A stretch of 64,000 nucleotides of DNA from Methylobacterium sp. 77 (GTDB lineage: Bacteria; Pseudomonadota; Alphaproteobacteria; Rhizobiales; Beijerinckiaceae), in the NCBI RefSeq assembly GCF_000372825.1, contig NZ_KB910516.1, positions 1,892,011 to 1,956,010 of the forward strand. Reading direction: 5' to 3'. Positions 1 to 64,000 of the stretch are shown here, piece after piece. Within the stretch, counting starts at the first letter, position 1. The number at the start of each line of letters is the position of its first letter. Below the pieces are notes generated by a model that saw only the letters and a list, made by a program, of their open reading frames with translations, did not search any database and was not told where the DNA came from. Both the position numbers and the translations under genes were made by a program.

Positions 1-277
1 AATCGTCCAATCCCGGCCCTCCGCAATACCGTACTGGTGGATCAAAGCCGATGTGCCTGTCCATTCGGCGACGTCGGAACGATGGCTCTGTTTCCCGCCC
101 ATCACGGCCCGCCCCGACGGCTCGGCAGGGGCCGTCCAGACCGCATCGCGGCACCCCGAGCAAGCGGGTGCCATACCGCACGACGTTCCGGAGAGAGCAG
201 GCCTACATCGGGACTACACAAGAACTCACGGCCCACCGCCCACTGACGGAGACCGCGAAAACAGATAGGACCGTGTC

Positions 278-550
278 ATGAATACCCGTCTTTCTTCTGC
301 CGTTGCTGCTGTCGTCCTGAGCGTTGGCGCCGTTGCTTCGCCTGCTCTTGCTCAGAGCTACAATGCCCCCGCCGGCATCTCGGCCTATGCCGCTCCCGGC
401 AATGCCGGTCGACAGGTTGTCGCCGATGACGAACTGACCACCGGGTCCGTCGTCAGCCGCCGCGGCACCGATTCCGCCCGGGAAGGCAATGCCGAGCAGA
501 ACAGCTTCCCGGTCTGGCAGTACGGCCGCACCTCGGGCGGCCCGCGCTAA
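278..550 (+). CDS. small secreted hypothetical protein
   Basis: A 90-residue protein with a clear Sec signal peptide: a short basic start, a hydrophobic Ala/Val core and an ALA-QS cleavage site near residue 25. The mature part is about 65 residues, polar, rich in Ala, Gly, Ser and Arg, without cysteine or any motif I recognise. It is probably periplasmic or secreted. It is transcribed alone and is followed by a very strong hairpin. The signal peptide supports this ATG. Function unknown. Confidence 0.75.
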   Translation: MNTRLSSAVAAVVLSVGAVASPALAQSYNAPAGISAYAAPGNAGRQVVADDELTTGSVVSRRGTDSAREGNAEQNSFPVWQYGRTSGGPR

Positions 551-566
551 ACACCGTCTCGGACGT

Positions 567-612
567 CACGAACGAAAGCGGCGGGGCGAGAGCCCCGCCG
601 CTTTCGTTCGTG
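567..612. terminator. bidirectional intrinsic terminator (21-bp perfect stem, GAGA loop)
   Basis: Positions 567-587 are perfectly complementary to 592-612, leaving a four-base GAGA loop. The GC-rich inner stem and the AT-richer outer part with an AAA/TTT run fit a terminator usable from both sides. It lies between the small secreted gene on the plus strand and the convergent amidohydrolase gene ending at 653. Confidence 0.85.
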
Positions 613-652
613 CGTGGGGGGAGGTCGTATCGCCCCTTCGCTTTCGCTTGGA

Positions 653-1399
653 TCAGCCGGCTTCCGGCATCAACGGCCGAAGGAGCTTGGCAAAGCGCGC
701 CGCCCATTCGATCTGGCCCGGCTCCAGGGCGATGAGGTCCTGCCGGATCTCGACGAGGGCGTTGGGCAGGCCGCGCGCGATGGCGTGGCGATCGATCGTG
801 TCGCCGGGCAGGCCGCCACCATACGGTTCGTTGTCGCCCACCGTCAGCCCGGCCGGGTCGGCGCGCAGGCCCGCGATGAGGGGGGCGCTCATGCGGTCGT
901 CCCCGTCCCACAGGATGCCCACGTGCCAGGGCCGCATGGCGCCTCGCCAGGACGCCGTGAAACTGTGCATGGTGACGATGGAGGGCGGCACCTCCGCCGC
1001 CATGCCTTGCGCGACGGCCGCGTTCACCGCCTCGTCGAAGGGCGCATAGAAGCGGCGGATGCGCTCGTCCTTGCCGGCCTCGTCGATACGGGCATTGCCC
1101 GGCACCACGGCGCCGTCCGAAAGGCGCATGACCAGCGTCGGGTCCTCGCGTCCCCGGTTGGGATCGATGATGAGGCGCGAGAACCGGGTGAGGATGGCCG
1201 GCGCGCCGAGATGCGCGGCGAGGCGCCGGGTCACTTCGGCGGCGCCGATATCGTAGGCGATGTGGCGCGCGAATTCCCGCTCCGGCACCCCGAGCTGGTC
1301 GAGATCGTCCGGGACGTGATTCGAGGCATGCTCGCAGATCAGCAGGATTCCGGAGGCGGGATCGCCGGGAATCGTCTCGACGGGATGCGGCGGCAACAT
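653..1399 (-). CDS. N-formylglutamate amidohydrolase family protein
   Basis: About 248 residues matching the N-formylglutamate amidohydrolase (FGase/HutG-like) family, zinc enzymes that hydrolyse N-formylglutamate to formate and glutamate. Visible family segments are CEHASNHVP near residue 21, DIGAAEVTRRLA, SRLIIDPNR and TMHSFTASW; the His and Glu residues in these are the expected metal ligands. The frame stays open upstream to about 1603, but that extension is Arg/Pro-rich and unlike the family, so I place the start at the ATG at 1399. It is divergent from the glycerate kinase gene. No other histidine-degradation genes are present, so the physiological substrate is not certain. Confidence 0.8.
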   Translation of the reverse strand: MLPPHPVETIPGDPASGILLICEHASNHVPDDLDQLGVPEREFARHIAYDIGAAEVTRRLAAHLGAPAILTRFSRLIIDPNRGREDPTLVMRLSDGAVVPGNARIDEAGKDERIRRFYAPFDEAVNAAVAQGMAAEVPPSIVTMHSFTASWRGAMRPWHVGILWDGDDRMSAPLIAGLRADPAGLTVGDNEPYGGGLPGDTIDRHAIARGLPNALVEIRQDLIALEPGQIEWAARFAKLLRPLMPEAG

Positions 1400-1606
1400 G
1401 AGGCGGGCACGGTCCTTCTGGGCCGGATCGGGAGGAGATCCCCGGTCGGCGGGCAGGAAACACGCCGCCGGTGGCGTCATCGCACGCTTGCCGAGGCGGC
1501 GGGGCTCGGGCACAGCACGTATAGGCGATCGCGCCGCCACGGCAACAATCCGGCGGACAAGCAATCCGGCCCGCGCGATCGGACCTTGATGAGACACGGA
1601 CACGCC

Positions 1607-2935
1607 ATGACCGCGCCTTCACACGCCTCGCCCGCCCCCTCCCCTTCGTCCCACGATGCCGCTCGCGGCCTGCTTCTCGGCTTCCTCGACGAAGCGATCG
1701 CCGCCGCGCATCCGTCCCGCTGCCTCGTGCCGCACCTGCCCGCGCCGGGGAAAGGCCGCTTGATCATCCTCGGCGCCGGCAAGGCCGGCGGCAGCATGGC
1801 CGCGGTCGCGAGCCGGTTCTACCGGGAGCAGCACGGCGTCGACGAGAGCCGCATCGTCGGCCTCGCGGTGGCCCGCCACGGCTACGGCGAGGAAGCCCCG
1901 ATGATCCGCATGGTCGAGGCCGGGCACCCGGTGCCGGACCAGGCCGGCATCGACGCTACCATCGACGCCCTGAAGATCGCGGCCGATGCCGGCCCGGAGG
2001 ACGACGTGCTGGTGCTGCTGTCGGGCGGCGGGTCCGCCAACTGGATCGCGCCCGCCGGCGACCTCACCCTCGGCGAGAAGCAGGCGATCACCAAGGCGCT
2101 GCTGCGCTCCGGTGCGCCGATCAACGAGATCAACGCGGTGCGCAAGCACCTCTCCCGGATCAAGGGCGGCCGCCTCGCCATGATGGCCCGCAACGCCCGC
2201 TCGATCCTGACCCTGGCCATCTCCGATGTGCCGCATGACGACCCGGCGGTGATCGCCTCCGGCCCCACCGTGCCCGATCCCTCGACCCTGGCCGATGCCC
2301 GCGCCATCTGCGAGCGCCGCGGCATTCCCCTGCCGGAGACCGCCAAGGCGCTGTTGAACGACCCGGCCAACGAGACGCCGAAGGCGGGCGATCCCGCCTT
2401 TGCCCGCGCCGAATACCGCATCATCGCCCGGCCCATCGACGCCCTGGACGCCGCCGCCGAAGCGGCACGGCGCGCCGGCTACGAGGTCGTGATGCTCGGC
2501 CCCGACGTCGAAGGCGAGGCCCGCGAGGTCGCGGCGGAGCACGCGAGCCTCGCCAAGGAGATGAAGGCGGCCGGCCGCAAGGTGGCGATCATCTCGGGCG
2601 GCGAACTCACCGTCACCATCGTCGGCGAGGGCCATGGCGGTCCCAACCAGGAATACGCCCTCGCCCTCGCTCTCGGCCTCGGCGGCGAGCCCGGCATCCT
2701 CGGCATCGCCGCCGATACCGACGGCACCGATGGCGGGCGCGGCGAGGCCACCGACCCGGCCGGCGGTCTGGTCGATCCGACGACGCTGGAGCGCGCCCGC
2801 GCCGCTGGCCTCGATCCGGCTGCCATGCTGGCGGACAATGATTCGACGAAGTTCTTCGCCACGATCGGCGATCTCGTCCAGCCGGGTCCCACGCGCACCA
2901 ATGTCAACGATTGCCGCATCATCCTCGTCGGTTGA
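1607..2935 (+). CDS. gckA: glycerate 2-kinase (MOFRL family)
   Basis: A 442-residue GckA/TtuD-type glycerate kinase that phosphorylates D-glycerate with ATP; in methylotrophs this step of the serine cycle gives 2-phosphoglycerate. The N-terminal nucleotide domain has GAGKAGGSM near residue 55 and LLSGGGSANW near 142, followed by the conserved NAVRKHLS segment. The C-terminal MOFRL domain contains GGELTVT, GGPNQEYAL and DTDGTDG, and ends TRTNVND. Older annotations name this family hydroxypyruvate reductase. The ATG at 1607 starts where homology begins; another in-frame ATG lies at 1589. The stop is directly followed by the DUF1036 gene, and pyk lies about 1.3 kb downstream. Confidence 0.92.
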   Translation: MTAPSHASPAPSPSSHDAARGLLLGFLDEAIAAAHPSRCLVPHLPAPGKGRLIILGAGKAGGSMAAVASRFYREQHGVDESRIVGLAVARHGYGEEAPMIRMVEAGHPVPDQAGIDATIDALKIAADAGPEDDVLVLLSGGGSANWIAPAGDLTLGEKQAITKALLRSGAPINEINAVRKHLSRIKGGRLAMMARNARSILTLAISDVPHDDPAVIASGPTVPDPSTLADARAICERRGIPLPETAKALLNDPANETPKAGDPAFARAEYRIIARPIDALDAAAEAARRAGYEVVMLGPDVEGEAREVAAEHASLAKEMKAAGRKVAIISGGELTVTIVGEGHGGPNQEYALALALGLGGEPGILGIAADTDGTDGGRGEATDPAGGLVDPTTLERARAAGLDPAAMLADNDSTKFFATIGDLVQPGPTRTNVNDCRIILVG

Positions 2936-2939
2936 GGGC

Positions 2940-3398
2940 GTGAACCGCGCACCGATCCCCTTCCCCGCATTGGGGAGGGGGGCCTTCGCCGCCGCGCTCG
3001 CCCTGTTCTGTCTGGCCGCCTCGCCCGCCCGCGCCGATCTGCGGATGTGCAACCAGACCGCCAGCAAGGTCGGCATCGCGCTCGGATATCGCGATACGCA
3101 GGGCTGGGTGACGGAGGGCTGGTGGGACGTGGCGCCCAAGGGCTGCGAGACCCTGCTGCGCGGGGCGCTGACGGCGCGGTTCTACTACGTGTTCGCGGTG
3201 GATTACACGCGCGGCGGCGAGTGGAACGGCCGCTCGCTGATGTGCACCAAGGATGCCGAATTCACGATCCGCGGCGTCGAGGATTGCCTCGCCCGCGGCT
3301 TCGACCGCAACGGGTTCTACGAGGTCGATACCGGCGAGCAGAAGAGCTGGACGATCCAGCTCACCGACCCGAGCCAGCCCGTCGCGCCGTCGCCTTGA
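2940..3398 (+). CDS. DUF1036 secreted protein
   Basis: A 152-residue protein with a signal peptide (hydrophobic FAAALALFCLAAS, cleavage after ARA near residue 32) and a mature DUF1036 domain beginning DLRMCNQTASKVGIALGY. Four cysteines in the mature part (in LRMCNQ, KGCETL, LMCTKD and EDCLAR) could form two disulfides in the periplasm. The GTG at 2940 lies five bases after the gckA stop, so the two genes are probably co-transcribed and possibly translationally coupled. DUF1036 has no established biochemical role. Its place between gckA and pyk is a pattern I recall from other Rhizobiales. Confidence 0.85.
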   Translation: MNRAPIPFPALGRGAFAAALALFCLAASPARADLRMCNQTASKVGIALGYRDTQGWVTEGWWDVAPKGCETLLRGALTARFYYVFAVDYTRGGEWNGRSLMCTKDAEFTIRGVEDCLARGFDRNGFYEVDTGEQKSWTIQLTDPSQPVAPSP

Positions 3399-3680
3399 GG
3401 CCACGGGCTGCGGTAGCGTGCTCCACGACCGGGGAACGGCCGATTCCGTGAGGCACGCCACCGGATCCGGGACAAGTCCGTGACCGGCCTGCCGTCATGA
3501 GGACCGAAAACGACGAACCGGGACTGATCGAGCATCCGGCCCCGCCCCGGCCGATGATTCCGAGCTGAAGATCACTCGCGGGTTCTTGGCTCGACGAGCG
3601 CCGTATTTCAGTCGCAAGACGAGGCCGCGATACGCCATGCCGTCTTCGACTGTGTTTCGAAAGGGTTCAAATCTTGAGAA

Positions 3681-3821
3681 TCACGACTCGTTGGCAGAGG
3701 TAGGATTGGCTTTCCTGCTGTCGATCCGAGCCTTGCGACGACCAGCTTTGCGAGCTTCAATACGAGCGTCGCGCTTCTTCTGCGATTTCTCTGAACGATG
3801 AGCGGAATGTTGCTCGTCCAT
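3681..3821 (-). CDS. small basic protein, 46 aa
   Basis: A short reading frame beginning ATG at 3821 and ending TGA at 3681, preceded by an excellent ribosome-binding site (AGGAG, about eight bases upstream). The product starts MDEQHSAHRSEKSQKKRD and continues with alternating Lys/Arg/Ala stretches (ARKAGRRKARID), so it is highly basic and probably a single charged helix. Codon use is less GC-biased than in neighbouring genes. It could bind nucleic acid or ribosomes, but no family is recognised. Reading-frame chance is hard to exclude at this length; the ribosome-binding site is the main support. Confidence 0.6.
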   Translation of the reverse strand: MDEQHSAHRSEKSQKKRDARIEARKAGRRKARIDSRKANPTSANES

Positions 3822-4213
3822 TGATTTCTCTCCTGTCTGATCTTGATCAAGACCGGGCTGGAAATCCGGCCTCGCATTGGCGGGACTACATCAGGGATCC
3901 CCGGCATGTAAACCCCAAGGCCTTCCCCGAGAAAGGGTTTTACGATTTCGAGGGCCTCACTTCGCCGAGATCGCAAGATCGATCATGGGTCCGATCATCA
4001 AGGTTTGCGAGGGCTCGATTCGGGTACCGCCAAGTAACGGACATCCTTCCCGTCACGCCGACGACGGGATCGCGTGCGGGCGGAAGGACACGCGATATCC
4101 AATGCGTGCCACAGGGAAGCTTGACGTGGATGCCTACCCGGTGCTTGTGGCCCCTCGCCCGCAATCGGCCGTTCGAATCCGAACGGGTGTCCTCAAGATT
4201 ACTGGAGGCTGGA
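3822..4213. other. intergenic region upstream of pyk
   Basis: About 390 bases between the divergent small basic gene and pyk. I see no convincing coding sequence; the frame of pyk is open upstream but that part lacks homology to pyruvate kinase. It must hold the promoters of both genes. A GGAGG at 4204-4208 is the ribosome-binding site for the GTG start of pyk. Confidence 0.5.
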
Positions 4214-5650
4214 GTGAAACGCTCGCGCCGCACGAAGATCATCGCCACCCTGGGTCCGGCCTCCGACACGCCGGAGATGATCGAGAAGCTGTTCCGCGCC
4301 GGTGCGGATGTCTTCCGGCTCAACATGAGCCACCTTCCGCGCGAGAAGCTGCCCGAGAAGATCGAGGTGATTCGCACCATCGAACGGGAGCTGCGCCGGC
4401 CCATCGCCGTCCTGGTCGATCTGCAGGGGCCGAAGCTGCGCGTGGCGGCCTTCGCCGAGGGCAGCGCGGTGCTCGAGAACGGGACGTCCTTCGTCCTCGA
4501 TTCGGACCCGACCCCGGGCGATGTGAGCCGCGTCTACCTGCCGCATCCCGAGATCCTCTCGGCGCTGGAGCCCGGCCACGTCGTCATCATCGATGACGGA
4601 AAGCTGCGGCTGATCGTGACCGAAGTCTCCGAAGGCCGCGCCGTCACCAAGGTCGTCATCGGCGGCAGGATCTCCAACCGCAAGGGCGTCTCCCTGCCCG
4701 ACACCGTGATCCCGGTGGCGGCGATGACCGAGAAGGACCGCGGCGACCTCGAGGCCGGGCTGAATGCCGGGGCGGACTGGATCGCCGTCTCCTTCGTCCA
4801 GCGCCCCGAGGACGTGGCCGAGGTGAAGAAGGTCGCCGCCGGCCGCGCCCTGGTCATGGCCAAGATCGAGAAGCCGCAGGCGCTCACCCGCCTCGACGAG
4901 ATCATCGAAATCTCCGACGGGATCATGGTCGCGCGCGGCGATCTCGGCGTGGAGATGCCCCTGGAACAGGTGCCCGGCGTGCAGAAGCGCATCACGCGCG
5001 GTGCCCGGCGTCTCGGCAAGCCCGTCGTCGTCGCGACGCAGATGCTCGAATCGATGATCACGGCGCCGGTGCCCACCCGCGCCGAGGTCTCCGATGTGGC
5101 GACCGCCGTCTACGAAGGCGCGGATGCCGTGATGTTGTCGGCCGAGAGCGCCTCCGGCGCATTCCCGATCGAGGCGATCTCGATGATGAGCCGCATCGCC
5201 GAGCAGGTGGAGCGAGACGCCCTCTACTGGACGATCCTCACCGCCCAGCGCTCGGAACCCGACGCCACCGCCTCGGACGCCATCGCCGCCGCCGCCCATC
5301 AGATGGTGGACGCCCTCGGCCTCTCGGCGATCATGGCCTGGACCCATTCGGGATCGACCGCTCTGCGGCTCGCCCGCTCGCGGCCCAATGCCACGATCAT
5401 CGCCCTCACCCCGAAGCGCGAGACCGCCCGCCGGCTCGCCATGTGCTGGGGAACGCACCCGATCGTCACCAACGACGCCAGCGATGTCGACGACATGGCC
5501 TTCCGGGCGGCGAAGTTCGCCGTGCGCGAGCGCTTCGCCGATATCGGCGACCGCGTCATCGTGGTGGCCGGCGTGCCGTTCGGGACGCCGGGCGCCACCA
5601 ACCTGGTGCGGATCGCCTTCGTCACCCGCGACCACGCCGCGAGAGCCTGA
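4214..5650 (+). CDS. pyk: pyruvate kinase
   Basis: A 478-residue pyruvate kinase converting phosphoenolpyruvate and ADP to pyruvate and ATP in the cytoplasm. It begins RRTKIIATLGPAS and shows FRLNMSH, the K/Mg site segment MAKIEKPQAL, the active-site signature MVARGDLGVEMP, and the TRAEVSDVATAVYEGADA and LSAESASGAFP segments, ending with the C-terminal effector domain. The start is a GTG at 4214, chosen because homology begins there and GGAGG lies six bases upstream. With gckA nearby, enolase would link the two reactions (2-phosphoglycerate to PEP to pyruvate). Confidence 0.95.
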   Translation: MKRSRRTKIIATLGPASDTPEMIEKLFRAGADVFRLNMSHLPREKLPEKIEVIRTIERELRRPIAVLVDLQGPKLRVAAFAEGSAVLENGTSFVLDSDPTPGDVSRVYLPHPEILSALEPGHVVIIDDGKLRLIVTEVSEGRAVTKVVIGGRISNRKGVSLPDTVIPVAAMTEKDRGDLEAGLNAGADWIAVSFVQRPEDVAEVKKVAAGRALVMAKIEKPQALTRLDEIIEISDGIMVARGDLGVEMPLEQVPGVQKRITRGARRLGKPVVVATQMLESMITAPVPTRAEVSDVATAVYEGADAVMLSAESASGAFPIEAISMMSRIAEQVERDALYWTILTAQRSEPDATASDAIAAAAHQMVDALGLSAIMAWTHSGSTALRLARSRPNATIIALTPKRETARRLAMCWGTHPIVTNDASDVDDMAFRAAKFAVRERFADIGDRVIVVAGVPFGTPGATNLVRIAFVTRDHAARA

Positions 5651-5651
5651 T

Positions 5652-5671
5652 CGGCGAGCGCCCTCTCGCCG
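5652..5671. terminator. weak hairpin between convergent genes
   Basis: Seven complementary bases (CGGCGAG and CTCGCCG) flank a six-base loop directly after the pyk stop and before the convergent hydrolase stop. There is no T-run, so termination is only a possibility. Confidence 0.3.
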
Positions 5672-5684
5672 TCGAGGGGCCGCA

Positions 5685-6698
5685 TCAGGGCGCGACGGTC
5701 TCGCGTCCCGGTGCAGCGATCCCCTCGGCGAGGCGCTCGACGGCATCCACGAGCGCCTCTGTCGCCACGTAGGGGACCATGTGGCCGATGCCGGGCAGGA
5801 GCACCAGCCGGGCGCCGGGAATGGCCCTGGCGAGGGGTTCCGCCTGTCGCGACGCCGGGACGGCGGCATCCGCGTCGCCGGAGACGATCACGGTCGGGGC
5901 CGTGATCGTGCCGTAGCGCGGAGCCTGGGCCGCGAGGGCGGCGGGGAGGCCGATGAGATCGTGGAGGTTGGCGATCATCGTCTGCGGCCTCAGCACAAGG
6001 GCGGAGCGGCTGCGGTCGAGATAATCCTCGGGGAGGTCCTGCGGCCGGAAGGCGGCGCGGCCCGCGCGCTCGAGATAGGAGAGGCCGACCGGCGTCGCCA
6101 GGGTGCGGCCGAGGAGCCAGGTCACCGGCGGCTTCAGCGCGACGCGGTAGTACCACGGCACCGCGCCCATGCTCGGGAACGGCATCGCCACCGGCGCGAC
6201 CAGCACGAGGCCGGCGACGACTTCCGGATGGTCGAGGGCGATGGCGGTGGCCAGCGCGCCGGACCAGGAATGGCCGAGCAGGATCACCGGCCCCGTCTTC
6301 ATGCGGTCCAGCGCCTGCGCGATGGCATTCCCCTGCGCCGCCGGCACCGCCATGTCGCGGCCGCCGAGACGGTCACTCCAGCCGAATCCCGGCCTGTCGA
6401 AGGCGATGACGCGAAAGCCCTCCCCGGCGAGCCGGCGGCCGACGCCTTCCATCGGGTCGGCCGCATTGGCCGAGGCTCCGTGCAGGAGCACGATGATGCC
6501 CTTGGGAGAGTCTTTAGGGCCGGCTTCGATGGTGGCGAGGCGCCCGCCATTCACCTCGACGTAGGGCCCCTGCGGCGGGAAACGCGCGGCGACGCGCAGC
6601 GTGACGATCAGGGTGACCAGGGCGCCGGCCGCGAGCACGCTGACGATCAGCCCGGCGATCGCGGCCGCGATCAGGCCGAGCCAGTGGAGCAGGATCAT
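5685..6698 (-). CDS. alpha/beta hydrolase, membrane-anchored
   Basis: A 337-residue alpha/beta-hydrolase-fold protein. Residues 8-36 form a hydrophobic N-terminal segment that probably anchors it in the inner membrane. The nucleophile elbow is GHSWSG with Ser144; the HG oxyanion motif is LLHGASANAADP near 71; the acid is probably the Asp in VSGDADAAVP; and the catalytic His lies in GIGHMVPY. The core resembles haloperoxidase/epoxide-hydrolase-type esterases, but the substrate cannot be read from sequence. It starts six bases after the TPR gene stop, so the two likely form an operon. Confidence 0.8.
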   Translation of the reverse strand: MILLHWLGLIAAAIAGLIVSVLAAGALVTLIVTLRVAARFPPQGPYVEVNGGRLATIEAGPKDSPKGIIVLLHGASANAADPMEGVGRRLAGEGFRVIAFDRPGFGWSDRLGGRDMAVPAAQGNAIAQALDRMKTGPVILLGHSWSGALATAIALDHPEVVAGLVLVAPVAMPFPSMGAVPWYYRVALKPPVTWLLGRTLATPVGLSYLERAGRAAFRPQDLPEDYLDRSRSALVLRPQTMIANLHDLIGLPAALAAQAPRYGTITAPTVIVSGDADAAVPASRQAEPLARAIPGARLVLLPGIGHMVPYVATEALVDAVERLAEGIAAPGRETVAP

Positions 6699-6704
6699 GT
6701 CCGG

Positions 6705-7361
6705 CTAGAGATCCCGACCCTCGATATCGGGTTTCAGCTTGTCGATGGCGCTCTGGAGCTTCTCCATGCGCGGATAGATGGCGGCGGCGCGGCGGAAGGC
6801 GTCGAGGGCGCGGCGCTTGTCGTCGATGGACAGGTAGATCCGGCCCAAAGCCGCCCAGGCCTCGTAATGGCGCGGTTCCAGCACCAGCGTCCGCTGAAGG
6901 TCGGCAATGGCATTGGTCGGGTCGGTGAGCAGCCAGAACACCGTGGCCCGCCGGTTCCAGCCCTCGGCCCAATGCGGTTCGAGGGTGGTGGCGCGGTCCA
7001 TCAACTCGACGGCGAGGGGAAAATCCCGGCCCGACATCGCCTGGCGGGCGCGCTCGGTGAGGAGGTCGGCGGTGGCGCTGCCGGACCGGCCGAGGCGCTG
7101 CTCGATCAGCCGCGAGATGCCCTTGGCTTCGGCATCGTCGTCCGATGCCTTCAGGCGGAGGTAGAGGTCGTCGAGGCTCGGCGCCTGAGCCTTCTTCGGA
7201 GCTTCCCTGCCCTCGTCACGGCCCCGGTTCGGCCCTGCCTGGGGCGCTCCGTCCTGATTCGCCAAAGTCAGCGCTTCGACGGACGACACCGACAACGAAA
7301 AAAACGCGGCGCCCAGGAGCGCAGCGTTCACGAGAATGCCGAACGGTCGTGAAAGCGTCAT
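6705..7361 (-). CDS. TPR-repeat exported protein
   Basis: A 218-residue protein with an N-terminal signal sequence (hydrophobic region 8-30), a charged linker rich in Gly/Arg/Lys/Asp, and three or more tetratricopeptide repeats from about residue 95, visible as AVELMDRATTLEPHWAEGW, AIADLQRTLVLEPRHYEAW and ALDAFRRAAAIYPR. TPRs are protein-interaction scaffolds, probably periplasmic here. It directly precedes the alpha/beta hydrolase gene on the same strand, so the two could work together. No enzymatic motif is present. Confidence 0.8.
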   Translation of the reverse strand: MTLSRPFGILVNAALLGAAFFSLSVSSVEALTLANQDGAPQAGPNRGRDEGREAPKKAQAPSLDDLYLRLKASDDDAEAKGISRLIEQRLGRSGSATADLLTERARQAMSGRDFPLAVELMDRATTLEPHWAEGWNRRATVFWLLTDPTNAIADLQRTLVLEPRHYEAWAALGRIYLSIDDKRRALDAFRRAAAIYPRMEKLQSAIDKLKPDIEGRDL

Positions 7362-7442
7362 GGGGGCGAGCTTCCTCGCCCTTCACGTCGCCGTCAACAG
7401 GCGTGCTTGACGCGGGCGCTCCGTCGGAAGCGCCGCGTGGCC

Positions 7443-7568
7443 TCAGCCCTGGCGAGCCTTGAAGCGCTTCTGCGTCTTGTTGATGACGTAGACGCGGCCC
7501 TTGCGGCGCACGAGCTGGTTGTCCCGGTGACGGCCGCGCAGGGACTTGAGGGAGTTGCGAATCTTCAT
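7443..7568 (-). CDS. rpmJ: 50S ribosomal protein L36
   Basis: A 41-residue protein beginning [17 protein letters not shown] and ending KRFKARQG, unmistakably bacterial ribosomal protein L36. It lacks the four zinc-binding cysteines of the zinc-ribbon form, so it is the cysteine-free (C-minus) type usual in Alphaproteobacteria. It binds 23S rRNA in the large subunit. The gene stands alone here and the start is fixed by homology. Confidence 0.95.
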
Positions 7569-7755
7569 CGGTCTCACGTCGGCCGGGGTTGAGCCCGCCG
7601 CCTGTCCATAGGGTCTCGGGGACGAGGCACCTTGGAAAGGCGTCCTCGGCGATGGCAGTACACGCATCGCGGAAAGGCGGTTGCCATATCAGGCTTGAGC
7701 GCTTGAAGGCAAGGTGCAACCGACATGTCGGGGATGCGGATTTTCCGGGGTATGG

Positions 7756-7774
7756 CCCCGGCGCACGGCCGGGG
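7756..7774. terminator. hairpin downstream of type I secretion operon
   Basis: CCCCGG at 7756-7761 pairs with CCGGGG at 7769-7774 around a seven-base loop, about 30 bases beyond the stop of the membrane fusion gene. On the minus strand it is followed shortly by GGAAAATCC, with no proper T-run. Weak candidate. Confidence 0.3.
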
Positions 7775-7800
7775 GGCATTTCGTCGGCGTCGTCGAGGCC

Positions 7801-9144
7801 TCAGCGTTCGCGCCAGGCCTTGGCGATCTGATCCGTCAGGGGCTTCGTCAGGTAGGAGATCACGGAGCGGTCGCCGAGCTGCATGAACGCTTCCACGGGC
7901 ATGCCGGGCACGAGCTGGACCTTGCCGAGCCGATCCACCTGATCCTCCGGCAGCCGGATGCGGGCGGTGTAGAAGGTCATGCCGGTCTTCGGGTCCTGGG
8001 AGACATCCGCCGACACGCGGCTCACGACACCGTCGATCTCCGGCGTCGTGCGCTGGTTGAAGGCCGGGAAGCGCAGGACCGCGCGCTGGTCGACGCGCAC
8101 GTTGTCGATGTCCTGCGGCTGGATCCGCACCTCGACGATCAGCTTGTCGGCATCGGGAACGATGAGCATCGCCGGTTCGCTGGGAACGACGAGGCCGCCG
8201 ATCGTGTGCACCGTCAGCTGGTGGACCGTGCCGTTCTGGGGCGCGCGCATGTCGATCCGCTTGAGCTGGTCCTCGGCGGCGATGCGCTTCTCGACATACT
8301 CCGACCAGCGCCCGCGGATCTCGGCGAGTTCCTTGCCGGTCTCGGTCCGCATGTCCTGGTCGATCTGGAAGATCTGCAGCTCGATCTCGGTGATCTTGCC
8401 CTTGGCTGATGCGGTGGAGGCGATGAGCTGCCCGCGCTCGCCCTGCAGCCGCGCCCCGTCGCGCTCGAGGGCGGTGACGCGCGAGAGCGGAACGAGGTTC
8501 TTGGCGTAGAGTTCGCGCACGCCCTTCAGCTCGGTCCCGATCAGGGCGGTCTCCCGCTCCTTGGCCGCGGCCTGTTCGGTGAGCCCCTTGATCTCCTCGC
8601 CGAGCTGGGAGACGCGCTCGCGCAGCTGCGCCTTCTGGCCCTGACGGCCTGCGACGCGGGCCTGGAACAGGCGGCTCTCGCTGTCGACGAGATGGGCGAC
8701 GGACGCGTCCTTGTCCTTGCGGGCGAGAAGGTCGGGCGGGAAGGCGATGGCGGAGGCGCCGTCGCGCTCGGCCTCGTCGCGGGCGCGGCGCGCCGCGAAC
8801 TCGTCGAGCGCCTTCAGGATGATGTCGAGATTGGCGCGGGTCTGGGTCTCGTCGAGGCGGATCAGGATGTCGCCGGCCTTGACCCGCGCCCCTTCCTTCA
8901 CCCGCAGCTCACCGACGACGCCGCCTGTGGGGTGCTGCACCTTCTTCACGTCGGATTCGACCATGAGCTGGCCCGGAGCGATCACCGCGCCCGAGATCAT
9001 GGTGAAGGTCGACCAGCCGCCGACTCCGACCACGAGGAGGATGCCGATGCCGATCGCTGCGGCGAGGTGACGGCTGATCGACCCCATGGCGGTCGGTCTG
9101 GTCGGGTTGGGAGCGAGTCCGATCGGCGACAGGGCGACGGCCAT
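7801..9144 (-). CDS. type I secretion membrane fusion protein (HlyD family)
   Basis: A 447-residue periplasmic adaptor of a type I secretion system (PrsE/PrtE type). It has a short cytoplasmic N-terminus, one transmembrane helix at about 27-48, a lipoyl-like segment (VKKVQHPTGGVVGELRVKEG), a long coiled-coil hairpin (about 95-285, rich in Glu/Lys/Arg/Leu heptads), and the C-terminal beta-barrel region (VEVRIQPQDIDNVRV, LVPGMPVEAF). It would connect the ABC transporter to a TolC-like outer-membrane channel. Its ATG overlaps the transporter stop by one base (TGATG), so the pair is coupled. No RTX or other cargo gene is adjacent. Confidence 0.9.
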   Translation of the reverse strand: MAVALSPIGLAPNPTRPTAMGSISRHLAAAIGIGILLVVGVGGWSTFTMISGAVIAPGQLMVESDVKKVQHPTGGVVGELRVKEGARVKAGDILIRLDETQTRANLDIILKALDEFAARRARDEAERDGASAIAFPPDLLARKDKDASVAHLVDSESRLFQARVAGRQGQKAQLRERVSQLGEEIKGLTEQAAAKERETALIGTELKGVRELYAKNLVPLSRVTALERDGARLQGERGQLIASTASAKGKITEIELQIFQIDQDMRTETGKELAEIRGRWSEYVEKRIAAEDQLKRIDMRAPQNGTVHQLTVHTIGGLVVPSEPAMLIVPDADKLIVEVRIQPQDIDNVRVDQRAVLRFPAFNQRTTPEIDGVVSRVSADVSQDPKTGMTFYTARIRLPEDQVDRLGKVQLVPGMPVEAFMQLGDRSVISYLTKPLTDQIAKAWRER

Positions 9145-10922
9145 CACGCTCTCTCCTGCAGGGTGGCGACATTCGCACCGGTTCGCTGCGCTGCGACGGG
9201 TTCCGCGTTGGGCCCCGGCGTCGGGCGCAACACGCGTTTGAGCACCTCGTCCTTGGGTCCGAAGGCCTGGGCGCGTCCGTCGGCCATCATCAGGATCATG
9301 TCGACGGCGGCCAGGGCGCTCGGGCGGTGGGCGACGACGATGCAGATGCCGCCGCGCTGGCGCACCCCGACGATGGCCTGGGTCAGGGCGTTCTCGCCCT
9401 CGCCGTCGAGGTTCGAGTTCGGCTCGTCGAGCACCACCAGGAAGGGTTCGCCGTAGAGGGCGCGGGCCAGGCCGACGCGCTGGCGCTGGCCCGCCGAGAG
9501 GCCGGCCCCGCCCTCGCCGATCCGCGTGTCGTAGCCCTCGCCCAGCCGCAGGACGAGGTCGTGGATGCCCGCCGCCTTGGCGGCTGCGATGACGGAGCCC
9601 GACTGGGCGGCCGGGTCGAACCGGGCGATGTTCTCGGCGATGGTGCCGGCGAACAGCTCCACCTCCTGCGGCAGGAAGCCGATATGCGGCCCGAGATCGG
9701 CGCTCGACCATTGGTCGATGGCGGCGCCGTCGATCCGGACCTTGCCGCGCTGGGGCGGCCAGACGCCGACGACGGCGCGGACCAGGCTCGACTTGCCCGA
9801 CGCGCTCGGGCCGATGATGCCGAGGCCCTGGCCTCGCTGCAGGGTCAGGCTGACATCCTGCACGACGATGCGCTGGGTGCCGGGCGGCGCCAGGCTGACG
9901 CCCTCGATGGACAGGGATTGCGTCGGGGCCGGCAGGGCATGCGGCTGTTCGACGGCAGGCAGGCGCGCGAACAGGTCCGAGAGCCGGGCCCAGCTCTGGC
10001 GCGCCTGGACGAAGCCCTTCCAGTTGGCGATGGCGAGTTCGGCCGGCGCCAGGGCGCGGGCGACGAGGATCGACGAGGCGATGATCACGCCGGCCGAGGC
10101 GAGGTTGTTGATGACGAGCCAGGCCCCGAGCGCGAGCACGCCCGATTGCAGCGCCATGCGGAAGATCTTCGAGCCGGCGCCGAAGCCGCCGGCCACGTCC
10201 GACACGCTCATCTGCGACTGCATGTAGTCGCGGTTGGCGCCGCCCCAGCGCTCGGCGAAGCGCCCCTGCATGCCCATGGCGGCCAGGACCTCGGCGTTGC
10301 GGCGCCCGGCTTCGGCCAGACCGTTGCGGCGCATGCCGTGGGCGGTGGCGGTCTGGGACGGACCGCGGGTCGAGCGGTCGGTGGTGAGCGCGAGCACGGC
10401 CAGGACCGCCGCGCCGACCAGGGCCGCCGCGCCGATGAGCGGGTGGAACAGGAAGCAGATGAAGACGTAGATCGGCATCCACGGCAGATCGAAGAAGGCC
10501 GAGGGGCCGGTGCCGCCGAGGAAGGCGCGCAGCTGGTCGAGATCGCGCAGGGGCAGCAGGCCGTCGCCGGGGGTGGCGCCCTTCAGGGGCGCGCGCACGA
10601 CGATGTCGAACACCCGTGCGCTCAACGCCTCGTCGAGGGCCGCGCCGACGCGGGCCAGGATGCGCGACCGGATCGTCTCCAGCACACCCTGGAAGACGTA
10701 GAGCACCAGGGCGAGCACCACGAGGCCGATCAAGGTCGGCACGCTCCGGCTCGGGATCACCCGGTCGTAGACTTCCAGCATGAAGAAAGAGCCGGTGAGA
10801 TACAGGACGTTCACCAGCCCGCTCATCACCGCCACGCCGATGAAGGCGGTCCGGCAACTTGCCAATGCCGAAATGATCTCGGCCGAATCCCGCCCCTTCG
10901 CCACTCCAGCCCCCGCCGTCAA
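9144..10922 (-). CDS. type I secretion system permease/ATPase (PrtD/PrsD type)
   Basis: A 592-residue ABC half-transporter that energises export of protein substrates across both membranes together with the downstream HlyD-family protein. The membrane domain spans about 30-320, with no C39 peptidase domain before it, which separates it from bacteriocin exporters. The ATPase domain has Walker A GPSASGKSS, signature LSAGQRQR, Walker B FLVVLDEPNS and the switch His in VVAHRPSAL. A family-typical 592 residues. The N-terminal 20 residues are poorly conserved, so the start could move slightly. Confidence 0.9.
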   Translation of the reverse strand: MTAGAGVAKGRDSAEIISALASCRTAFIGVAVMSGLVNVLYLTGSFFMLEVYDRVIPSRSVPTLIGLVVLALVLYVFQGVLETIRSRILARVGAALDEALSARVFDIVVRAPLKGATPGDGLLPLRDLDQLRAFLGGTGPSAFFDLPWMPIYVFICFLFHPLIGAAALVGAAVLAVLALTTDRSTRGPSQTATAHGMRRNGLAEAGRRNAEVLAAMGMQGRFAERWGGANRDYMQSQMSVSDVAGGFGAGSKIFRMALQSGVLALGAWLVINNLASAGVIIASSILVARALAPAELAIANWKGFVQARQSWARLSDLFARLPAVEQPHALPAPTQSLSIEGVSLAPPGTQRIVVQDVSLTLQRGQGLGIIGPSASGKSSLVRAVVGVWPPQRGKVRIDGAAIDQWSSADLGPHIGFLPQEVELFAGTIAENIARFDPAAQSGSVIAAAKAAGIHDLVLRLGEGYDTRIGEGGAGLSAGQRQRVGLARALYGEPFLVVLDEPNSNLDGEGENALTQAIVGVRQRGGICIVVAHRPSALAAVDMILMMADGRAQAFGPKDEVLKRVLRPTPGPNAEPVAAQRTGANVATLQERA

Positions 10923-11322
10923 GTTCGCTTGTCAAGCTTAGTTCGAATGACCGTGAGCGTTGCCGCTCCGGAACGGCGATCCGCCACCGTCTTCTCTTAC
11001 GAGTTACGCGTGCATTCGCGAACTCGAAAACACACATCGTCCGCTGGATTGTGAGCGTCCGTGTCTCTCCGAATCGTGTCTTGAATTCCCGCCCTCGCCC
11101 ATCGGGGTTGAAGGTCCCGGAATCGGAGCGGCGTCGATCGAGGTATCGCCGATGCCGCTGCCTGATTCCCACCGGACTCGGCGTTGCCGATGACTCTCCG
11201 CGGCGGACCGATTGCCCTGCATCTGCGGAAGAGCTCGTCGAGAAACCGCGATCAGGTATGTGTCTGTAAACGTTCTTGGCCTAAGCCGGTGTCAGAAACG
11301 GTGAGATGCCGGAGCGTATCGG
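10923..11322. other. divergent intergenic region before the secretion operon and PilZ gene
   Basis: About 400 bases separating the minus-strand secretion operon from the plus-strand PilZ gene. I see no gene. It should contain both promoters. A small perfect palindrome GCTTGTCAAGC lies at 10927-10937, just upstream of the transporter start, and might be an operator, but it is short. Confidence 0.4.
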
Positions 11323-11748
11323 GTGCAGGCGAATAAGATCACCGATGCGAGCCCGGAGCCGGTCCTGCGGCGCGAGGATCGTAACTCGACGAATTGGATC
11401 GCCAATATACGGCTTCCCGACGGCAGCGAGATCCCGTGCACGGTGAAGGATGTCTCGAAATCCGGCGCCAAGCTCGGCGTGCCCGCCTATCATCCTTTGC
11501 CGGAAACCTTCCTGCTTCGCATCATCGGCCGGGACTTCGTCTGCATGGTGAAGCTCGCCTGGAGGCGGGGCGACTATGTCGGTGTCAGGATCGAGCGCGT
11601 CGGCAAGGTGGCGCCCAAGGTGCAGCCGGAGCGCCCCAAGGACATAGCGCCGCATTTGGCGACGAAGCCCTTCGACCCGCCACGGGATGCCGACGAGCCG
11701 GGAGGAATCGGCGTGCGTCCGCGCAGGTCGGGCCTGTCGGCCTTCTGA
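11323..11748 (+). CDS. PilZ domain protein (c-di-GMP effector)
   Basis: A 141-residue protein with a single PilZ domain at about 12-90. The RxxxR element is seen in RREDR (residues 16-20) and the DxSxxG element in DVSKSG, the two parts that bind cyclic di-GMP in this family. The C-terminal 45 residues are Pro/Arg-rich and probably disordered. Start is GTG at 11323 with GGAG eight bases upstream. No output domain is present, so it probably acts on a partner protein, perhaps for surface attachment or polysaccharide export. Confidence 0.85.
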   Translation: MQANKITDASPEPVLRREDRNSTNWIANIRLPDGSEIPCTVKDVSKSGAKLGVPAYHPLPETFLLRIIGRDFVCMVKLAWRRGDYVGVRIERVGKVAPKVQPERPKDIAPHLATKPFDPPRDADEPGGIGVRPRRSGLSAF

Positions 11749-11817
11749 ACGCCCGCGGCGAGAGAGACCGCCGGTTCCCTGGGGGAAACGCTGCCGAGCC
11801 TGCGTGAGGCGGATGCG

Positions 11818-13053
11818 TCAGGCCCGCAGCAGATCCCTCATGCCGGGTGCCTTCTCGCTGCCCGGGAAGACCTTCTCGGAGAGGACCTTCTCCTCGAAGC
11901 CGAACTGGTCCATCAGCAGGCCCTTCATCACCGCACGCAGATCCATCGTCGGCGCGAGGTCACGCCCCTCGTAGAGGGCGTTCTCCTTCAGGCTCGGCCA
12001 ATCGGCGATCACGCGCCCGCCGGCGACCGCGCCTCCGACGAGGAAGGCCACCGTCGCCGTGCCGTGGTCGGTGCCGGAGGAGCCGTTCACGTGCACGGTG
12101 CGGCCGAATTCGGTGACGATCAGGACCGATGTCTGCGCCCAGGACTGGCCGAGCCCCTCCTTGATCGCCGCCATGCCGGCATCGAGCGAGGCGAGGTTCT
12201 TGGCGAGGCGTCCTTCGTAGGGGCCTTGCGAGGCATGGGTGTCCCAGCCGTCGAAATTCATCACGGCGATGCGCGGGCCGGTGACCGGGGCCATCAGCGA
12301 GGCCGCGGCGCGGGCCGCCGATGCGAAGCTGTTCGGCCCCTTCAGCGGCTGCTTGCCCATCGCCGCCATGCTCGGGTCGGCTGCGATGAAGTCGTCGACC
12401 TGCACGCCTTCGCGCAGGGCGTTGGCCAGGGCCTGGTCCTTGTCGTCGTAGAGCGCCTGGAGGCGCATCAGCGTATCGGCGGCGGCGTAGGGCATGGTCT
12501 GCGGCTGCCACGTCTCCACCTGGGCGGCGCCGCGCAGGATGAGCGGCGTCGTCGCGCTCACGGAGAGGGCCTTGGTCGGCCGCAACTCGATGCCCTTCGC
12601 CTTCGGAATCAGGGTCAGCGCCCGGTTGAGCCAGCCGGTATCGAGATCGGAGCCGGCGCGCGTCATACCGTTCTCGAGCACCTGTTGCGCGTCGAAATGC
12701 GAGCGGGCGCGGTAGGGCGTCGCGACGGCGTGGAAGAGCGTGGCCTCGCGCTTGGCGTAGAGGTCGGCCAAATTCGGCATCGAGGGGTTGAGCGAGAACA
12801 GCGGATCGAGCCGGAACGGCGTATGCGAGGGCGAGAGCTTGAAGTCGGAGCGGATCGCCGCGAATTGCGGGTCGCCCACAGGCATCACCGCCGAGAGGCC
12901 GTCGAGGCCGCCGCGCAGCACCACCACGAGGAAGCGCGGGTCGCGGCCGGATGCGGCCCAGACCTTCGGCACGTAGGGCCACGCGAAGAGGGCGCCGGCG
13001 CCGAGCAGCAGGTTGCGGCGCGATGGAAGATGGGCGTGTTCGTCGGGATTCAT
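11818..13053 (-). CDS. DUF1501 protein, Tat-exported
   Basis: A 411-residue DUF1501 protein (sulfatase/alkaline-phosphatase-like fold). It carries a twin-arginine signal (SRRNLLLGAGALFAW, residues 11-25), then FLVVVLRGGLDGLSAV, HFDAQQVLENG, FDGWDTHASQGP, VTEFGRTVHVNGSSGTDHG and the C-terminal LRAVMKGLL. Tat export suggests it folds, perhaps with a metal, before reaching the periplasm. It lies 22 bases after the DUF1800 gene. The DUF1800-DUF1501 pair is common in bacteria but its function is not established. Confidence 0.88.
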   Translation of the reverse strand: MNPDEHAHLPSRRNLLLGAGALFAWPYVPKVWAASGRDPRFLVVVLRGGLDGLSAVMPVGDPQFAAIRSDFKLSPSHTPFRLDPLFSLNPSMPNLADLYAKREATLFHAVATPYRARSHFDAQQVLENGMTRAGSDLDTGWLNRALTLIPKAKGIELRPTKALSVSATTPLILRGAAQVETWQPQTMPYAAADTLMRLQALYDDKDQALANALREGVQVDDFIAADPSMAAMGKQPLKGPNSFASAARAAASLMAPVTGPRIAVMNFDGWDTHASQGPYEGRLAKNLASLDAGMAAIKEGLGQSWAQTSVLIVTEFGRTVHVNGSSGTDHGTATVAFLVGGAVAGGRVIADWPSLKENALYEGRDLAPTMDLRAVMKGLLMDQFGFEEKVLSEKVFPGSEKAPGMRDLLRA

Positions 13054-13075
13054 GGACTCGTCGCCTCTCGACCGG

Positions 13076-14560
13076 CTATCGCCGCTGGAATTCGGGGCTG
13101 AGCATCAGCAGGGCCAATGCCTGTTCCGGGCTCTCGCCCTGTCTGATCACGCGCCGCGTCTCGTCCGAGAAATAGCCGCCGATCCGGTCGTCGATGAGTT
13201 TGCGGATATCGACATGGTCGGCGTTGAGCATCGCGCATTGCTGCGCCCAGTCGATCCGGCTCTTGATGCCGTCGGAGGTCACCCAGGCATCGTCCTCCTC
13301 GGCCCAGCCCTTCGGGGACGGGGCCGCCAGGAACGGCTGGCCCATCGCCAGGAGCGAGGCTTTCGGGGACGGCTTGACCGGTGCCCGTCCGATCAGGCGG
13401 CCGGTCGCGGCGAGGAATTCCATCGGCGGACGCAGCTTGATGGGAGGGGCCGTCCAGGCCTCGTCGCTCTGGACCAGCGCCGCCGTCACCGCCTTCAGGT
13501 CGCCGTCGCTGTCCCGGAAGACCTTGGCGAGACCCTTCTGCAGGGAGTCGGACACCTTCTCCGAGACGAAGGCGCGCGCCATCCGCCGGGTCACGTAGCG
13601 CGCCGTGGAGGGGTGGCGGGTCAGGTCGGCCAGGACGGCGTGGAATTCCTCGGCGCCCGCCTCCGCATAGCGCTTGCCGAGGATCGTCTTCGGTCCCGGC
13701 TGATGCTGGCGCTCGCGGAATACCACCTCGCCGAAGGTCTCGGAATTCGGCTTGAGATCCACGGTCCAGCCGGTGAGGACGGCGGCGAGCGCGGTGACGT
13801 CGGCCTGGCTGTAGCCGCCATCGACGCCGAGGGTGTGAAGCTCCAGCACCTCGCGCCCGAGATTCTCGTTGAGCCCGGATTTCTTGATGCGGCCCACCTT
13901 CGAATCCGGCCCCGTCGAGGAGGCGTTGTCGAGGTAGTAGATCATCGAGGCGTGCAGGATCGCGGCCTTGGCCATGTCGTGGAACCGGCCGAGGACGAAC
14001 GGCCGTATGGCCTCGCGCTGGAACGCGCCCGCCGTGAGGCTGGTCTTTCCCTTGCCTGCGGCCACGGTGAAGTGGTTGCTCCAATGCAGGAACAGCCGCT
14101 CCTGCAGGGGCGCCCTCGTCGTCACCGCGAGTTTCAGCCACGCGAGCAGCTCGGCCGGGTTCTTGGTGAGAGGGTTCTCGGCGAGCTTCGCCTCGCCGTC
14201 ATCCTCCATCATGCCGCCGGCCATCGACGGTTCGGCGGGTGACCCCATCGCCATCCCGCCGGACTTCATGTCGCCCGCCTGCATGCCGCCGGTCTTCATG
14301 CCGCCGGTCTGTTTGGGCTTCGCCGCGTCCATCCCGGCATCGGCCATCGCCTCGCGGCGCTGACGCGCCACCTGACGGCGGGCGATCATCGCCTGCAACT
14401 GGCCGCTGCTGGAATTCAGCTTCGCCTCGGGGACCGGCGTCGGCATGTCGAGCTGCGCGCGGACATATCCGTGCGGATCGTCGACGGCCGCGCCGTCATT
14501 CGCACCGTAGCCGAGGCCGAAACGTCCGACTGCATTCGCGAATGCCAGGTTTCGGCTCAT
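13076..14560 (-). CDS. DUF1800 family protein with Met/Gly-rich insert
   Basis: A 494-residue DUF1800 protein, partner of the downstream DUF1501 gene. Conserved parts include RFGLGYGA near the N-terminus, LFLHWSNHFTVAAGKGK, FLDNASS-like segment YYLDNASSTG, NENLGREVLELHTLGVDGGY, TGWTVD and the C-terminal LLMLSPEFQRR. A low-complexity insert at about residues 85-118 has repeated GGM units (TGGMKTGGMQAGDMKSGGM). The start at 14560 has GGAG six bases upstream; ATGs at 14566 and 14575 are alternatives. Further upstream the open frame runs into the tRNA gene, so longer starts are wrong. Confidence 0.85.
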   Translation of the reverse strand: MSRNLAFANAVGRFGLGYGANDGAAVDDPHGYVRAQLDMPTPVPEAKLNSSSGQLQAMIARRQVARQRREAMADAGMDAAKPKQTGGMKTGGMQAGDMKSGGMAMGSPAEPSMAGGMMEDDGEAKLAENPLTKNPAELLAWLKLAVTTRAPLQERLFLHWSNHFTVAAGKGKTSLTAGAFQREAIRPFVLGRFHDMAKAAILHASMIYYLDNASSTGPDSKVGRIKKSGLNENLGREVLELHTLGVDGGYSQADVTALAAVLTGWTVDLKPNSETFGEVVFRERQHQPGPKTILGKRYAEAGAEEFHAVLADLTRHPSTARYVTRRMARAFVSEKVSDSLQKGLAKVFRDSDGDLKAVTAALVQSDEAWTAPPIKLRPPMEFLAATGRLIGRAPVKPSPKASLLAMGQPFLAAPSPKGWAEEDDAWVTSDGIKSRIDWAQQCAMLNADHVDIRKLIDDRIGGYFSDETRRVIRQGESPEQALALLMLSPEFQRR

Positions 14561-14814
14561 TGTCATCTCCGGCATCCGGCGCCGCCGGCCGAGAGGCCTG
14601 GCACCGGATGTAAGCGCGGGCAATACAGGTTCGGTCTGAGGCGGTTCTGTGGCCGTGCCGCGCGTCTCACGCCGCGGCACCTCTCGTCTCACGCAAGCGT
14701 GACGATTGCCGTCACGGCTCGGAAGCGCGACGCGAGTGCGCCCGTCTGTCCGTGAAGTATCGTGAGGGTATCGTCCGTGCCGGCCAGGTGCCGTGACATC
14801 GCAGGACGATGGAA

Positions 14815-14889
14815 TGGTGGGCGCGACAGGGATCGAACCTGTGACCCCTACCATGTCAAGGTAGTGCTCTCCCGCTGAGCTACGCGCCC
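14815..14889 (-). tRNA. tRNA-Val (anticodon GAC)
   Basis: The minus strand gives a complete cloverleaf: acceptor GGGCGCG pairing with CGCGCCC, D-arm containing AGCTCAGCGGGAGAGC, anticodon stem CTACC/GGTAG with loop TTGACAT (anticodon GAC), T-arm with GGTTCGATCC, discriminator A, and an encoded CCA at 14815-14817. It is a valine acceptor. Confidence 0.97.
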
Positions 14890-15669
14890 GGCTGAAGCGT
14901 CTCCGCTGCAGCGAGGAGCGGCCTATAGCTTCTGGCTGGAACGGGCGTCAAGGGGCTTGTCGCTGGAAAGCGGCTCGTCGCTGCGATGAAGCCATGCCCG
15001 GCAAGGTGCTTCCGGCTGGAACCGGGGAAGGAAGGGGCGCCCTGCCGGAACCGACGGTTCGGTCACCCGCGCCATCCTCCGCGACCGGCACGAACCTCGT
15101 AGCGCCAAAACCATCGGGGGGACTCATGTTGCAGCGCGGCGACGCATCGAAGAAAAGATGCCGGGAGTGGCCCTGATAGCGTGCTTCCGGCGCCCCGCCG
15201 GGAGAGCTTTAGTAAGCGACGTCTCAGTCGCTGTTCGGCGGGTGGAGTTTTTTCTTTCATGCCATCGAAATAACGACAAATATAATTGCGATAATCAGGC
15301 GATGCTGTGCCACTTTCATGGAAATGATTGCCATTTCAAATTTTATTTGACCATGATTAGGATTAATTAAGATATTATTTTGCACTCGAATGAAACTAAA
15401 TTGACTTAACGTGATTAATGCAGATATTTTGCATTATTCGGAAGTAAAATTCAGTTGAAAATCCTGAATCGTGACTTCTGTGCGTTTGAATGCCCCGGCG
15501 CACGCGTCGCTGTGCGAGCGCTAACATTTGTTGTGAGATTTATGTCGGTCGTCGAGACTGCCTATTGCCTGCCGCGCATAAAGTCTTCGTGCTGCAGCAA
15601 CGCTGCCATGGGTTGGACACGGTTTCGGGCGCATACTAAGGATCGTGAAGACAGCCGATCCGTCGCGAG
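14890..15669. other. long leader region with AT-rich island before the polyketide synthase
   Basis: About 780 bases between tRNA-Val and the synthase without a convincing gene. The first half has the usual high GC content. From about 15240 to 15480 it is strikingly AT-rich, unlike nearly all the rest of the window. This should hold the promoter and regulatory sites of the polyketide operon. The imperfect direct repeat in it is listed separately. Confidence 0.6.
15361..15433. promoter_or_regulatory. imperfect direct repeat in AT-rich leader, candidate regulatory site
   Basis: Positions 15361-15384 and 15413-15433 share GATTAAT-xx-AGATAT followed by TTTTGCA or TTTGCA, with two mismatches and a three-base gap. 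The start-to-start distance is 52 bases, about five helical turns, so two bound protein units could face the same side. The site lies about 240-300 bases before the synthase start. Whether it is a regulator site is inference. Confidence 0.4.
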
Positions 15670-18600
15670 ATGGCGGTTTCCTCGTTCAAGAGCGTGTGCG
15701 AATCGAACGTGATCAAGCGTACAGACATAGCGATCGTCGGCCGTTCGTGCCGTTTGCCCGGCGCGCCCAGCATCGATGGCCTCTGGCAGCTTCTGAGCGA
15801 AGGACGTTGCGCCGTCGGTCGCATTCCTGACGATCGCTGGTCGCTGGAGCGGTTCGGCCATCCGCGCGCGCAAGAGCGCGGCAAGAGCTACACCTGGTCG
15901 GCCGGTGTTCTCGACGACATCTGGTCGTTCGACCCCGGCGTCTTCGGCATCTCGCCGCGCGAGGCCGAGCAGATGGACCCGCAGCAGCGGCTCCTGCTCG
16001 AGCTGACCTGGGAAGCCCTGGAGGATGCGGGCTTGCGCCCCTCCGCCGTGGCCGGGACCGAGATCGGCGTGTTCGTGGGCGCCTCGTCCCTCGATTACGG
16101 CAACCTGCGCGTCCTCGATACGTCCTCCGGCGACGCCTACGCCGCGACCGGCAACACGCTCTCGATCCTGTCCAACCGGATCTCCTACATCTACGATCTC
16201 AAGGGGCCGAGCTTCACCGTCGACACGGCCTGTTCCTCGTCGCTTGTGGCGCTCGATGCCGCCGTGGCCGCGATCGCCAGCGGCCGGATCGACACCGCCG
16301 TGGTCGCGGGTGTGAACCTGCTCGCGAGCCCGTTCAACTTCATCTGCTTCTCCAACGCGCAGATGCTGTCGCGCACCGGGCTCTGCCAGGCCTTCTCGGC
16401 CAATGCCGACGGCTATGTCCGCTCCGAGGGCGGTGTCGTCCTGGTGCTGAAATCGGCGCGCGCCGCGGCGCGAGACGGCGATACCGTGCGCGGCGTCATC
16501 GCGGCGAGCGGCGTGAATTCCGACGGCCGCACCACCGGCATCTCGCTTCCGTCCGGCTACGCGCAGGGCGCGCTGCTCGAGCAGATCTATCGCGAGGCCG
16601 AGATCGATCTCGATGCGGTGGCGTTCGTCGAGGCCCACGGCACCGGGACCGCCGTGGGTGACCCGATCGAGGCCGGCGCCATCGGCGGCAAGATCGGCAA
16701 GCCCCGTCGGGAGCCCCTGCCGATCGGCTCGATCAAGAGCAATATCGGCCATACCGAGCCTGTCTCCGGCCTCGCCGGCCTGCTCAAGGCGAGCCTCGCC
16801 CTGGAGCACGACCTGCTGCCGCCCTCGCTGCATGCGGCCGAGCTCAATCCCGACATCCCCTTCACCACGCTCAACTTGGCAGTGGTCACCGCGCCGCTGG
16901 CGCTCCCGCGCGGCAGGGGCGAGCGCTTCGCCGGCGTCAACTCGTTCGGCTTCGGCGGCACCAACGCCCATATCATCCTCACGGACGGCACCCCCGCCGA
17001 CGCCAAGCCAGCATCGCTACCGAGCGACGCTCCGCGCGCTCCGGAACTGCTGCTGCTCTCGGCCCAGAGCCGCGCGGCGCTCAACGAACTCGCCCTCGAT
17101 TATGCCGACAGGTTCGAAGCGGCCGGTGCCGCCGAGACCGTGCGCATCGCCGCCGCCGCCGCTCATCGGCGCGAGCGCCTGTCCACCCGCCTCGCCTTGC
17201 CCCTCGACGCGGACCTGCCCGCCACCCTGCGCGCCGTGGCCGATGCCGAGGAGACCGACATCGCGCGGGTCGGCACCGCCGTCGACCGCAATGCCGAGGT
17301 CGCCTTCGTCTATTCCGGCAATGGCAGCCAATGGGCGGGAATGGGCCGTGAGGCCTATGACCGCAACGCCGTCTACCGCGCGGCCTTCGACCGGATCGAC
17401 GTCCTGTTCGCCGAGATTTCGGGCTGGTCGCTGAAGGAGGCCCTGTTCGCCGAGGACCTCGCCGAGCGCATGGTCCTCACGCGGGTCTCGCAGCCGCTGA
17501 TCTTCGCGATCTCCAGCGCCTCGACCACGGCCCTGAAGGCCGCCGGCCTCGTCCCGTCCTACGTGCTCGGCCACAGCGTCGGCGAGATCGCGGCGGCGGA
17601 AGGTGCCGGCATCCTGAGCCTCGAACAGGCGGTGAAGGTCATCTTCCACCGCAGCCAGCATCAGGAGACGACGCGGGGCCTCGGCACCATGGCGGTGCTG
17701 CTGGCGCCGGTGGAGGAGATCGAGATCTTCCTCAAGGATTATCCGAGCCTCGACATCGCCGCCTATAACAGCCCGAAAGCCGTCACCGTGGCGGGGCCCG
17801 TCGCCGATATCGACGCGGCGATGAAGGCGCTGGCGCGCAAGCGCCGTCGTGGTCGCAAGCTCGACCTCGCCTATCCCTTCCACGGCCGGCTGATGAACCC
17901 GACCGAGAAGCCGTTGCTGCGCGATCTCGCGGGGCTCAAGCCCCATCCCGGCACGATCGCCATGGTCTCCACCGTGACCGGCGCCGTGCTGCCCGGCGCG
18001 CGGTTCGATGCCGGCTACTGGTGGCGCAACATCCGCGAGCCGGTGCGCTTCTGCGATGCGGTTCAGGAAGCGACCCGCAAGGGCGCCCGCATCTTCGTCG
18101 AGGTCGGCCCGAGGGCGACCCTGCTGCCGCATATCGGCGATTGCATCGAGCCGCTCGGCATCGAGAACGCCACGGTGGGCGTGCTCACCAACAAGCCCGT
18201 CGGCAGCGACCCGTTCGCCCGCGCTCTCGCCTCGGCCCTCGTCAACGGCGCCGCGGTCGATGAGGCGGCGGTGTTCGGCGAGAACCCGAAGGGCGATGTC
18301 GCGCTTCCGACCTATCCCTGGCAGCGCCGGCCGTTCCGGCTGGCCGAGACCTCCGAAGGCGTCGGCGCGGCGACCGCCCGCGCCTATCACCCGCTCTACG
18401 GATCGCGGGTCTCGCCCGACGGGCTCGAATGGACCGGCCATCTCGACATCGCCACGGTGCCCGAGCTCGACGACCACCGCATCGACGGCCAGGCGATCCT
18501 GCCCGGCGCCGCCTTCATCGAGATGGCGCTCGGCGTCGCCCGCGAGGCCATGCGCAGCGACGACGTGGTCCTCGCCGAATTCGAGATCCAGTCGCCGATG

Positions 18601-21600
18601 GTCTTCGGCGAGGACGCCCTGCGCGAAGTCGCGGTGCGGCTCTCGGGCAGCGGCAACCAGATCCAGATCCTCAGCCGTCCGCGTTTGACCCAGGCCGGCT
18701 GGCAGCTGCACGCCTCCGCCAAGATCGTGGACGGCACCTTCGCGGCGCGTCCGCGGCAGGACATCGACATCCCGGCCGAGAACGCCGTCGAGGGGGCCGG
18801 GCTCTATCGGCTCGCCGCCGCCTCCGGCCTCGATTTCGGGCCGAGCTTCCGCCAGGTCGCCCTCAGCGCCCGCGTGGACGAGACGGTGATCGTCTCCGAG
18901 CTGAAGCCGGCGGAATCGGACCCGCGTTTCGGCCTCGTGCCGGCCCGGCTCGATTCGTGTTTCCACGGCCTGATCCTGCTCTTCGCCGACCTGCTAGGCG
19001 AGGGCTCGACCAAGGCCTACGTGCCGGTGCGCTTCGGCGAAATCCGGCTGATCCGGCCCGGCGCCGTCATCGCCAAGGCGATGATCCGCACGCGGCGCTG
19101 CAACGAGCGCAGCATCCTGGCGGACTTCACCCTGGTCGACGAGGCCGGCGAGGTGATCGCCACCCTGCGCGAGGGCCGCTTCCAGGCCCTGCGCGCCAAA
19201 TCCGGCCAGGATCTCGCCGCCTACGCCATCGCGCAAAGGTCCGAGCTCGCCACCGAACCCACCGCGATCCCCCTCGACCGCCGGGCCCGCATCGCCGATG
19301 CCGTCCGTCCGGGCATCAAGGCGGCCCTCGCGCCTGCCGATGCGGCGCTCTCGCCGGGCCACCTGCTTCTCGAAGGCTGGGCCACCTCGCTGGCCTACCG
19401 CATGGCCGAGGGGCTGCAGCGATCGGGCGCCGTCGCCATCGACGAGCGCGTGCCGGAACCGATGCGGCCCTGGCTCCTCAACGCGCTCTACGCCCTCGAG
19501 AGCAGCGGCCTCGCCACCCTCGACGGGACGCGCTGGACCCTGCGCAAGGACGTCACCCTGCCGGCGCCCGAAGAGATCATGCGCTGGATCGCGGCCGACC
19601 ATCCGGAATTGTCCGCCGAACTGGTGCTCACGGCCGATCTCGGCGCCGTGGTCGCCCGTCTTCTCTCCGGCGACCTCGCGAGCCCGCCCACCCTGTCGCA
19701 GAACGCGCTCGACGCCTTCGTCCTGCGCAGCGCCAGCGCCCGCGCCTCGTCCGACGTGATCGCCGGAATCCTCGACGGCGCCCGCGCCGACCTGCCGACC
19801 GACCGCTCCCTGCGCCTGCTCCAGCTCGGGTTCGGGCCGCTCTCGGCCCAGGCCGCCGCTTTCGCCGACGGCATCGCCGCGCAGCTCACCGTGTTCGAGA
19901 CCGACCGGCGCCTCGCCGAGCGCGCCCGCCTCGCCTTGCCGCGCGGCGTCGCCGTGATCGAGGACGAGGCCGAGCTGGCGGAAGGCGGCTTCGACGCGAT
20001 CCTGGCGAGCAACGTGCTGCACCGGACCGGGCGCGGCCTCCTCGGCAAGATCGCCGATGCCCTCGCCACCGGCGGTTTCCTGCTGGCGGTGGAGCCCGGC
20101 GCCTCGCTGTTCCGCGATCTCGTCTTCGGCCTGATGCCGGATTGGTTCGAGGGTTCCGACGAGATGCCTCTCGGGCGCCTCGACGACATCACCGGCTGGC
20201 AGCGCTCGCTGAGCGAGACCGGCCTCGTCCGCGTCGCCGTCGACCGGGCCGCCTCGGCCAATGGCGACGACCTCCTGTTCCTGGCCGAAGCCCCGGTACG
20301 GGCCAAGCCCTCGACGGGCCAAACCTTCACCTTCATCATCGGCTCGCAGGATTCCTTCGCGGCCGAGACCGCCTCGTCGCTGGCGACCCTGCTGGTGGCG
20401 GCCGGCGTCCATGTCTCGATCATCCTCGATTCCGAGCAATCGCTGCTCGAACTCGAACGCGAGAGCCCCGATACGGTGGTGTTCCTCGCCGGGGCCTTCG
20501 GCGCGGGCGGTGAGGCCGCCGACCGGCTGCGCGAGCGCTGCCTCGGTCTCAAGCGCTGCGTCGAGCATCTCGGGACGCGCCAGACCCGCCTCTGGGTCGT
20601 CTGTCCCGGCGCGACGCGCCACGACGGCAGCGCCGACGGAGCGGTGGAAGCCGGGCTCTGGGCCTTCACCCGTACCCTCGCCAACGAGGTCGCCACCCTC
20701 GACATCCGCCGCATCGACCTCACCGAGGCGATGCCGACGAAGCTGGCCTCCGAGCGCCTGCGCGACGTGATCCTCTCCGGCACGAGCGAGACCGAGATCG
20801 TCCTCGACATCGACGCCACCCGCGTGATCCGGTTCTCGCCGGGGCAGCTCTCGCGCCGGCCCGCCGCCGATGCCGTGGCCGCTCCGGCCGCACAGCTCGA
20901 GCGCAGCGTCACCGGCGGTCTCAACGACATGCAATGGGGGCCGGCCGAGCGGCGCGCTCCCGGACGCGGAGAGGTCGAGATCGCCGTGGAGGCCACCGGC
21001 CTCAACTTCCGCGACGTGCTCTGGGCGCTGTCGATGCTCCCGGAGGAGATCCTGGAGGACGGCTTCGCCGGTCCGCGCCTCGGCCTCGAAGTGGCCGGCC
21101 GCGTGGTCTCGGTGGGCAAGGGCGTCGCCGCCTTCAAGGTCGGCGATCCCGTCGTCGCCTTCGCCCAGTCGGGCTTCTCGACCCATATCGTGGTGCCCGA
21201 GCTCGTGGTGGCGCCGAGCCCGCCCGGCCTCGATCCGCAGGCGGCGGCCACCGTGCCGGTGGCCTTCCTCACCGCCTATTACAGCCTCGTCAGCTGCGCC
21301 AAGCTGCGGCGCGGCGAGTGGGTGCTGGTCCATGGCGGCGCCGGCGGCGTCGGCCTCGCCGCGCTCCAGATCGCCAAGCTGAAGGGTGCGCGCGTCATCG
21401 CCACCGCCGGCTCGCGCGAGAAGCGCGCCCTGGTGAAGGCCCTGGGCGCCGAGCACGTCCTCGATTCGCGCTCGCTGGCCTTCGTCGACGACGTGCGCCG
21501 CATCACCGGCGACGGCGTCGGCGTGGTGCTGAACAGCCTGTTCGGCGAGGCGATGGAGCGCAGCCTCAACTGCCTGAAGCCGTTCGGCCGCTTCATCGAA

Positions 21601-23136
21601 TTGGGCAAGCGCGACTACGTCGCCAACACCCATATCGGCCTGCGCCCGTTCCGGCGGAACCTGTCGTATTTCGGCGTCGATCTCGATCAGGTGCTCCAGC
21701 ACCAGGGCGAGGACGGGGCGCGCCTGTTCCGCGAGGTGATGGCCCTGTTCTCGGAAGGCGGCCTCAAGCCCCTGCCGTTCCAGCCCTTCACCTCCGACGA
21801 GGTCTCCGACGCGTTCCGGCTGATGCAGCAATCCGGGCATGTGGGGAAGATCGTCATCGCCCCGCCCAAGCCCGGCCGCATCACAATCGGGCGCAGGTCG
21901 GACTTCACGGTCTCCACCGAGGGCGTCCACCTCATCACCGGAGGGCTCGGCGGCTTCGGCATCGAGGCTGCGCGCTGGCTCGCCGACCGGGGTGCCCGTC
22001 ACCTCGTTCTCGTCGGACGCAAGGGCGCGTCGAGCCCGGAGGCCAAGCAGGTCGTGGCCGACCTCGCGGCCCGCGGCGTCAGCGTCGCCGCGATGGCCTG
22101 TGACATCACCAGCCGCAAGGCGGTGGCCGATCTCCTCGACGAGGTCGAGAGCGGCGGCCGCAGGCTCGCCGGCGTGATCCACGGGGCGATGGTCCTGCAG
22201 GACGGCCTCATCGCCAATCTCGACGCGGCCGCCCTCGACGCCGTGATCCGTCCGAAGGTGGTCGGTGCCGAGCATCTCGATGCCGCCACCCGCGAGCGGC
22301 AGCTCGATTACTTCGTGCTGTTCTCCTCGGCCACGACCTTCATCGGCAATCCGGGACAGGGCGCCTACGTCGCCGCCAACGGGTTCATGGAGGGCCTTGC
22401 CCGCCGTCGCCGGGCGCTGGGCCTGCCGGCCCTCGCCGTGGCCTGGGGCGCGATCGGCGATGTCGGTGTGCTCGCCCGCAACCGCGCCGTGATGGAGACC
22501 CTGGCCGGCCGCGTCGGCGTGACGCCGATGGATGCCCGCCGCTCCCTCGACCTGATGGCCGAGGCGCTGGAAGGACAGGGCTCGACCCCCGACGACGCCG
22601 TCATCGCCATCGCCTCGATGCATTGGGGCAAGGCTCGCGAGCGCCTCGCGACCATGCGCTCGCCGAGCTATGGCGATCTCGGCTCCGACCAGCAGGCGGA
22701 ATCCGGCACGGTGACCGCCATCGATATCGGCGGACTGCTCAAGAATCTGGACCTCGACGCGGTGCGCAAGACCGTCTCCGACGCCATCGTCGAGGACATC
22801 GCCCGCATCCTGCGCCTGCCCAAGGACGACATCAGCCGCGTGCGCCATCTCTCCGAGATCGGCCTCGACTCGCTGATGGGCGTGGAACTCGGCGCCAGCC
22901 TGCAGGAGCGCTTCGCCCTCGACGCGCCGCCCTCGGGCATTTCCTCGGGCCTCACCGTCGTCGAACTGGCGGAGACTCTGATCCAATCCGTGGCGGCCCC
23001 GGTGGACGACGCCTCGGCGGCGGTGATGAGCCTGGCCCAGCGCCATGCCAGCGAGGGCGTCGACGTGCGCACCCTCGAGCCGTTCCACGAGCTCGTTGAG
23101 CAGAACAGTCTCCAGATCAAAGAAATTCTGCCATGA
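15670..23136 (+). CDS. reducing type I polyketide synthase, KS-AT-DH-(MT)-ER-KR-ACP
   Basis: A 2488-residue single-module, fully reducing and probably iterative synthase. KS about 15-440: Cys188 in DTACSSS, His323 in HGTGT, His361 in NIGHTE. AT about 545-850: Ser636 in GHSVGE and His738 in YPFHG. DH about 905-1190: His936 in HRIDGQAILP and Asp1095. A methyltransferase-like region (about 1250-1520) has LASNVLHRTGRG but a degenerate SAM motif (QLGFGPL). ER about 1748-2060: HGGAGGVG at 1888. KR about 2085-2275: ITGGLGGFG, Tyr2233. ACP: Ser2401 in GLDSLMG. There is no thioesterase. The order matches highly reducing fungal synthases such as Fum1. The ATG at 15670 has a poor ribosome site; GTGs at 15694 and 15709 are alternatives. 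Confidence 0.93.
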   Translation: MAVSSFKSVCESNVIKRTDIAIVGRSCRLPGAPSIDGLWQLLSEGRCAVGRIPDDRWSLERFGHPRAQERGKSYTWSAGVLDDIWSFDPGVFGISPREAEQMDPQQRLLLELTWEALEDAGLRPSAVAGTEIGVFVGASSLDYGNLRVLDTSSGDAYAATGNTLSILSNRISYIYDLKGPSFTVDTACSSSLVALDAAVAAIASGRIDTAVVAGVNLLASPFNFICFSNAQMLSRTGLCQAFSANADGYVRSEGGVVLVLKSARAAARDGDTVRGVIAASGVNSDGRTTGISLPSGYAQGALLEQIYREAEIDLDAVAFVEAHGTGTAVGDPIEAGAIGGKIGKPRREPLPIGSIKSNIGHTEPVSGLAGLLKASLALEHDLLPPSLHAAELNPDIPFTTLNLAVVTAPLALPRGRGERFAGVNSFGFGGTNAHIILTDGTPADAKPASLPSDAPRAPELLLLSAQSRAALNELALDYADRFEAAGAAETVRIAAAAAHRRERLSTRLALPLDADLPATLRAVADAEETDIARVGTAVDRNAEVAFVYSGNGSQWAGMGREAYDRNAVYRAAFDRIDVLFAEISGWSLKEALFAEDLAERMVLTRVSQPLIFAISSASTTALKAAGLVPSYVLGHSVGEIAAAEGAGILSLEQAVKVIFHRSQHQETTRGLGTMAVLLAPVEEIEIFLKDYPSLDIAAYNSPKAVTVAGPVADIDAAMKALARKRRRGRKLDLAYPFHGRLMNPTEKPLLRDLAGLKPHPGTIAMVSTVTGAVLPGARFDAGYWWRNIREPVRFCDAVQEATRKGARIFVEVGPRATLLPHIGDCIEPLGIENATVGVLTNKPVGSDPFARALASALVNGAAVDEAAVFGENPKGDVALPTYPWQRRPFRLAETSEGVGAATARAYHPLYGSRVSPDGLEWTGHLDIATVPELDDHRIDGQAILPGAAFIEMALGVAREAMRSDDVVLAEFEIQSPMVFGEDALREVAVRLSGSGNQIQILSRPRLTQAGWQLHASAKIVDGTFAARPRQDIDIPAENAVEGAGLYRLAAASGLDFGPSFRQVALSARVDETVIVSELKPAESDPRFGLVPARLDSCFHGLILLFADLLGEGSTKAYVPVRFGEIRLIRPGAVIAKAMIRTRRCNERSILADFTLVDEAGEVIATLREGRFQALRAKSGQDLAAYAIAQRSELATEPTAIPLDRRARIADAVRPGIKAALAPADAALSPGHLLLEGWATSLAYRMAEGLQRSGAVAIDERVPEPMRPWLLNALYALESSGLATLDGTRWTLRKDVTLPAPEEIMRWIAADHPELSAELVLTADLGAVVARLLSGDLASPPTLSQNALDAFVLRSASARASSDVIAGILDGARADLPTDRSLRLLQLGFGPLSAQAAAFADGIAAQLTVFETDRRLAERARLALPRGVAVIEDEAELAEGGFDAILASNVLHRTGRGLLGKIADALATGGFLLAVEPGASLFRDLVFGLMPDWFEGSDEMPLGRLDDITGWQRSLSETGLVRVAVDRAASANGDDLLFLAEAPVRAKPSTGQTFTFIIGSQDSFAAETASSLATLLVAAGVHVSIILDSEQSLLELERESPDTVVFLAGAFGAGGEAADRLRERCLGLKRCVEHLGTRQTRLWVVCPGATRHDGSADGAVEAGLWAFTRTLANEVATLDIRRIDLTEAMPTKLASERLRDVILSGTSETEIVLDIDATRVIRFSPGQLSRRPAADAVAAPAAQLERSVTGGLNDMQWGPAERRAPGRGEVEIAVEATGLNFRDVLWALSMLPEEILEDGFAGPRLGLEVAGRVVSVGKGVAAFKVGDPVVAFAQSGFSTHIVVPELVVAPSPPGLDPQAAATVPVAFLTAYYSLVSCAKLRRGEWVLVHGGAGGVGLAALQIAKLKGARVIATAGSREKRALVKALGAEHVLDSRSLAFVDDVRRITGDGVGVVLNSLFGEAMERSLNCLKPFGRFIELGKRDYVANTHIGLRPFRRNLSYFGVDLDQVLQHQGEDGARLFREVMALFSEGGLKPLPFQPFTSDEVSDAFRLMQQSGHVGKIVIAPPKPGRITIGRRSDFTVSTEGVHLITGGLGGFGIEAARWLADRGARHLVLVGRKGASSPEAKQVVADLAARGVSVAAMACDITSRKAVADLLDEVESGGRRLAGVIHGAMVLQDGLIANLDAAALDAVIRPKVVGAEHLDAATRERQLDYFVLFSSATTFIGNPGQGAYVAANGFMEGLARRRRALGLPALAVAWGAIGDVGVLARNRAVMETLAGRVGVTPMDARRSLDLMAEALEGQGSTPDDAVIAIASMHWGKARERLATMRSPSYGDLGSDQQAESGTVTAIDIGGLLKNLDLDAVRKTVSDAIVEDIARILRLPKDDISRVRHLSEIGLDSLMGVELGASLQERFALDAPPSGISSGLTVVELAETLIQSVAAPVDDASAAVMSLAQRHASEGVDVRTLEPFHELVEQNSLQIKEILP

Positions 23137-23202
23137 TCCGTCCGGCCGGCCGAAAGGCCGGCCGCGCTCGGCGGCATCGGTCAATCGGAAGATTCAACAG
23201 GC

Positions 23203-24576
23203 ATGAGTAATCCAGCCCGCCCCGACGGCGGCCGCGCGGCGCTCGCGGGCTTCGTCACGAACCGGCTCGGCCGCAACGCCAACCGGCAGGCCGCCCCACG
23301 TCCCGAGGCGAAGGCGACGGACGCGTCGGTGCAGAAATTCGAATCCCTGCCCGGCTACCGCGAATTGCGGCTGCAGCGCTCGGCCGCCGACCTGATCGGC
23401 CTCGGCAATCCGTTCTTCCGGGTCCACGAGACCAGGGCCGGAGCCACCACCCGCATCGCCGGCAAGGGCTTCATCAATTTCTCGTCCTACGATTACCTCG
23501 GGCTCAACGGGCATCCGGACGTGAGCGAGGCGGCGCGTCGGGCCATCGACGAGTTCGGCACCTCGGCCTCCGCGAGCCGGATCGTCGCCGGTGAGCGCCC
23601 TGGCCATATCCGCCTCGAACAGGCGCTCGCCGACCATTACGAGACCGAGGCCTGCGTGGTGATGGTGAGCGGCCACGCCACCAACGTCACCACCATCGGC
23701 GCCCTGCTGGAACCCGGCGACGTGATCTTCCACGACGCGCTGAGCCACAACAGCATCGTCACCGGAGCCCAGCTCTCGGGCGCCCAGCGCCGCTCCTTCG
23801 CCCATAACGATCTCGACGCCCTGGAAACCCTGCTCGGCGCCACCCGCCACGAGCACCGTCGCGCGCTGATCGTGGTCGAGGGTCTCTACAGCATGGACGG
23901 CGACGCGCCGGACCTTGCCGGACTCGTCGCGCTGAAGCAGCGCTACGATGCCTGGCTGATGGTCGACGACGCCCACGGGCTCGGCGTCCTCGGCCGGACC
24001 GGCGTCGGCCTCGCCGAGCATTGCGACATCGACCCGCGCCTCGTCGACATCTGGATGGGCACGCTGTCGAAGACGCTGTCCTCCTGCGGCGGCTACATCG
24101 CCGGCCCGGCGGCGCTGATCGAATATCTGAAATGCACGGCCGGCGGCTTCATCTACAGCGTCGGCCTGTCCCCGCCGCTGGCCGCTGCCGCCGAGGCGTC
24201 CCTCGCCCTGATGCAGGCCGAGCCGCACCGGGTGGAGCGCCTGCGCCAGAACGGCCACCTGTTCCTGTCCTGCGCCAAGAAGCACGGGCTCGATACCGGA
24301 ACCAGCCTCGGCCTCGCCGTCATTCCCGTCATCGTCGGGGATTCGCTGAAATCGGTCACCCTGTCGGACCGCCTGTTCAAGCGCGGCATCAACGTGCAGC
24401 CGATCATCCACCCGGCCGTGCCCGAGCGCTCGTCGCGCCTGCGCTTCTTCATCACCTCCGAGCACACGCCCGAACAGATCCGCGAGACCGTGGCGGCGGT
24501 GGCCGAGGAACTCGCCGAGATCGAGAAGGGCGGCTCGCTGATCGAGCAGCTGATGGCCAAGCGCGGCAAGCCCTGA
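23203..24576 (+). CDS. alpha-oxoamine synthase family PLP enzyme (serine palmitoyltransferase-like)
   Basis: A 457-residue fold-type I PLP enzyme related to serine palmitoyltransferase, AONS (BioF) and Kbl, which join an acyl thioester to an amino acid with loss of CO2. It shows FSSYDYLGL, DALSHNSIV, VVEGLYSMDGD, DDAHGLGVLG and the PLP lysine Lys290 in TLSKTLSSCGGY; the C-terminus has INVQPIIHPAVP and LRFFITSEHT. A variable 45-residue N-terminal extension precedes the core. It lies 66 bases after the thioesterase-lacking synthase, so it most likely releases the ACP-bound chain as an amino ketone. Which amino acid is used cannot be read from sequence. Confidence 0.9.
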   Translation: MSNPARPDGGRAALAGFVTNRLGRNANRQAAPRPEAKATDASVQKFESLPGYRELRLQRSAADLIGLGNPFFRVHETRAGATTRIAGKGFINFSSYDYLGLNGHPDVSEAARRAIDEFGTSASASRIVAGERPGHIRLEQALADHYETEACVVMVSGHATNVTTIGALLEPGDVIFHDALSHNSIVTGAQLSGAQRRSFAHNDLDALETLLGATRHEHRRALIVVEGLYSMDGDAPDLAGLVALKQRYDAWLMVDDAHGLGVLGRTGVGLAEHCDIDPRLVDIWMGTLSKTLSSCGGYIAGPAALIEYLKCTAGGFIYSVGLSPPLAAAAEASLALMQAEPHRVERLRQNGHLFLSCAKKHGLDTGTSLGLAVIPVIVGDSLKSVTLSDRLFKRGINVQPIIHPAVPERSSRLRFFITSEHTPEQIRETVAAVAEELAEIEKGGSLIEQLMAKRGKP

Positions 24577-24604
24577 GCTTGTCCCACCGGCTGATGCCAC
24601 ACCG

Positions 24605-24631
24605 CACCGACCCATGATGGCGGGGTCGGTG
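24605..24631. terminator. hairpin after the polyketide operon
   Basis: CACCGACCC at 24605-24613 pairs perfectly with GGGTCGGTG at 24623-24631 around a nine-base loop, about 30 bases past the oxoamine synthase stop. No T-run follows, so it may be a weak or factor-assisted terminator shared with the convergent azlD gene. Confidence 0.5.
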
Positions 24632-24669
24632 TGATCCGGCGGACGAAGGCCGCCGCGCGATGGCCGGTC

Positions 24670-24969
24670 TCAGCCCAGCACGTGCCGCAGCAGGCCCGTC
24701 GCCACGATGGCGGTGAGAATGGTCGGCAGCATCGGCCAGCGCGTCGCGACGACGAGGGTGATCGCGAGGCCGATGAGATCGGCCGGATGGCTCGAGATGA
24801 AGCTCGGCGCGATCATGGCGATGAAGACGCAGCCGGGGGCGGCCTCCATCACCGCGGCGGCGCGGGGACCGAGATCCCTGTTGCGCAGGAGCACGTAGCC
24901 GGCGATCCGGGTCAGGTAGGTGGCGCCGGCCATCAGCAGGATGGTGAGAACCGTGGCTGAGGGCATCAT
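24670..24969 (-). CDS. azlD: AzlD family branched-chain amino acid exporter subunit
   Basis: A 99-residue, highly hydrophobic protein with three or four transmembrane helices and the AzlD-typical TYLTRIAGYVLL near the start, then EAAPGCVFIAMIAP and a final LLRHVLG. With AzlC it forms an inner-membrane exporter of branched-chain or related amino acids. Its ATG at 24969 overlaps the azlC stop by four bases (ATGA); a second ATG follows at 24966. Confidence 0.88.
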   Translation of the reverse strand: MMPSATVLTILLMAGATYLTRIAGYVLLRNRDLGPRAAAVMEAAPGCVFIAMIAPSFISSHPADLIGLAITLVVATRWPMLPTILTAIVATGLLRHVLG

Positions 24970-25706
24970 GACTTCGCCGACATCAGGTAGGCGCAGAGGA
25001 GGCCCGACAGCGCCCCTGCCGGGATGCACCAGGCTCCGGGTGCGACGAGGCCGATCGCCCCGGCGACGACCAGGCTGACCAGCCAGGGCTGCGCCGCCCG
25101 GACACCGCGCCACATGCCGCGCAGGAGCACGAGGAAGACCGCCGGAAACGCCATGTCGAACCCATAGGACTCGACCGGGCCGAGGACCGGGCCGATTCCG
25201 GCGCCGAGGGTTGTGAAGGCCACCCAGACGAAGAAGATCGGCAGGCTCGCGCCGGCGTAATAGAGCAGGCTGAACGCGGCTGGCACCCCGCGCGCGGCGC
25301 GGTTTCTGGTGTCGGCCAGCGACATCGCCCAGGTCTCGTCGCACATGAGGAAGAGGGCGGCGAGCGCCTTCCATCGCGGCAGGCGCTTCAGGAACGGCGC
25401 CAGCGCCGCGCTCATGAGAATGTGGCGGCTGTTCACCATCGCGGTGACGGACACGATCAGGAGGATGTCGGGCACCGCGCTCCACAGCCGGATCGCGGCG
25501 AATTCCGAGCCTCCGGCGTAGTTCAGCCCGGCCATCAGCGCCATCTCGATCGGGCTGAGGCCCTTCTGGGCGGCCTGCGCCCCCAGGACGAGGGCAAAGG
25601 GCAGGATGCCGACCAGGACCGGGGCACAGGCCACGACCCCGCGCCGGAACTCGGAGGCGTCGCTCCGTTGCGGGTTCACGCACCCGTCGATCTGCAAGGC
25701 CCGCAT
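24966..25706 (-). CDS. azlC: AzlC family amino acid exporter
   Basis: A 246-residue membrane protein with about eight hydrophobic segments. Family signatures are VLVGILPFALVLGAQA, LMAGLNYAGGSEFAAI, VNSRHILMSAAL and MCDETWAMSLAD. AzlC is the large subunit of the AzlCD (BrnFE/YgaZH-like) exporter. It is transcribed with azlD and is divergent from an Lrp/AsnC regulator, the classic layout for this exporter. Export of branched-chain amino acids or methionine is likely but not certain. Confidence 0.92.
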   Translation of the reverse strand: MRALQIDGCVNPQRSDASEFRRGVVACAPVLVGILPFALVLGAQAAQKGLSPIEMALMAGLNYAGGSEFAAIRLWSAVPDILLIVSVTAMVNSRHILMSAALAPFLKRLPRWKALAALFLMCDETWAMSLADTRNRAARGVPAAFSLLYYAGASLPIFFVWVAFTTLGAGIGPVLGPVESYGFDMAFPAVFLVLLRGMWRGVRAAQPWLVSLVVAGAIGLVAPGAWCIPAGALSGLLCAYLMSAKS

Positions 25707-25827
25707 CGGTCACTCTCGCCGGCCGGTCAAAGGCGGCGTCTCGTCTGTGTTTCGGAATGCGCGGCATCCTATTCCAACAGGGGCGCAACGAGGTTGCGAA
25801 GATGATGATTCTGGGCTCTGAATTGGC

Positions 25828-26328
25828 ATGGATCGCCAATCCGTCCGCGATGCATGGAATCCAATGCCACTGATCATCGACGAGATCGACCGTCGCATCC
25901 TGCGCGCACTCCAGCAGGACGGGCGGATGCAGAACACCGAGCTCGCGAAGGCGGTGGGTCTGTCCCCCTCCCCCTGCCTGCGGCGGGTGCGGTTGCTCGA
26001 AGAGGCAGGCATCATCGCCCAGTACGTCGCGGTTCTCGATCAGGCCAAGGTGGGCATGGCGCTGACCTTCTTCGCCAGGATCTGGCTGAAAGCGCAGGAC
26101 GAGGTCACGATCAACCATTTCGCGACCGAGGTGAGGAAACTGCCGCAGGTGGTCGAGTGCTACCTGATGATGGGCGATTGCGACGCGATGCTGCGGGTGG
26201 TGGCGGCCGATATCCCTGCCTACCGCCGCTTCCAGTCGGAGCTTCTCAGTCGGATCAAGGGCGTGCAGAACGTCAAGACGGACGTTCCGAGCGAGACCAT
26301 CAAGAAGTCCTTCGTGCTGCCGCTATAG
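25828..26328 (+). CDS. Lrp/AsnC family transcriptional regulator
   Basis: A protein of up to 166 residues. The winged-helix part is seen in DEIDRRILRALQQDGRMQNTELA and SPSPCLRRVRLLEEAGII, and the C-terminal RAM ligand domain in VVECYLMMGDCDAMLRV. These regulators form octamers that sense amino acids. Divergent transcription from azlC suggests it controls the exporter. The first 12 residues lie outside the usual family start; the ATG at 25864 (MPLIIDEID) is an equally good start. Confidence 0.9.
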   Translation: MDRQSVRDAWNPMPLIIDEIDRRILRALQQDGRMQNTELAKAVGLSPSPCLRRVRLLEEAGIIAQYVAVLDQAKVGMALTFFARIWLKAQDEVTINHFATEVRKLPQVVECYLMMGDCDAMLRVVAADIPAYRRFQSELLSRIKGVQNVKTDVPSETIKKSFVLPL

Positions 26329-26378
26329 CGGGCCGAGGCTGCCTGGTCTCGCCCGCCGGGCGGGACAACCGCGGCGCG

Positions 26379-27548
26379 TCACAACACGCTGCCGACGCGG
26401 ACGCCCGTCGTGATCGGCGAGGCGGCGGCGGCGAAGACGGCGAGCACCTTCTTGATCTCGGTGAACGGCGCATTCGAGACGTAGATCATGTCGCGGTTGC
26501 GCATGCGGAAGGCCTGGGTGAGGAACAGGCTGTTGGGATCGCGCATGTCGAACCGATAGACCACCGGCACCAGCGGCGTGCCGAGCATCGGGCTTCCCGG
26601 CTTGAGGCGGCGCACCACCGGGGCCGGCTCGAAGCGGAACAGGAAGGTGCCGGTCGGATCGGCATCGGCATCGCTCTGGCCGCGCGCCTTGGCGAGCGCC
26701 TGCGCCAGGGTGATGCCCTCGGCCTGGAACGGGATTTCGTTGGACTGGCCGAGCGCGCCGATGGCGAGGAAGGTCTGGGGATCGCGGACCAGGGTGAGGT
26801 TGTCGTTGGGCCGCAGGTAGATGTTCTCTTTCGGGTTCGAGACGACGGTGGTCAGCGGCACCGTGGCCGTCGTTCCGCCGCGCGACAGGCGCACGAAGGT
26901 CTCGTTGACCGGCGTCTTCACACCCCCGGCCGTGGCGACGACATCGAGGATGCGGTCGCCCTGGGCACCGAGCGGGACGCGGGCGCCGCCGATGGATTCG
27001 CCGCCCACCGTCACCGATTGCGAGACCGGACGGGTCACCGAGACGATCACCTGGGGCTGGATCGCCTTGCCGGCGAGCTCGGTCTCGATCAGCGACTGGA
27101 CGTCCTGGGCGCGTCGTCCCGCGACCTTGATGCGGCCGGCATAGGGCACCGAGATGGCGCCGTCGCGCGAGACGATCTGCTCGGGCAGCTGCGCCGCCTT
27201 CGAGCCCGCCGACATCGAATTGACCGTGAGCGGTCCCGAATAGAGCCCGCCCGACCCTGCCTCGAACACCGAGACGGAGACCGCATCGCCGACGCCGATC
27301 ACCGGCTCGGCCGGCAGGCGCCGGTCTCCGAAGGAGGCGAGCAGGCTGTCGAGAGGACGGCCGCGCATGGCCTCGACCACGGCGGAGGTCACCTCGATGA
27401 ACTCGTAGCGGGCGAAGACCCCCTCGCTCGTCGCCTTGTCGGCCCCATCCACCACGGCCGAGGTCGACGGACCGGCGGCGGGCAGGAAGGCGTTGCAGCC
27501 GGACACCGAGACGGCGATGGCGACGGCCAGCGTGGCTTTGGGAAGCAT
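26379..27548 (-). CDS. polysaccharide export lipoprotein (Wza/KpsD-like)
   Basis: A 389-residue outer-membrane polysaccharide export protein. The N-terminus is a lipoprotein signal with lipobox VSGC (Cys18). The Poly_export domain starts near RLPAEPVIGVGDAVSVSVFEAG, followed by SLBB-like beta-grasp repeats (ISVPYAGRIKVAGRRAQDV; VPLGAQGDRILDVVATAGGV; IYLRPNDNLTLVRD). It likely forms the outer-membrane channel for the capsule assembled by the KpsC/KpsS-like proteins upstream on this map. It ends convergent to the Lrp gene, 50 bases away. Confidence 0.88.
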   Translation of the reverse strand: MLPKATLAVAIAVSVSGCNAFLPAAGPSTSAVVDGADKATSEGVFARYEFIEVTSAVVEAMRGRPLDSLLASFGDRRLPAEPVIGVGDAVSVSVFEAGSGGLYSGPLTVNSMSAGSKAAQLPEQIVSRDGAISVPYAGRIKVAGRRAQDVQSLIETELAGKAIQPQVIVSVTRPVSQSVTVGGESIGGARVPLGAQGDRILDVVATAGGVKTPVNETFVRLSRGGTTATVPLTTVVSNPKENIYLRPNDNLTLVRDPQTFLAIGALGQSNEIPFQAEGITLAQALAKARGQSDADADPTGTFLFRFEPAPVVRRLKPGSPMLGTPLVPVVYRFDMRDPNSLFLTQAFRMRNRDMIYVSNAPFTEIKKVLAVFAAAASPITTGVRVGSVL

Positions 27549-27819
27549 GGAACTCTCCTAGGACCCGCCCCCACGACGAGTGTCTTGTCGGATCACGTGT
27601 CGGGTCGGCGGATACGAACCGTCTGTCAGCGTCGTTCTCAGTCGCCGGCCGGTCCCGGCCGGCGCGAAGCCGGTCGTCACCAACGGTCCGCCTGTCATAG
27701 CGCGAAATCTCTGCGATCGATTAAACGATCGTTCTCCTACCGCATTGTCGGAACGATGCGCTCGCCCGCCCCGGTCACGTTCGTGTCAGGACGATGCCCC
27801 GTCGATAGCCGATCCGGCC

Positions 27820-29288
<1,469 letters not shown>

Positions 29289-29292
<4 letters not shown>

Positions 29293-30806
29293 CGCCCGCC
29301 CCCGATCCCGCGCCGCGCCCGGATCAGGCGGACGATGGGGTTCAGCACGGCGTAGCGCAGGCGCATGACGATCTGTGCCCGGCGGCTGAGGGCGAGTCTC
29401 GACGGTGCCGCCGCCTCGCGGCTCTCGCTCAGCCGGTCGAGCAACTGCTCGGGCGTGCAGGGCTTCATCGCGACGGGGTCGAGATAGAGCGGGTAGACCA
29501 GGAGTGCCCCGGCCACGAGTTCGTCGAGGGCGAGCCGCCGGCCCCTGTCGGCGTCGGGGGCGAGATCCTCGGTGAGGCCCCAGCCGGCATAGAAGGGGCG
29601 GCCATGGACCGCCACGGTCAGGCCCCGGATCAGGGCCTCGAACCCGGCGAGGGAGGTCATCGTCTCCACATGGTGCGCCCGGTCGAGGAGATCGACGATG
29701 GAGAGGCCGGCCACGATCCGGTCGGCCAGCGCCAGGGCGTCGGCTTGCGGAATGGCGCCGGGGCGGAACCCGGCCTCCACGTCGGGATGCGGCTTGTAGA
29801 GGAGGAACGCCTCCGGGTTGCGGGCGCGGGCGGCGCGCAGGAGCGCGAGGTTGGAACTGACGTGCGGCGAGCCGTGCCGGACGGAGGCATCATCCTCCAC
29901 CTGCCCCGGAACCAGCACGATGCGCCGGTCGTCGGGCCAGCTGGAGGCATCGCCGGCCAGACCGACATTGTATTTCGTCAGGCGCCGCTCGACCACGAGA
30001 CGGCGCAGGGACGCTGCCCGCGACACGATCTCCGGCGGGAATGCATCGTTCCGGAGGATGCGGGCGAGACGGCTCTCGGTGCGCGGATCGTAATAGATGC
30101 CGCTATCGTCCACGACGATGGACGCGCCCGGCTGCAGGCTCGCGCCGAGACCGACCGAGCGCAGGAACCCGTCCTCGATCCGCGCGAGGGGAATGCCGTG
30201 TTCCGCGCAGAGCGACGGCAGCCGTTCGGGCATCCGCGTCGCCCAGGCGAGGATGCGGGCATCGCGGGCCCTGGCCTGCGCCACCGCATCCTCGGCATTC
30301 ATGGCGTGGACTGGCTTGCCCGCCGGTCCCGTGACGAAGACGTCGAGGCCCGGCCGCTTCCAGCGCGAGATGCCGACGAGGATCGTGGGGCGGTCATTCT
30401 CCAGGAACCGGCGCTCCAGCCACGTCACCTTGTCCCGGCACTCGTCGGGCGGGATCGGCCGCCGCGTCCACGGATCGAAGGTGTGGAGCCCGGCCTCATC
30501 CCCGAATGGGACGCCGTCGAGGGACAGACGCAGGCTGGACAGGCCTCGTTCCGGCGAATCGTAGGGGCTGATCAGTGGTCCGGGCTCCACGGTCAGGATC
30601 GACCGACCGATCAGGCGAAGCCCAGTTCCGGCGAGGCTGCGCCGCCCCCAGACCACGCTGATCGCGTCCGGTGCGAGGGCACGGCCGAAGCCGAGGCCGG
30701 TGGCGGCTTCGATCTCGGGCCGCAACGCGCGAATGGACCGGCTCGTGGCAAGCAGCGGTCGCGACGACAGCGTTGAGGCAGGGGAAGGCGTCGAAGGGTC
30801 GGTCAA
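29289..30806 (-). CDS. KpsC-like capsule polysaccharide glycosyltransferase
   Basis: A 505-residue member of the Capsule_synth (KpsC/KpsS) family. The strongest signature is ARIEDGFLRSVGLG, then IVVDDSGIYYDP, then RRIVLVPGQVEDDASV, LLYKPHPDVE, and a C-terminal VAVHGRPFYAGWGLTED. KpsC proteins add beta-linked Kdo residues to a lipid acceptor as the base of group 2 capsules. Full KpsC has two glycosyltransferase modules and about 670 residues. Here only the second module is complete and the N-terminal ~130 residues look like a reduced first module. Divergent from the kpsS-like gene, upstream of the sulfatase-fold gene. Confidence 0.82.
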
Positions 30807-31089
30807 AGGCGGCGGTGGTTCCGGTTCGGGGTGGCCGCAGCCATACGACGATCCGTCCTTCCAGGCGAACGCATCTCGCCGCCCCCCTCCTCCCGACCCG
30901 GTATCCGCCGGAGCCCGCGCGGGTTCCTGTGGAGCGCGCGAGGCGGCCTTGTTGCAGACACAACACGCAGCCAGGAATTCAGCGACTTATGCCATGCTAC
31001 GTAATTGCCGCGCCGCACCATCCATGCGACCAACGCGATACGTGCCCATTCGACCCGCCCGGTTCGGGCGCAGGAGCAAGCACCTTCGC

Positions 31090-32397
31090 ATGCTGCCGAT
31101 ACGCGTAGACACCCCACGCGAGAGGCCCGCGACCTTCCTGTTCCTGCAGGGGATCGCCTCGCCCTTCTTCGCGGATCTCGGCCGGGCGCTGCTGCAGCGC
31201 GGCCATCGGGTTCGGCGTATCAATTTCTCCTCGGGCGACTGGCTGTTCTGGCGCCTCGCCTCCGATAATTACCGTGGCTCTCGCGACGGCTGGAGCGATT
31301 ACGTCGCCGGCTACATCGTCGAGCACGGCGTAACGGATATCGTCCTGTTCGGCGATTGCAGGCCCTATCACGTCGCGGCGCGCGAAGCGGCCCAGCCCTT
31401 CGGCATCCGCATCCACGTGTTTGAGGAAGGCTACCTGCGGCCGAACTGGGTGACGTGCGAACTCGGCGGCGTCAACGGCCATTCCTCGCTGCCCCGCGAC
31501 CCCGACGAGATCCGCGCCATCGCCCGGCGCCTGCCCCTGGCCGGGCGTGCGATGCCGGCGAGCGGTGACATGGCCCGGCGCAGCCTGTGGGACGTCGCCT
31601 ACAACATCGCCAATATCGGGTTTCCCTACTTCTTCCCGCATTTCCGCAGCCACCGGCCAATCCATATCGCGGCCGAATATGTGGGCTGGATTAAGAAGTT
31701 CGCCGGCCGGAGCCGCACCCGGCGGCAGACGCGGGAACTCAACGCGACCTATCTGGCGCGCAGGTCGGACTACTTCCTGCTGCCGCTGCAACTCGACAGC
31801 GACTACCAGATCCGCATCCACTCGCCCTTCCTCGGGGTCGAGGGGTTCATGGACCGTGTCATCGCGTCGTTTGCCACCCACGCATCCGACACGGCCCGCC
31901 TGCTGATCAAGCTCCATCCCCTGGACAGCGGTCTGGTCAATTGGCGCAAGCATGCCCGCAACTCCGCCAAGCGGCACGGCGTGGACGAGCGGCTCGACTT
32001 CATCGACGGCGGTGACCTGCCGAAGCTCATCGCGGGCAGCCGGGGCGTGGTGCTCGTGAACAGCACCGTCGGGATGCTGTCCCTCGAACTCGGGCGCCCG
32101 ACCCTCGCGGCGGGCGAGGCGATCTACAATCTTCCCGGCCTCACCCATCAGAGCGGGCTCGACACGTTCTGGAGAAGACCCGAAGCCCCGGACCGTGGCC
32201 TCGTGGCGGATTTTCGCCGGGTCGTCCTGCACCGGACCCAGGTGAATGGCGGCTTCTTCTCCCGGCCGTCGATCGACCGGGCGGTGGCGGGCAGCGTCCT
32301 GCGCCTGGAAGCCACCCTACCCGCCCATGCTCTCGCCGCGGCGCAGGCGGTGCGCGAGCAGGGGACGACGGCACCGGAACTCGCGCCGGTCTACTGA
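31090..32397 (+). CDS. KpsS-like capsule polysaccharide biosynthesis protein
   Basis: About 435 residues, Capsule_synth family, KpsS type. Visible segments are FLFLQGIASPFFADLGRAL at the start, RINFSSGDWLFW, DIVLFGDCRPYH, VFEEGYLRPNW, FLLPLQLDSDYQIR, LLIKLHPLD and the acceptor-site-like GVVLVNSTVGMLSLELGRP. KpsS adds the first Kdo to the lipid anchor in group 2 capsules. The frame is open far upstream, but homology begins at the ATG at 31090, with AGGAG 13 bases before it; ATGs at 30994 and 31024 are less likely. Start of the plus-strand arm of the capsule locus. Confidence 0.85.
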   Translation: MLPIRVDTPRERPATFLFLQGIASPFFADLGRALLQRGHRVRRINFSSGDWLFWRLASDNYRGSRDGWSDYVAGYIVEHGVTDIVLFGDCRPYHVAAREAAQPFGIRIHVFEEGYLRPNWVTCELGGVNGHSSLPRDPDEIRAIARRLPLAGRAMPASGDMARRSLWDVAYNIANIGFPYFFPHFRSHRPIHIAAEYVGWIKKFAGRSRTRRQTRELNATYLARRSDYFLLPLQLDSDYQIRIHSPFLGVEGFMDRVIASFATHASDTARLLIKLHPLDSGLVNWRKHARNSAKRHGVDERLDFIDGGDLPKLIAGSRGVVLVNSTVGMLSLELGRPTLAAGEAIYNLPGLTHQSGLDTFWRRPEAPDRGLVADFRRVVLHRTQVNGGFFSRPSIDRAVAGSVLRLEATLPAHALAAAQAVREQGTTAPELAPVY

Positions 32398-32451
32398 CCG
32401 GGCGCCCGCCTCGTCTCCCCCTGTCCGGGCCGATGCTCTAAGACACTCCCC

Positions 32452-33222
32452 ATGCCCGTCATTCTCATCACCGGCGCCTCGAGCGGAATCGGCGCCGCCC
32501 TCGCCCGGCATTACGCCGCGCCGGGCACCCACCTCGTCCTGAATGCGCGCGGTCTCGACAGGCTGGACGCCGTTGCCGCCGAATGCCGCGCCAAGGGCGC
32601 GTCCGTCGCCACCCGCTCCCTCGACGTGCGCGACAGGCAGGCCGTGGCCGAGTGGCTGCGCGAGACCGACGCGGCGGCGGCCCTCGACCTCGTCATCGTC
32701 AATGCCGGCATCAATGGCGGCCATCCGGGCGGCGAGATCGAGACCGAGGCGATGGCCTTCGAGACCGTGGACGTGAATCTCAACGGCGCGCTCAACGTCG
32801 CCCTGCCCTGCGTGACCCTGATGCTGGCGCGCGGGCGCGGGCAGATCGCGCTGATCTCCTCGCTCGCGGCCTTCGCGCCGCTGCCCGATGCGCCGGCCTA
32901 TAGCGGCACCAAGGCGGCTCTCCTCGCCCACGGACTGGCGCTGCGCGCCAAGCTCGGACCGCGCGGCGTCCGGATGAACGTGGTGACGCCCGGGTACGTG
33001 AAGACCACCATGGGCGGGGATTACGAGGGCTGGCGCCCGATGGAGATGAGCGCCGAGGAGGCGGCCGCCCGCATCGCGCGCGGTCTCGCCCGAGATCGCG
33101 ACATCATCGCTTTTCCGGAACCCCTCGCCTCCCTCGCGCGCGGATCGGCCCTGCTGCCGGAAGGTCTGCGCCGTCTCAGCATGCGCGGCTTCCGGTTCAA
33201 GGTCGGGCGCAGCAAGCGATGA
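32452..33222 (+). CDS. short-chain dehydrogenase/reductase
   Basis: A 256-residue classical SDR with the cofactor motif TGASSGIG at residues 7-14, NAG in VIVNAGING, catalytic Ser in LISSLAAF and YxxxK as YSGTKAALL. It reduces or oxidises an alcohol/ketone with NAD(P). Its stop overlaps the next gene by four bases, and it follows the kpsS-like gene by 54 bases, so it probably modifies a sugar or lipid in the capsule pathway. Substrate unknown. Confidence 0.88.
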   Translation: MPVILITGASSGIGAALARHYAAPGTHLVLNARGLDRLDAVAAECRAKGASVATRSLDVRDRQAVAEWLRETDAAAALDLVIVNAGINGGHPGGEIETEAMAFETVDVNLNGALNVALPCVTLMLARGRGQIALISSLAAFAPLPDAPAYSGTKAALLAHGLALRAKLGPRGVRMNVVTPGYVKTTMGGDYEGWRPMEMSAEEAAARIARGLARDRDIIAFPEPLASLARGSALLPEGLRRLSMRGFRFKVGRSKR

Positions 33223-34085
33223 GGCGCCCGCGTATCGCGCTGTTCGTCCTGGAGGCCCTGCCGAACGCCCGTGCCGTACGCCGGTTCGTGGAGGATCATG
33301 CCGCGGACATCGCCTTCGTCGGCCTGTCGAATGCCGAGCGCCCGAGTTCCGGCGGCCTGACCGGCCAGGTCCGGCGGCATCTCGCCCGCTCCGGGCCGGC
33401 CTTCCTGCCCTATCTGGCGGTGAATTTCGGCGTGCCGGATCTCCTGGCACCGGCTTCCGGGATGCTGCGGCGCCTGACCGGGACGCGGGTTGAGGCCACG
33501 GCGACGCCGCTGAAGGCCTTCTGTCGGGCGCAGGGGATTCCGACTCTGCGGATCGACGCGGTGAACGGGCCGGACGTGGCGCGAGCCTTCGAGACCCATG
33601 CGCCGGACCTCATCGTCGCCTTCCATTTCGACCAGATCTTCTCGGCCGCGACGCTGGCCCTGGCGCCCCTCGGCGGGTTCAACGTCCATCCCGGCCTGCT
33701 GCCGCGCCATCGCGGGCCGGTGCCGACGATCCACGCCCTCGCCGAGGAGAGGCCCGATTTCGGCGTGACGATCCATCGCCTGACAGCCGCCATCGATGCG
33801 GGAGCGATCCTCGCGCAGGAAGCGGCGGTCTTGCCGTCCGACACCACCGCCACCCGCGCGGCGATCCTTCTGCACGAAAGCGGGCGCATCCTGCTCGACC
33901 GGGTGCTCGGCGATCTCGCCTCCGGCACCCTCGACGAGGGCCCGGCGCCCGAGCCCCTGCCCTATTGCCCGTTTCCGGACCGGGCCCTGCTGGCGAGCCT
34001 CGCGGCGCGGGGACGAAAGCTCGTCGACGGGGCCGATCTGCGCGCCGCCTTGGCCCTGAACGCCGGCGTCCGAACGCGCGGCTGA
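33219..34085 (+). CDS. formyltransferase-fold protein
   Basis: A 288-residue protein with the formyl transferase fold of Fmt, PurN and sugar N-formyltransferases. The core signature is FNVHPGLLPRHRGP with the catalytic Asn-His pair, and the Asp is in AAIDAGAILAQE. Homology to the N-terminal 90 residues is weak. It overlaps the SDR gene by four bases (ATGA). In a capsule locus the natural guess is N-formylation of an amino sugar with 10-formyltetrahydrofolate; this is inference. Confidence 0.8.
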   Translation: MRRPRIALFVLEALPNARAVRRFVEDHAADIAFVGLSNAERPSSGGLTGQVRRHLARSGPAFLPYLAVNFGVPDLLAPASGMLRRLTGTRVEATATPLKAFCRAQGIPTLRIDAVNGPDVARAFETHAPDLIVAFHFDQIFSAATLALAPLGGFNVHPGLLPRHRGPVPTIHALAEERPDFGVTIHRLTAAIDAGAILAQEAAVLPSDTTATRAAILLHESGRILLDRVLGDLASGTLDEGPAPEPLPYCPFPDRALLASLAARGRKLVDGADLRAALALNAGVRTRG

Positions 34086-34108
34086 CGCCTATCCTCGAGC
34101 CACGATCC

Positions 34109-34858
34109 TCAGACCCGGCCGGTCCTCAGCGACAGCGGCCAGGTCACCCTCCTCTGCGTCTCGGGATCGCCCCACGCCTCTGCCAATTCGGCCCGGAACG
34201 CATCGATCGGCGCCCGTCCGACAGCCTTCTCCGCCTGCCTGACCGCCGACCATGTCTCGGTATAGCCGATCAGGTCGCGCAGGCCCCATGACGCCTCGAT
34301 GGCGAGCGACGGCATCGGGATGTCCTCAAAGGGAAACGGCAGCGAGCGGTAGCCGTCCTCCACATGCCTTCGCTCCGGCGGCCAGTGCGGGCCGAGCACG
34401 TCGTGGTAGAAGTGCCGGACCACCGCATCGGCCGCGTCGCCTTCCACCTCAAGGATGCCGTAAGTGATGAGGGCGATGACCGCCCGTGGGCGCGCCACGC
34501 GCCGCGTCTCGGCATAGAAGGCGTCGAGATCGAGCCAGTGCGCGGCCTGCGCCACGGTGACGAGATCGACGCTCCCCGGCGGCAATTCGCTCCGATCCGC
34601 CGGGACCGTCCGGTACGCCACGTGCGGGTGGGGTGTCGCGTTGGCGATCTGCTCGGCACTGGCGTCGGTGGCGACGACGCGCCGGAAGCGGCTCGCGAGA
34701 CGGGTCGACAATTGTCCGGTCCCGCAGCCGCAATCGAGGGCGAGATCCAGGGCCGGCGCCGCATCAGCGAGGCGATCCACCAGCGCCTGCGGATAGACCG
34801 GGCGATGAGCCGCGTAATCCGCCGAGTGGGTCGAGAAATGGTCCTTGAAACGCGCCAT
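34109..34858 (-). CDS. class I SAM-dependent methyltransferase
   Basis: A 249-residue methyltransferase of the Methyltransf_11 type. Motif I is LDCGCGTGQLS near residue 42; motif II is VVATDASAEQI; motif IV is VDLVTVAQAAHWLDL. The opening FKDHFSTHSADYAAHRP is typical of a family of small-molecule methyltransferases related to yeast Tmt1/Crg1-like proteins. It ends 23 bases from the convergent formyltransferase gene and is separated from the upstream outer-membrane gene by a terminator, so it is probably transcribed alone. Confidence 0.85.
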   Translation of the reverse strand: MARFKDHFSTHSADYAAHRPVYPQALVDRLADAAPALDLALDCGCGTGQLSTRLASRFRRVVATDASAEQIANATPHPHVAYRTVPADRSELPPGSVDLVTVAQAAHWLDLDAFYAETRRVARPRAVIALITYGILEVEGDAADAVVRHFYHDVLGPHWPPERRHVEDGYRSLPFPFEDIPMPSLAIEASWGLRDLIGYTETWSAVRQAEKAVGRAPIDAFRAELAEAWGDPETQRRVTWPLSLRTGRV

Positions 34859-34935
34859 GGCCGTCAGGCTACGCGATCAGGTGCCGGATGTCGTCGCGTG
34901 GTCCCGTCGCGGACATGGGCGGAGCCGACTTCAAA

Positions 34936-34972
34936 CGCGAATGGCCCGATCCTGAGGACCGGGCCATTCGCG
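34936..34972 (-). terminator. intrinsic terminator of the outer-membrane protein gene
   Basis: A perfect 13-base stem (34936-34948 with 34960-34972) and an 11-base loop. On the minus strand the stem is followed by TTTGAAGT, a short T-run. It lies about 50 bases past the stop of the outer-membrane barrel gene and before the methyltransferase start. Confidence 0.8.
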
Positions 34973-35021
34973 TGTTGCCGTCAGCCTGCCGAAACGTGTT
35001 CCGCTTCGGCAGGAAGAGATT

Positions 35022-35888
35022 TCAGAGGCCGCCGAACTTGTAGTTGAAGCCCGCCTTGATGAGGTTGCCCTCGGTGCTGAAGCGCGAGGTGTAGGAGCCC
35101 GTGGAGGGAGCGCCCAGGCCGGTGTTGTTCACCAGCACGTTGCGGCTGCCGAGGTCGTAATGCAGGTATTCGGCCTTCAGGGTGATGGCGCTGGCGCCGA
35201 TGAAGCTGCCGATGAAGTTGAAGCGGTTGAGGAAGCTGTCGGTGGGGATCGCCCACTCGATGCCGCCGCCATAAGCGTAGCCGGTCTCCATGTCGTTGTA
35301 GCGGCCGGCATAGGCCAGGGCGCCGGCGCCGTTGAAGAAGTTGGCGCCGTAATTGACGTTGCCATAGGCGAAGCCGCCGGTGCCGTAGACGAGGACCGTG
35401 TCGAAGGCGTAGCCGATGCGGCCCTGGACGGTGCCGAGATAATCGAGGCGCTGGCGCAGGTTGCTGGGATTGAGAGCACCGCCGGGAGTGCTGGCGGGGC
35501 CGAAATAGGCGTAGCTCTTCGAGATGTCGGTCCAGGTCACGTCGGCGTTGAGGCCGACCACGAAGCCCGAGCCCGGGGTGAACTGGTAATTGTAGCCGAC
35601 GCCACCGCCGACATTGCCGATGCCGTCCTGCTCGGACCGGAAGGTGCCCGGACGGCGGTTCAGGCGGACGTTATCGGCCGTGTTGATGTTGTTGCCGGTG
35701 GTGCGGATCGTCTGCTCGTCGCTGAAGGCGTACGAGCTGTGGGTGCCGAGGTAGAAGCCGGTCCAGGTGAAGACCGGGACGGGCACGAAGACGGGCGGGG
35801 GGGCGGCGCGGCGCGGAAGATCCGCGGCCGAAGCGGCGCCGGCCAGGAGAACCGTAGCGGTGCCGGCGAGAAGAAGCTTCGCGATCAT
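35022..35888 (-). CDS. outer membrane beta-barrel protein (Omp25/31-like)
   Basis: A 288-residue barrel protein. The signal peptide MIAKLLLAGTATVLLAGAASA is followed by ADLPRR, a start common in Rhizobiales porin-like proteins, then a Pro/Val segment and WTGFYLGTHSSYAF, the opening strand of the Omp25/31 family. Alternating strands with Gly-Tyr-Phe turns (GNVGGGVGYNYQF; GRIGYAFDTVLVYGTGGFAYG) end in KAGFNYKFGGL, a terminal aromatic strand suited to BAM insertion. The frame is open to 35924, but the signal peptide fixes the ATG at 35888. Probably abundant and structural. Confidence 0.9.
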   Translation of the reverse strand: MIAKLLLAGTATVLLAGAASAADLPRRAAPPPVFVPVPVFTWTGFYLGTHSSYAFSDEQTIRTTGNNINTADNVRLNRRPGTFRSEQDGIGNVGGGVGYNYQFTPGSGFVVGLNADVTWTDISKSYAYFGPASTPGGALNPSNLRQRLDYLGTVQGRIGYAFDTVLVYGTGGFAYGNVNYGANFFNGAGALAYAGRYNDMETGYAYGGGIEWAIPTDSFLNRFNFIGSFIGASAITLKAEYLHYDLGSRNVLVNNTGLGAPSTGSYTSRFSTEGNLIKAGFNYKFGGL

Positions 35889-36196
35889 GGTGAGAGTGTC
35901 CGTAGGAGCTGACCTTGCGGTCAAACTACCGCGTCGGCCACGGGGCGACTATGACCGGCGCGCCACACCGATACTCAGAATTGCATGGGCGTGAGTCATC
36001 GCCCGCTTCGACCGGTCATCCCGATCTGCGGTGTGCCAATCCGTGAGAGCGATGACAGCCCTGCGCTCGTATCCAGCCCGACGCAGGGGCCGGGCCGGTT
36101 CTGCCTGTCGGCCTTGCAAGACCGATACCATTCGGTGCCGTCTCGCCACCAAGCAAGCACGGAGGCGGCACCGGCGCGGGGCGGAGCAACCTGCGT
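35889..36196. other. intergenic region upstream of the outer-membrane protein
   Basis: About 300 bases holding the promoter of the barrel gene and the downstream region of the phospholipase-like gene. No gene or structured RNA is evident. Confidence 0.4.
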
Positions 36197-36805
36197 TTAC
36201 GGAGCCTCGCAGGACATGACATCGGCGGCCTGCGCCACCGTCAGCGCGCGCTTGCGCACCCCGACGGATACAGAGGGGCGTTCCGAGACGGCGGATGCTT
36301 CCCGTCGCAGAACCGCGTCGCAGGCGCAGGAGCGGTGCCCCGCCGCCTCGTAGCAGGCATCGTGGCGCATGCAGGCGGCGTCGAGATCGTCGGTCGGCGG
36401 CAGTCCCTCCCCGCGCTGGCCGGCACCGCAGTAATTGCCGTGAAACAAGGCCTTGCCGGTGATGGCATCCACCAGGGGTGCCTCCGGCAAGGCGGTCTCC
36501 GGTGCGGCTCCGCCGCGGTTGAAGGCGTTGGCCGGTCCGCCGGCCCGCTGCGCCGAATTGCGCAGGGAGGACGGGATCCCCGAATCGCGACCCGGCTCGG
36601 CGAGGGATTCGCCCGAGCGGCCATTCGGATCGGATTGCTCCGCGAGCGGCGGCGGCGGACCCGGAACGGGATCGTCCGGCTCTTCGGTGGCCGGCCGCTG
36701 GTCGGCGCTGGGCGGTGGGGAATCCGGCGGCGTTGCCTGTGCGCCGGCGTGCGAAGCCCAGAAGAAGGCTACGAGGGCCAGCGATGCCTTGAAATGTTGC
36801 CGCAC
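36197..36805 (-). CDS. secreted phospholipase A2-like protein
   Basis: A 202-residue protein with a signal peptide (residues 1-22, cleavage after AGA), a Pro-rich linker (26-60), and a C-terminal domain with phospholipase A2 hallmarks: calcium-loop-like YCGAGQRG (125-132) and the active-site helix LDAACMRHDACY (141-152) with His148 and Asp149. Cys145, 151, 160, 162 and 199 could form disulfides. Such enzymes release fatty acid from the sn-2 position of phospholipids. The GTG start has AGGAG nine bases upstream. Activity is inferred from the motif only; lipid-binding without catalysis is possible. Confidence 0.75.
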   Translation of the reverse strand: MRQHFKASLALVAFFWASHAGAQATPPDSPPPSADQRPATEEPDDPVPGPPPPLAEQSDPNGRSGESLAEPGRDSGIPSSLRNSAQRAGGPANAFNRGGAAPETALPEAPLVDAITGKALFHGNYCGAGQRGEGLPPTDDLDAACMRHDACYEAAGHRSCACDAVLRREASAVSERPSVSVGVRKRALTVAQAADVMSCEAP

Positions 36806-36913
36806 GTGCCCGAGCTCCTGCCTAAAATGCAGGCCAGCAACACGGAGATGCCGAAAAGCGTTCCGGCGTCACTCAAAGCTTAGGACAGGAATCCTTCCGG
36901 GCCTATAGGCTCG

Positions 36914-36965
36914 GCCCGGTCTCGAGGCATTCCCCGCACGGGCAGGAAAGGCTCCGAGACCGGGC
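36914..36965 (-). terminator. terminator candidate after ettA
   Basis: GCCCGGTCTCG at 36914-36924 pairs perfectly with 36955-36965, and the enclosed 30 bases can extend the stem imperfectly. It begins nine bases past the ettA stop on the minus strand. No clear T-run. Confidence 0.5.
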
Positions 36966-36973
36966 GGCCATCG

Positions 36974-38626
<1,653 letters not shown>

Positions 38627-38922
38627 GAGCGTCCGGTATCCTTGACTGTTGCTGGGCGGCTCAGCGCTCGGGCGCTGGATCGGCCGCCGGAAATGGCGTG
38701 GGTGGGGCTCGCCGCGGAGGTCGCGCGCCTTGAAAAGCAGCGCGCGTTGCTCCGGCCCGCCCAGGCCGTCCCGCGTGCGGCGGCGTCGGACGGCATCGAG
38801 CCGCCATCGGACCCGCACGCGTGAGACGATGGCTGGACGTACCAGGGCGGCGGGTCAGCGGCAAGAACGGGTATGGTCGGTCGGCGCGCCCGCGCGCGTC
38901 TTTCTGCGCCGGTTCGGGTCGT

Positions 38923-39207
38923 TCAGGCGAAAGGGTTCTCCACCGTCCGCGAATTCGATGCCGTTCGCGGCGCCTCGTCCGGCAGGTCGGCCGCTTCGAG
39001 GGCCGCCACGATCGCGTCGGCGACGGCCTTGAGCTTGCGCGCCCGTTCCAGTCCGGTCCTGTCCCTAGGCAGGTCCAGGCTGCCGTGGATGGCGATCGAC
39101 TCGGCGCCATTTTCCAGCGAGAGGCCCCCGATGGTCTCGACCGTGGCGTCATCCGCGAAGGGCGTGAAGATCGGGAGGGGCGCCTTCGTCTCGGCCGGCT
39201 TCGTCAT
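38923..39207 (-). CDS. small conserved hypothetical protein
   Basis: A 94-residue cytoplasmic-looking protein: MTKPAETKAPLPIFTPFADD, a central ETIGGLSLENG segment, and a C-terminal Ala/Leu helix (ARKLKAVADAIVAALEAADL). The tail is polar. It follows the nuclease gene by 26 bases on the same strand. AGGCGG lies just before the ATG. I do not recognise a family. The composition and the position support a real gene. Confidence 0.6.
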   Translation of the reverse strand: MTKPAETKAPLPIFTPFADDATVETIGGLSLENGAESIAIHGSLDLPRDRTGLERARKLKAVADAIVAALEAADLPDEAPRTASNSRTVENPFA

Positions 39208-39233
39208 ATCCGCCTCTCGTCCCGTTCGAGCAT

Positions 39234-40214
39234 TCAGAAGATCGATCGCAGAACCTCGCGAAGCAGCCGCCGCGCCATCCGGTGGAGGGTCGCGAGCGCC
39301 CATTCCTCGAAGCCCGGCTCCTCGCGCATGCGCCCCTTCGGCCGTCCGCCCGCCATGTCACTCCCGGCCCCATCGCCCCTGGAATAGGTCCGCGGTTCGG
39401 GCAGGTCCATCGCCGTGGCCGCGAGTCCGGGAAAGACGTCGATGCCCGAGAGCGTCGCCAACTCGCCGAGCGGGATCGAGCGCCATTCGGCATCGGCCCG
39501 GTTCGCCACAAGATAGGCCGCCGCCTCGCCGCGCGCCGGATCGTACAGGGCCTTGAACAGGGAGGTCGGCACCAGGACGCGCCCATCAAGGGAGTCGATG
39601 GTGGTGCCCGCATAGATCGTCCCGGTGACGACGAACAACTGGCCCCGCGCGACGGCGAGGCGCCGGACGCTCTCCTCGATCGCCGCCCACAGGCCCCGGT
39701 TCAGGACGCGGTTCTGCGGCACCACGTTGGCGAGGCTGAACGATTCGGCCTGTGCCGCGGCACTCGGCATGTCGCCGGCCGGCGCCATGTGGCCCCGGTC
39801 GAATCCGCTGCGGACATAGTCGTCGAGCCGGGCGCGGTCGGCTTCGGGCAGGCGCTCCTCCTCGTGGAAGGAATCCGTCCGGTCGATGGCGCGGGCGTTC
39901 CTGACACTCGCTCGCGTCAAGGGCTCGGAGACGTAGATGGGGGTTCGGGAGATTCCCGAATGCAGAACCGCGAAAGCCTCGTAGCAGAGGCGGACCGTCT
40001 CGGTGGCGAGCTTGCGGTTGACGAGGACGGGCGCCCGTCCGCGGGCGAACAGGGAGGGGCAGCCCGCACCCGCCAAGCCGTCACCCGCCAAGCCGTCACT
40101 CAACAAGCCGTCACCCGGCCAGGCGACGAGGCCGAGGACGAGGGCCGCCGCCGGAACCGCCGCCGACACGCGGACCCGGCGCCGCGACGGGCTTGTCGAG
40201 ACGACTGCCCTCAA
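39234..40214 (-). CDS. secreted DNA/RNA non-specific endonuclease
   Basis: Up to 326 residues. An N-terminal hydrophobic segment (19-33) is a likely export signal. The beta-beta-alpha-metal nuclease core follows, with the DRGHMAP motif (Asp139, Arg140, Gly141, His142 as general base) and Asn163 in SLANVVPQN for Mg binding. This is the NUC1/Serratia nuclease family, which cuts DNA and RNA without sequence preference. The frame begins TTG at 40214, overlapping the upstream lipoprotein stop; a GTG at 40169 is an alternative start. A 15-base tandem repeat encodes the GDGLAGAG region. Confidence 0.85.
   Translation of the reverse strand: MRAVVSTSPSRRRVRVSAAVPAAALVLGLVAWPGDGLLSDGLAGDGLAGAGCPSLFARGRAPVLVNRKLATETVRLCYEAFAVLHSGISRTPIYVSEPLTRASVRNARAIDRTDSFHEEERLPEADRARLDDYVRSGFDRGHMAPAGDMPSAAAQAESFSLANVVPQNRVLNRGLWAAIEESVRRLAVARGQLFVVTGTIYAGTTIDSLDGRVLVPTSLFKALYDPARGEAAAYLVANRADAEWRSIPLGELATLSGIDVFPGLAATAMDLPEPRTYSRGDGAGSDMAGGRPKGRMREEPGFEEWALATLHRMARRLLREVLRSIF
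40075..40119. repeat. 15-bp tandem repeat, three copies
   Basis: Three consecutive 15-base units begin AAGCCGTCAC at 40075, 40090 and 40105. They lie in frame in the N-terminal part of the nuclease gene just after the export signal and encode a repeated Gly-Leu-Ala-Asp-type pentapeptide. Confidence 0.85.
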
Positions 40215-40510
40215 TAGCAGACCCGGACCTTGCGCGTGCCGGAGGGTGTCGGCCGCCAGCGATAGCCGCAGGGCCGGCCGAGCGTCCCCTCGAAGGGATG
40301 GACCCGTCGATCGGGCTGCTGCGACGCGCCGGGATGGCTGCAGCCGTCGAGCCTGTCGCAGGGGAGCGTGAATTCGAGGACCGGCGCCGGGATGTCGTCC
40401 AGAACGCCCCGGCCGGCCAGGGGAGAGGCCGCGGATGGTTCAGGACATAGCGTCACACAGGCCGAAAGGCCCAAGAACAGCACCGCGGACATGCGTCGAA
40501 AGCAGGTCAT
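40211..40510 (-). CDS. small lipoprotein-like hypothetical protein
   Basis: About 99 residues. The start MTCFRRMSAVLFLGLSAC looks like a lipoprotein signal with Cys18 as the possible lipidated residue. The mature part contains several more cysteines (TLCPEP, LPCDRLDGC, GRPCGY, VRVCY) that could form disulfides. No family recognised. It directly precedes, and overlaps by a few bases, the nuclease gene, so they may be coupled; an inhibitor or chaperone role is possible but unsupported. The start is uncertain as no good ribosome site is seen. Confidence 0.5.
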   Translation of the reverse strand: MTCFRRMSAVLFLGLSACVTLCPEPSAASPLAGRGVLDDIPAPVLEFTLPCDRLDGCSHPGASQQPDRRVHPFEGTLGRPCGYRWRPTPSGTRKVRVCY

Positions 40511-40798
40511 CCCGGCGCGCGGCGAAGTCATCGCCGACGGAAAAACCATTCTTCGACATTGATCGATCGGCCGCAAATCCTTAACTCCTTCGGCCGTTCC
40601 AAACGCCAAAAGCGTGGGACGCGGCCAGCAGACACGATATGTCGGCGTGGTATTGACCGATGGTAGCGTTATAATGCGCGTCGGTCATGGCGGCCTCGTT
40701 GCGTGAAAAGTCGCCAAAGCCGGGATCGCCGGAAATCCCGCCCGAAGCCGATAGCGGCAGGCGGGGTACCCTGTCGATCGGTTACCTGATTCAAAGAA

Positions 40799-42772
40799 GT
40801 GAGTGGGCCATTGTCACGGATAGAAACCTCGATCCTCGACGGGCTTGACGAGCCGTCTTCTCTTCGTGCGCTTCCGGAGAGCGCGCTCCAGGGTGTGGCG
40901 GACGCGGTGCGTCTTGAGATGATCGACGCGGTGTCGGTGACGGGCGGTCACCTCGGGTCGGGTCTCGGCGTGGTCGAGCTGACGGTGGCGTTGCATCACG
41001 TGTTCGACACGCCCGACGACCGGATCGTGTGGGATGTCGGTCACCAGGCCTATCCGCACAAGATCCTGACGGGGCGGCGCGACCGGATCCGGACCCTGCG
41101 CCAGCCGGGCGGGCTGTCGGGCTTCACCAAGCGTTCGGAGAGCGTCTACGACCCGTTCGGCGCAGCGCATTCCTCGACCTCGATCTCGGCGGCGTTGGGC
41201 ATGGCGGTGGGGCGCGATCTCGACGAGGCGTCGGCCAAGGCCAAGGGCGCGCCCGCACCCAAGCGCCGCAACATGGTGGCGGTGATCGGCGACGGCTCGA
41301 TGTCGGCGGGCATGGCCTACGAGGCGATGAACAATGCCGGCGCGCTGCATTCGCGCCTGATCGTGATCCTCAACGACAACGACATGTCGATCGCCCCGCC
41401 GGTGGGGGCGATGTCGGCCTATTTCGCGCGCCTGGCCTCGGGCGGGACCTATCGCTCCCTGCGCGAGACCGCCAAGCAGCTCGGCAAGCTCCTGCCGAAG
41501 GCACTCTACCAGCGCGCCGCGGCGGCTGAGGAATATGCCCGCTCGCTGGTGGTGGGCGGCGGCACGATGTTCGAGGAGATGGGCTTCCACTATGTCGGCC
41601 CGGTCGACGGGCACAATCTCGACCATCTCCTGCCGATCCTGAAGAACGTGCGCGATTCGGATGAGGGCCCGATCCTGCTCCACGTGGTGACCCGGAAGGG
41701 CAAGGGCTACGCGCCGGCGGAGGCCTCGGCCGACCGCTACCACGGCGTCGTCAAGTTCGACGTGCTGTCGGGGGTGCAGGCCAAGGCCAAGCCGAACGCG
41801 CCGGCCTATACCCGCGTCTTCGGCGAGAGCCTGATCAAGGCGGCGGATGCCGACGACAAGGTGGTGGCGATCACCGCCGCGATGCCGGGCGGCACGGGCA
41901 TCGACCTGTTCGGCAAGGCGCATCCCGACCGGACCTTCGATGTCGGCATCGCCGAGCAGCACGCGGTGACTTTCGCCGGCGGGTTGGCGACGGAGGGCTA
42001 CAAGCCGTTCGTGGCGATCTACTCGACCTTCCTGCAGCGGGCCTACGACCAGGTCGTGCACGATGTGGCGCTGCAGAACCTGCCGGTGCGGTTCTGCCTC
42101 GACCGGGCCGGCCTGGTGGGGGCGGACGGCGCGACCCATGCGGGCGCGTTCGATCTCGCCTATCTGTGCTGCCTGCCGAACATGACGGTGATGGCGGCCT
42201 CGGACGAGGCCGAGCTGGTGCATATGGTGGCCACGGCGCACGCCCATGACAGCGGCCCGATCGCCCTGCGCTATCCGCGCGGCGAGGGTGTGGGCGTCGA
42301 CCTGCCCGAGCGCGGCGTACCGCTGCCGGTCGGCAAGGGCCGGATCGTGCGGCGCCCCGAGGGGGCCCGCGTGGCGCTGCTCAGCCTCGGCACGCGCCTC
42401 GGCGAGGCGCTGAAGGCGGCCGACCAGCTGGAGAGCGCCGGCATCGCCGTGACGGTGGCGGATGCGCGCTTCGCCAAGCCGCTCGACGAGGCGCTGATCC
42501 TGGATCTGGCCGCCTCCCACGAGGTCCTGATCACCCTGGAAGAGGGTTCGGTCGGCGGCTTCGGCGCGATGGTGCTGCATCTCCTGTCGGAGAAGGGCGC
42601 GCTGGATGCGGGCCGGGTGCGGGTGCGGACGCTGACGCTGCCGGACCTGTACCAGGACCACAACAACCCGGACACGATGTACGCCGAAGCCGGCCTCGAC
42701 GCCGACAGCATCGTCAAGACCGTCATGGCCACCTTGCCGGAACAGAAGGCCGGCCGCCTCAGGCTGGCCTGA
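40799..42772 (+). CDS. dxs: 1-deoxy-D-xylulose-5-phosphate synthase
   Basis: A 657-residue thiamine-diphosphate enzyme condensing pyruvate and glyceraldehyde 3-phosphate, the first step of the MEP isoprenoid pathway. Motifs include [47 protein letters not shown], the ThDP motif [33 protein letters not shown], and the transketolase domain [16 protein letters not shown]. The start at 40799 is GTG with AAGAAG upstream. It feeds C5 units to the hopanoid operon that begins about 1 kb downstream. Confidence 0.95.
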
Positions 42773-42865
42773 CATCGTCGGGGCAGGAGGAGAGGCACTG
42801 AGGTGCGTTCGCCTCCCGTGCCGATCTCTTCAGCGATAGCATCGCCGTCCCGCGGCGCCATCGAC

Positions 42866-43147
42866 TCACACGATGGGTCGTCGTGCGCCGTGACGGATGG
42901 TGGCGACGGCAACGACCCCGGCTATGGTATCGACTCGGTAGATAATGAGGTAGGGAAGGCGAGGCACGGCGAAGAGACGCAGCCCCCGCCCCATCGAACG
43001 TCCCGCATGAGGTTGCTCGGCGAGCGTCCGAAGTGCGTCCGTGAGCCGGGCCTGGACGTTTTCCGCTGCCTGCGGGGAGGTCTGAGTGATGTAGGCCGCG
43101 ATCTCGTCGAGATCATGGGCGGCGCGGCGAGAGAGAAGAAGTCTCAT
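42866..43147 (-). CDS. RelE/ParE family toxin
   Basis: A 93-residue protein with the ParE/RelE fold: LSRRAAHDLDEIAAYITQTSP at the N-terminus, LAEQPHAGRSMGRGLR in the middle and FAVPRLPYLIIYRV then VVAVATIRHGARRP at the end, which is typical of ParE toxins. ParE-type toxins poison gyrase; RelE types cut mRNA. It starts five bases after the stop of the antitoxin gene. Confidence 0.88.
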   Translation of the reverse strand: MRLLLSRRAAHDLDEIAAYITQTSPQAAENVQARLTDALRTLAEQPHAGRSMGRGLRLFAVPRLPYLIIYRVDTIAGVVAVATIRHGARRPIV

Positions 43148-43152
43148 CGTCC

Positions 43153-43413
43153 CTACATCGATGTACGAGGCCCGTGCCGCTTGAACGCGGCGGCAACGAG
43201 CGCGTCCGCATCCCCCTCGACGACGTCTCCGCTTTCGATCTGCGCCAGTCCCTCTAGGACGAACGGCAGATCCTCTTGTTCGATGTCGATTGCGGCATCT
43301 TCCCCGGCGGGATTCCTGCCGGCAAGGGTCAGGATCGCGTGCGCCACGCTGTCCCGTTCGGCGGGTGGCATTCGACGCATCGCCTCGGCAGCCTGATCTA
43401 CGATATCGCTCAT
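43153..43413 (-). CDS. antitoxin of a ParDE-like module
   Basis: An 86-residue acidic protein (MSDIVDQAAEAMRRMPPAER at the start, many Asp/Glu in the C-terminal half) directly before the ParE-like toxin gene. It has the size, charge and gene order expected of an antitoxin, with a good ribosome site (GGAGG) before the ATG at 43413. The N-terminus is predicted to be helical; the acidic C-terminal part would wrap the toxin. No specific antitoxin family is certain. Confidence 0.75.
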   Translation of the reverse strand: MSDIVDQAAEAMRRMPPAERDSVAHAILTLAGRNPAGEDAAIDIEQEDLPFVLEGLAQIESGDVVEGDADALVAAAFKRHGPRTSM

Positions 43414-43709
43414 CGGTGGCCCTCCGCCCGGGATCCTAACATATCTCGACCTCCGCGCCCCACCGCCAAGACGCGCATTCTGTAGCTGGAGATGCGCCAA
43501 GATATCGGGATCGGTGGCCCAAAAGGCGACCGACGACGATGCCCAAAACCATCGAGAATGCGCACCATCGTCTGTGTCGTGGCGCACGACCGTTCCCCGG
43601 TGTGGCTCGCCTGCGCTTGTCCCGTGCCGGTATCGATGACAAAAGCGCCATCCTGCGGTCGGACCCGTCGTGGCCCGACTCCCGTCCGACTCCTGACCCT
43701 ACGAGAGAA

Positions 43710-44750
43710 ATGACAGAGGCCACCCCTTCCGGCAGGTTCGACGAGAGCCAATTCGATGCCGGCCCGGTGCTCATCACCGGAGCGAGTGGTTTCCTCGGTG
43801 CCGCTCTCGTGGACGTGTTCCGCAAGGCCGGGTTCGCCGTGCGGATCATGGTGAGGGCCTCATCCCCGCGCACCAACCTGACCTGGACCGATGTCGAGAT
43901 CGTCGAGGGCGACATGCGCGATCGCGCGTCGGTCGCCGCCGCTCTCGCCGGACAGCGCTACCTCGTCCACGCCGCCGCCGATTACCGGCTCTGGGCGCCG
44001 GACCCGGAAGAGATCGTCCGCACCAACCGCGACGGCGCGCTGATCCTCATGGAAGAAGCCCTGCGGGCGGGGATCGAGCGCATCGTCTATACGTCGAGCG
44101 TCGCCACCATCAAGCCGCATGACGACGGCACCTCGGCCGACGAGACGCGCCCCCTCACCCCCGGCACGGCCATCGGCGCCTACAAGCGCAGCAAGGTCGT
44201 GTCCGAGCGCGTGGTCGAGGAGATGGCGGCCCGCAACGGCCTGCCCGTGGTCATCGTCAACCCTTCGACGCCGATCGGCCCGCGCGACGTGAAGCCGACG
44301 CCCACCGGCCGCATCATCGTGGAAGCGGCGCTCGGCCGGATGCCGGCCTTCGTCGATACCGGCCTCAACCTCGCCCATGTGGACGACGTCGCCTACGGCC
44401 ATCTCCTGGCCCTGCGGCATGGCCGCGTGGGCGAGCGCTACATCCTCGGCGGCGAGAACGTGCTGCTGTCGCAGATGCTCGGCGACATCGCCGGGATGGT
44501 CGGCCGCAAGGCGCCGACGATCAACCTGCCGCGCGCGGTCGTCTATCCGATCGCCTTCTTCTCCGAGCAGATGGCGCGGATCACCGGCAAGACGCCGTTC
44601 GCGACCATCGACGGCATCAAGATGTCGCGCTACCGCATGTTCTTCACCGATGCCAAGGCACGGGCCGAGCTCGGCTACAGCGCGCGGCCCTATCGCGAGG
44701 GGCTGTCGGATGCGCTCGGCTGGTTCCGCCAATCGGGGTATCTGAAGTGA
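43710..44750 (+). CDS. hpnA: hopanoid-associated sugar epimerase HpnA
   Basis: A 346-residue extended SDR (NAD-dependent epimerase/dehydratase). Cofactor motif GASGFLGAAL near residue 25, the catalytic YKRSK, and NPSTPIGPRDVKPTPTGRI, which is characteristic of HpnA. It is found with hopanoid genes in many bacteria; its exact substrate in headgroup synthesis is not established. Its stop overlaps the hpnC GTG start by four bases. The ATG at 43710 has GAGAG upstream. First gene of the operon. Confidence 0.92.
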   Translation: MTEATPSGRFDESQFDAGPVLITGASGFLGAALVDVFRKAGFAVRIMVRASSPRTNLTWTDVEIVEGDMRDRASVAAALAGQRYLVHAAADYRLWAPDPEEIVRTNRDGALILMEEALRAGIERIVYTSSVATIKPHDDGTSADETRPLTPGTAIGAYKRSKVVSERVVEEMAARNGLPVVIVNPSTPIGPRDVKPTPTGRIIVEAALGRMPAFVDTGLNLAHVDDVAYGHLLALRHGRVGERYILGGENVLLSQMLGDIAGMVGRKAPTINLPRAVVYPIAFFSEQMARITGKTPFATIDGIKMSRYRMFFTDAKARAELGYSARPYREGLSDALGWFRQSGYLK

Positions 44751-45661
44751 GCGCCACCCTCGACAGCGCGACGGATGCGCGCTCGGGCAAGGGGCACAAG
44801 GACGAGAACTTCCCCGTCGCCTCCCACCTGATCCACCCGAAGAATCGCGGCGCGATCCTGGCGTTCTACGATTTCGTCCGGGCCGGCGACGATGTCGCCG
44901 ACCATGCCGACCTGTCGCCCGAGCGCAAGATCGAGCTTCTCGACCATCTCGCCGATGCGGTGACCGGCAAGGGGCCGTCCGATCCGGAGGCCGAGCCGCT
45001 GAAGCGCGAACTCGCCGCGCGCGGCCTGCCGCCGACGCACGCGCTCGAACTCCTCGACGCCTTCCGCCTCGACGCCGTCAAGAACCGCTACGAGGACTGG
45101 GACGACCTCATCGCCTATTGCCGGCTCTCGGCCTTGCCGGTGGGCCGCTATGTCCTCGACGTCCATGGCGAGGACCCGGCCGTGGTGTGGGGGCCGTCGG
45201 ACGCGATCTGCGCCGCGCTCCAGATCATCAACCACCTCCAGGATTGCGCGAAGGATTACCGTCGCAACGACCGGGTCTACCTGCCGAGGGACGTGCTGGA
45301 GCGCCACGGCGTCACCGTCGACGCGCTCGCCGCCGACAGGGCGTCCCCTGCCCTGCGCGCCGTCATCCGCGAACTCGCCGAGCGGACGATGGTCCTGCTC
45401 GACGAGGGCGCGATCCTGCCCGACCTCATCGACGACCTGCGCCTGAGCCTCGAGATCGCGGCGATCCACCGTCTCGCCGTGGTGCTCACGAAGGGCCTGC
45501 TCACCCGCGACCCGCTGAGCGAGAAGGTCCATCACGGCAAGGCGGGGTTCGCCCTCACCGCCCTCGGCGGGATCGCCGCGACGCTGGCGCGGCGCCCGCT
45601 GCGCGCGCGCATCCTGCGCCGTCAGGCCACGCGCGTCGCGAGCCACGGAGCCCGGCCATGA
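44747..45661 (+). CDS. hpnC: squalene synthase-like HpnC
   Basis: A 304-residue trans-isoprenyl-diphosphate-synthase-fold enzyme. The two Asp-rich segments are visible as FVRAGDDVADHAD and DCAKDYRRNDRVYLP. In the HpnCDE route HpnC converts presqualene diphosphate to hydroxysqualene. Start is GTG at 44747, overlapping the hpnA stop (GTGA). Its own stop overlaps the hpnD ATG. Confidence 0.93.
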   Translation: MSATLDSATDARSGKGHKDENFPVASHLIHPKNRGAILAFYDFVRAGDDVADHADLSPERKIELLDHLADAVTGKGPSDPEAEPLKRELAARGLPPTHALELLDAFRLDAVKNRYEDWDDLIAYCRLSALPVGRYVLDVHGEDPAVVWGPSDAICAALQIINHLQDCAKDYRRNDRVYLPRDVLERHGVTVDALAADRASPALRAVIRELAERTMVLLDEGAILPDLIDDLRLSLEIAAIHRLAVVLTKGLLTRDPLSEKVHHGKAGFALTALGGIAATLARRPLRARILRRQATRVASHGARP

Positions 45662-46512
45662 GCGCCACCGCATCGCCCGTATCGGGGACCGCAGACGTGC
45701 CGGATGCCGCGCTGCCGGCCGCCGGCTCCTCGTTCTACACCGCCATGCGGCTGCTGCCGAAGGATCGCCGCGAGGCGATGTACGCGGTTTACGCCTTCTG
45801 CCGCTCGGTCGACGACGTCGCCGACGATGGCGGGCCGGCTCCCGTCCGCGCGGCCGAACTCGACCGCTGGCGCGCCGATATCGACGCCCTCTATGCCGGC
45901 AACCCGGTGCCGCGCGTGCAGGATCTGGTCGTGCCGATCCGGCGCTACGGCCTGCTGCGCGAGGATTTCCAGGCGGTCATCGACGGCATGGCGATGGATG
46001 CGTTCGAGGACATCGTCGCTCCCGACGAAGCCACCCTCGATCTTTATTGCGACCGCGTCGCCAGCGCCGTCGGACGGCTGTCCGTGCGCATCTTCGGCCT
46101 GCCCGAGGCCGACGGCATCCGCCTCGCCTACCATGAGGGCCGCGCGCTGCAGCTCACCAACATCCTGCGGGACATCGACGAGGATGCCGAGCGCGGCCGC
46201 CTCTACCTGCCGCGTGAGAAGCTGGCCGCCATCGGTCTCACCGATCCGACGCCCCATTCCGCCATCGCCCATCCCCGCATCGGCGAGGTCTGCATCGCCG
46301 TCGCCGGCGAGGCGGAGGCGCATTACCGCGATACCTGGTCGATCATCGATCGCAACCCGCGCAAGGAAACGAAGGCGCCCCGTCTGATGGCTGCGGCCTA
46401 CCGGCTCTATCTCGACGCGGTGCTGAAGCGCGGCTGGGCGATGCCCCGCGCCCGGGTGAAGCCCTCGAAGCTCGCGCTGCTCGGCGTCGCGCTCCGTCAC
46501 GGGATCCTGTGA
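45658..46512 (+). CDS. hpnD: presqualene diphosphate synthase HpnD
   Basis: A 284-residue trans-isoprenyl diphosphate synthase joining two farnesyl diphosphates to presqualene diphosphate. Asp-rich motifs are CRSVDDVADD and NILRDIDEDAERGRLYLP; LYCDRVASAVGRLSVRIFG is family-typical. The ATG at 45658 overlaps the hpnC stop (ATGA), and the stop overlaps the hpnE start (TGATG). Confidence 0.94.
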   Translation: MSATASPVSGTADVPDAALPAAGSSFYTAMRLLPKDRREAMYAVYAFCRSVDDVADDGGPAPVRAAELDRWRADIDALYAGNPVPRVQDLVVPIRRYGLLREDFQAVIDGMAMDAFEDIVAPDEATLDLYCDRVASAVGRLSVRIFGLPEADGIRLAYHEGRALQLTNILRDIDEDAERGRLYLPREKLAAIGLTDPTPHSAIAHPRIGEVCIAVAGEAEAHYRDTWSIIDRNPRKETKAPRLMAAAYRLYLDAVLKRGWAMPRARVKPSKLALLGVALRHGIL

Positions 46513-47828
46513 TGGCGGGCGCGGAGACCGGGACGGTCCATGTCATCGGCGCAGGCCTCGCCGGCCTGTCGGCCGCCGTGTCGCTGGCGGAGCGGGGCCG
46601 GCATGTCGTCCTGCACGAGGCCGCCAAGCAGGCGGGCGGGCGCTGCCGCTCCTATTTCGATTCGACGCTCGGCCTGACCATCGACAACGGCAACCACCTG
46701 CTGCTGTCGGGCAACCGCTCGTCCCTCGACTTCCTGAAGCTGATCGGCGCGCCTTCCGATGCCCTGGCCGGGCCGGAGGAGGCCGAGTTCCCGTTCGCCG
46801 ACCTGAAGACCGGCGAGCGCTGGACCCTGCGGCCGAATTCCGGCCGGGTGCCGTGGTGGGTGCTGCAGGCCTCGCGCCGCGTGCCCGGCAGCCGCGCCAT
46901 GGATTACCTCGCTCCCCTGAGCATCCTGCGGGCCGCCTCGGGCAAGGCTCCCGGCCGTGGCGGCACGATCGGCGAGCGCATGGAATGTTCCGGGCCGCTC
47001 TACGAGCGCCTCTGGCGTCCGGTGCTGCTCGCGGCGCTCAATACCGACCCGCACGAGAGCGATGTCGGGCTCGCCGCCACGATCCTGCGCGAGACGCTGG
47101 GCGCGGGCGGTGCCGCCTGCCGGCCGCTCATCGCCGTCGGCGGCCTCTCGGCGGCCTTCGTCGATCCGGCCCTGGCCTATCTGGCCGGGCGCGGCGCGGA
47201 GATGCGCTTCGGGCGCCGCCTGCGCGGCCTCGGTGCCGGCGAGGGCCGGGTCGATACCCTGCTCTTCAGCGACGAATCAATCACCCTCGGTCGCGATGAT
47301 TCGGTCGTGCTCGCCCTGCCGCCATGGGTCGCCGCCGACCTGATCCCGGGCCTTTCTGCGCCGCGATCCTACCGGTCGATCGTCAATGCTCACTTCGCGA
47401 TCGTTCCTCCACAGGGCTCGCCGTTACTTCTCGGCGTGGTGAATGGTCTGACCGAATGGCTCTTCGCCTATCCGGATCGACTGTCGGTGACCATCAGCGG
47501 CGCCGATCGCCTGCTCGATGTGCCGCGCGAAGACTTGGGGCGGCAGATCTGGGCCGAGATCTCGACTTTGACCGGACTTGCACCGGAACTGCCAAGCTGG
47601 CAGATCGTCAAGGAGAAGCGGGCGACCTTCGCGGCGACGCCCGAAGAGGCCGCACGACGCGCGAGCGCCGTGACGGCCCATGACAATCTCGTCCTGGCAG
47701 GCGACTGGACCGCGACCGGCCTGCCATCGACGATCGAGGGAGCGATCCGTTCGGGAACGACGGCTGCGCACGCGCTCCTCAAGGGCGCGCCAGCGCGCCG
47801 TGAAGCTGTGGCGCGCGGCGCGGCGTGA
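46512..47828 (+). CDS. hpnE: hydroxysqualene dehydroxylase HpnE
   Basis: A 438-residue FAD-dependent amine-oxidase-fold enzyme that reduces hydroxysqualene to squalene, the last HpnCDE step. The dinucleotide motif is VIGAGLAGLSAAVSLAERG near the N-terminus, and the C-terminal FAD-contacting segment is LAGDWTATGLPSTIEGAIRSG. The ATG at 46512 overlaps the hpnD stop; a GTG three bases earlier is also in frame. The stop overlaps the shc start. Confidence 0.93.
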   Translation: MAGAETGTVHVIGAGLAGLSAAVSLAERGRHVVLHEAAKQAGGRCRSYFDSTLGLTIDNGNHLLLSGNRSSLDFLKLIGAPSDALAGPEEAEFPFADLKTGERWTLRPNSGRVPWWVLQASRRVPGSRAMDYLAPLSILRAASGKAPGRGGTIGERMECSGPLYERLWRPVLLAALNTDPHESDVGLAATILRETLGAGGAACRPLIAVGGLSAAFVDPALAYLAGRGAEMRFGRRLRGLGAGEGRVDTLLFSDESITLGRDDSVVLALPPWVAADLIPGLSAPRSYRSIVNAHFAIVPPQGSPLLLGVVNGLTEWLFAYPDRLSVTISGADRLLDVPREDLGRQIWAEISTLTGLAPELPSWQIVKEKRATFAATPEEAARRASAVTAHDNLVLAGDWTATGLPSTIEGAIRSGTTAAHALLKGAPARREAVARGAA

Positions 47829-49864
47829 GGATGGGGCCGCGTCAGGCGGCGCTCGAGGCGAGGACGATGCGAGAGGCATTCAAGAAGGTCGAGACGCTCC
47901 AGCGTCCCAAGACCCAGGAAATCTCCCTGGACGACGTCGAGCATGGAGTCATGCGCGCGACGCAGGCCCTGACGAATCTCGTCCATGCGGATGGGCATCT
48001 CTGCTTCGAGCTCGAGGCGGATGCGACGATCCCGTCCGAATACATCATGTTCCACCAGTTCCGGGCGACACCCATCGCGCCCGACCTGCTGGCCAAGATC
48101 GGCAATTACCTTCGGCGCACGCAGGGCAAGCACGGCGGCTGGTCGCTGGTTCATGACGGCCCGTTCGACATGAGCGCCAGCGTGAAGGCCTATTACGCGC
48201 TGAAGTTCGTCGGCGATTCGATCGAGGCCCCGCATATGCGGCGTGCCCGCGAGGCCATCCTCTCCCGCGGCGGCGCCGCCAATTCCAACGTCTTCACCCG
48301 CTTCCTGCTGGCCCTGTTCGGCGAGGTGCCCTGGCGCGCCGTGCCGGTGATGCCCGTCGAGATCATGCATCTGCCGAAGTGGTTTCCCTTCCACCTCGAC
48401 AAGATCTCCTACTGGGCGCGCTGCGTGATCGTGCCCCTGCTGGTGCTGCAGGCCAAGAAGCCGCTCGCCAAGAATCCGCTCGGCCTGGGCATCCCGGAGC
48501 TGTTCGTGACGCCGCCCGACCACGTGCGGTCCTGGCCCGGCAGCCCACACGCGACCTGGCCCTGGACGCCGATCTTCGGCGCCATCGACCGTCTGCTGCA
48601 GGCGACGCAGGACCATTTCCCGAAGAAGCGGCGCCAGCGCGGCATCGACAAGGCGGTGGCCTGGACCAGCGAGCGCCTGAACGGCGAGGACGGCCTCGGC
48701 GCTATCTTCCCGGCCATGGTCAACACCGTGCTCATGTACGAAGTGCTGGGCTATCCCGCCGATCACCCGCAGGTGCGGATCGCCTGCGAGGCGGTCGAGA
48801 AGCTCGTCGTGGTCAAGGAGCACGAGGCCTACGTCCAGCCCTGCCTGTCTCCGGTCTGGGACACGGCCCTGGCCGGCCATGCCCTTCTCGAGGCCGGCGG
48901 ACCCGATGCCGAGCATCAGGCCCGGCGCGGCCTCGATTGGCTGCGTCCGCTCCAGGTGCTCGACATCAAGGGCGATTGGGCGGCCGGCCGCCCCAACGTC
49001 CGCCCCGGCGGCTGGGCGTTCCAATACGCCAACCCGCATTTCCCCGATCTCGACGACACCGCCGTGGTGGTCATGGCGATGGACCGGGCGACCCGCCAAC
49101 ACGGGCTCGTCGCCGACGTGCCGGATTATGCCGTCTCGATCGCCCGCGCCCGTGAATGGGTCGAGGGTCTGCAATCGAGCGATGGCGGCTGGGCGGCCTT
49201 CGATGCCGACAACAACCACCATTACCTCAACAACATCCCGTTCTCGGATCACGGCGCCCTGCTCGATCCGCCGACCGCCGACGTCACGGCCCGCGTCGTC
49301 TCGATGCTGTCTCAGCTCGGCGAGACCCGCGAATCCTCGAAGGCCCTCGATCGCGGCGTGAAATACCTCCTCGACGATCAGGAGGAGGACGGCTCCTGGT
49401 ACGGCCGTTGGGGCATGAACTTCATCTACGGAACCTGGTCGGTCCTGTGCGCGCTGAACGCCGCCGGCGTCGATCCGGCCTCGCCGGAGATCCGCAAGTC
49501 GGTGTCCTGGCTGATCCGGATCCAGAACCCGGATGGCGGCTGGGGCGAGGACGCCTCGTCCTACAAGATCGATCCGGCCTTCGAGCCCGGCTATTCCACC
49601 GCCTCGCAGACAGCCTGGGCGCTCCTCGCCCTGATGGCGGCGGGCGAGTCCGACGATCCGGCTGTGACGCGGGGCATCAACTACCTGACGCGGACGCAAG
49701 GGGCGGACGGCTTCTGGTCGGAGGAGCGCTACACGGCGACCGGATTCCCGCGGGTGTTCTACCTGCGCTACCACGGCTACCCGAAGTTCTTCCCGCTCTG
49801 GGCCATGGCGCGCTACCGCAACCTCAAGCGCAGCAACACGCGCTCCGTCGCCTACGGGATGTAG
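47825..49864 (+). CDS. shc: squalene-hopene cyclase
   Basis: A 679-residue membrane-bound cyclase that folds squalene into hopene and hopanol. The catalytic DxDD is DLDD at 408-411 (in FPDLDDTAVVVMAM). QW repeats are seen, for example in DGGWAAFDADNNH, DGSWYGRWGMNFIYGTW, DGGWGEDASSY and the C-terminal TGFPRVFYLRYHGYPKFFP. Length is normal for bacterial SHC. Start GTG at 47825 overlaps the hpnE stop by four bases. Also called HpnF. Confidence 0.97.
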   Translation: MRMGPRQAALEARTMREAFKKVETLQRPKTQEISLDDVEHGVMRATQALTNLVHADGHLCFELEADATIPSEYIMFHQFRATPIAPDLLAKIGNYLRRTQGKHGGWSLVHDGPFDMSASVKAYYALKFVGDSIEAPHMRRAREAILSRGGAANSNVFTRFLLALFGEVPWRAVPVMPVEIMHLPKWFPFHLDKISYWARCVIVPLLVLQAKKPLAKNPLGLGIPELFVTPPDHVRSWPGSPHATWPWTPIFGAIDRLLQATQDHFPKKRRQRGIDKAVAWTSERLNGEDGLGAIFPAMVNTVLMYEVLGYPADHPQVRIACEAVEKLVVVKEHEAYVQPCLSPVWDTALAGHALLEAGGPDAEHQARRGLDWLRPLQVLDIKGDWAAGRPNVRPGGWAFQYANPHFPDLDDTAVVVMAMDRATRQHGLVADVPDYAVSIARAREWVEGLQSSDGGWAAFDADNNHHYLNNIPFSDHGALLDPPTADVTARVVSMLSQLGETRESSKALDRGVKYLLDDQEEDGSWYGRWGMNFIYGTWSVLCALNAAGVDPASPEIRKSVSWLIRIQNPDGGWGEDASSYKIDPAFEPGYSTASQTAWALLALMAAGESDDPAVTRGINYLTRTQGADGFWSEERYTATGFPRVFYLRYHGYPKFFPLWAMARYRNLKRSNTRSVAYGM

Positions 49865-49886
49865 GCCCGTCGAGGGGCGCGGCGGA

Positions 49887-50297
49887 TCAGATCGGGTTCG
49901 GAAAGTGCCCGGTCAGCGTCAGCGGGATGGGGTTGCCCAGGACGGAATAGGGATAGGTGACGGTCACGGTGGTGAAGCTCACGCCGCCCACCAACGCGGT
50001 GCGGTTGACGGTGATCTGACCCGCCAGCACGTCCCCGATCCCGCGCCGGGCTGCGAGCCTGGTGAAGAAGCACTCGCCCGCCGTCGCGGCGCAGGTCGCG
50101 TCCGCTGCTGCGCAGGTGGATGCGCCGATGGCGAGGCAGCGCGCGGTCTCGGCCGCGGTTTCCTGCAGGGCGCTCTTGGTCCAGAGCGCCAGGGCCAGCC
50201 CGAAGGCGCCCCAGGCCAGGAGCAGGAAGACGGGAGCCAGCAGGGCGAATTCAATGGCCGAGGTCCCGCTCTCGTCGCCCCCGATGCGGCGCGTCAT
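49887..50297 (-). CDS. TadE-like pilus assembly protein
   Basis: A 136-residue TadE-family pseudopilin-like protein. After a short basic segment the signature DESGTSAIEFALLAPVFLLL (about 7-26) gives one transmembrane helix ending in LALALWTKSALQETAAETAR. The outer part has several cysteines in STCAAADATCAATAGECFF. TadE proteins are minor components of Flp/Tad pili. It follows the TadF-like gene by about 65 bases. The frame is open to 50366; the ATG at 50297 matches family starts. Confidence 0.8.
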   Translation of the reverse strand: MTRRIGGDESGTSAIEFALLAPVFLLLAWGAFGLALALWTKSALQETAAETARCLAIGASTCAAADATCAATAGECFFTRLAARRGIGDVLAGQITVNRTALVGGVSFTTVTVTYPYSVLGNPIPLTLTGHFPNPI

Positions 50298-50362
50298 GCG
50301 ACATCCCTTCGCTCTCCTCGCGCCGTGGATCCCCGCTTCGCTCCGATCGATCGACGCCCGCC

Positions 50363-50893
50363 TCACTGCACCCTCACGATCGCGAGGTCGCTGGTCGCGA
50401 AGGTCGGGCCCAGGATCGTGTCGGACACGAGCAGCGTCGACGTGCTGGCGCTGATCGTGATGGTGACGAACTTGCCCGACGAGACGCTGCCGCCGCAGGT
50501 GCCCGAGGCGCTTCCCGTGCCGGTCCAGACGGCCGGGAAACCCGAGAGACAGTAGAAGCCGTTCAGGTTGGCGGCGTCCGAGGCGTTGTTGAACAGCACC
50601 GTGACGACGGGAGGCTCGGGCAGGTCGGCGGAGGCCACCGCCACCGCCTGGACCCGGCTCAGGAAGGCCCCCAGGGTGCTCGAAGTCAGCGATTGGCCGT
50701 TCATCTGGGCATAGAGAGCGGCGGCCGTGGTGGCGTTGACGATCCGAAGCTTCATGTAGAAGGCGTGGCCGATATCGACGATCGCCACGGTGATCAGCAG
50801 GAAGACGGGCATGATGAGCGCGAATTCCACCGCCGCGAGCCCGTCGCGGGCCCGCGAGAGACGGGCGAACGAGGCCCGGAATCGCCGGATCAC
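50363..50893 (-). CDS. TadE/TadF-like pilus assembly protein
   Basis: A 176-residue TadE-like protein: RARDGLAAVEFALIMPVFLL then a transmembrane helix and GHAFYMKLRIVNATTAAALYA. The distal domain is Ser/Thr/Val-rich with a Cys pair (GFYCLSGF, SGTCGGS). It starts GTG at 50893, overlapping the stop of the TadG-like gene by four bases. No other tad genes (flp, cpaBCEF, tadABC) are in the window. Confidence 0.8.
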   Translation of the reverse strand: MIRRFRASFARLSRARDGLAAVEFALIMPVFLLITVAIVDIGHAFYMKLRIVNATTAAALYAQMNGQSLTSSTLGAFLSRVQAVAVASADLPEPPVVTVLFNNASDAANLNGFYCLSGFPAVWTGTGSASGTCGGSVSSGKFVTITISASTSTLLVSDTILGPTFATSDLAIVRVQ

Positions 50894-52914
50894 TGGACCA
50901 GGACCGGGCGGAGGCTGCCGCTCGCGCCGATCGTCAGGCCGGCGCAGGGAGCGACGTTGATCTTGGCGTTCTGGTAGATGTCGAGGACGCCGGAGACGAT
51001 CTGGAAGCAGCCGCCGATGGGATAGTTGACGGTCTGGTTGCCGTAGATCGAGGCATTGCTGGTGGGAACGTAGATCAGCCCCGACATGGTGTCGGAGGGA
51101 TTGTTCGACTGGTAGAGGCTCAGCGCGCCGCCCAGGACGACGATGAGAATGTCCTTGTGGCCCCAGAGCGGGTTCATGCCGGTGGGCGCGGTGGCGACGA
51201 TGTTGCCGACGCCCAGCATGCTGATCGATCCGCCGTAGAACGCGAAGGTGACGCCGACCGCCGTGAGATTCTGCGTCGTCAGCGAGAACGAACCGCCATA
51301 GAGCGAGACGGTGGCGGAGCCGGTCGTGGCCGAGCCGCCATAGCCGAAGGTGGTGCTCGTCCCGGCCAGCGAGATCGATCCGCCGTAGAAGTCGACATCG
51401 CCGACGCCGAACCGCGTCGTGGACCCATTGCTGAACGCGACCGACCCGCCCTTGAAGTAGAACGGACCATTGCCGAAAACGAGGGTTCCCTTCACGTTGT
51501 AGAGCGTCCCGCCGTAGAAATAGAATGGCCCGTTTCCATAGGTCATCGTCCCCGTATTGCTGTTGGACATGCTGCCGCCCCAAAGATAGAACGCGCCATT
51601 TCCAAAGCTCATCGTGCCGGTCCCATTCGAAATCGAACCGCCATTGACGTAGTGCTGGCCGTCGAGGAAGCTCATCGATCCGGTGCCGTTGACGATGCCC
51701 GCACCGAAGACCTTGGTCCCGTTCCCGACCTTCAGGGTTCCGGCATTCGTGTTGTTGACGTTGCCGTTGAACGAATAGGTGGCGTCCGGGAGCCGCATCG
51801 TGCCGCTGCCGTTGGTGACGTATTGTTTGAAGACGAAGGTGACGACGGCGTTCGGGGCGATGGCGAAGGTCGTGGTCGCGCTCCCCTGCGCGACGACATA
51901 GCCGGAGATGACGTAGCAGCCGCTGGCGAAGGTCAGGGTGTTCGCGCCGTTCAGCACCATGTTGCCCGAGAGCGTGGTCGGAGAGGCGCAGGACGGATCG
52001 GCCATCCCGCTTCCGCTGAAGGTCAGGGCCGAATCGGTGATCGTCAGGGTGCCGTAACGGACGTTCTGGGGCAGGGTCTCAACCGAGCCTGCCGCATAGG
52101 TTTTATCGGTGCCGGCCGAGACGGCGGGATTGAGCGTGGATCGGGGCGAGGTAGAGCCATAGGGCCAGCCCGGACTGCCCATCGCCGTGAGATGGTTCTT
52201 GACGGCGACTATCTCCGGGTGGGTCGCGATCGTGTCCGTGATCGTCGCGCCATAGGTGAAGGCCGATGCCGGGGGAGACATCGACGCCGTCGAGCACAGG
52301 TACGGGGCTTCCTGGCCGGACGTGTATTTGACGGTCGCCTTGCCGACCGCGACCGCAGCGCCGCCGCAGACGTAGAGATAGGTGTTCGCGCTGACGGCGC
52401 AGCTGCTCCCGCTGACCGAGGCCGAACCGTAGATGTTGGTCGGGCCTAGGAAGGAGGCGAGGCAGGCTCCGCTGGCGGTGGAGGGTGTGAGTTCGGCCGT
52501 CGATGCGGCCAAGACGCCGTTCGAGGTCCCGATCGCTCCGAGATTCGGCAGCAGGACGGGAATGTCGCGGGTCACGCTGGTCGACAGGGACGGGTTGTCG
52601 GCGTTTGCCGGAGACGTCCCGCTGGTGGTGGACACCGTCGCGCCCGCCAATCCATTGATCGCCACCACGTTCGCGGCGGTGGCGATGGCCGTGGCGCTGG
52701 GCAAGTTGTTGACGATGGGGTTCGGTGTCGCCGCTGCGGCCAGATTTGCGAGATCCGCCGCGCGTTGATTCTCGAGCTTGGCCACGTAGAGATTGGCGGC
52801 TTCGAAGCACAAGGCCATGGCAAGGGCGATGACACTGAAGATCAAGGCTGCCAGGACGGCGATCGAACCCTTGTCATGAGCGCGAAATCGCCGGAACTGG
52901 AAAACGATACGCAT
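50890..52914 (-). CDS. TadG-like protein with tandem beta-helix-type repeats
   Basis: A 674-residue protein. The N-terminus FRAHDKGSIAVLAALIFSVI and the following ANLYVAKLENQRAADLANLAAAA match the TadG/TadE anchoring segment. The rest is low-charge and rich in Gly, Ser, Thr and Asn. Residues about 371-567 contain roughly nine imperfect 20-23-residue repeats built on GTMxFGNGxFYFxGGSxSxx, which should form a beta-solenoid. The last 100 residues (LIVVLGGALSLYQ, GLIYVPTSNASIYGN) are non-repeating. Base composition is visibly less GC-rich than the hopanoid genes. Probably a surface or periplasmic adhesin-like element of a pilus-type complex. Confidence 0.75.
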   Translation of the reverse strand: MRIVFQFRRFRAHDKGSIAVLAALIFSVIALAMALCFEAANLYVAKLENQRAADLANLAAAATPNPIVNNLPSATAIATAANVVAINGLAGATVSTTSGTSPANADNPSLSTSVTRDIPVLLPNLGAIGTSNGVLAASTAELTPSTASGACLASFLGPTNIYGSASVSGSSCAVSANTYLYVCGGAAVAVGKATVKYTSGQEAPYLCSTASMSPPASAFTYGATITDTIATHPEIVAVKNHLTAMGSPGWPYGSTSPRSTLNPAVSAGTDKTYAAGSVETLPQNVRYGTLTITDSALTFSGSGMADPSCASPTTLSGNMVLNGANTLTFASGCYVISGYVVAQGSATTTFAIAPNAVVTFVFKQYVTNGSGTMRLPDATYSFNGNVNNTNAGTLKVGNGTKVFGAGIVNGTGSMSFLDGQHYVNGGSISNGTGTMSFGNGAFYLWGGSMSNSNTGTMTYGNGPFYFYGGTLYNVKGTLVFGNGPFYFKGGSVAFSNGSTTRFGVGDVDFYGGSISLAGTSTTFGYGGSATTGSATVSLYGGSFSLTTQNLTAVGVTFAFYGGSISMLGVGNIVATAPTGMNPLWGHKDILIVVLGGALSLYQSNNPSDTMSGLIYVPTSNASIYGNQTVNYPIGGCFQIVSGVLDIYQNAKINVAPCAGLTIGASGSLRPVLVQ
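51212..51804. repeat. protein-level tandem repeats (about nine units, 60-70 bp)
   Basis: Within the TadG-like gene, successive units encode GTMRLPD..., GTLKVGNG..., GSMSFLDG..., GTMSFGNG..., GTMTYGNG..., GTLVFGNG..., TTRFGVGD..., and two more diverged copies, each ending in a YGGS-type turn. Copies are similar but not identical at DNA level. Confidence 0.75.
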
Positions 52915-53152
52915 GCGGGTTTCGTCTTGTCACCGTCGCCTGTTCGGACTGATTCCGGCCGGCCACTCAGTGGTAAACTATCCCATCAATCAAAATAAAT
53001 TCTAAACTGAATTACAGTGCATTCTATCTGTATGATAAGAAATTAAATCAAATATAGATTTTATTTTATTCATTTTACTATAGTATATCTAGGTAGATAT
53101 TGGCTATTTTGAAATGGCATTGTTTGTAAAAAACGAGGGTCGATAGTTTTTC
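52915..53152. other. AT-rich divergent intergenic region
   Basis: The spacer between the minus-strand pilus-like operon and plus-strand hpnG. From about 52975 to 53150 it is very AT-rich. It contains ATATCT at 53085-53090 facing AGATAT at 53095-53100 (a six-base inverted repeat) and ACTATAGT just before. It should carry the promoter of the pilus-like operon and probably of hpnG. Confidence 0.5.
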
Positions 53153-53167
53153 ATGGGCAGGACCGGG

Positions 53168-53875
53168 ATGGGCGAAAGTATGCGCGGCGGAGATGGATAT
53201 GTGCTTGCTGTGACCGGACTGGCGAAGGAGGCGCGCATCGCTTCCGGGCCCGGCGTGAAGGCCTTGGGCGCCGGCGGAAACCCTGGTCGCCTGCGGCGTC
53301 TTCTTGCCGCCGATCTGGCGACCGGATACCGCGCCGTGATCAGCATCGGCATCGCCGGCGGTCTCGACCCGGATCTCGTGCCGGGCGATGTCGTGATCGC
53401 CTCGCACGTTCTTGCGGAGGACCGCACCTATGCGGCGGATCCGATCATCGCCGAGGCCTTGCTCGCCCGGCTCACCGTCCCGGCGGTCCGGGCGGTCCGG
53501 GCGCGCCTGTCGCCCGTCGCCGGCGTCGAGACGGCCATCCTCACCGTCGCCGACAAAGCCACCCTCCGGGCCCGCACCGGCACAGTGGCCGTCGACATGG
53601 AATCGCACGTCGCCGCCGCCTTCGCCGAGCGCTGGTCCCTCCCCTTCGCCGCGATTCGGGTGGTCTGCGATCCCGCCGACCGGGCGATCCCCGCTTTCGC
53701 CGCACGGGCGCTCAAGCCGAATGGCGAGCCGGATATTCTCGCCGTTCTGTCGGCGGTCCTGCGCGACCCATCACAGATCGGACCGCTCGTGCACCTCGCG
53801 CGCGATTCCGGACGGGCCTTCGCCGCGTTGAAACGCTGTCGGGGCCTGCTCGGTCCCGGCCTCGGCATCCCGTAG
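53168..53875 (+). CDS. hpnG: adenosylhopane nucleosidase/phosphorylase HpnG
   Basis: About 235 residues of the purine nucleoside phosphorylase/nucleosidase superfamily (MTA/SAH nucleosidase-like). Visible are VLAVTGLAKEARIA, ISIGIAGGLDPDLVPGDVVIA, VDMESHVAAAFAERW and IRVVCDPADRAIP. In hopanoid synthesis HpnG removes adenine from adenosylhopane to give ribosylhopane or its phosphate. Start is uncertain: ATGs at 53153, 53168 and 53180 are in frame, and AGGA six bases before 53168 favours that one. Confidence 0.9.
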   Translation: MGESMRGGDGYVLAVTGLAKEARIASGPGVKALGAGGNPGRLRRLLAADLATGYRAVISIGIAGGLDPDLVPGDVVIASHVLAEDRTYAADPIIAEALLARLTVPAVRAVRARLSPVAGVETAILTVADKATLRARTGTVAVDMESHVAAAFAERWSLPFAAIRVVCDPADRAIPAFAARALKPNGEPDILAVLSAVLRDPSQIGPLVHLARDSGRAFAALKRCRGLLGPGLGIP

Positions 53876-53901
53876 TAAGACCGTTCGGGTGGCTCTCGAC
53901 G

Positions 53902-53936
53902 AAGAAGCCCGCGACACGGCGTGTCGCGGGCTTCTT
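53902..53936. terminator. bidirectional terminator between hpnG and hpnH
   Basis: A perfect 16-base stem (53902-53917 with 53921-53936) with a three-base loop, ending in TTCTT on the plus strand and the mirror on the minus strand. It sits between the convergent hpnG and hpnH genes and can serve both. Confidence 0.85.
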
Positions 53937-53978
53937 TGTTGTCTTCTGCGACGCCGGACGACCCGGCGCGTATCCGCC

Positions 53979-55142
53979 TCAGGCCGCGGTGCGGTTCCGG
54001 GCTTCGCGCTTGGTGTCGACGCCGGAGGCTTTGATCTCGGACAGCTTCTGGGCGACGTTGCGCGAGAACACGAACTCGGCCGGGCGCTGGTTCTCCAGGC
54101 TGACCTCGGGGGCCATCTCGCCCTCGGTCTTGATGCCGCGAATGGCGTGGATCAGCGGCTTCCACGGCTTCTTCACGGAATCGACCACCGAGGAGGCCTC
54201 GTAGCCGGAATGGACCATGCAGTCGGCGCACTTCTCGTAGTTGCCGGTGCCGTAGGAATCCCAGTCGGTCTCCTCCATCAACTCCTTGAAGGTGGCCGCG
54301 TAGCCCTCGCCGAGCAGGTAGCAGGGTTTCTGCCAGCCGAACACGGTGCGGGTCGGGTTGCCCCACGGGGTGCAATGGTAGGTCTGGTTGCCGGCCAGGA
54401 AGTCGAGGAACAGGCCCGACTGCTGGAAGGTCCAGTTCTGGCGGCCCTTCTCCTTGCCGTGGCGGAACACGCCGCGGAACAGGTCCTTCGTCGCCTTACG
54501 GTTGAGGAAGTGCTGCTGGTCGGGGGCGCGCTCGTAGGCGTAGCCGGGGGAGACGGTAATGCCGTCGATGCCGAGCTTCGTCACGGTGTCGAAGAAGTCG
54601 GCGATCTTGTCGGCCGAGGAATTGTTGAAGAAGGTGCAGTTGATGGTGACCCGGAAGCCCATCTCCTTCGCCTTGGCGATGGCCGAGACGGCCTTGTCGT
54701 AGACGCCGCGCTGGCACACCGACTGATCGTGCATCTCCTTGTCGCCATCGAGATGGATCGACCAGGTGAAGTACGGGCTGGGCTTGTAGTCCTTGATCTT
54801 CTTCTCGAGCAGGAGCGCGTTCGTGCACACGATCGCGAACTTCTTCTGCGCGATGATGCCCTCGACGATCTGCGGCAGATCCTTGTGAAGCAGCGGCTCG
54901 CCGCCGGCGATCACGACCATGGGTGCGCCGCACTCGCGCACGGATTCCAGGGCGTCCGCCACGGGCAGGCGCTTGTTCAGGATCTCGTCCGGATAATCGA
55001 TCTTCCCGCAGCCGGCGCAGGCGAGATTGCAGCGGAACAGCGGCTCCATCATCATCACGAGCGGATAGCGCTTGCGACCGGTGAGGTGCTGCTTGAGGAT
55101 GTAGCCGCCAATCTTCGCGACGTAACGGAGGGGAATACCCAA
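53979..55142 (-). CDS. hpnH: adenosylhopane synthase HpnH (radical SAM)
   Basis: A 387-residue radical SAM enzyme that adds the 5'-deoxyadenosyl group of SAM to hopene, creating the side chain of extended hopanoids. The [4Fe-4S] motif CNLACAGC uses Cys38, Cys42 and Cys45, after MMMEPLFR. Further family segments are VVIAGGEPLLHKD, WSIHLDGDKEMHDQSV and the C-terminal NYEKCADCMVHSGYEASSV. It is convergent with hpnG, whose enzyme uses its product. Confidence 0.96.
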   Translation of the reverse strand: MGIPLRYVAKIGGYILKQHLTGRKRYPLVMMMEPLFRCNLACAGCGKIDYPDEILNKRLPVADALESVRECGAPMVVIAGGEPLLHKDLPQIVEGIIAQKKFAIVCTNALLLEKKIKDYKPSPYFTWSIHLDGDKEMHDQSVCQRGVYDKAVSAIAKAKEMGFRVTINCTFFNNSSADKIADFFDTVTKLGIDGITVSPGYAYERAPDQQHFLNRKATKDLFRGVFRHGKEKGRQNWTFQQSGLFLDFLAGNQTYHCTPWGNPTRTVFGWQKPCYLLGEGYAATFKELMEETDWDSYGTGNYEKCADCMVHSGYEASSVVDSVKKPWKPLIHAIRGIKTEGEMAPEVSLENQRPAEFVFSRNVAQKLSEIKASGVDTKREARNRTAA

Positions 55143-55831
55143 GACGCGGCTCCTTAGTTTTTGGCCCCGATATGATCGGGTGCATTACCGTGAAAAGCGG
55201 CGGAATTCCAGCGAACTAGGTAAGAACCGCCGTCGATGGACACGCCTTAGCCGGCGGGAGCCACGTGTTTGCGCGATCCTGGGACAATCCAGCCACAGGT
55301 TGATCCGTGGCGACAGCACAGACGTCGTGCAAAGTTCGGGTTCTTATCTCAAAGCCCGGAGCTTTTCCCTATTCGGTCAGGGAATGCCAGAACTGCGCCA
55401 ATCGGGGCGAGTCCGGCAGAATCCTTCGTACCGCCATCTTTCCCGCGCTCAGTCACGCCGGGACCACGGTCTCTCGACCCGTCCGGGCCATGCCGCGGTG
55501 CGCCAGCGCACCTGAGCCGGCACGCGGGCGGCGGGACGACCCCCTAAAACGCCCGCGCGTTGCATTTTTACCTGCGGATCATTACGGAAACGGTCCATCG
55601 AGACGGACCGCCGCTTGCAGGAGCGCGGACGGAACCGGAGACCACACCGGCACCGATTCTTCGGGTCAGGGCGGCACGCTGCGCCGCAGGGACTCGTGGA
55701 TTGCGCCGCCAGATGGTAACCGACCTTTGGACCGAGACCGGTCCCGTGCCGAGAGGATCGCCCGTCCGTCGCATCCGCGAGGCCGGCCGGTCACGTTCGG
55801 GCGGCCGCGTCGCTAGTCAGGCAGGATACTT
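55143..55831. other. long divergent intergenic region between hpnH and hpnN
   Basis: About 690 bases with the promoters of hpnH (minus) and hpnN (plus). Short open frames exist, for example 55307-55816 on the plus strand, but their Arg/Pro/Ser-rich products have no domain character, so I do not call a gene. No structured RNA motif was recognised. Confidence 0.45.
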
Positions 55832-58504
55832 GTGATCGAACGTCTCGTCGCGTTTTCCGTCCATCGGCGTTGGCTCGTCATCACCCTGGTGGCGATTCTC
55901 ACCGTGGCAAGCGCGGCGCTTGGCGCGCACCTGTTTCGCATCAACACCGATGTTGAGCGGCTCATCGACAAGGATGTGCCCTGGCGCCAGGACGAGATCA
56001 ACTACGAGAAGGCGTTTCCGCAGCGGACCGGCACTCTCGTGGCCGTGATCGACGGCAAGACGCCCGAACTCGCCGAGGAGGCCGCCGCCTCCCTCGCCAA
56101 GGCGATCCTCGCCCATCCCGACCAGATCGAGACCGTCTACCGCCCGGATGGCGGCCCGTTCTACGACAAGAACGGCTTCCTGCTGATGTCGCAGGAAGAA
56201 CTGACCAAGACAATGGACCAGCTCGTCCAGCAGCAGGGCCTGCTCGGCCCGCTCGCGGCCGACCCGACCCTGCGCGGCGTCATGCGCGTGCTCGGCCTCG
56301 GCGCCAAGGGCATCAAGAGCGGCGACGCCAAACTCGAAGACCTCGACGGCCCGATGACGCGGATCGACGAGGTGCTGCGCAAGGTGCTGGCCGGCGAACC
56401 CGCCCGGCTGTCGTGGCAGCTGCTCCTCTCCAACGGCAAGGCCCAGAGCACGGAGCTGCGCAAGTTCATCATGATCCAGCCGAAACTGGATTATGCCGCG
56501 CTTCAGCCCGGCGCGGATGCGACGAAGCTCATCCGGGGGATCGCCACCGATCTGAAGATCAACACCCTCGGTGGCCTCGACGGCGTCGACAACCCGCGCA
56601 TGCGCCTCACCGGCCCGGTCGCCGTCGCCGATGACGAGTTCGCCACGCTCTCGGACGACGCGCTGCTCAACAACGGCGTCACCGTGGCGGCCATCGTGCT
56701 GTTCCTGTGGCTCGCCCTGCGCTCCGGCCCGCTCGTCGTGGCGGTGATCATCACCACCTTCGCCGGCCTCATCGTCACCACCGCCCTCGGCCTTCTCATG
56801 GTCGGCGAGCTGAACCCGATCTCGGTGGCGTTCACCGCCCTGTTCGTGGGGCTCGGGATCGATTTCGGCATCCAGTTCGCCGTGCGCTACCGGGCCGACC
56901 GGTTCGAGCAGCCCGACCTGCCGAGCGCGATCCGCGCCGCCGCGCGCGGTGTCGGCTGGTCCCTGAGTCTGGCCGCCATCTCCCTTCTGGCGGGCTTCTT
57001 CGCCTTCCTGCCCACCGCCTTCCGCGGCGTGTCCGAGCTCGGCCTCATCGCCGGCGTCGGCATGATCGTGGCGTATCTGTTCTCGCTGACCCTGCTCCCG
57101 GCCCTCATCGCCGTGTTCAAGCCCAAGGGAGAGGCGCGGGCGGTGGAGACGACCTGGCTTGCCGGCGTCGATCCCTGGATCATCCGGAACCGCAAGCTCG
57201 TGCTCATCGTCGTCGGCGTGATCACGGTGGCGGGCATCCCGCTCCTGTTCAAGCTGCCGTTCGATTCCAACCCGATGCACCTGCGCAGCACCAAGGTGGA
57301 GTCGATCTCGACCTATCTCGACCTGATCAAGGACCCGGAGACCAGCCCGAACCTGATCGACGTGATCGCCCCCTCCGTGGCCGCCGTTCCGGAACTGGCC
57401 GCCAAGCTGAAGGCGCTGCCTTCGGTCGCCAAGGTCATCGACATCGACACCTTCGTGCCGCCGGATCAGGACCAGAAGCTCGCGACCATCGCGGAGACGG
57501 CCGAACTCCTCGGCCCGATCCTCAACCCCGTGCGCAAGCCGCCGCCGCCCACCGACGCCGATACCGTGAAGGCGCTGAAGGAAGCCGCCACCGCGCTCAA
57601 GAGCATCGCCACGGGCGATGCCGGCGGGGCGAAGGCCGCGGGCTCCCTTGCCGGCACCCTCGATTCGCTCGCTGTCGCGACCCCGCAGATCCGCGAGGCC
57701 GCCAACGTCGCCGTGACGACCGACCTCAAGTCCCTGCTCGTCCGCCTCCGCGGCCTGCTCGCGCCGGAGAAGGTCACCCTCACCAACATCCCGCCGGCGC
57801 TGAAGGCCGAGTGGATCGCCTCGGACGGACGGGCACGGATCGAGGTGCATCCGAGCGGGGACGCCAACGACAACCTCGTCCTGCGCCGCTTCGCCAAGGA
57901 GGTGCAGACGGTCGCCCCTCACGCGACCGGCGCGCCGGTGGCCACGACCTCGTCGAGCTACACCATCCTCGGCGCCTTCGTGCAGGCGGCGCTGACGGCC
58001 CTCGTCGCGATCTTCATCATCCTGTCGGTGGCGCTTCGCAAACCCTGGGACGTGGCGATGACGCTGGGGCCGCTGGTGCTGGCCACGCTGTGGACGCTGA
58101 TGGCGCTGCACGTGGTCGGCATGCCGCTGAACTTCGCCAACATCATCGCCCTGCCGCTGATGCTCGCGGTGGGCGTGGCCTTCCACATCTACTACGTCAT
58201 CGCCTGGCGGGCCGGCGTCACCGACATGCTGGCGTCGAGCCTGACGCGGGCGATCTTCTTCTCGGCTCTGACCACGGGCACGGCCTTCGGCTCGCTGGTC
58301 CTGTCGAGCCATCCCGGCACGGCGAGCATGGGCAAGCTTCTCGCCCTGTCGCTGTTCTTCACCCTCGTCGCCGCCTTCTTCGTGGTCCCGGCCTTCCTCG
58401 GGCCTCCGCCGAAGCAGCCCGACCGCAAGCGCCCCGAAGGCGACGAGGCCATGGCCGGCGTGACGCTGGCGAAGGCCGAGCGCGAGCCGATGGCGGTGAA
58501 ATAG
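55832..58504 (+). CDS. hpnN: hopanoid transporter HpnN (RND/MMPL family)
   Basis: An 890-residue RND-type inner-membrane transporter. N-terminal helix near 15-35, then a large periplasmic loop (to about 280), membrane helices around VTVAAIVLFLWLALRSGPLV to FSLTLLPALIAVF, a second periplasmic loop (about 470-700) and a second helix bundle ending near FFVVPAFLG. The MMPL-type segment GLGIDFGIQFAVRYR is present. HpnN moves hopanoids to the outer membrane in Rhodopseudomonas and Burkholderia. It stands alone and is followed by a strong terminator. Confidence 0.95.
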   Translation: MIERLVAFSVHRRWLVITLVAILTVASAALGAHLFRINTDVERLIDKDVPWRQDEINYEKAFPQRTGTLVAVIDGKTPELAEEAAASLAKAILAHPDQIETVYRPDGGPFYDKNGFLLMSQEELTKTMDQLVQQQGLLGPLAADPTLRGVMRVLGLGAKGIKSGDAKLEDLDGPMTRIDEVLRKVLAGEPARLSWQLLLSNGKAQSTELRKFIMIQPKLDYAALQPGADATKLIRGIATDLKINTLGGLDGVDNPRMRLTGPVAVADDEFATLSDDALLNNGVTVAAIVLFLWLALRSGPLVVAVIITTFAGLIVTTALGLLMVGELNPISVAFTALFVGLGIDFGIQFAVRYRADRFEQPDLPSAIRAAARGVGWSLSLAAISLLAGFFAFLPTAFRGVSELGLIAGVGMIVAYLFSLTLLPALIAVFKPKGEARAVETTWLAGVDPWIIRNRKLVLIVVGVITVAGIPLLFKLPFDSNPMHLRSTKVESISTYLDLIKDPETSPNLIDVIAPSVAAVPELAAKLKALPSVAKVIDIDTFVPPDQDQKLATIAETAELLGPILNPVRKPPPPTDADTVKALKEAATALKSIATGDAGGAKAAGSLAGTLDSLAVATPQIREAANVAVTTDLKSLLVRLRGLLAPEKVTLTNIPPALKAEWIASDGRARIEVHPSGDANDNLVLRRFAKEVQTVAPHATGAPVATTSSSYTILGAFVQAALTALVAIFIILSVALRKPWDVAMTLGPLVLATLWTLMALHVVGMPLNFANIIALPLMLAVGVAFHIYYVIAWRAGVTDMLASSLTRAIFFSALTTGTAFGSLVLSSHPGTASMGKLLALSLFFTLVAAFFVVPAFLGPPPKQPDRKRPEGDEAMAGVTLAKAEREPMAVK

Positions 58505-58523
58505 CCTCAGGATCGAGGTCATG

Positions 58524-58563
58524 AAAAAGGCAGGCGTCGCATCGCGCGGCGCCTGCCTTTTTT
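58524..58563 (+). terminator. intrinsic terminator of hpnN
   Basis: A 13-base stem (58524-58536 with 58550-58562) followed by a run of T, 20 bases after the hpnN stop. The A-run at the stem base also makes it usable for the convergent hpnK gene. Confidence 0.9.
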
Positions 58564-58588
58564 CGTCACCCGTCCTGCGACGGAAATT

Positions 58589-59428
58589 CTACAGGAAGTC
58601 CGAGAACCCGCCCGTCACCGCGCCTACTTTCCCGATGGCCGCGATCGCGTCCGGTGCGATCAGGGCGTCGCGCTCGGCGGCGTAGGCATAGCCCGGCGCT
58701 TCGCCGGGGAAGCCGCCGCTGGTTGCCGGGTGGGTGTAGAGTTCGGTCAGGCCGTCCGGCAGATGCTCCAGCAGACCTGCCACCCGCCGGGGCGTCATCG
58801 CGCCCGACCAGGCGAGCCCGAGGGTGCGATCCGGGATCAGCAGGCCCGCCTGACGGGCACGGACGGCGAGCAGCCCGGCCCAGGGTGCGATGTCGAGGGC
58901 CGGCTTCGGGTTCGCGCCCGGCTCGGCGGCACGGAGGATGGCGCGGGTCTCGCGCGGCACCCGCAACGCCCGCATGCCGTAGCCGCGGCCGATCGCCAGA
59001 ACCCGCCCGGCGATGAGCGGATGCACGTGGAAATGCTTATGGGCGTTGACGTGGTCGAGGGGCAGGCCGGTGGCCCTGTAGGCCTCGAACTGAGCCGTGA
59101 TCTCCGCCGAGAGCTGGCGGCGCGCCGACGGTTTCACCGCCAGATCGAGCCCGAGGCGACCCATGTCGCGGCGGATCAGCCCATCCGCGTCCACGAGGTC
59201 GGGCAGTTCGGCGGGCGGCAGCGTCGGCCACGCCTCGACCATGACAAGGTGGAGTCCGACGCGCAGGGAGGGCATGCGCCTGGCCCGCGCCACGGCATCG
59301 GCGGCCGCCGGGGCGGAGACCATCAGGCTCGCCGCCGTCAGGATCCCGTCGCGATGGGCCTGTTCGACGGCCTCGTTGACTTCCAGGCTCAGGCCGAAAT
59401 CGTCGGCGGTGACGACGAGGCGCTTCAT
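58589..59428 (-). CDS. hpnK: hopanoid biosynthesis deacetylase HpnK (YdjC/ChbG-like)
   Basis: A 279-residue YdjC/ChbG-family carbohydrate deacetylase. The metal-site motif TADDFG (residues 7-12) and HVNAHKHFHVHP are present, as is the late TELYTHPATSGGFPGEAPGY. In BHT cyclitol ether synthesis HpnK removes the acetyl group from BHT-N-acetylglucosamine made by HpnI. The ATG at 59428 has AGGA six bases upstream; the longer start at 59443 is less likely. Confidence 0.92.
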   Translation of the reverse strand: MKRLVVTADDFGLSLEVNEAVEQAHRDGILTAASLMVSAPAAADAVARARRMPSLRVGLHLVMVEAWPTLPPAELPDLVDADGLIRRDMGRLGLDLAVKPSARRQLSAEITAQFEAYRATGLPLDHVNAHKHFHVHPLIAGRVLAIGRGYGMRALRVPRETRAILRAAEPGANPKPALDIAPWAGLLAVRARQAGLLIPDRTLGLAWSGAMTPRRVAGLLEHLPDGLTELYTHPATSGGFPGEAPGYAYAAERDALIAPDAIAAIGKVGAVTGGFSDFL

Positions 59429-59536
59429 GCGTCTTCCTTTCAAGGCTCGGGCGCGGGGCAGCGAGCATGGCCGGCGCTCCCTGGAGGCCTCCGTCGCGAG
59501 CCCGGACCGTCCCGCTCCGACCCCGCCGAAACGGGA

Positions 59537-59562
59537 ACGGCCGGGCTCGAGAGCCCGGCCGT
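59537..59562 (-). terminator. hairpin between hpnJ and hpnK
   Basis: A near-perfect 26-base palindrome (ACGGCCGGGCTC and its complement). It lies inside the hpnJ-hpnK gap with no T-run, so it may be an attenuator, an RNA-processing site or a stabiliser rather than a full terminator. Confidence 0.45.
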
Positions 59563-59580
59563 GACCACAGAAGCCGATAA

Positions 59581-59626
59581 GTTCAGGCAGCCTTGAGTGT
59601 TCAGGCAGCCATCGAGTTCAGGCAGC
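59581..59626. repeat. triplicated hpnJ stop region
   Basis: GTTCAGGCAGC occurs at 59581, 59599 and 59616. The copy at 59616 spans the hpnJ stop codon (GCTGCCTGA on the coding strand); the other two repeat the same end, including the stop, 17-18 bases apart. Confidence 0.85.
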
Positions 59627-61051
59627 TTTAGCGGTGCCCTGGCGCTCCTTGAGGAAGCGATAGAACTCGACGCCCTCGCGCAGGCGGCGCTTCATCATGT
59701 CGGGCGAGCGGACCATCTCGGAGACGATGGAAGCGATCTTCGGAGCGCGGAAGTAGAACTTCCGATAGAACTCCTCCACCGCCGCGAAGATCTCGGAATG
59801 CGAGAGGTGCGGGTAGTGCAGAGGAGCGATCTGCACGCCGTTCTCGTCGACGAGCTCGGCATTGGCGATGTCGAGCCAGCCGTTCTCCACTGCCTGCTTG
59901 TAGAGGAAAGTGCCCGGGTAGGGTGCCGCCAGCGAGGCCTGGATCGTGTGCGGGTTGATGCGCTTGGCGAAGGCGATGGTCTCCTGGATCGTCTCGCGGG
60001 TCTCGCCCGGCAGGCCGACGATGAAGGTGCCGTGGATGGCGATGCCGAGGTCGTGGCAATCCTTGGTGAACCGCTCGGCCACCTCGACGCGCATGCCCTT
60101 CTTGATGTTGTTCAGGATCTGCTGGTTGCCGGATTCGTAGCCGACGAGGAGCAGGCGCAGGCCGTTCTCCTTGAGGACCTTCAGGGTCTCGCGGGGCACG
60201 TTCGCCTTGGCGTTGCACGACCAGGTCACGCCGAGCTTGCCGAGTTCGCGGGCGATCTCTTCCGCGCGCGGCAGGTTGTCGGTGAAGGTGTCGTCGTCGA
60301 AGAAGAACTCCTTCGTCTGCGGGAACTCCTTCAGGCAGTACTTGATCTCCTCGATCACGTGCGCGACCGAGCGGGTGCGGTAGGTGTGGCCACCGACGGT
60401 CTGCGGCCAGAGGCAGAAGGTGCAGCGGCTCTTGCAGCCCCGGCCCGAGTAGAACGAGATGTAGGGGTGCTTGAGGTACCCAATGAAGTACTTCTCCATC
60501 TCGAGATCGCGCTTGTACACGCTCGTGACGAAGGGAAGCTGATCCATGTCGGTCATGATCTCGCGGTCCACGTTGTGGATCACGACACCATTGGCGTCCC
60601 GGTAGGACAGACCCTTGATCTCCGACATCGGCGTGCCGTCGGCGACTTCCTTGACGGTGAAGTCGAACTCGTTGCGGGCGCAGAAATCGATGCACGGGGC
60701 CTGGGCCATGGCGCCGGCGGCGTCGACCGCGACCTTGGCGCCGATGAGGCCGGCGATGAGCTTCGGGTTGGCGGCCTTCAGCGCCTCGACGGTCTTAACG
60801 TCGGACTTGAACGACGGCACCGAGGTGTGGAGCACGACGAGGTCGAAGTCATGGGCCTGGGCCACGATCTCGGGAAGCTTGATGTTGTGCGGGGGAGCGT
60901 CGATCAGCTTCGAGTTCGGCACCAGGGCGGCCGGCTGGGCCAGCCAAGTCGGGTACCAGAACGACTTGATCTCACGCTTGGCCTGGTAGCGGGAGCCCGC
61001 TCCGCCATCGAAACCATCGAACGTGGGAGCCTGGAGGAAGAGCGTGCGCAT
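59618..61051 (-). CDS. hpnJ: hopanoid radical SAM protein HpnJ
   Basis: A 477-residue B12-binding-type radical SAM protein. The N-terminal half (to about 190) resembles a cobalamin-binding domain, and the radical SAM cluster motif is CKSRCTFC (Cys206, Cys210, Cys213) after FYSGRG. FFFDDDTFT and LLVGYESGNQQIL are typical. HpnJ is required to turn BHT-glucosamine into BHT cyclitol ether by ring contraction. The ATG at 61051 is preferred over a TTG at 61060. It lies between hpnI and hpnK in the same direction. Confidence 0.94.
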   Translation of the reverse strand: MRTLFLQAPTFDGFDGGAGSRYQAKREIKSFWYPTWLAQPAALVPNSKLIDAPPHNIKLPEIVAQAHDFDLVVLHTSVPSFKSDVKTVEALKAANPKLIAGLIGAKVAVDAAGAMAQAPCIDFCARNEFDFTVKEVADGTPMSEIKGLSYRDANGVVIHNVDREIMTDMDQLPFVTSVYKRDLEMEKYFIGYLKHPYISFYSGRGCKSRCTFCLWPQTVGGHTYRTRSVAHVIEEIKYCLKEFPQTKEFFFDDDTFTDNLPRAEEIARELGKLGVTWSCNAKANVPRETLKVLKENGLRLLLVGYESGNQQILNNIKKGMRVEVAERFTKDCHDLGIAIHGTFIVGLPGETRETIQETIAFAKRINPHTIQASLAAPYPGTFLYKQAVENGWLDIANAELVDENGVQIAPLHYPHLSHSEIFAAVEEFYRKFYFRAPKIASIVSEMVRSPDMMKRRLREGVEFYRFLKERQGTAKAA

Positions 61052-61110
61052 GGGGTTCAAGGCCTCAGCGGGAGGGCGGGAATGGGGGCGGATTCAGAGC
61101 GAAGCGAGGT

Positions 61111-62340
61111 TCAGAGCGGGGACGCGCCGGCATCGTGGCCGAGGCTTCGCTCCGGGATCAGCGTACCGTCCGCAACCACCCGATAATCATGACCTTTCCA
61201 TGTCACCGCCCCCGACACGAAGCTCCATGAGAAGTTCATGAAGGAGAGGATGTCACGTATCGGCAACAGCCAGTAGGGGTGCGGAGCGAGGTCGAAGGCG
61301 CGCTCGAGGCGGACGCAGAGGATGATCCGGCAGGCGAGCGCCAGGGCGGCGACCGCGAGGCCGCTGGTGCCGGCGCCGGGAATCAGCGCGCCGATGAGGG
61401 CCAGCGGGAAGGCATGGGTGACGATCGAGCCGGCATAACCGGCCGGATCGACGTTGCGGATGGTGCGGTTCCAGCGCAGCTCGTGCTTCCACAGGCCGGC
61501 GAAGTCGGTGTCGACGCAGGTATGCCCGATCGTGAAGGTCGGGATCGCAACGAGGCCGCCCTTGGCGCGCAGAGCCTCGCCGACTGCGTAATCGTCCGCG
61601 AGGTCGTCGCGGAAGGCCTCGAACCCGCCCATCTCGGCGAGCGCCGCGGTGGTGAAGGCGATGGTGGAGCCGAAGCAGGGCTTGGCGAGGCCGAGCGAAG
61701 TTCCCATCACGACGTTGGGCAGGAACTGCACGTCGATGGCCAGGGCCGAGAGATGGGCCCAGATGCCGCGATGCGCCGGCACGCCGTGATAGAGGCAGGT
61801 GACGCCGTTGATGCCCGGCTGCGCCAGCTCGGCGACGATGCGTTCGAGGTAGTCGGGCTTGGCCACCATGTCGCTGTCGGCGAGGATGATCACGTCATGG
61901 GCGATCTCGGCCGACATATTGATCAGGTTGGAGACCTTGCGGTTCGAGCCGTGCTGGCGCGCATCGATGACGAGATCGAGCCGGAGGGCCGGATAGGCCT
62001 CGGCGAGGCGGCGCACCACGGCGATGGCCGGATCGGTGGCGTTCTGGACGCCGAACACGACCTGCATCGGGCCGGCGTAATCCTGGCGGCAGAAGGTCTC
62101 GAGGTTCTCGTAGAGATGGGGTTCCATCCCGCAGAGCGGCTTCAGGATGGTGACCGACGGACGCGCGGCATTCGCTGCTAGCACCGGAACGGCGCGGCGG
62201 GCGTAGCGGCTTGCCAGGAAGGCGGCCGTCAACCCGTAGACGCATCCGACCAGCGCCATGAGCTGGAACAGGAGCGACAGCCAGGTCAGGTTCGCCAAAG
62301 GCAGATCCGTCAGGGGCAGGTCCGTCAAGGTGAGGTCCAT
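61111..62340 (-). CDS. hpnI: hopanoid glycosyltransferase HpnI
   Basis: A 409-residue membrane glycosyltransferase of the ceramide-glucosyltransferase (GT21) type. One N-terminal helix (about 20-42), the catalytic domain with VTILKPLCGMEP, LADSDMV, the DD in DDLADDYAVG and the RWNRT motif, then C-terminal membrane helices. It transfers N-acetylglucosamine to bacteriohopanetetrol. A 15-base tandem repeat encodes LTDLPLTDLPLANL at the N-terminus. Confidence 0.93.
   Translation of the reverse strand: MDLTLTDLPLTDLPLANLTWLSLLFQLMALVGCVYGLTAAFLASRYARRAVPVLAANAARPSVTILKPLCGMEPHLYENLETFCRQDYAGPMQVVFGVQNATDPAIAVVRRLAEAYPALRLDLVIDARQHGSNRKVSNLINMSAEIAHDVIILADSDMVAKPDYLERIVAELAQPGINGVTCLYHGVPAHRGIWAHLSALAIDVQFLPNVVMGTSLGLAKPCFGSTIAFTTAALAEMGGFEAFRDDLADDYAVGEALRAKGGLVAIPTFTIGHTCVDTDFAGLWKHELRWNRTIRNVDPAGYAGSIVTHAFPLALIGALIPGAGTSGLAVAALALACRIILCVRLERAFDLAPHPYWLLPIRDILSFMNFSWSFVSGAVTWKGHDYRVVADGTLIPERSLGHDAGASPL
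62294..62338. repeat. 15-bp tandem repeat at the hpnI N-terminus
   Basis: Three 15-base units (62294-62308, 62309-62323, 62324-62338) each ending GATCC or GGTCC; in frame they give repeated Leu-Thr-Asp-Leu-Pro pentapeptides directly after the start codon. Confidence 0.8.
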
Positions 62341-62446
62341 GATGGGCGAAGCTCGGTCACGGTTTGCATGAGGGTGCCGCAGGGTCGGGAAGGCGGCACG
62401 GATGGGATGGTCCGGCCAGAGCCGGCGAAGGGCGTCTGGCCTGCGT

Positions 62447-63085
62447 CTAAGGCTTTGGTTTGGCGGCGAGCATCGTCGCCGTTCGATCGCGGAGGAATTT
62501 CAGCAGGCCGTCCGCGCCGCCGGCCTTCAGCGGGTCGGCGAAGCTGCCCCGCATGGCGGCGACTTCGCTGACATTGCCGTTGAGGTAGACGTCCTGGATC
62601 CGGTTGCCGGAGCCGACGAGGAAATCGATCTGCGAGGCATCGCCCTCGGCGTTGGCGACCTCGGTCTGGACCACGCGGTTCTGCCCGCGCGCGTCGCTGT
62701 CGGGCTTGACGTCGAACTTGCCGCCGGCCGCCTGGGACAGGCGGGTGGCATAGGTCGCGGTGAAATACTGCTTGAAGGCTTCGGTCAGCGCACCCTGCTG
62801 CTCGGGCGTGAAGCCCTTCCATTTCGCCCCGACGGCGACCCGCGCCATGGCCGGGAAATCCATGCTCTGGTCGAGGGCCGGGCCGATGACGAGAGCCCTC
62901 CCCTTCACGCCGGCTTCGGGCGCCTTGAGCGCACCCTCGAAGCTGGCATAGAGCCCGCGCACGGTCTGCACGGCCGCATCCTCCGCGGCGCGCGCGGGGC
63001 TTCCCGAGAGGAGAAGCCCCGGCAGTACGGCGAAGGCAAGAAGGGTCGAGGCGACGAGCCCCGAGGCGAAGCCGCTCACGCGCAT
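62447..63085 (-). CDS. hpnM: hopanoid-associated MlaC/Ttg2D-like periplasmic protein HpnM
   Basis: A 212-residue protein with a signal peptide (cleavage after ARA near residue 33) and an MlaC-like lipid-binding domain: YASFEGALKAPEAG, MDFPAMARVAVGAKWKGF, EAFKQYFTATYATRLSQAA, DFLVGSGNRIQDVYLNGNVSEV, GADGLLKFLRDRT. Such proteins shuttle lipids across the periplasm; a role in hopanoid movement is likely. The ATG overlaps the end of hpnL by ten bases. Confidence 0.92.
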   Translation of the reverse strand: MRVSGFASGLVASTLLAFAVLPGLLLSGSPARAAEDAAVQTVRGLYASFEGALKAPEAGVKGRALVIGPALDQSMDFPAMARVAVGAKWKGFTPEQQGALTEAFKQYFTATYATRLSQAAGGKFDVKPDSDARGQNRVVQTEVANAEGDASQIDFLVGSGNRIQDVYLNGNVSEVAAMRGSFADPLKAGGADGLLKFLRDRTATMLAAKPKP

Positions 63086-64000
63086 TTCCGCAGAGTCCCC
63101 ATCTCGCTCTCCATCGACCGCAGGACGGTATGGCTTCCGGCAAGGTTGGCGGGCAGGCGGGCGACCGACATGGCGTCCACGCTTCCCGACCGGGCAGTCT
63201 CGCCGCCGGTCTTCGTGGTGCCCGCGTCCCCGGAGGTCGTGTCGGAGGCATCGAGCGCGTCGGTGTCGGGCGCGCTCGACTTGCCCTTCGTCTTGCCTTC
63301 CATGAAGTGCCAGGCCACCAGGCCCGGAACGCCGACCATGAGATCGGCCAGCCGCTTCACCAGGGAGAGCGCCAGGGCGGCCTCGGCGGGAATGTCGAAG
63401 ACGGCGCAGAGGGCGATGAGTCCGCCTTCCTGGGCACCGAGGGCACCGGGGACCGCGAAGGCCGCGCCGCGCACGGCCTGGGCCAAGCTCTCGATCACGA
63501 TCGCCTCGGCGACGCTGACCGGATAGCCCATGAAGTGAAGTGCCACGTAGACCTCGGCCGCGCCGATGATCCAGCCGATCATGTGCACGCCCATGGCGCC
63601 GACGACCCGCTTGGGCGAGGAATAAAGTCGGCGGAGATTGTCGTAGAGCACGTCCACGGCGCCGAGCGCCCGCCATTCGCGCGCGGCGGCGAAGCGGTTC
63701 AGCAGGGCCTGGATGATCCGGTGGCCGCTGCGGCGCTGGATCAGGAAGAAGGCGCCGAGCGCCGGGGCGGCGATGGCGAGGCCGCCGGCGACGGTGCGCA
63801 CGACCGGGCCGTCGCCGTGCAGCCAGGCGAGAAGGGCGACGCCGCCGACCGTGAAGAGGAACTGGGTGACGGCCTGGGTCATCAGGTCGACGAACATGCT
63901 GGCCCCGGCGAGGCCGCCGGACAGGCCGCGCTGCGCCAACAGCCGGGCGCCGACGAAGTCTCCGCCGACGGTCGCCACGGGAAGGAGCGTGTTGATGCCC
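63076..64000 (-). CDS. hpnL: hopanoid-associated membrane protein HpnL (5' end outside window)
   Basis: A partial gene; the coding frame runs past the window end at 64000 with no stop, so the N-terminus is missing. The visible part begins GINTLLPVATVGGDFVGARLL, a signature of the HpnL/AglD-like (UPF0104, lysylphosphatidylglycerol-synthase-TM-like) family, followed by several transmembrane helices and ALGAQEGGLIALCAVF. The last 75 residues are a polar, low-complexity tail rich in Thr, Gly, Asp and Ser. A flippase-like role is commonly proposed but unproven. Confidence 0.9.
   Translation of the reverse strand, partial: GINTLLPVATVGGDFVGARLLAQRGLSGGLAGASMFVDLMTQAVTQFLFTVGGVALLAWLHGDGPVVRTVAGGLAIAAPALGAFFLIQRRSGHRIIQALLNRFAAAREWRALGAVDVLYDNLRRLYSSPKRVVGAMGVHMIGWIIGAAEVYVALHFMGYPVSVAEAIVIESLAQAVRGAAFAVPGALGAQEGGLIALCAVFDIPAEAALALSLVKRLADLMVGVPGLVAWHFMEGKTKGKSSAPDTDALDASDTTSGDAGTTKTGGETARSGSVDAMSVARLPANLAGSHTVLRSMESEMGTLRKCA

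Follow-up and report, generated by a model that had tools for sequence, protein, structure and literature searches.

A polyketide synthase and α-oxoamine synthase gene pair of Methylobacterium sp. 77 in a probable rkp-1-type capsule lipid locus

The window analyzed here, a stretch of 64,000 nucleotides from Methylobacterium sp. 77, carries on its forward strand a type I polyketide synthase (PKS) gene of the RkpA/WcbR/SgaA type (15670-23136, 2488 aa) and, directly downstream on the same strand after a gap of 66 bp, a gene for a PLP-dependent α-oxoamine synthase (AOS) of the RkpG/SgaB type (23203-24576, 457 aa), with capsule genes close by. It is proposed, with moderate confidence, that these genes constitute an rkp-1-type capsule lipid locus, in which the PKS, the AOS and a short-chain dehydrogenase/reductase (SDR) would make a long-chain sphingoid base, and this would serve a KpsS/KpsC-type capsule as lipid acceptor or anchor. 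Bacterial precedents for the pair exist, namely the rkp-1-type clusters of rhizobia and PfSgaAB of Pseudomonas fluorescens.

The PKS, assigned by Pfam families and motifs, is a single, fully reducing module with the order KS-AT-DH-(putative degenerate methyltransferase-like stretch)-ER-KR-ACP. The 15 Pfam families found on it (E-values up to 0.001) cover the KS, AT, DH, ER, KR, and PP-binding domains, and no thioesterase is among them. The KS motifs DTACSSS, EAHGTGT, and NIGHTE provide Cys/His/His, while the AT displays GHSVG, the KR YxxxN, and the ACP GLDS. All this agrees with the first-pass annotation, which had described a fully reducing single-module synthase with an intact ACP serine and no thioesterase, followed 66 bases later by the AOS gene. 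The DH harbors HRIDGQAILP at 936, which fits the DH motif HxxxGxxxxP. About 580 residues (1180-1764 or so by the Pfam ends) separate the DH from the ER. In the window PKS and five homologues alike, this stretch, which by our own assignment may be methyltransferase-like, has only a degenerate form of the SAM motif that a C-methyltransferase should carry. Over 2509 columns, the PKS shares 40% identity with its homologue from Sinorhizobium meliloti pSymB.

The first-pass annotation also saw no further tailoring gene adjacent to the pair, which is contradicted by the genes found at 26379-33222. On the reverse strand are a polysaccharide export protein of the RkpU/KpsD-like type (26379-27548; Poly_export and SLBB domains), a protein with a LtaS/GacH-type phosphoglycerol transferase domain (27820-29292; PF00884), and a one-module KpsC-like β-Kdo transferase (29289-30806; PF05159). 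The LtaS-like protein would be, judging by cluster position, the counterpart of RkpI; its family profile matches the GacH structure (E 2.4e-34) as well as LtaS structures, and E232, T270, D435, and H436 are invariant across 17 rows. When the LtaS-like and KpsS-like proteins were used as single-sequence queries against PDB, zero matches were obtained; only the family profile of the former gave them. The KpsC-like protein matches the KpsC structure 6mgd (E 3.1e-64 over residues 171-453); its start codon is uncertain, the true start probably lying further in. On the forward strand, a KpsS-like capsule protein (31090-32397; PF05159, E 1e-78), for which the name RkpJ is suggested by kind, has a frame open from 30700 and homology from near 31123, the start at 31090 being a predicted one. 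It shares 40-42% identity with the KpsS-like genes of four homologous clusters and scores 248 bits against the KpsS family NF050054, below the cut-off of 600. It is followed by the SDR (32452-33222), a candidate 3-ketosphinganine reductase, and by a formyltransferase-like protein (33219-34085; PF00551) which overlaps the SDR by 4 bases and whose membership in the system is uncertain. With the SDR of a Paraburkholderia cluster as query, the window SDR is by far the best match in the genome (45% identity, E 3.3e-48; the next at E 1.1e-18). The S. meliloti SDR, with just 30% identity to the window protein, was of little use as a finder of the reductase, as it matched eight other SDRs of the genome better and ranked the window SDR ninth of 25. 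The genome has no PF05159 genes other than the KpsC-like and KpsS-like ones, at distances of 4.9 and 6.8 kb from the AOS gene; KpsE- and KpsM-like genes are found elsewhere, at 3.64 Mb, with no KpsT recognized beside them.

Genes for a KpsS-like protein, a LtaS-like protein, a SDR and an exporter thus all occur near the pair, as in the rkp-1-type set. In the S. meliloti pSymB cluster, the order exporter, PKS, AOS, SDR, LtaS-like, KpsS-like is that published for rkpU-A-G-H-I-J; since rkp-1 is described as chromosomal in the S. meliloti literature available in part, and the cluster compared here is on the pSymB record, its identity with rkp-1 rests on the kinds and order of the genes. Rhizobial rkp-1 mutants are described as K-antigen deficient (PMC4881576, in part), and the role proposed for rkp-1, in the portion of PMC3557214 available, is that of a lipid carrier or anchor of the K-antigen. 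Compared with Sinorhizobium rkp-1, the capsule-side genes of the window come after an unrelated insert and lie in part on the opposite strand, there is a KpsC-like gene, and the SDR belongs to the Paraburkholderia/Pseudomonas type. Paraburkholderia and Caballeronia clusters, which resemble the window in the manner of WcbR-type capsule PKS systems, combine a SDR, a LtaS-like gene, a PKS and an AOS, with a KpsS-like gene in Paraburkholderia. Unlike the window, they have a LpxC-like deacetylase between PKS and AOS, of which HMM profiles found no match in the window cluster, and Paraburkholderia has a GNAT after the AOS. WcbT is taken here to be the AOS of the Burkholderia WcbR-type capsule system. 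WcbR and RkpA are treated as one type in the accessible text of PMC3908369.

According to the excerpted text of PMC12134224, PfSgaAB from P. fluorescens MYb115, a two-gene system of an iterative type I PKS and an AOS, has been shown to make C24-C28 sphinganines, PfSgaB joining L-serine to a long acyl thioester; most likely, phosphoglycerol (PG) sphingolipids are made as well, and the same excerpts name no transferase for these. The PKS, AOS, and SDR (SgaC) kinds are all present in the window cluster, a likeness by gene kind and not by comparison with the SgaAB sequences. In group 2 (ABC-transporter) capsules, KpsS and KpsC act on (lyso)phosphatidylglycerol (PMC10148158; PMC12220298, both in part). 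The window resembles these in the KpsC-/KpsS-like and KpsD-like genes beside the pair and the KpsE-/KpsM-like genes elsewhere in the genome; it differs by the PKS and AOS genes, for which the available parts of these two papers have no mention, and by a KpsC of one module instead of the two in Escherichia coli. In Porphyromonas gingivalis, a serine-palmitoyltransferase mutant had less K-antigen capsule, yet capsule was still made, and the authors already speculated in 2016 on sphingolipid anchoring of the capsule (PMC5126122, in part). That system differs in phylum, in its dihydroceramides and in its serine palmitoyltransferase gene, PG1780, and no PKS is named in the part of the paper available (PMC5126122).

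If the locus is a capsule lipid locus, the acyl chain built by the iterative PKS on its own ACP would be long and fully reduced and, there being no thioesterase, would pass to the AOS. This enzyme would join the chain decarboxylatively to an amino acid, L-serine being the most likely one, to give a 3-ketosphinganine. In the fungal Fum1/Fum8 pair and other sphinganine-analogue clusters, an AOS releases the PKS chain; these are toxin pathways whose likeness to the window pair is by description, and the bacterial rkpA/rkpG-type and PfSgaAB pairs are closer comparisons than Fum1/Fum8, the parallel drawn in the first-pass annotation. The nearby SDR would then reduce 3-ketosphinganine to sphinganine, to which the LtaS/GacH-like protein would perhaps add phosphoglycerol. 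The KpsS-like and KpsC-like enzymes could start the β-Kdo linker on this sphingoid-base acceptor, which would thereby anchor a capsular polysaccharide in the membrane, the KpsD-like protein serving for its export. LtaS and GacH relatives work outside the inner membrane whereas KpsS and KpsC are cytoplasmic, so that phosphoglycerol-sphinganine, if it is the acceptor, would need flipping; otherwise the phosphoglycerol step concerns something else. The reading put forward in the first-pass annotation, in which a decarboxylative condensation frees the chain as a sphingoid-like amino ketone, is still the best one, with PfSgaAB as bacterial precedent (PMC12134224, in part).

The linkage of the pair to capsule genes extends beyond the window. 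Two overlapping samples, whose genomes are not independent, were searched, with at most 5 (class) and 4 (phylum) AOS candidates scored per genome: in the class sample (289 genomes), PF05159 is present in 8/13 genomes with an AOS match vs. 37/276 without (p 1.4e-4), and in the phylum sample (398 genomes, six of the AOS-bearing ones belonging to the window's genus), in 16/25 vs. 64/373 (p 8e-7). A post hoc split at 52% AOS identity stands outside these p-values; it did pick the 19 AOS regions behind the control comparisons, in which the 20 control regions with capsule genes, taken from genomes that lack this AOS, are a hand-picked subset of the listed strong KpsS matches. With these limits, the SDR family lies near KpsS in 6/9 AOS-bearing capsule regions vs. 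0/20 controls (p 1.8e-4); the LtaS-like gene shows no clear specificity (5/9 vs. 3/20, p 0.067). The HMM profiles used were built from cluster members, which biases them toward their kin, and thresholds were set by us at 200 bits for the SDR and LtaS-like families and 250 for KpsS, or 80 where KpsS is cut by the region end. At Roseibium/Stappia-type loci, KpsS is found in 15/15 cases and the SDR in 14/15.

The strongest competing explanation, considered unlikely but worth serious attention, is that the product is a free sphingolipid, i.e., a long-chain sphinganine and its phosphoglycerol derivative, with a role in the membrane or in interaction with a host, as in MYb115, the capsule genes being metabolically unlinked neighbors. 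Free sphinganines and PG-sphingolipids were the forms in which the PfSgaAB products were observed, and the main text of that paper contains no word beginning with "capsul" (PMC12134224). PKS, AOS, and SDR also occur without KpsS in the examined stretch at six loci, three of which come from genomes wholly devoid of PF05159; KpsS is mostly absent within reach at Reyranella loci; and among the 11 class genomes whose AOS reaches 52% identity or more, 4 have no PF05159, one of these (G249) carrying two PKS-AOS copies. Within the genus, although PF05159 is present in 41/41 genomes, the pair is far from capsule genes in part: among 37 genomes, AOS and PF05159 lie within 15 kb in 15, more than 600 kb apart on the same contig in 5 and on different contigs in 17, and of the 19 Methylobacterium loci for which 8 kb downstream are available, 10 have no capsule gene in that stretch. 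Against a free lipid stand the association of the pair with KpsS/KpsC, and its closeness to them, in the class and phylum samples, and the K-antigen deficiency of the rhizobial mutants (PMC4881576, in part). Moreover, the AOS-to-SDR locus-tag spacing is the same in MYb115 (RS19800, RS19775) and in a Pseudomonas plasmid capsule cluster (RS26440, RS26415), hence the MYb115 pair may lie among capsule genes too. A free membrane lipid or a signal, as the first-pass annotation had suggested, is less likely than a capsule lipid carrier.

It can also be asked whether the AOS takes another amino acid, such as glycine or alanine, or a short acyl donor, yielding a non-sphingoid amino ketone for the capsule or as a signal; this appears improbable. 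The AOS matches AOS families yet falls below every curated NCBIfam cut-off listed, the best family score being that of bioF (361 vs. 426 bits). The cut-offs of the canonical serine palmitoyltransferase equivalogs are unreached (299/640, 272/500, and 210/670 bits), as are those of Kbl, glycine C-acetyltransferase (299/460 and 239/493 bits). The nearest PDB sequences are BioF/Kbl-annotated and serine palmitoyltransferases alike, and sequence alone cannot tell the amino acid chosen. However, a long chain is what a dedicated, fully reducing PKS that lacks a thioesterase would lead one to expect. As for its family, the AOS shares 54% identity with its S. meliloti homologue, and in a quick tree of 55 rows, made without bootstrap and containing no canonical serine palmitoyltransferase or Kbl row, it sits, separate from BioF and ALAS, in a 41-row clade (SH-aLRT 97) that contains proteins from Sinorhizobium, Rhizobium, Shinella, Paraburkholderia, Caballeronia, and Pseudomonas, the rhizobial rows being rkp genes by context and not by name. 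A PKS adjoins 39/41 rows of the clade, which holds 39 of the 44 PKS-partnered rows, the other five lying outside; the partner label requires 4 changes on the tree vs. 10.2 in shuffles. A Kbl-like short-acyl enzyme is disfavored by the family scores together with the PKS partnership.

The conserved pairing, which the first-pass annotation had proposed as a check, is confirmed to go beyond chance. A PKS is present at 77/80 AOS loci from named, mostly alphaproteobacterial genomes and in 19/19 further AOS regions from 18 genomes; PKS and AOS occur together in five annotated proteobacterial plasmid clusters, and natural PKS-AOS fusions are found in Planktothrix, Streptomyces, and one further genome. 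Although its domain set would suit any long saturated acyl chain, it is very improbable, given this pairing and these fusions, that the PKS feeds another lipid (e.g., very-long-chain acyl groups of LPS) with the AOS as a bystander. A chance or recent foreign insertion of the pair is disfavored by GC3 and GC values like those of the neighbors and by the presence of the AOS in 37/37 genus genomes searched.

With regard to other bacteria, it can tentatively be put forward, as a real possibility short of an expectation, that in many Gram-negatives with genes of the rkpA/rkpG, wcbR or sgaAB types, the anchor of the KpsS/KpsC-type capsule is a very-long-chain sphingoid of PKS origin (probably phosphoglycerol-sphinganine) and not (lyso)phosphatidylglycerol. 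The LtaS/GacH-like protein would then be the phosphoglycerol transferase still lacking for the PG-sphingolipids already published. Among the best-ranked literature matches, no paper tying PKS-made sphingoids to capsule anchoring was found, and PMC13410964, in part, proved irrelevant to the question. Joined to the 2025 finding of PKS-made sphinganines, the capsule-carrier idea yields a concrete, testable structure, with candidate genes now named for the reductase and phosphoglycerol steps. If true, sphingoid-anchored capsules would occur across the genus Methylobacterium and in rhizobial symbionts, and the published PKS sphingolipids would gain a cellular role.

Regarding regulation, a scan of 23000-24800 detected no promoter-like site and a single terminator-like site, which lies within the AOS gene, on the opposite strand, and is at chance level. 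Ahead of the PKS gene, an AT-rich intergenic stretch (15200-15500; 38% GC, 31% at 15250-15470, vs. 68.3% for the whole window) is a possible regulatory region.

The type I polyketide synthase (PKS; 15670-23136, 2488 residues) contains KS, AT, DH, ER, KR and ACP domains whose active-site motifs are intact, and no thioesterase is among the families listed for it. The alpha-oxoamine synthase (AOS; 23203-24576, 457 residues) starts 66 bp after the PKS end, so that the first-pass annotation, which had described a thioesterase-less PKS followed at this distance by an AOS, is borne out. The AOS can be aligned to structures of serine palmitoyltransferase and of Kbl, which share, fully or nearly, its PLP-lysine region GTLSKTLSS and its VDDAHG motif. 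It scores below every curated NCBIfam cut-off listed, and its closest named relatives are from Methylobacterium (Methylobacterium sp. Leaf91, 98%; M. bullatum, 97%). A stretch of some 580 residues separates DH from ER in the PKS. It looks like a methyltransferase remnant, with a degenerate SAM motif in the window row and in five homologues. Directly 5' of the PKS, an AT-rich island of 300 bases (15200-15500; 38% GC vs 68% for the window) resembles a regulatory region. Also upstream are a pair of genes for DUF1501 and DUF1800 proteins (within 11818-14889) and a tRNA-Val (14815-14889).

The AOS is found at 76% identity or more in 37 of 37 genus genomes, the window's own counted. In other families of the order it occurs at 56-58% in 3 of 24 genomes, one further genome having a 39% match, which is the level of paralogues. 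The PKS is on the same stretch in 77 of 80 named loci, the exceptions being L101, L103 and L118, the last with only 553 bases upstream. In the 47 close loci (AOS identity at least 80%; 46 titled Methylobacterium and one Beijerinckiaceae MAG), tblastn alignments extend over 2478 or more of the 2488 PKS residues and place the PKS end within 73 bp of the AOS. The PKS is likewise present in 19 of 19 AOS regions from 18 further genomes outside the genus, and PKS-AOS fusions occur in Planktothrix (L126), in Streptomyces (L124) and at L191. In a quick AOS tree of 55 rows, a 41-row clade (SH-aLRT 97) that includes the window, Sinorhizobium, Rhizobium, Shinella, Paraburkholderia, Caballeronia and Pseudomonas proteins takes in 39 of the 44 PKS-partnered rows; its two rows without a PKS are those of L101 and L103. 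Outside it fall the BioF-like and ALAS rows and also five PKS-partnered rows (L124, L164, L165, L169, L170). A separate five-row clade (L147, L166, L167, L168, L172) from the window's phylum, 42-46% identical to the window AOS, scores below each NCBIfam cut-off listed, and no PKS match was found beside these genes on their short stretches.

The gene pair belongs to the already known RkpA/RkpG and SgaA/SgaB kind. In the Sinorhizobium K-antigen region rkp-1, rkpU lies upstream of the large rkpA, and the region also contains rkpG to rkpJ (PMC7902896, PMC3557214). The rkpA and rkpGHIJ products seemingly act in the synthesis, modification and transport of a lipophilic molecule, possibly the K-antigen lipid carrier or anchor (PMC3557214), and a specific lipid carrier is also spoken of for this region (PMC4881576). 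The rkp-1 region of S. meliloti is chromosomal (PMC3557214), whereas the homologous cluster L119 of S. meliloti Ak57 is on a pSymB record and is therefore named rkp-1 by gene kinds and order: exporter, PKS, AOS, SDR, LtaS-like, KpsS-like and KpsF. Its LtaS-like gene (L119:16292-17851) was found by profile and is absent from the listed genes. Similar gene sets amid capsule genes can be found in Paraburkholderia (L120), Caballeronia (L123), Shinella (L122) and a Pseudomonas plasmid (L121), with no KpsS-like gene found within the Caballeronia stretch. Identities between the window and these homologous clusters are 40-42% for KpsS-like, 41% for the KpsC module, 31-33% for LtaS-like, 33-38% for the exporter and 39-44% for the SDR, but 30-31% against the S. 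meliloti and Shinella SDRs. In P. fluorescens MYb115, the pair PfSgaAB yields C24, C26 and C28 sphinganines; further lipids are, by the authors' conclusion, most likely phosphoglycerol sphingolipids, and the SDR SgaC is a reductase by proposal (PMC12134224). The main text of that paper has no word beginning with "capsul".

Between the AOS and the capsule-side genes lie an AzlC gene (24966-25706), an open frame after it that we take to be AzlD-like, and a divergent AsnC/Lrp regulator (25828-26328); this amino-acid exporter pair with its regulator (24670-26328) is apparently an unrelated unit. Then follow a polysaccharide export protein (26379-27548), a sulfatase-fold, LtaS-like protein (27820-29292), a KpsC-like protein (29289-30806), a KpsS-like protein on the strand opposite to the latter and extending to 32397, and an SDR (32452-33222). 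While the predicted long-chain amino ketone released by the AOS is retained from the first-pass interpretation, its statement that no tailoring gene is adjacent is not, given these genes at 26379-33222. The best match of the LtaS-like family profile (17 rows) is GacH, a phosphoglycerol transferase (E 2.4e-34), followed by structures of LTA primase and LtaS; E232, T270, D435 and H436, presumably the LtaS-type catalytic positions, are invariant across the 17 rows. The KpsC-like protein is a single module (structure 6mgd, E 3.1e-64) with one glycosyltransferase module only. In six other genus genomes (G012, G015, G020, G024, G036, G350) the frames are 676-709 aa long and match PF05159, the KpsS/KpsC family, a second time, so that members of the genus may have different Kdo linkers. 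In the 4.66 Mb window genome, PF05159 is found in the KpsC-like and KpsS-like genes only. A KpsM-like and a KpsE-like gene, the latter identified by match to Shinella capsule proteins, are located together at 3.64 Mb, and no KpsT was found near them.

In the class sample (289 genomes; AOS counted at E up to 1e-70), AOS occurs in 13 and PF05159 in 45 genomes, PF05159 being present in 8/13 AOS-bearing vs 37/276 AOS-less genomes (p 1.4e-4). In the phylum sample, AOS occurs in 25/398 and PF05159 in 80/398 genomes, with PF05159 in 16/25 AOS-bearing vs 64/373 AOS-less ones (p 8e-7). In seven of the eight class genomes with both, the two lie on a single contig at a distance of 0.2-8 kb; in the eighth (G082, AOS 43% identical) they are on different contigs. 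Among the 16 phylum genomes with both, nine have them within 15 kb on one contig, in six the PF05159 matches listed fall on contigs other than that of the AOS, and for the remaining one (G644, a weak match) the listing gives no place. All 41 genus genomes have PF05159. AOS coordinates are available for 37 of them: AOS and PF05159 are within 15 kb of each other in 15, on one contig but over 600 kb apart in five, and on different contigs in 17. The two of these split genomes that were inspected (G005, G026) keep SDR, KpsS, KpsC, LtaS-like and exporter genes as one block (L214, L216), with the PKS-AOS pair located apart from it (L213, L215), so that the locus looks like two modules, adjacent in the window and separated in some relatives. 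Among the 47 close loci, 19 extend at least 8 kb downstream: nine carry the full set of five capsule-side genes and ten carry none of them. Roseibium/Stappia-type loci (n=15) have KpsS in 15, KpsC in 13, SDR in 14 and the exporter in 14, with the LtaS-like gene in 0/15 at the set thresholds; other loci with 8 kb downstream have KpsS in 1/15 and SDR in 5/15. As a specificity control, 20 KpsS regions from class- and phylum-sample genomes without AOS were compared with 19 AOS regions representing every genome outside the genus (18) whose AOS is at least 52% identical. The SDR family is in 6/9 KpsS-holding AOS regions vs 0/20 controls (p 1.8e-4) and the LtaS-like family in 5/9 vs 3/20 (p 0.067), with profiles trained on cluster members and so biased toward the AOS-region group; an SDR of either type is in 11/19 AOS regions.

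In E. coli, Kdo is put on (lyso)phosphatidylglycerol by KpsS and then extended by KpsC (PMC10148158, PMC12220298). Combining this acceptor with the rkp-1 carrier and the PfSgaAB sphinganines, we propose that in rkp-1-type loci a PKS-made sphingoid would take the place of (lyso)phosphatidylglycerol: the PKS would provide a saturated long acyl-ACP, the AOS would free the chain by decarboxylative condensation, and the LtaS/GacH-like protein would put phosphoglycerol on the sphingoid. A long-chain amino ketone is very probably the product of the pair, serine is the likely co-substrate, and a role in a capsule lipid is similarly likely; the chances are even that the Kdo linker is built directly on this lipid as its acceptor or anchor, and the phosphoglycerol form of the lipid is proposed tentatively. 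Topology is the weak point, because LtaS-type enzymes act outside the membrane and KpsS inside. In P. gingivalis, a sphingolipid role in K-antigen capsule anchoring was a speculation of 2016, and the capsule of a serine-palmitoyltransferase mutant was reduced, not abolished (PMC5126122). Among the matches listed from the searchable literature, none presents a PKS-made sphingoid as the anchor of a capsule, and the idea turns an old open question into a testable one. In Burkholderia-type clusters the PKS and AOS genes are separated by that of an LpxC-like deacetylase (L120:12926-13840, L123:12991-13917, L159, L186), and in L120 and L159 a GNAT follows the AOS; these enzymes are possible modifiers of the sphingoid amine, by trimming or acylation.
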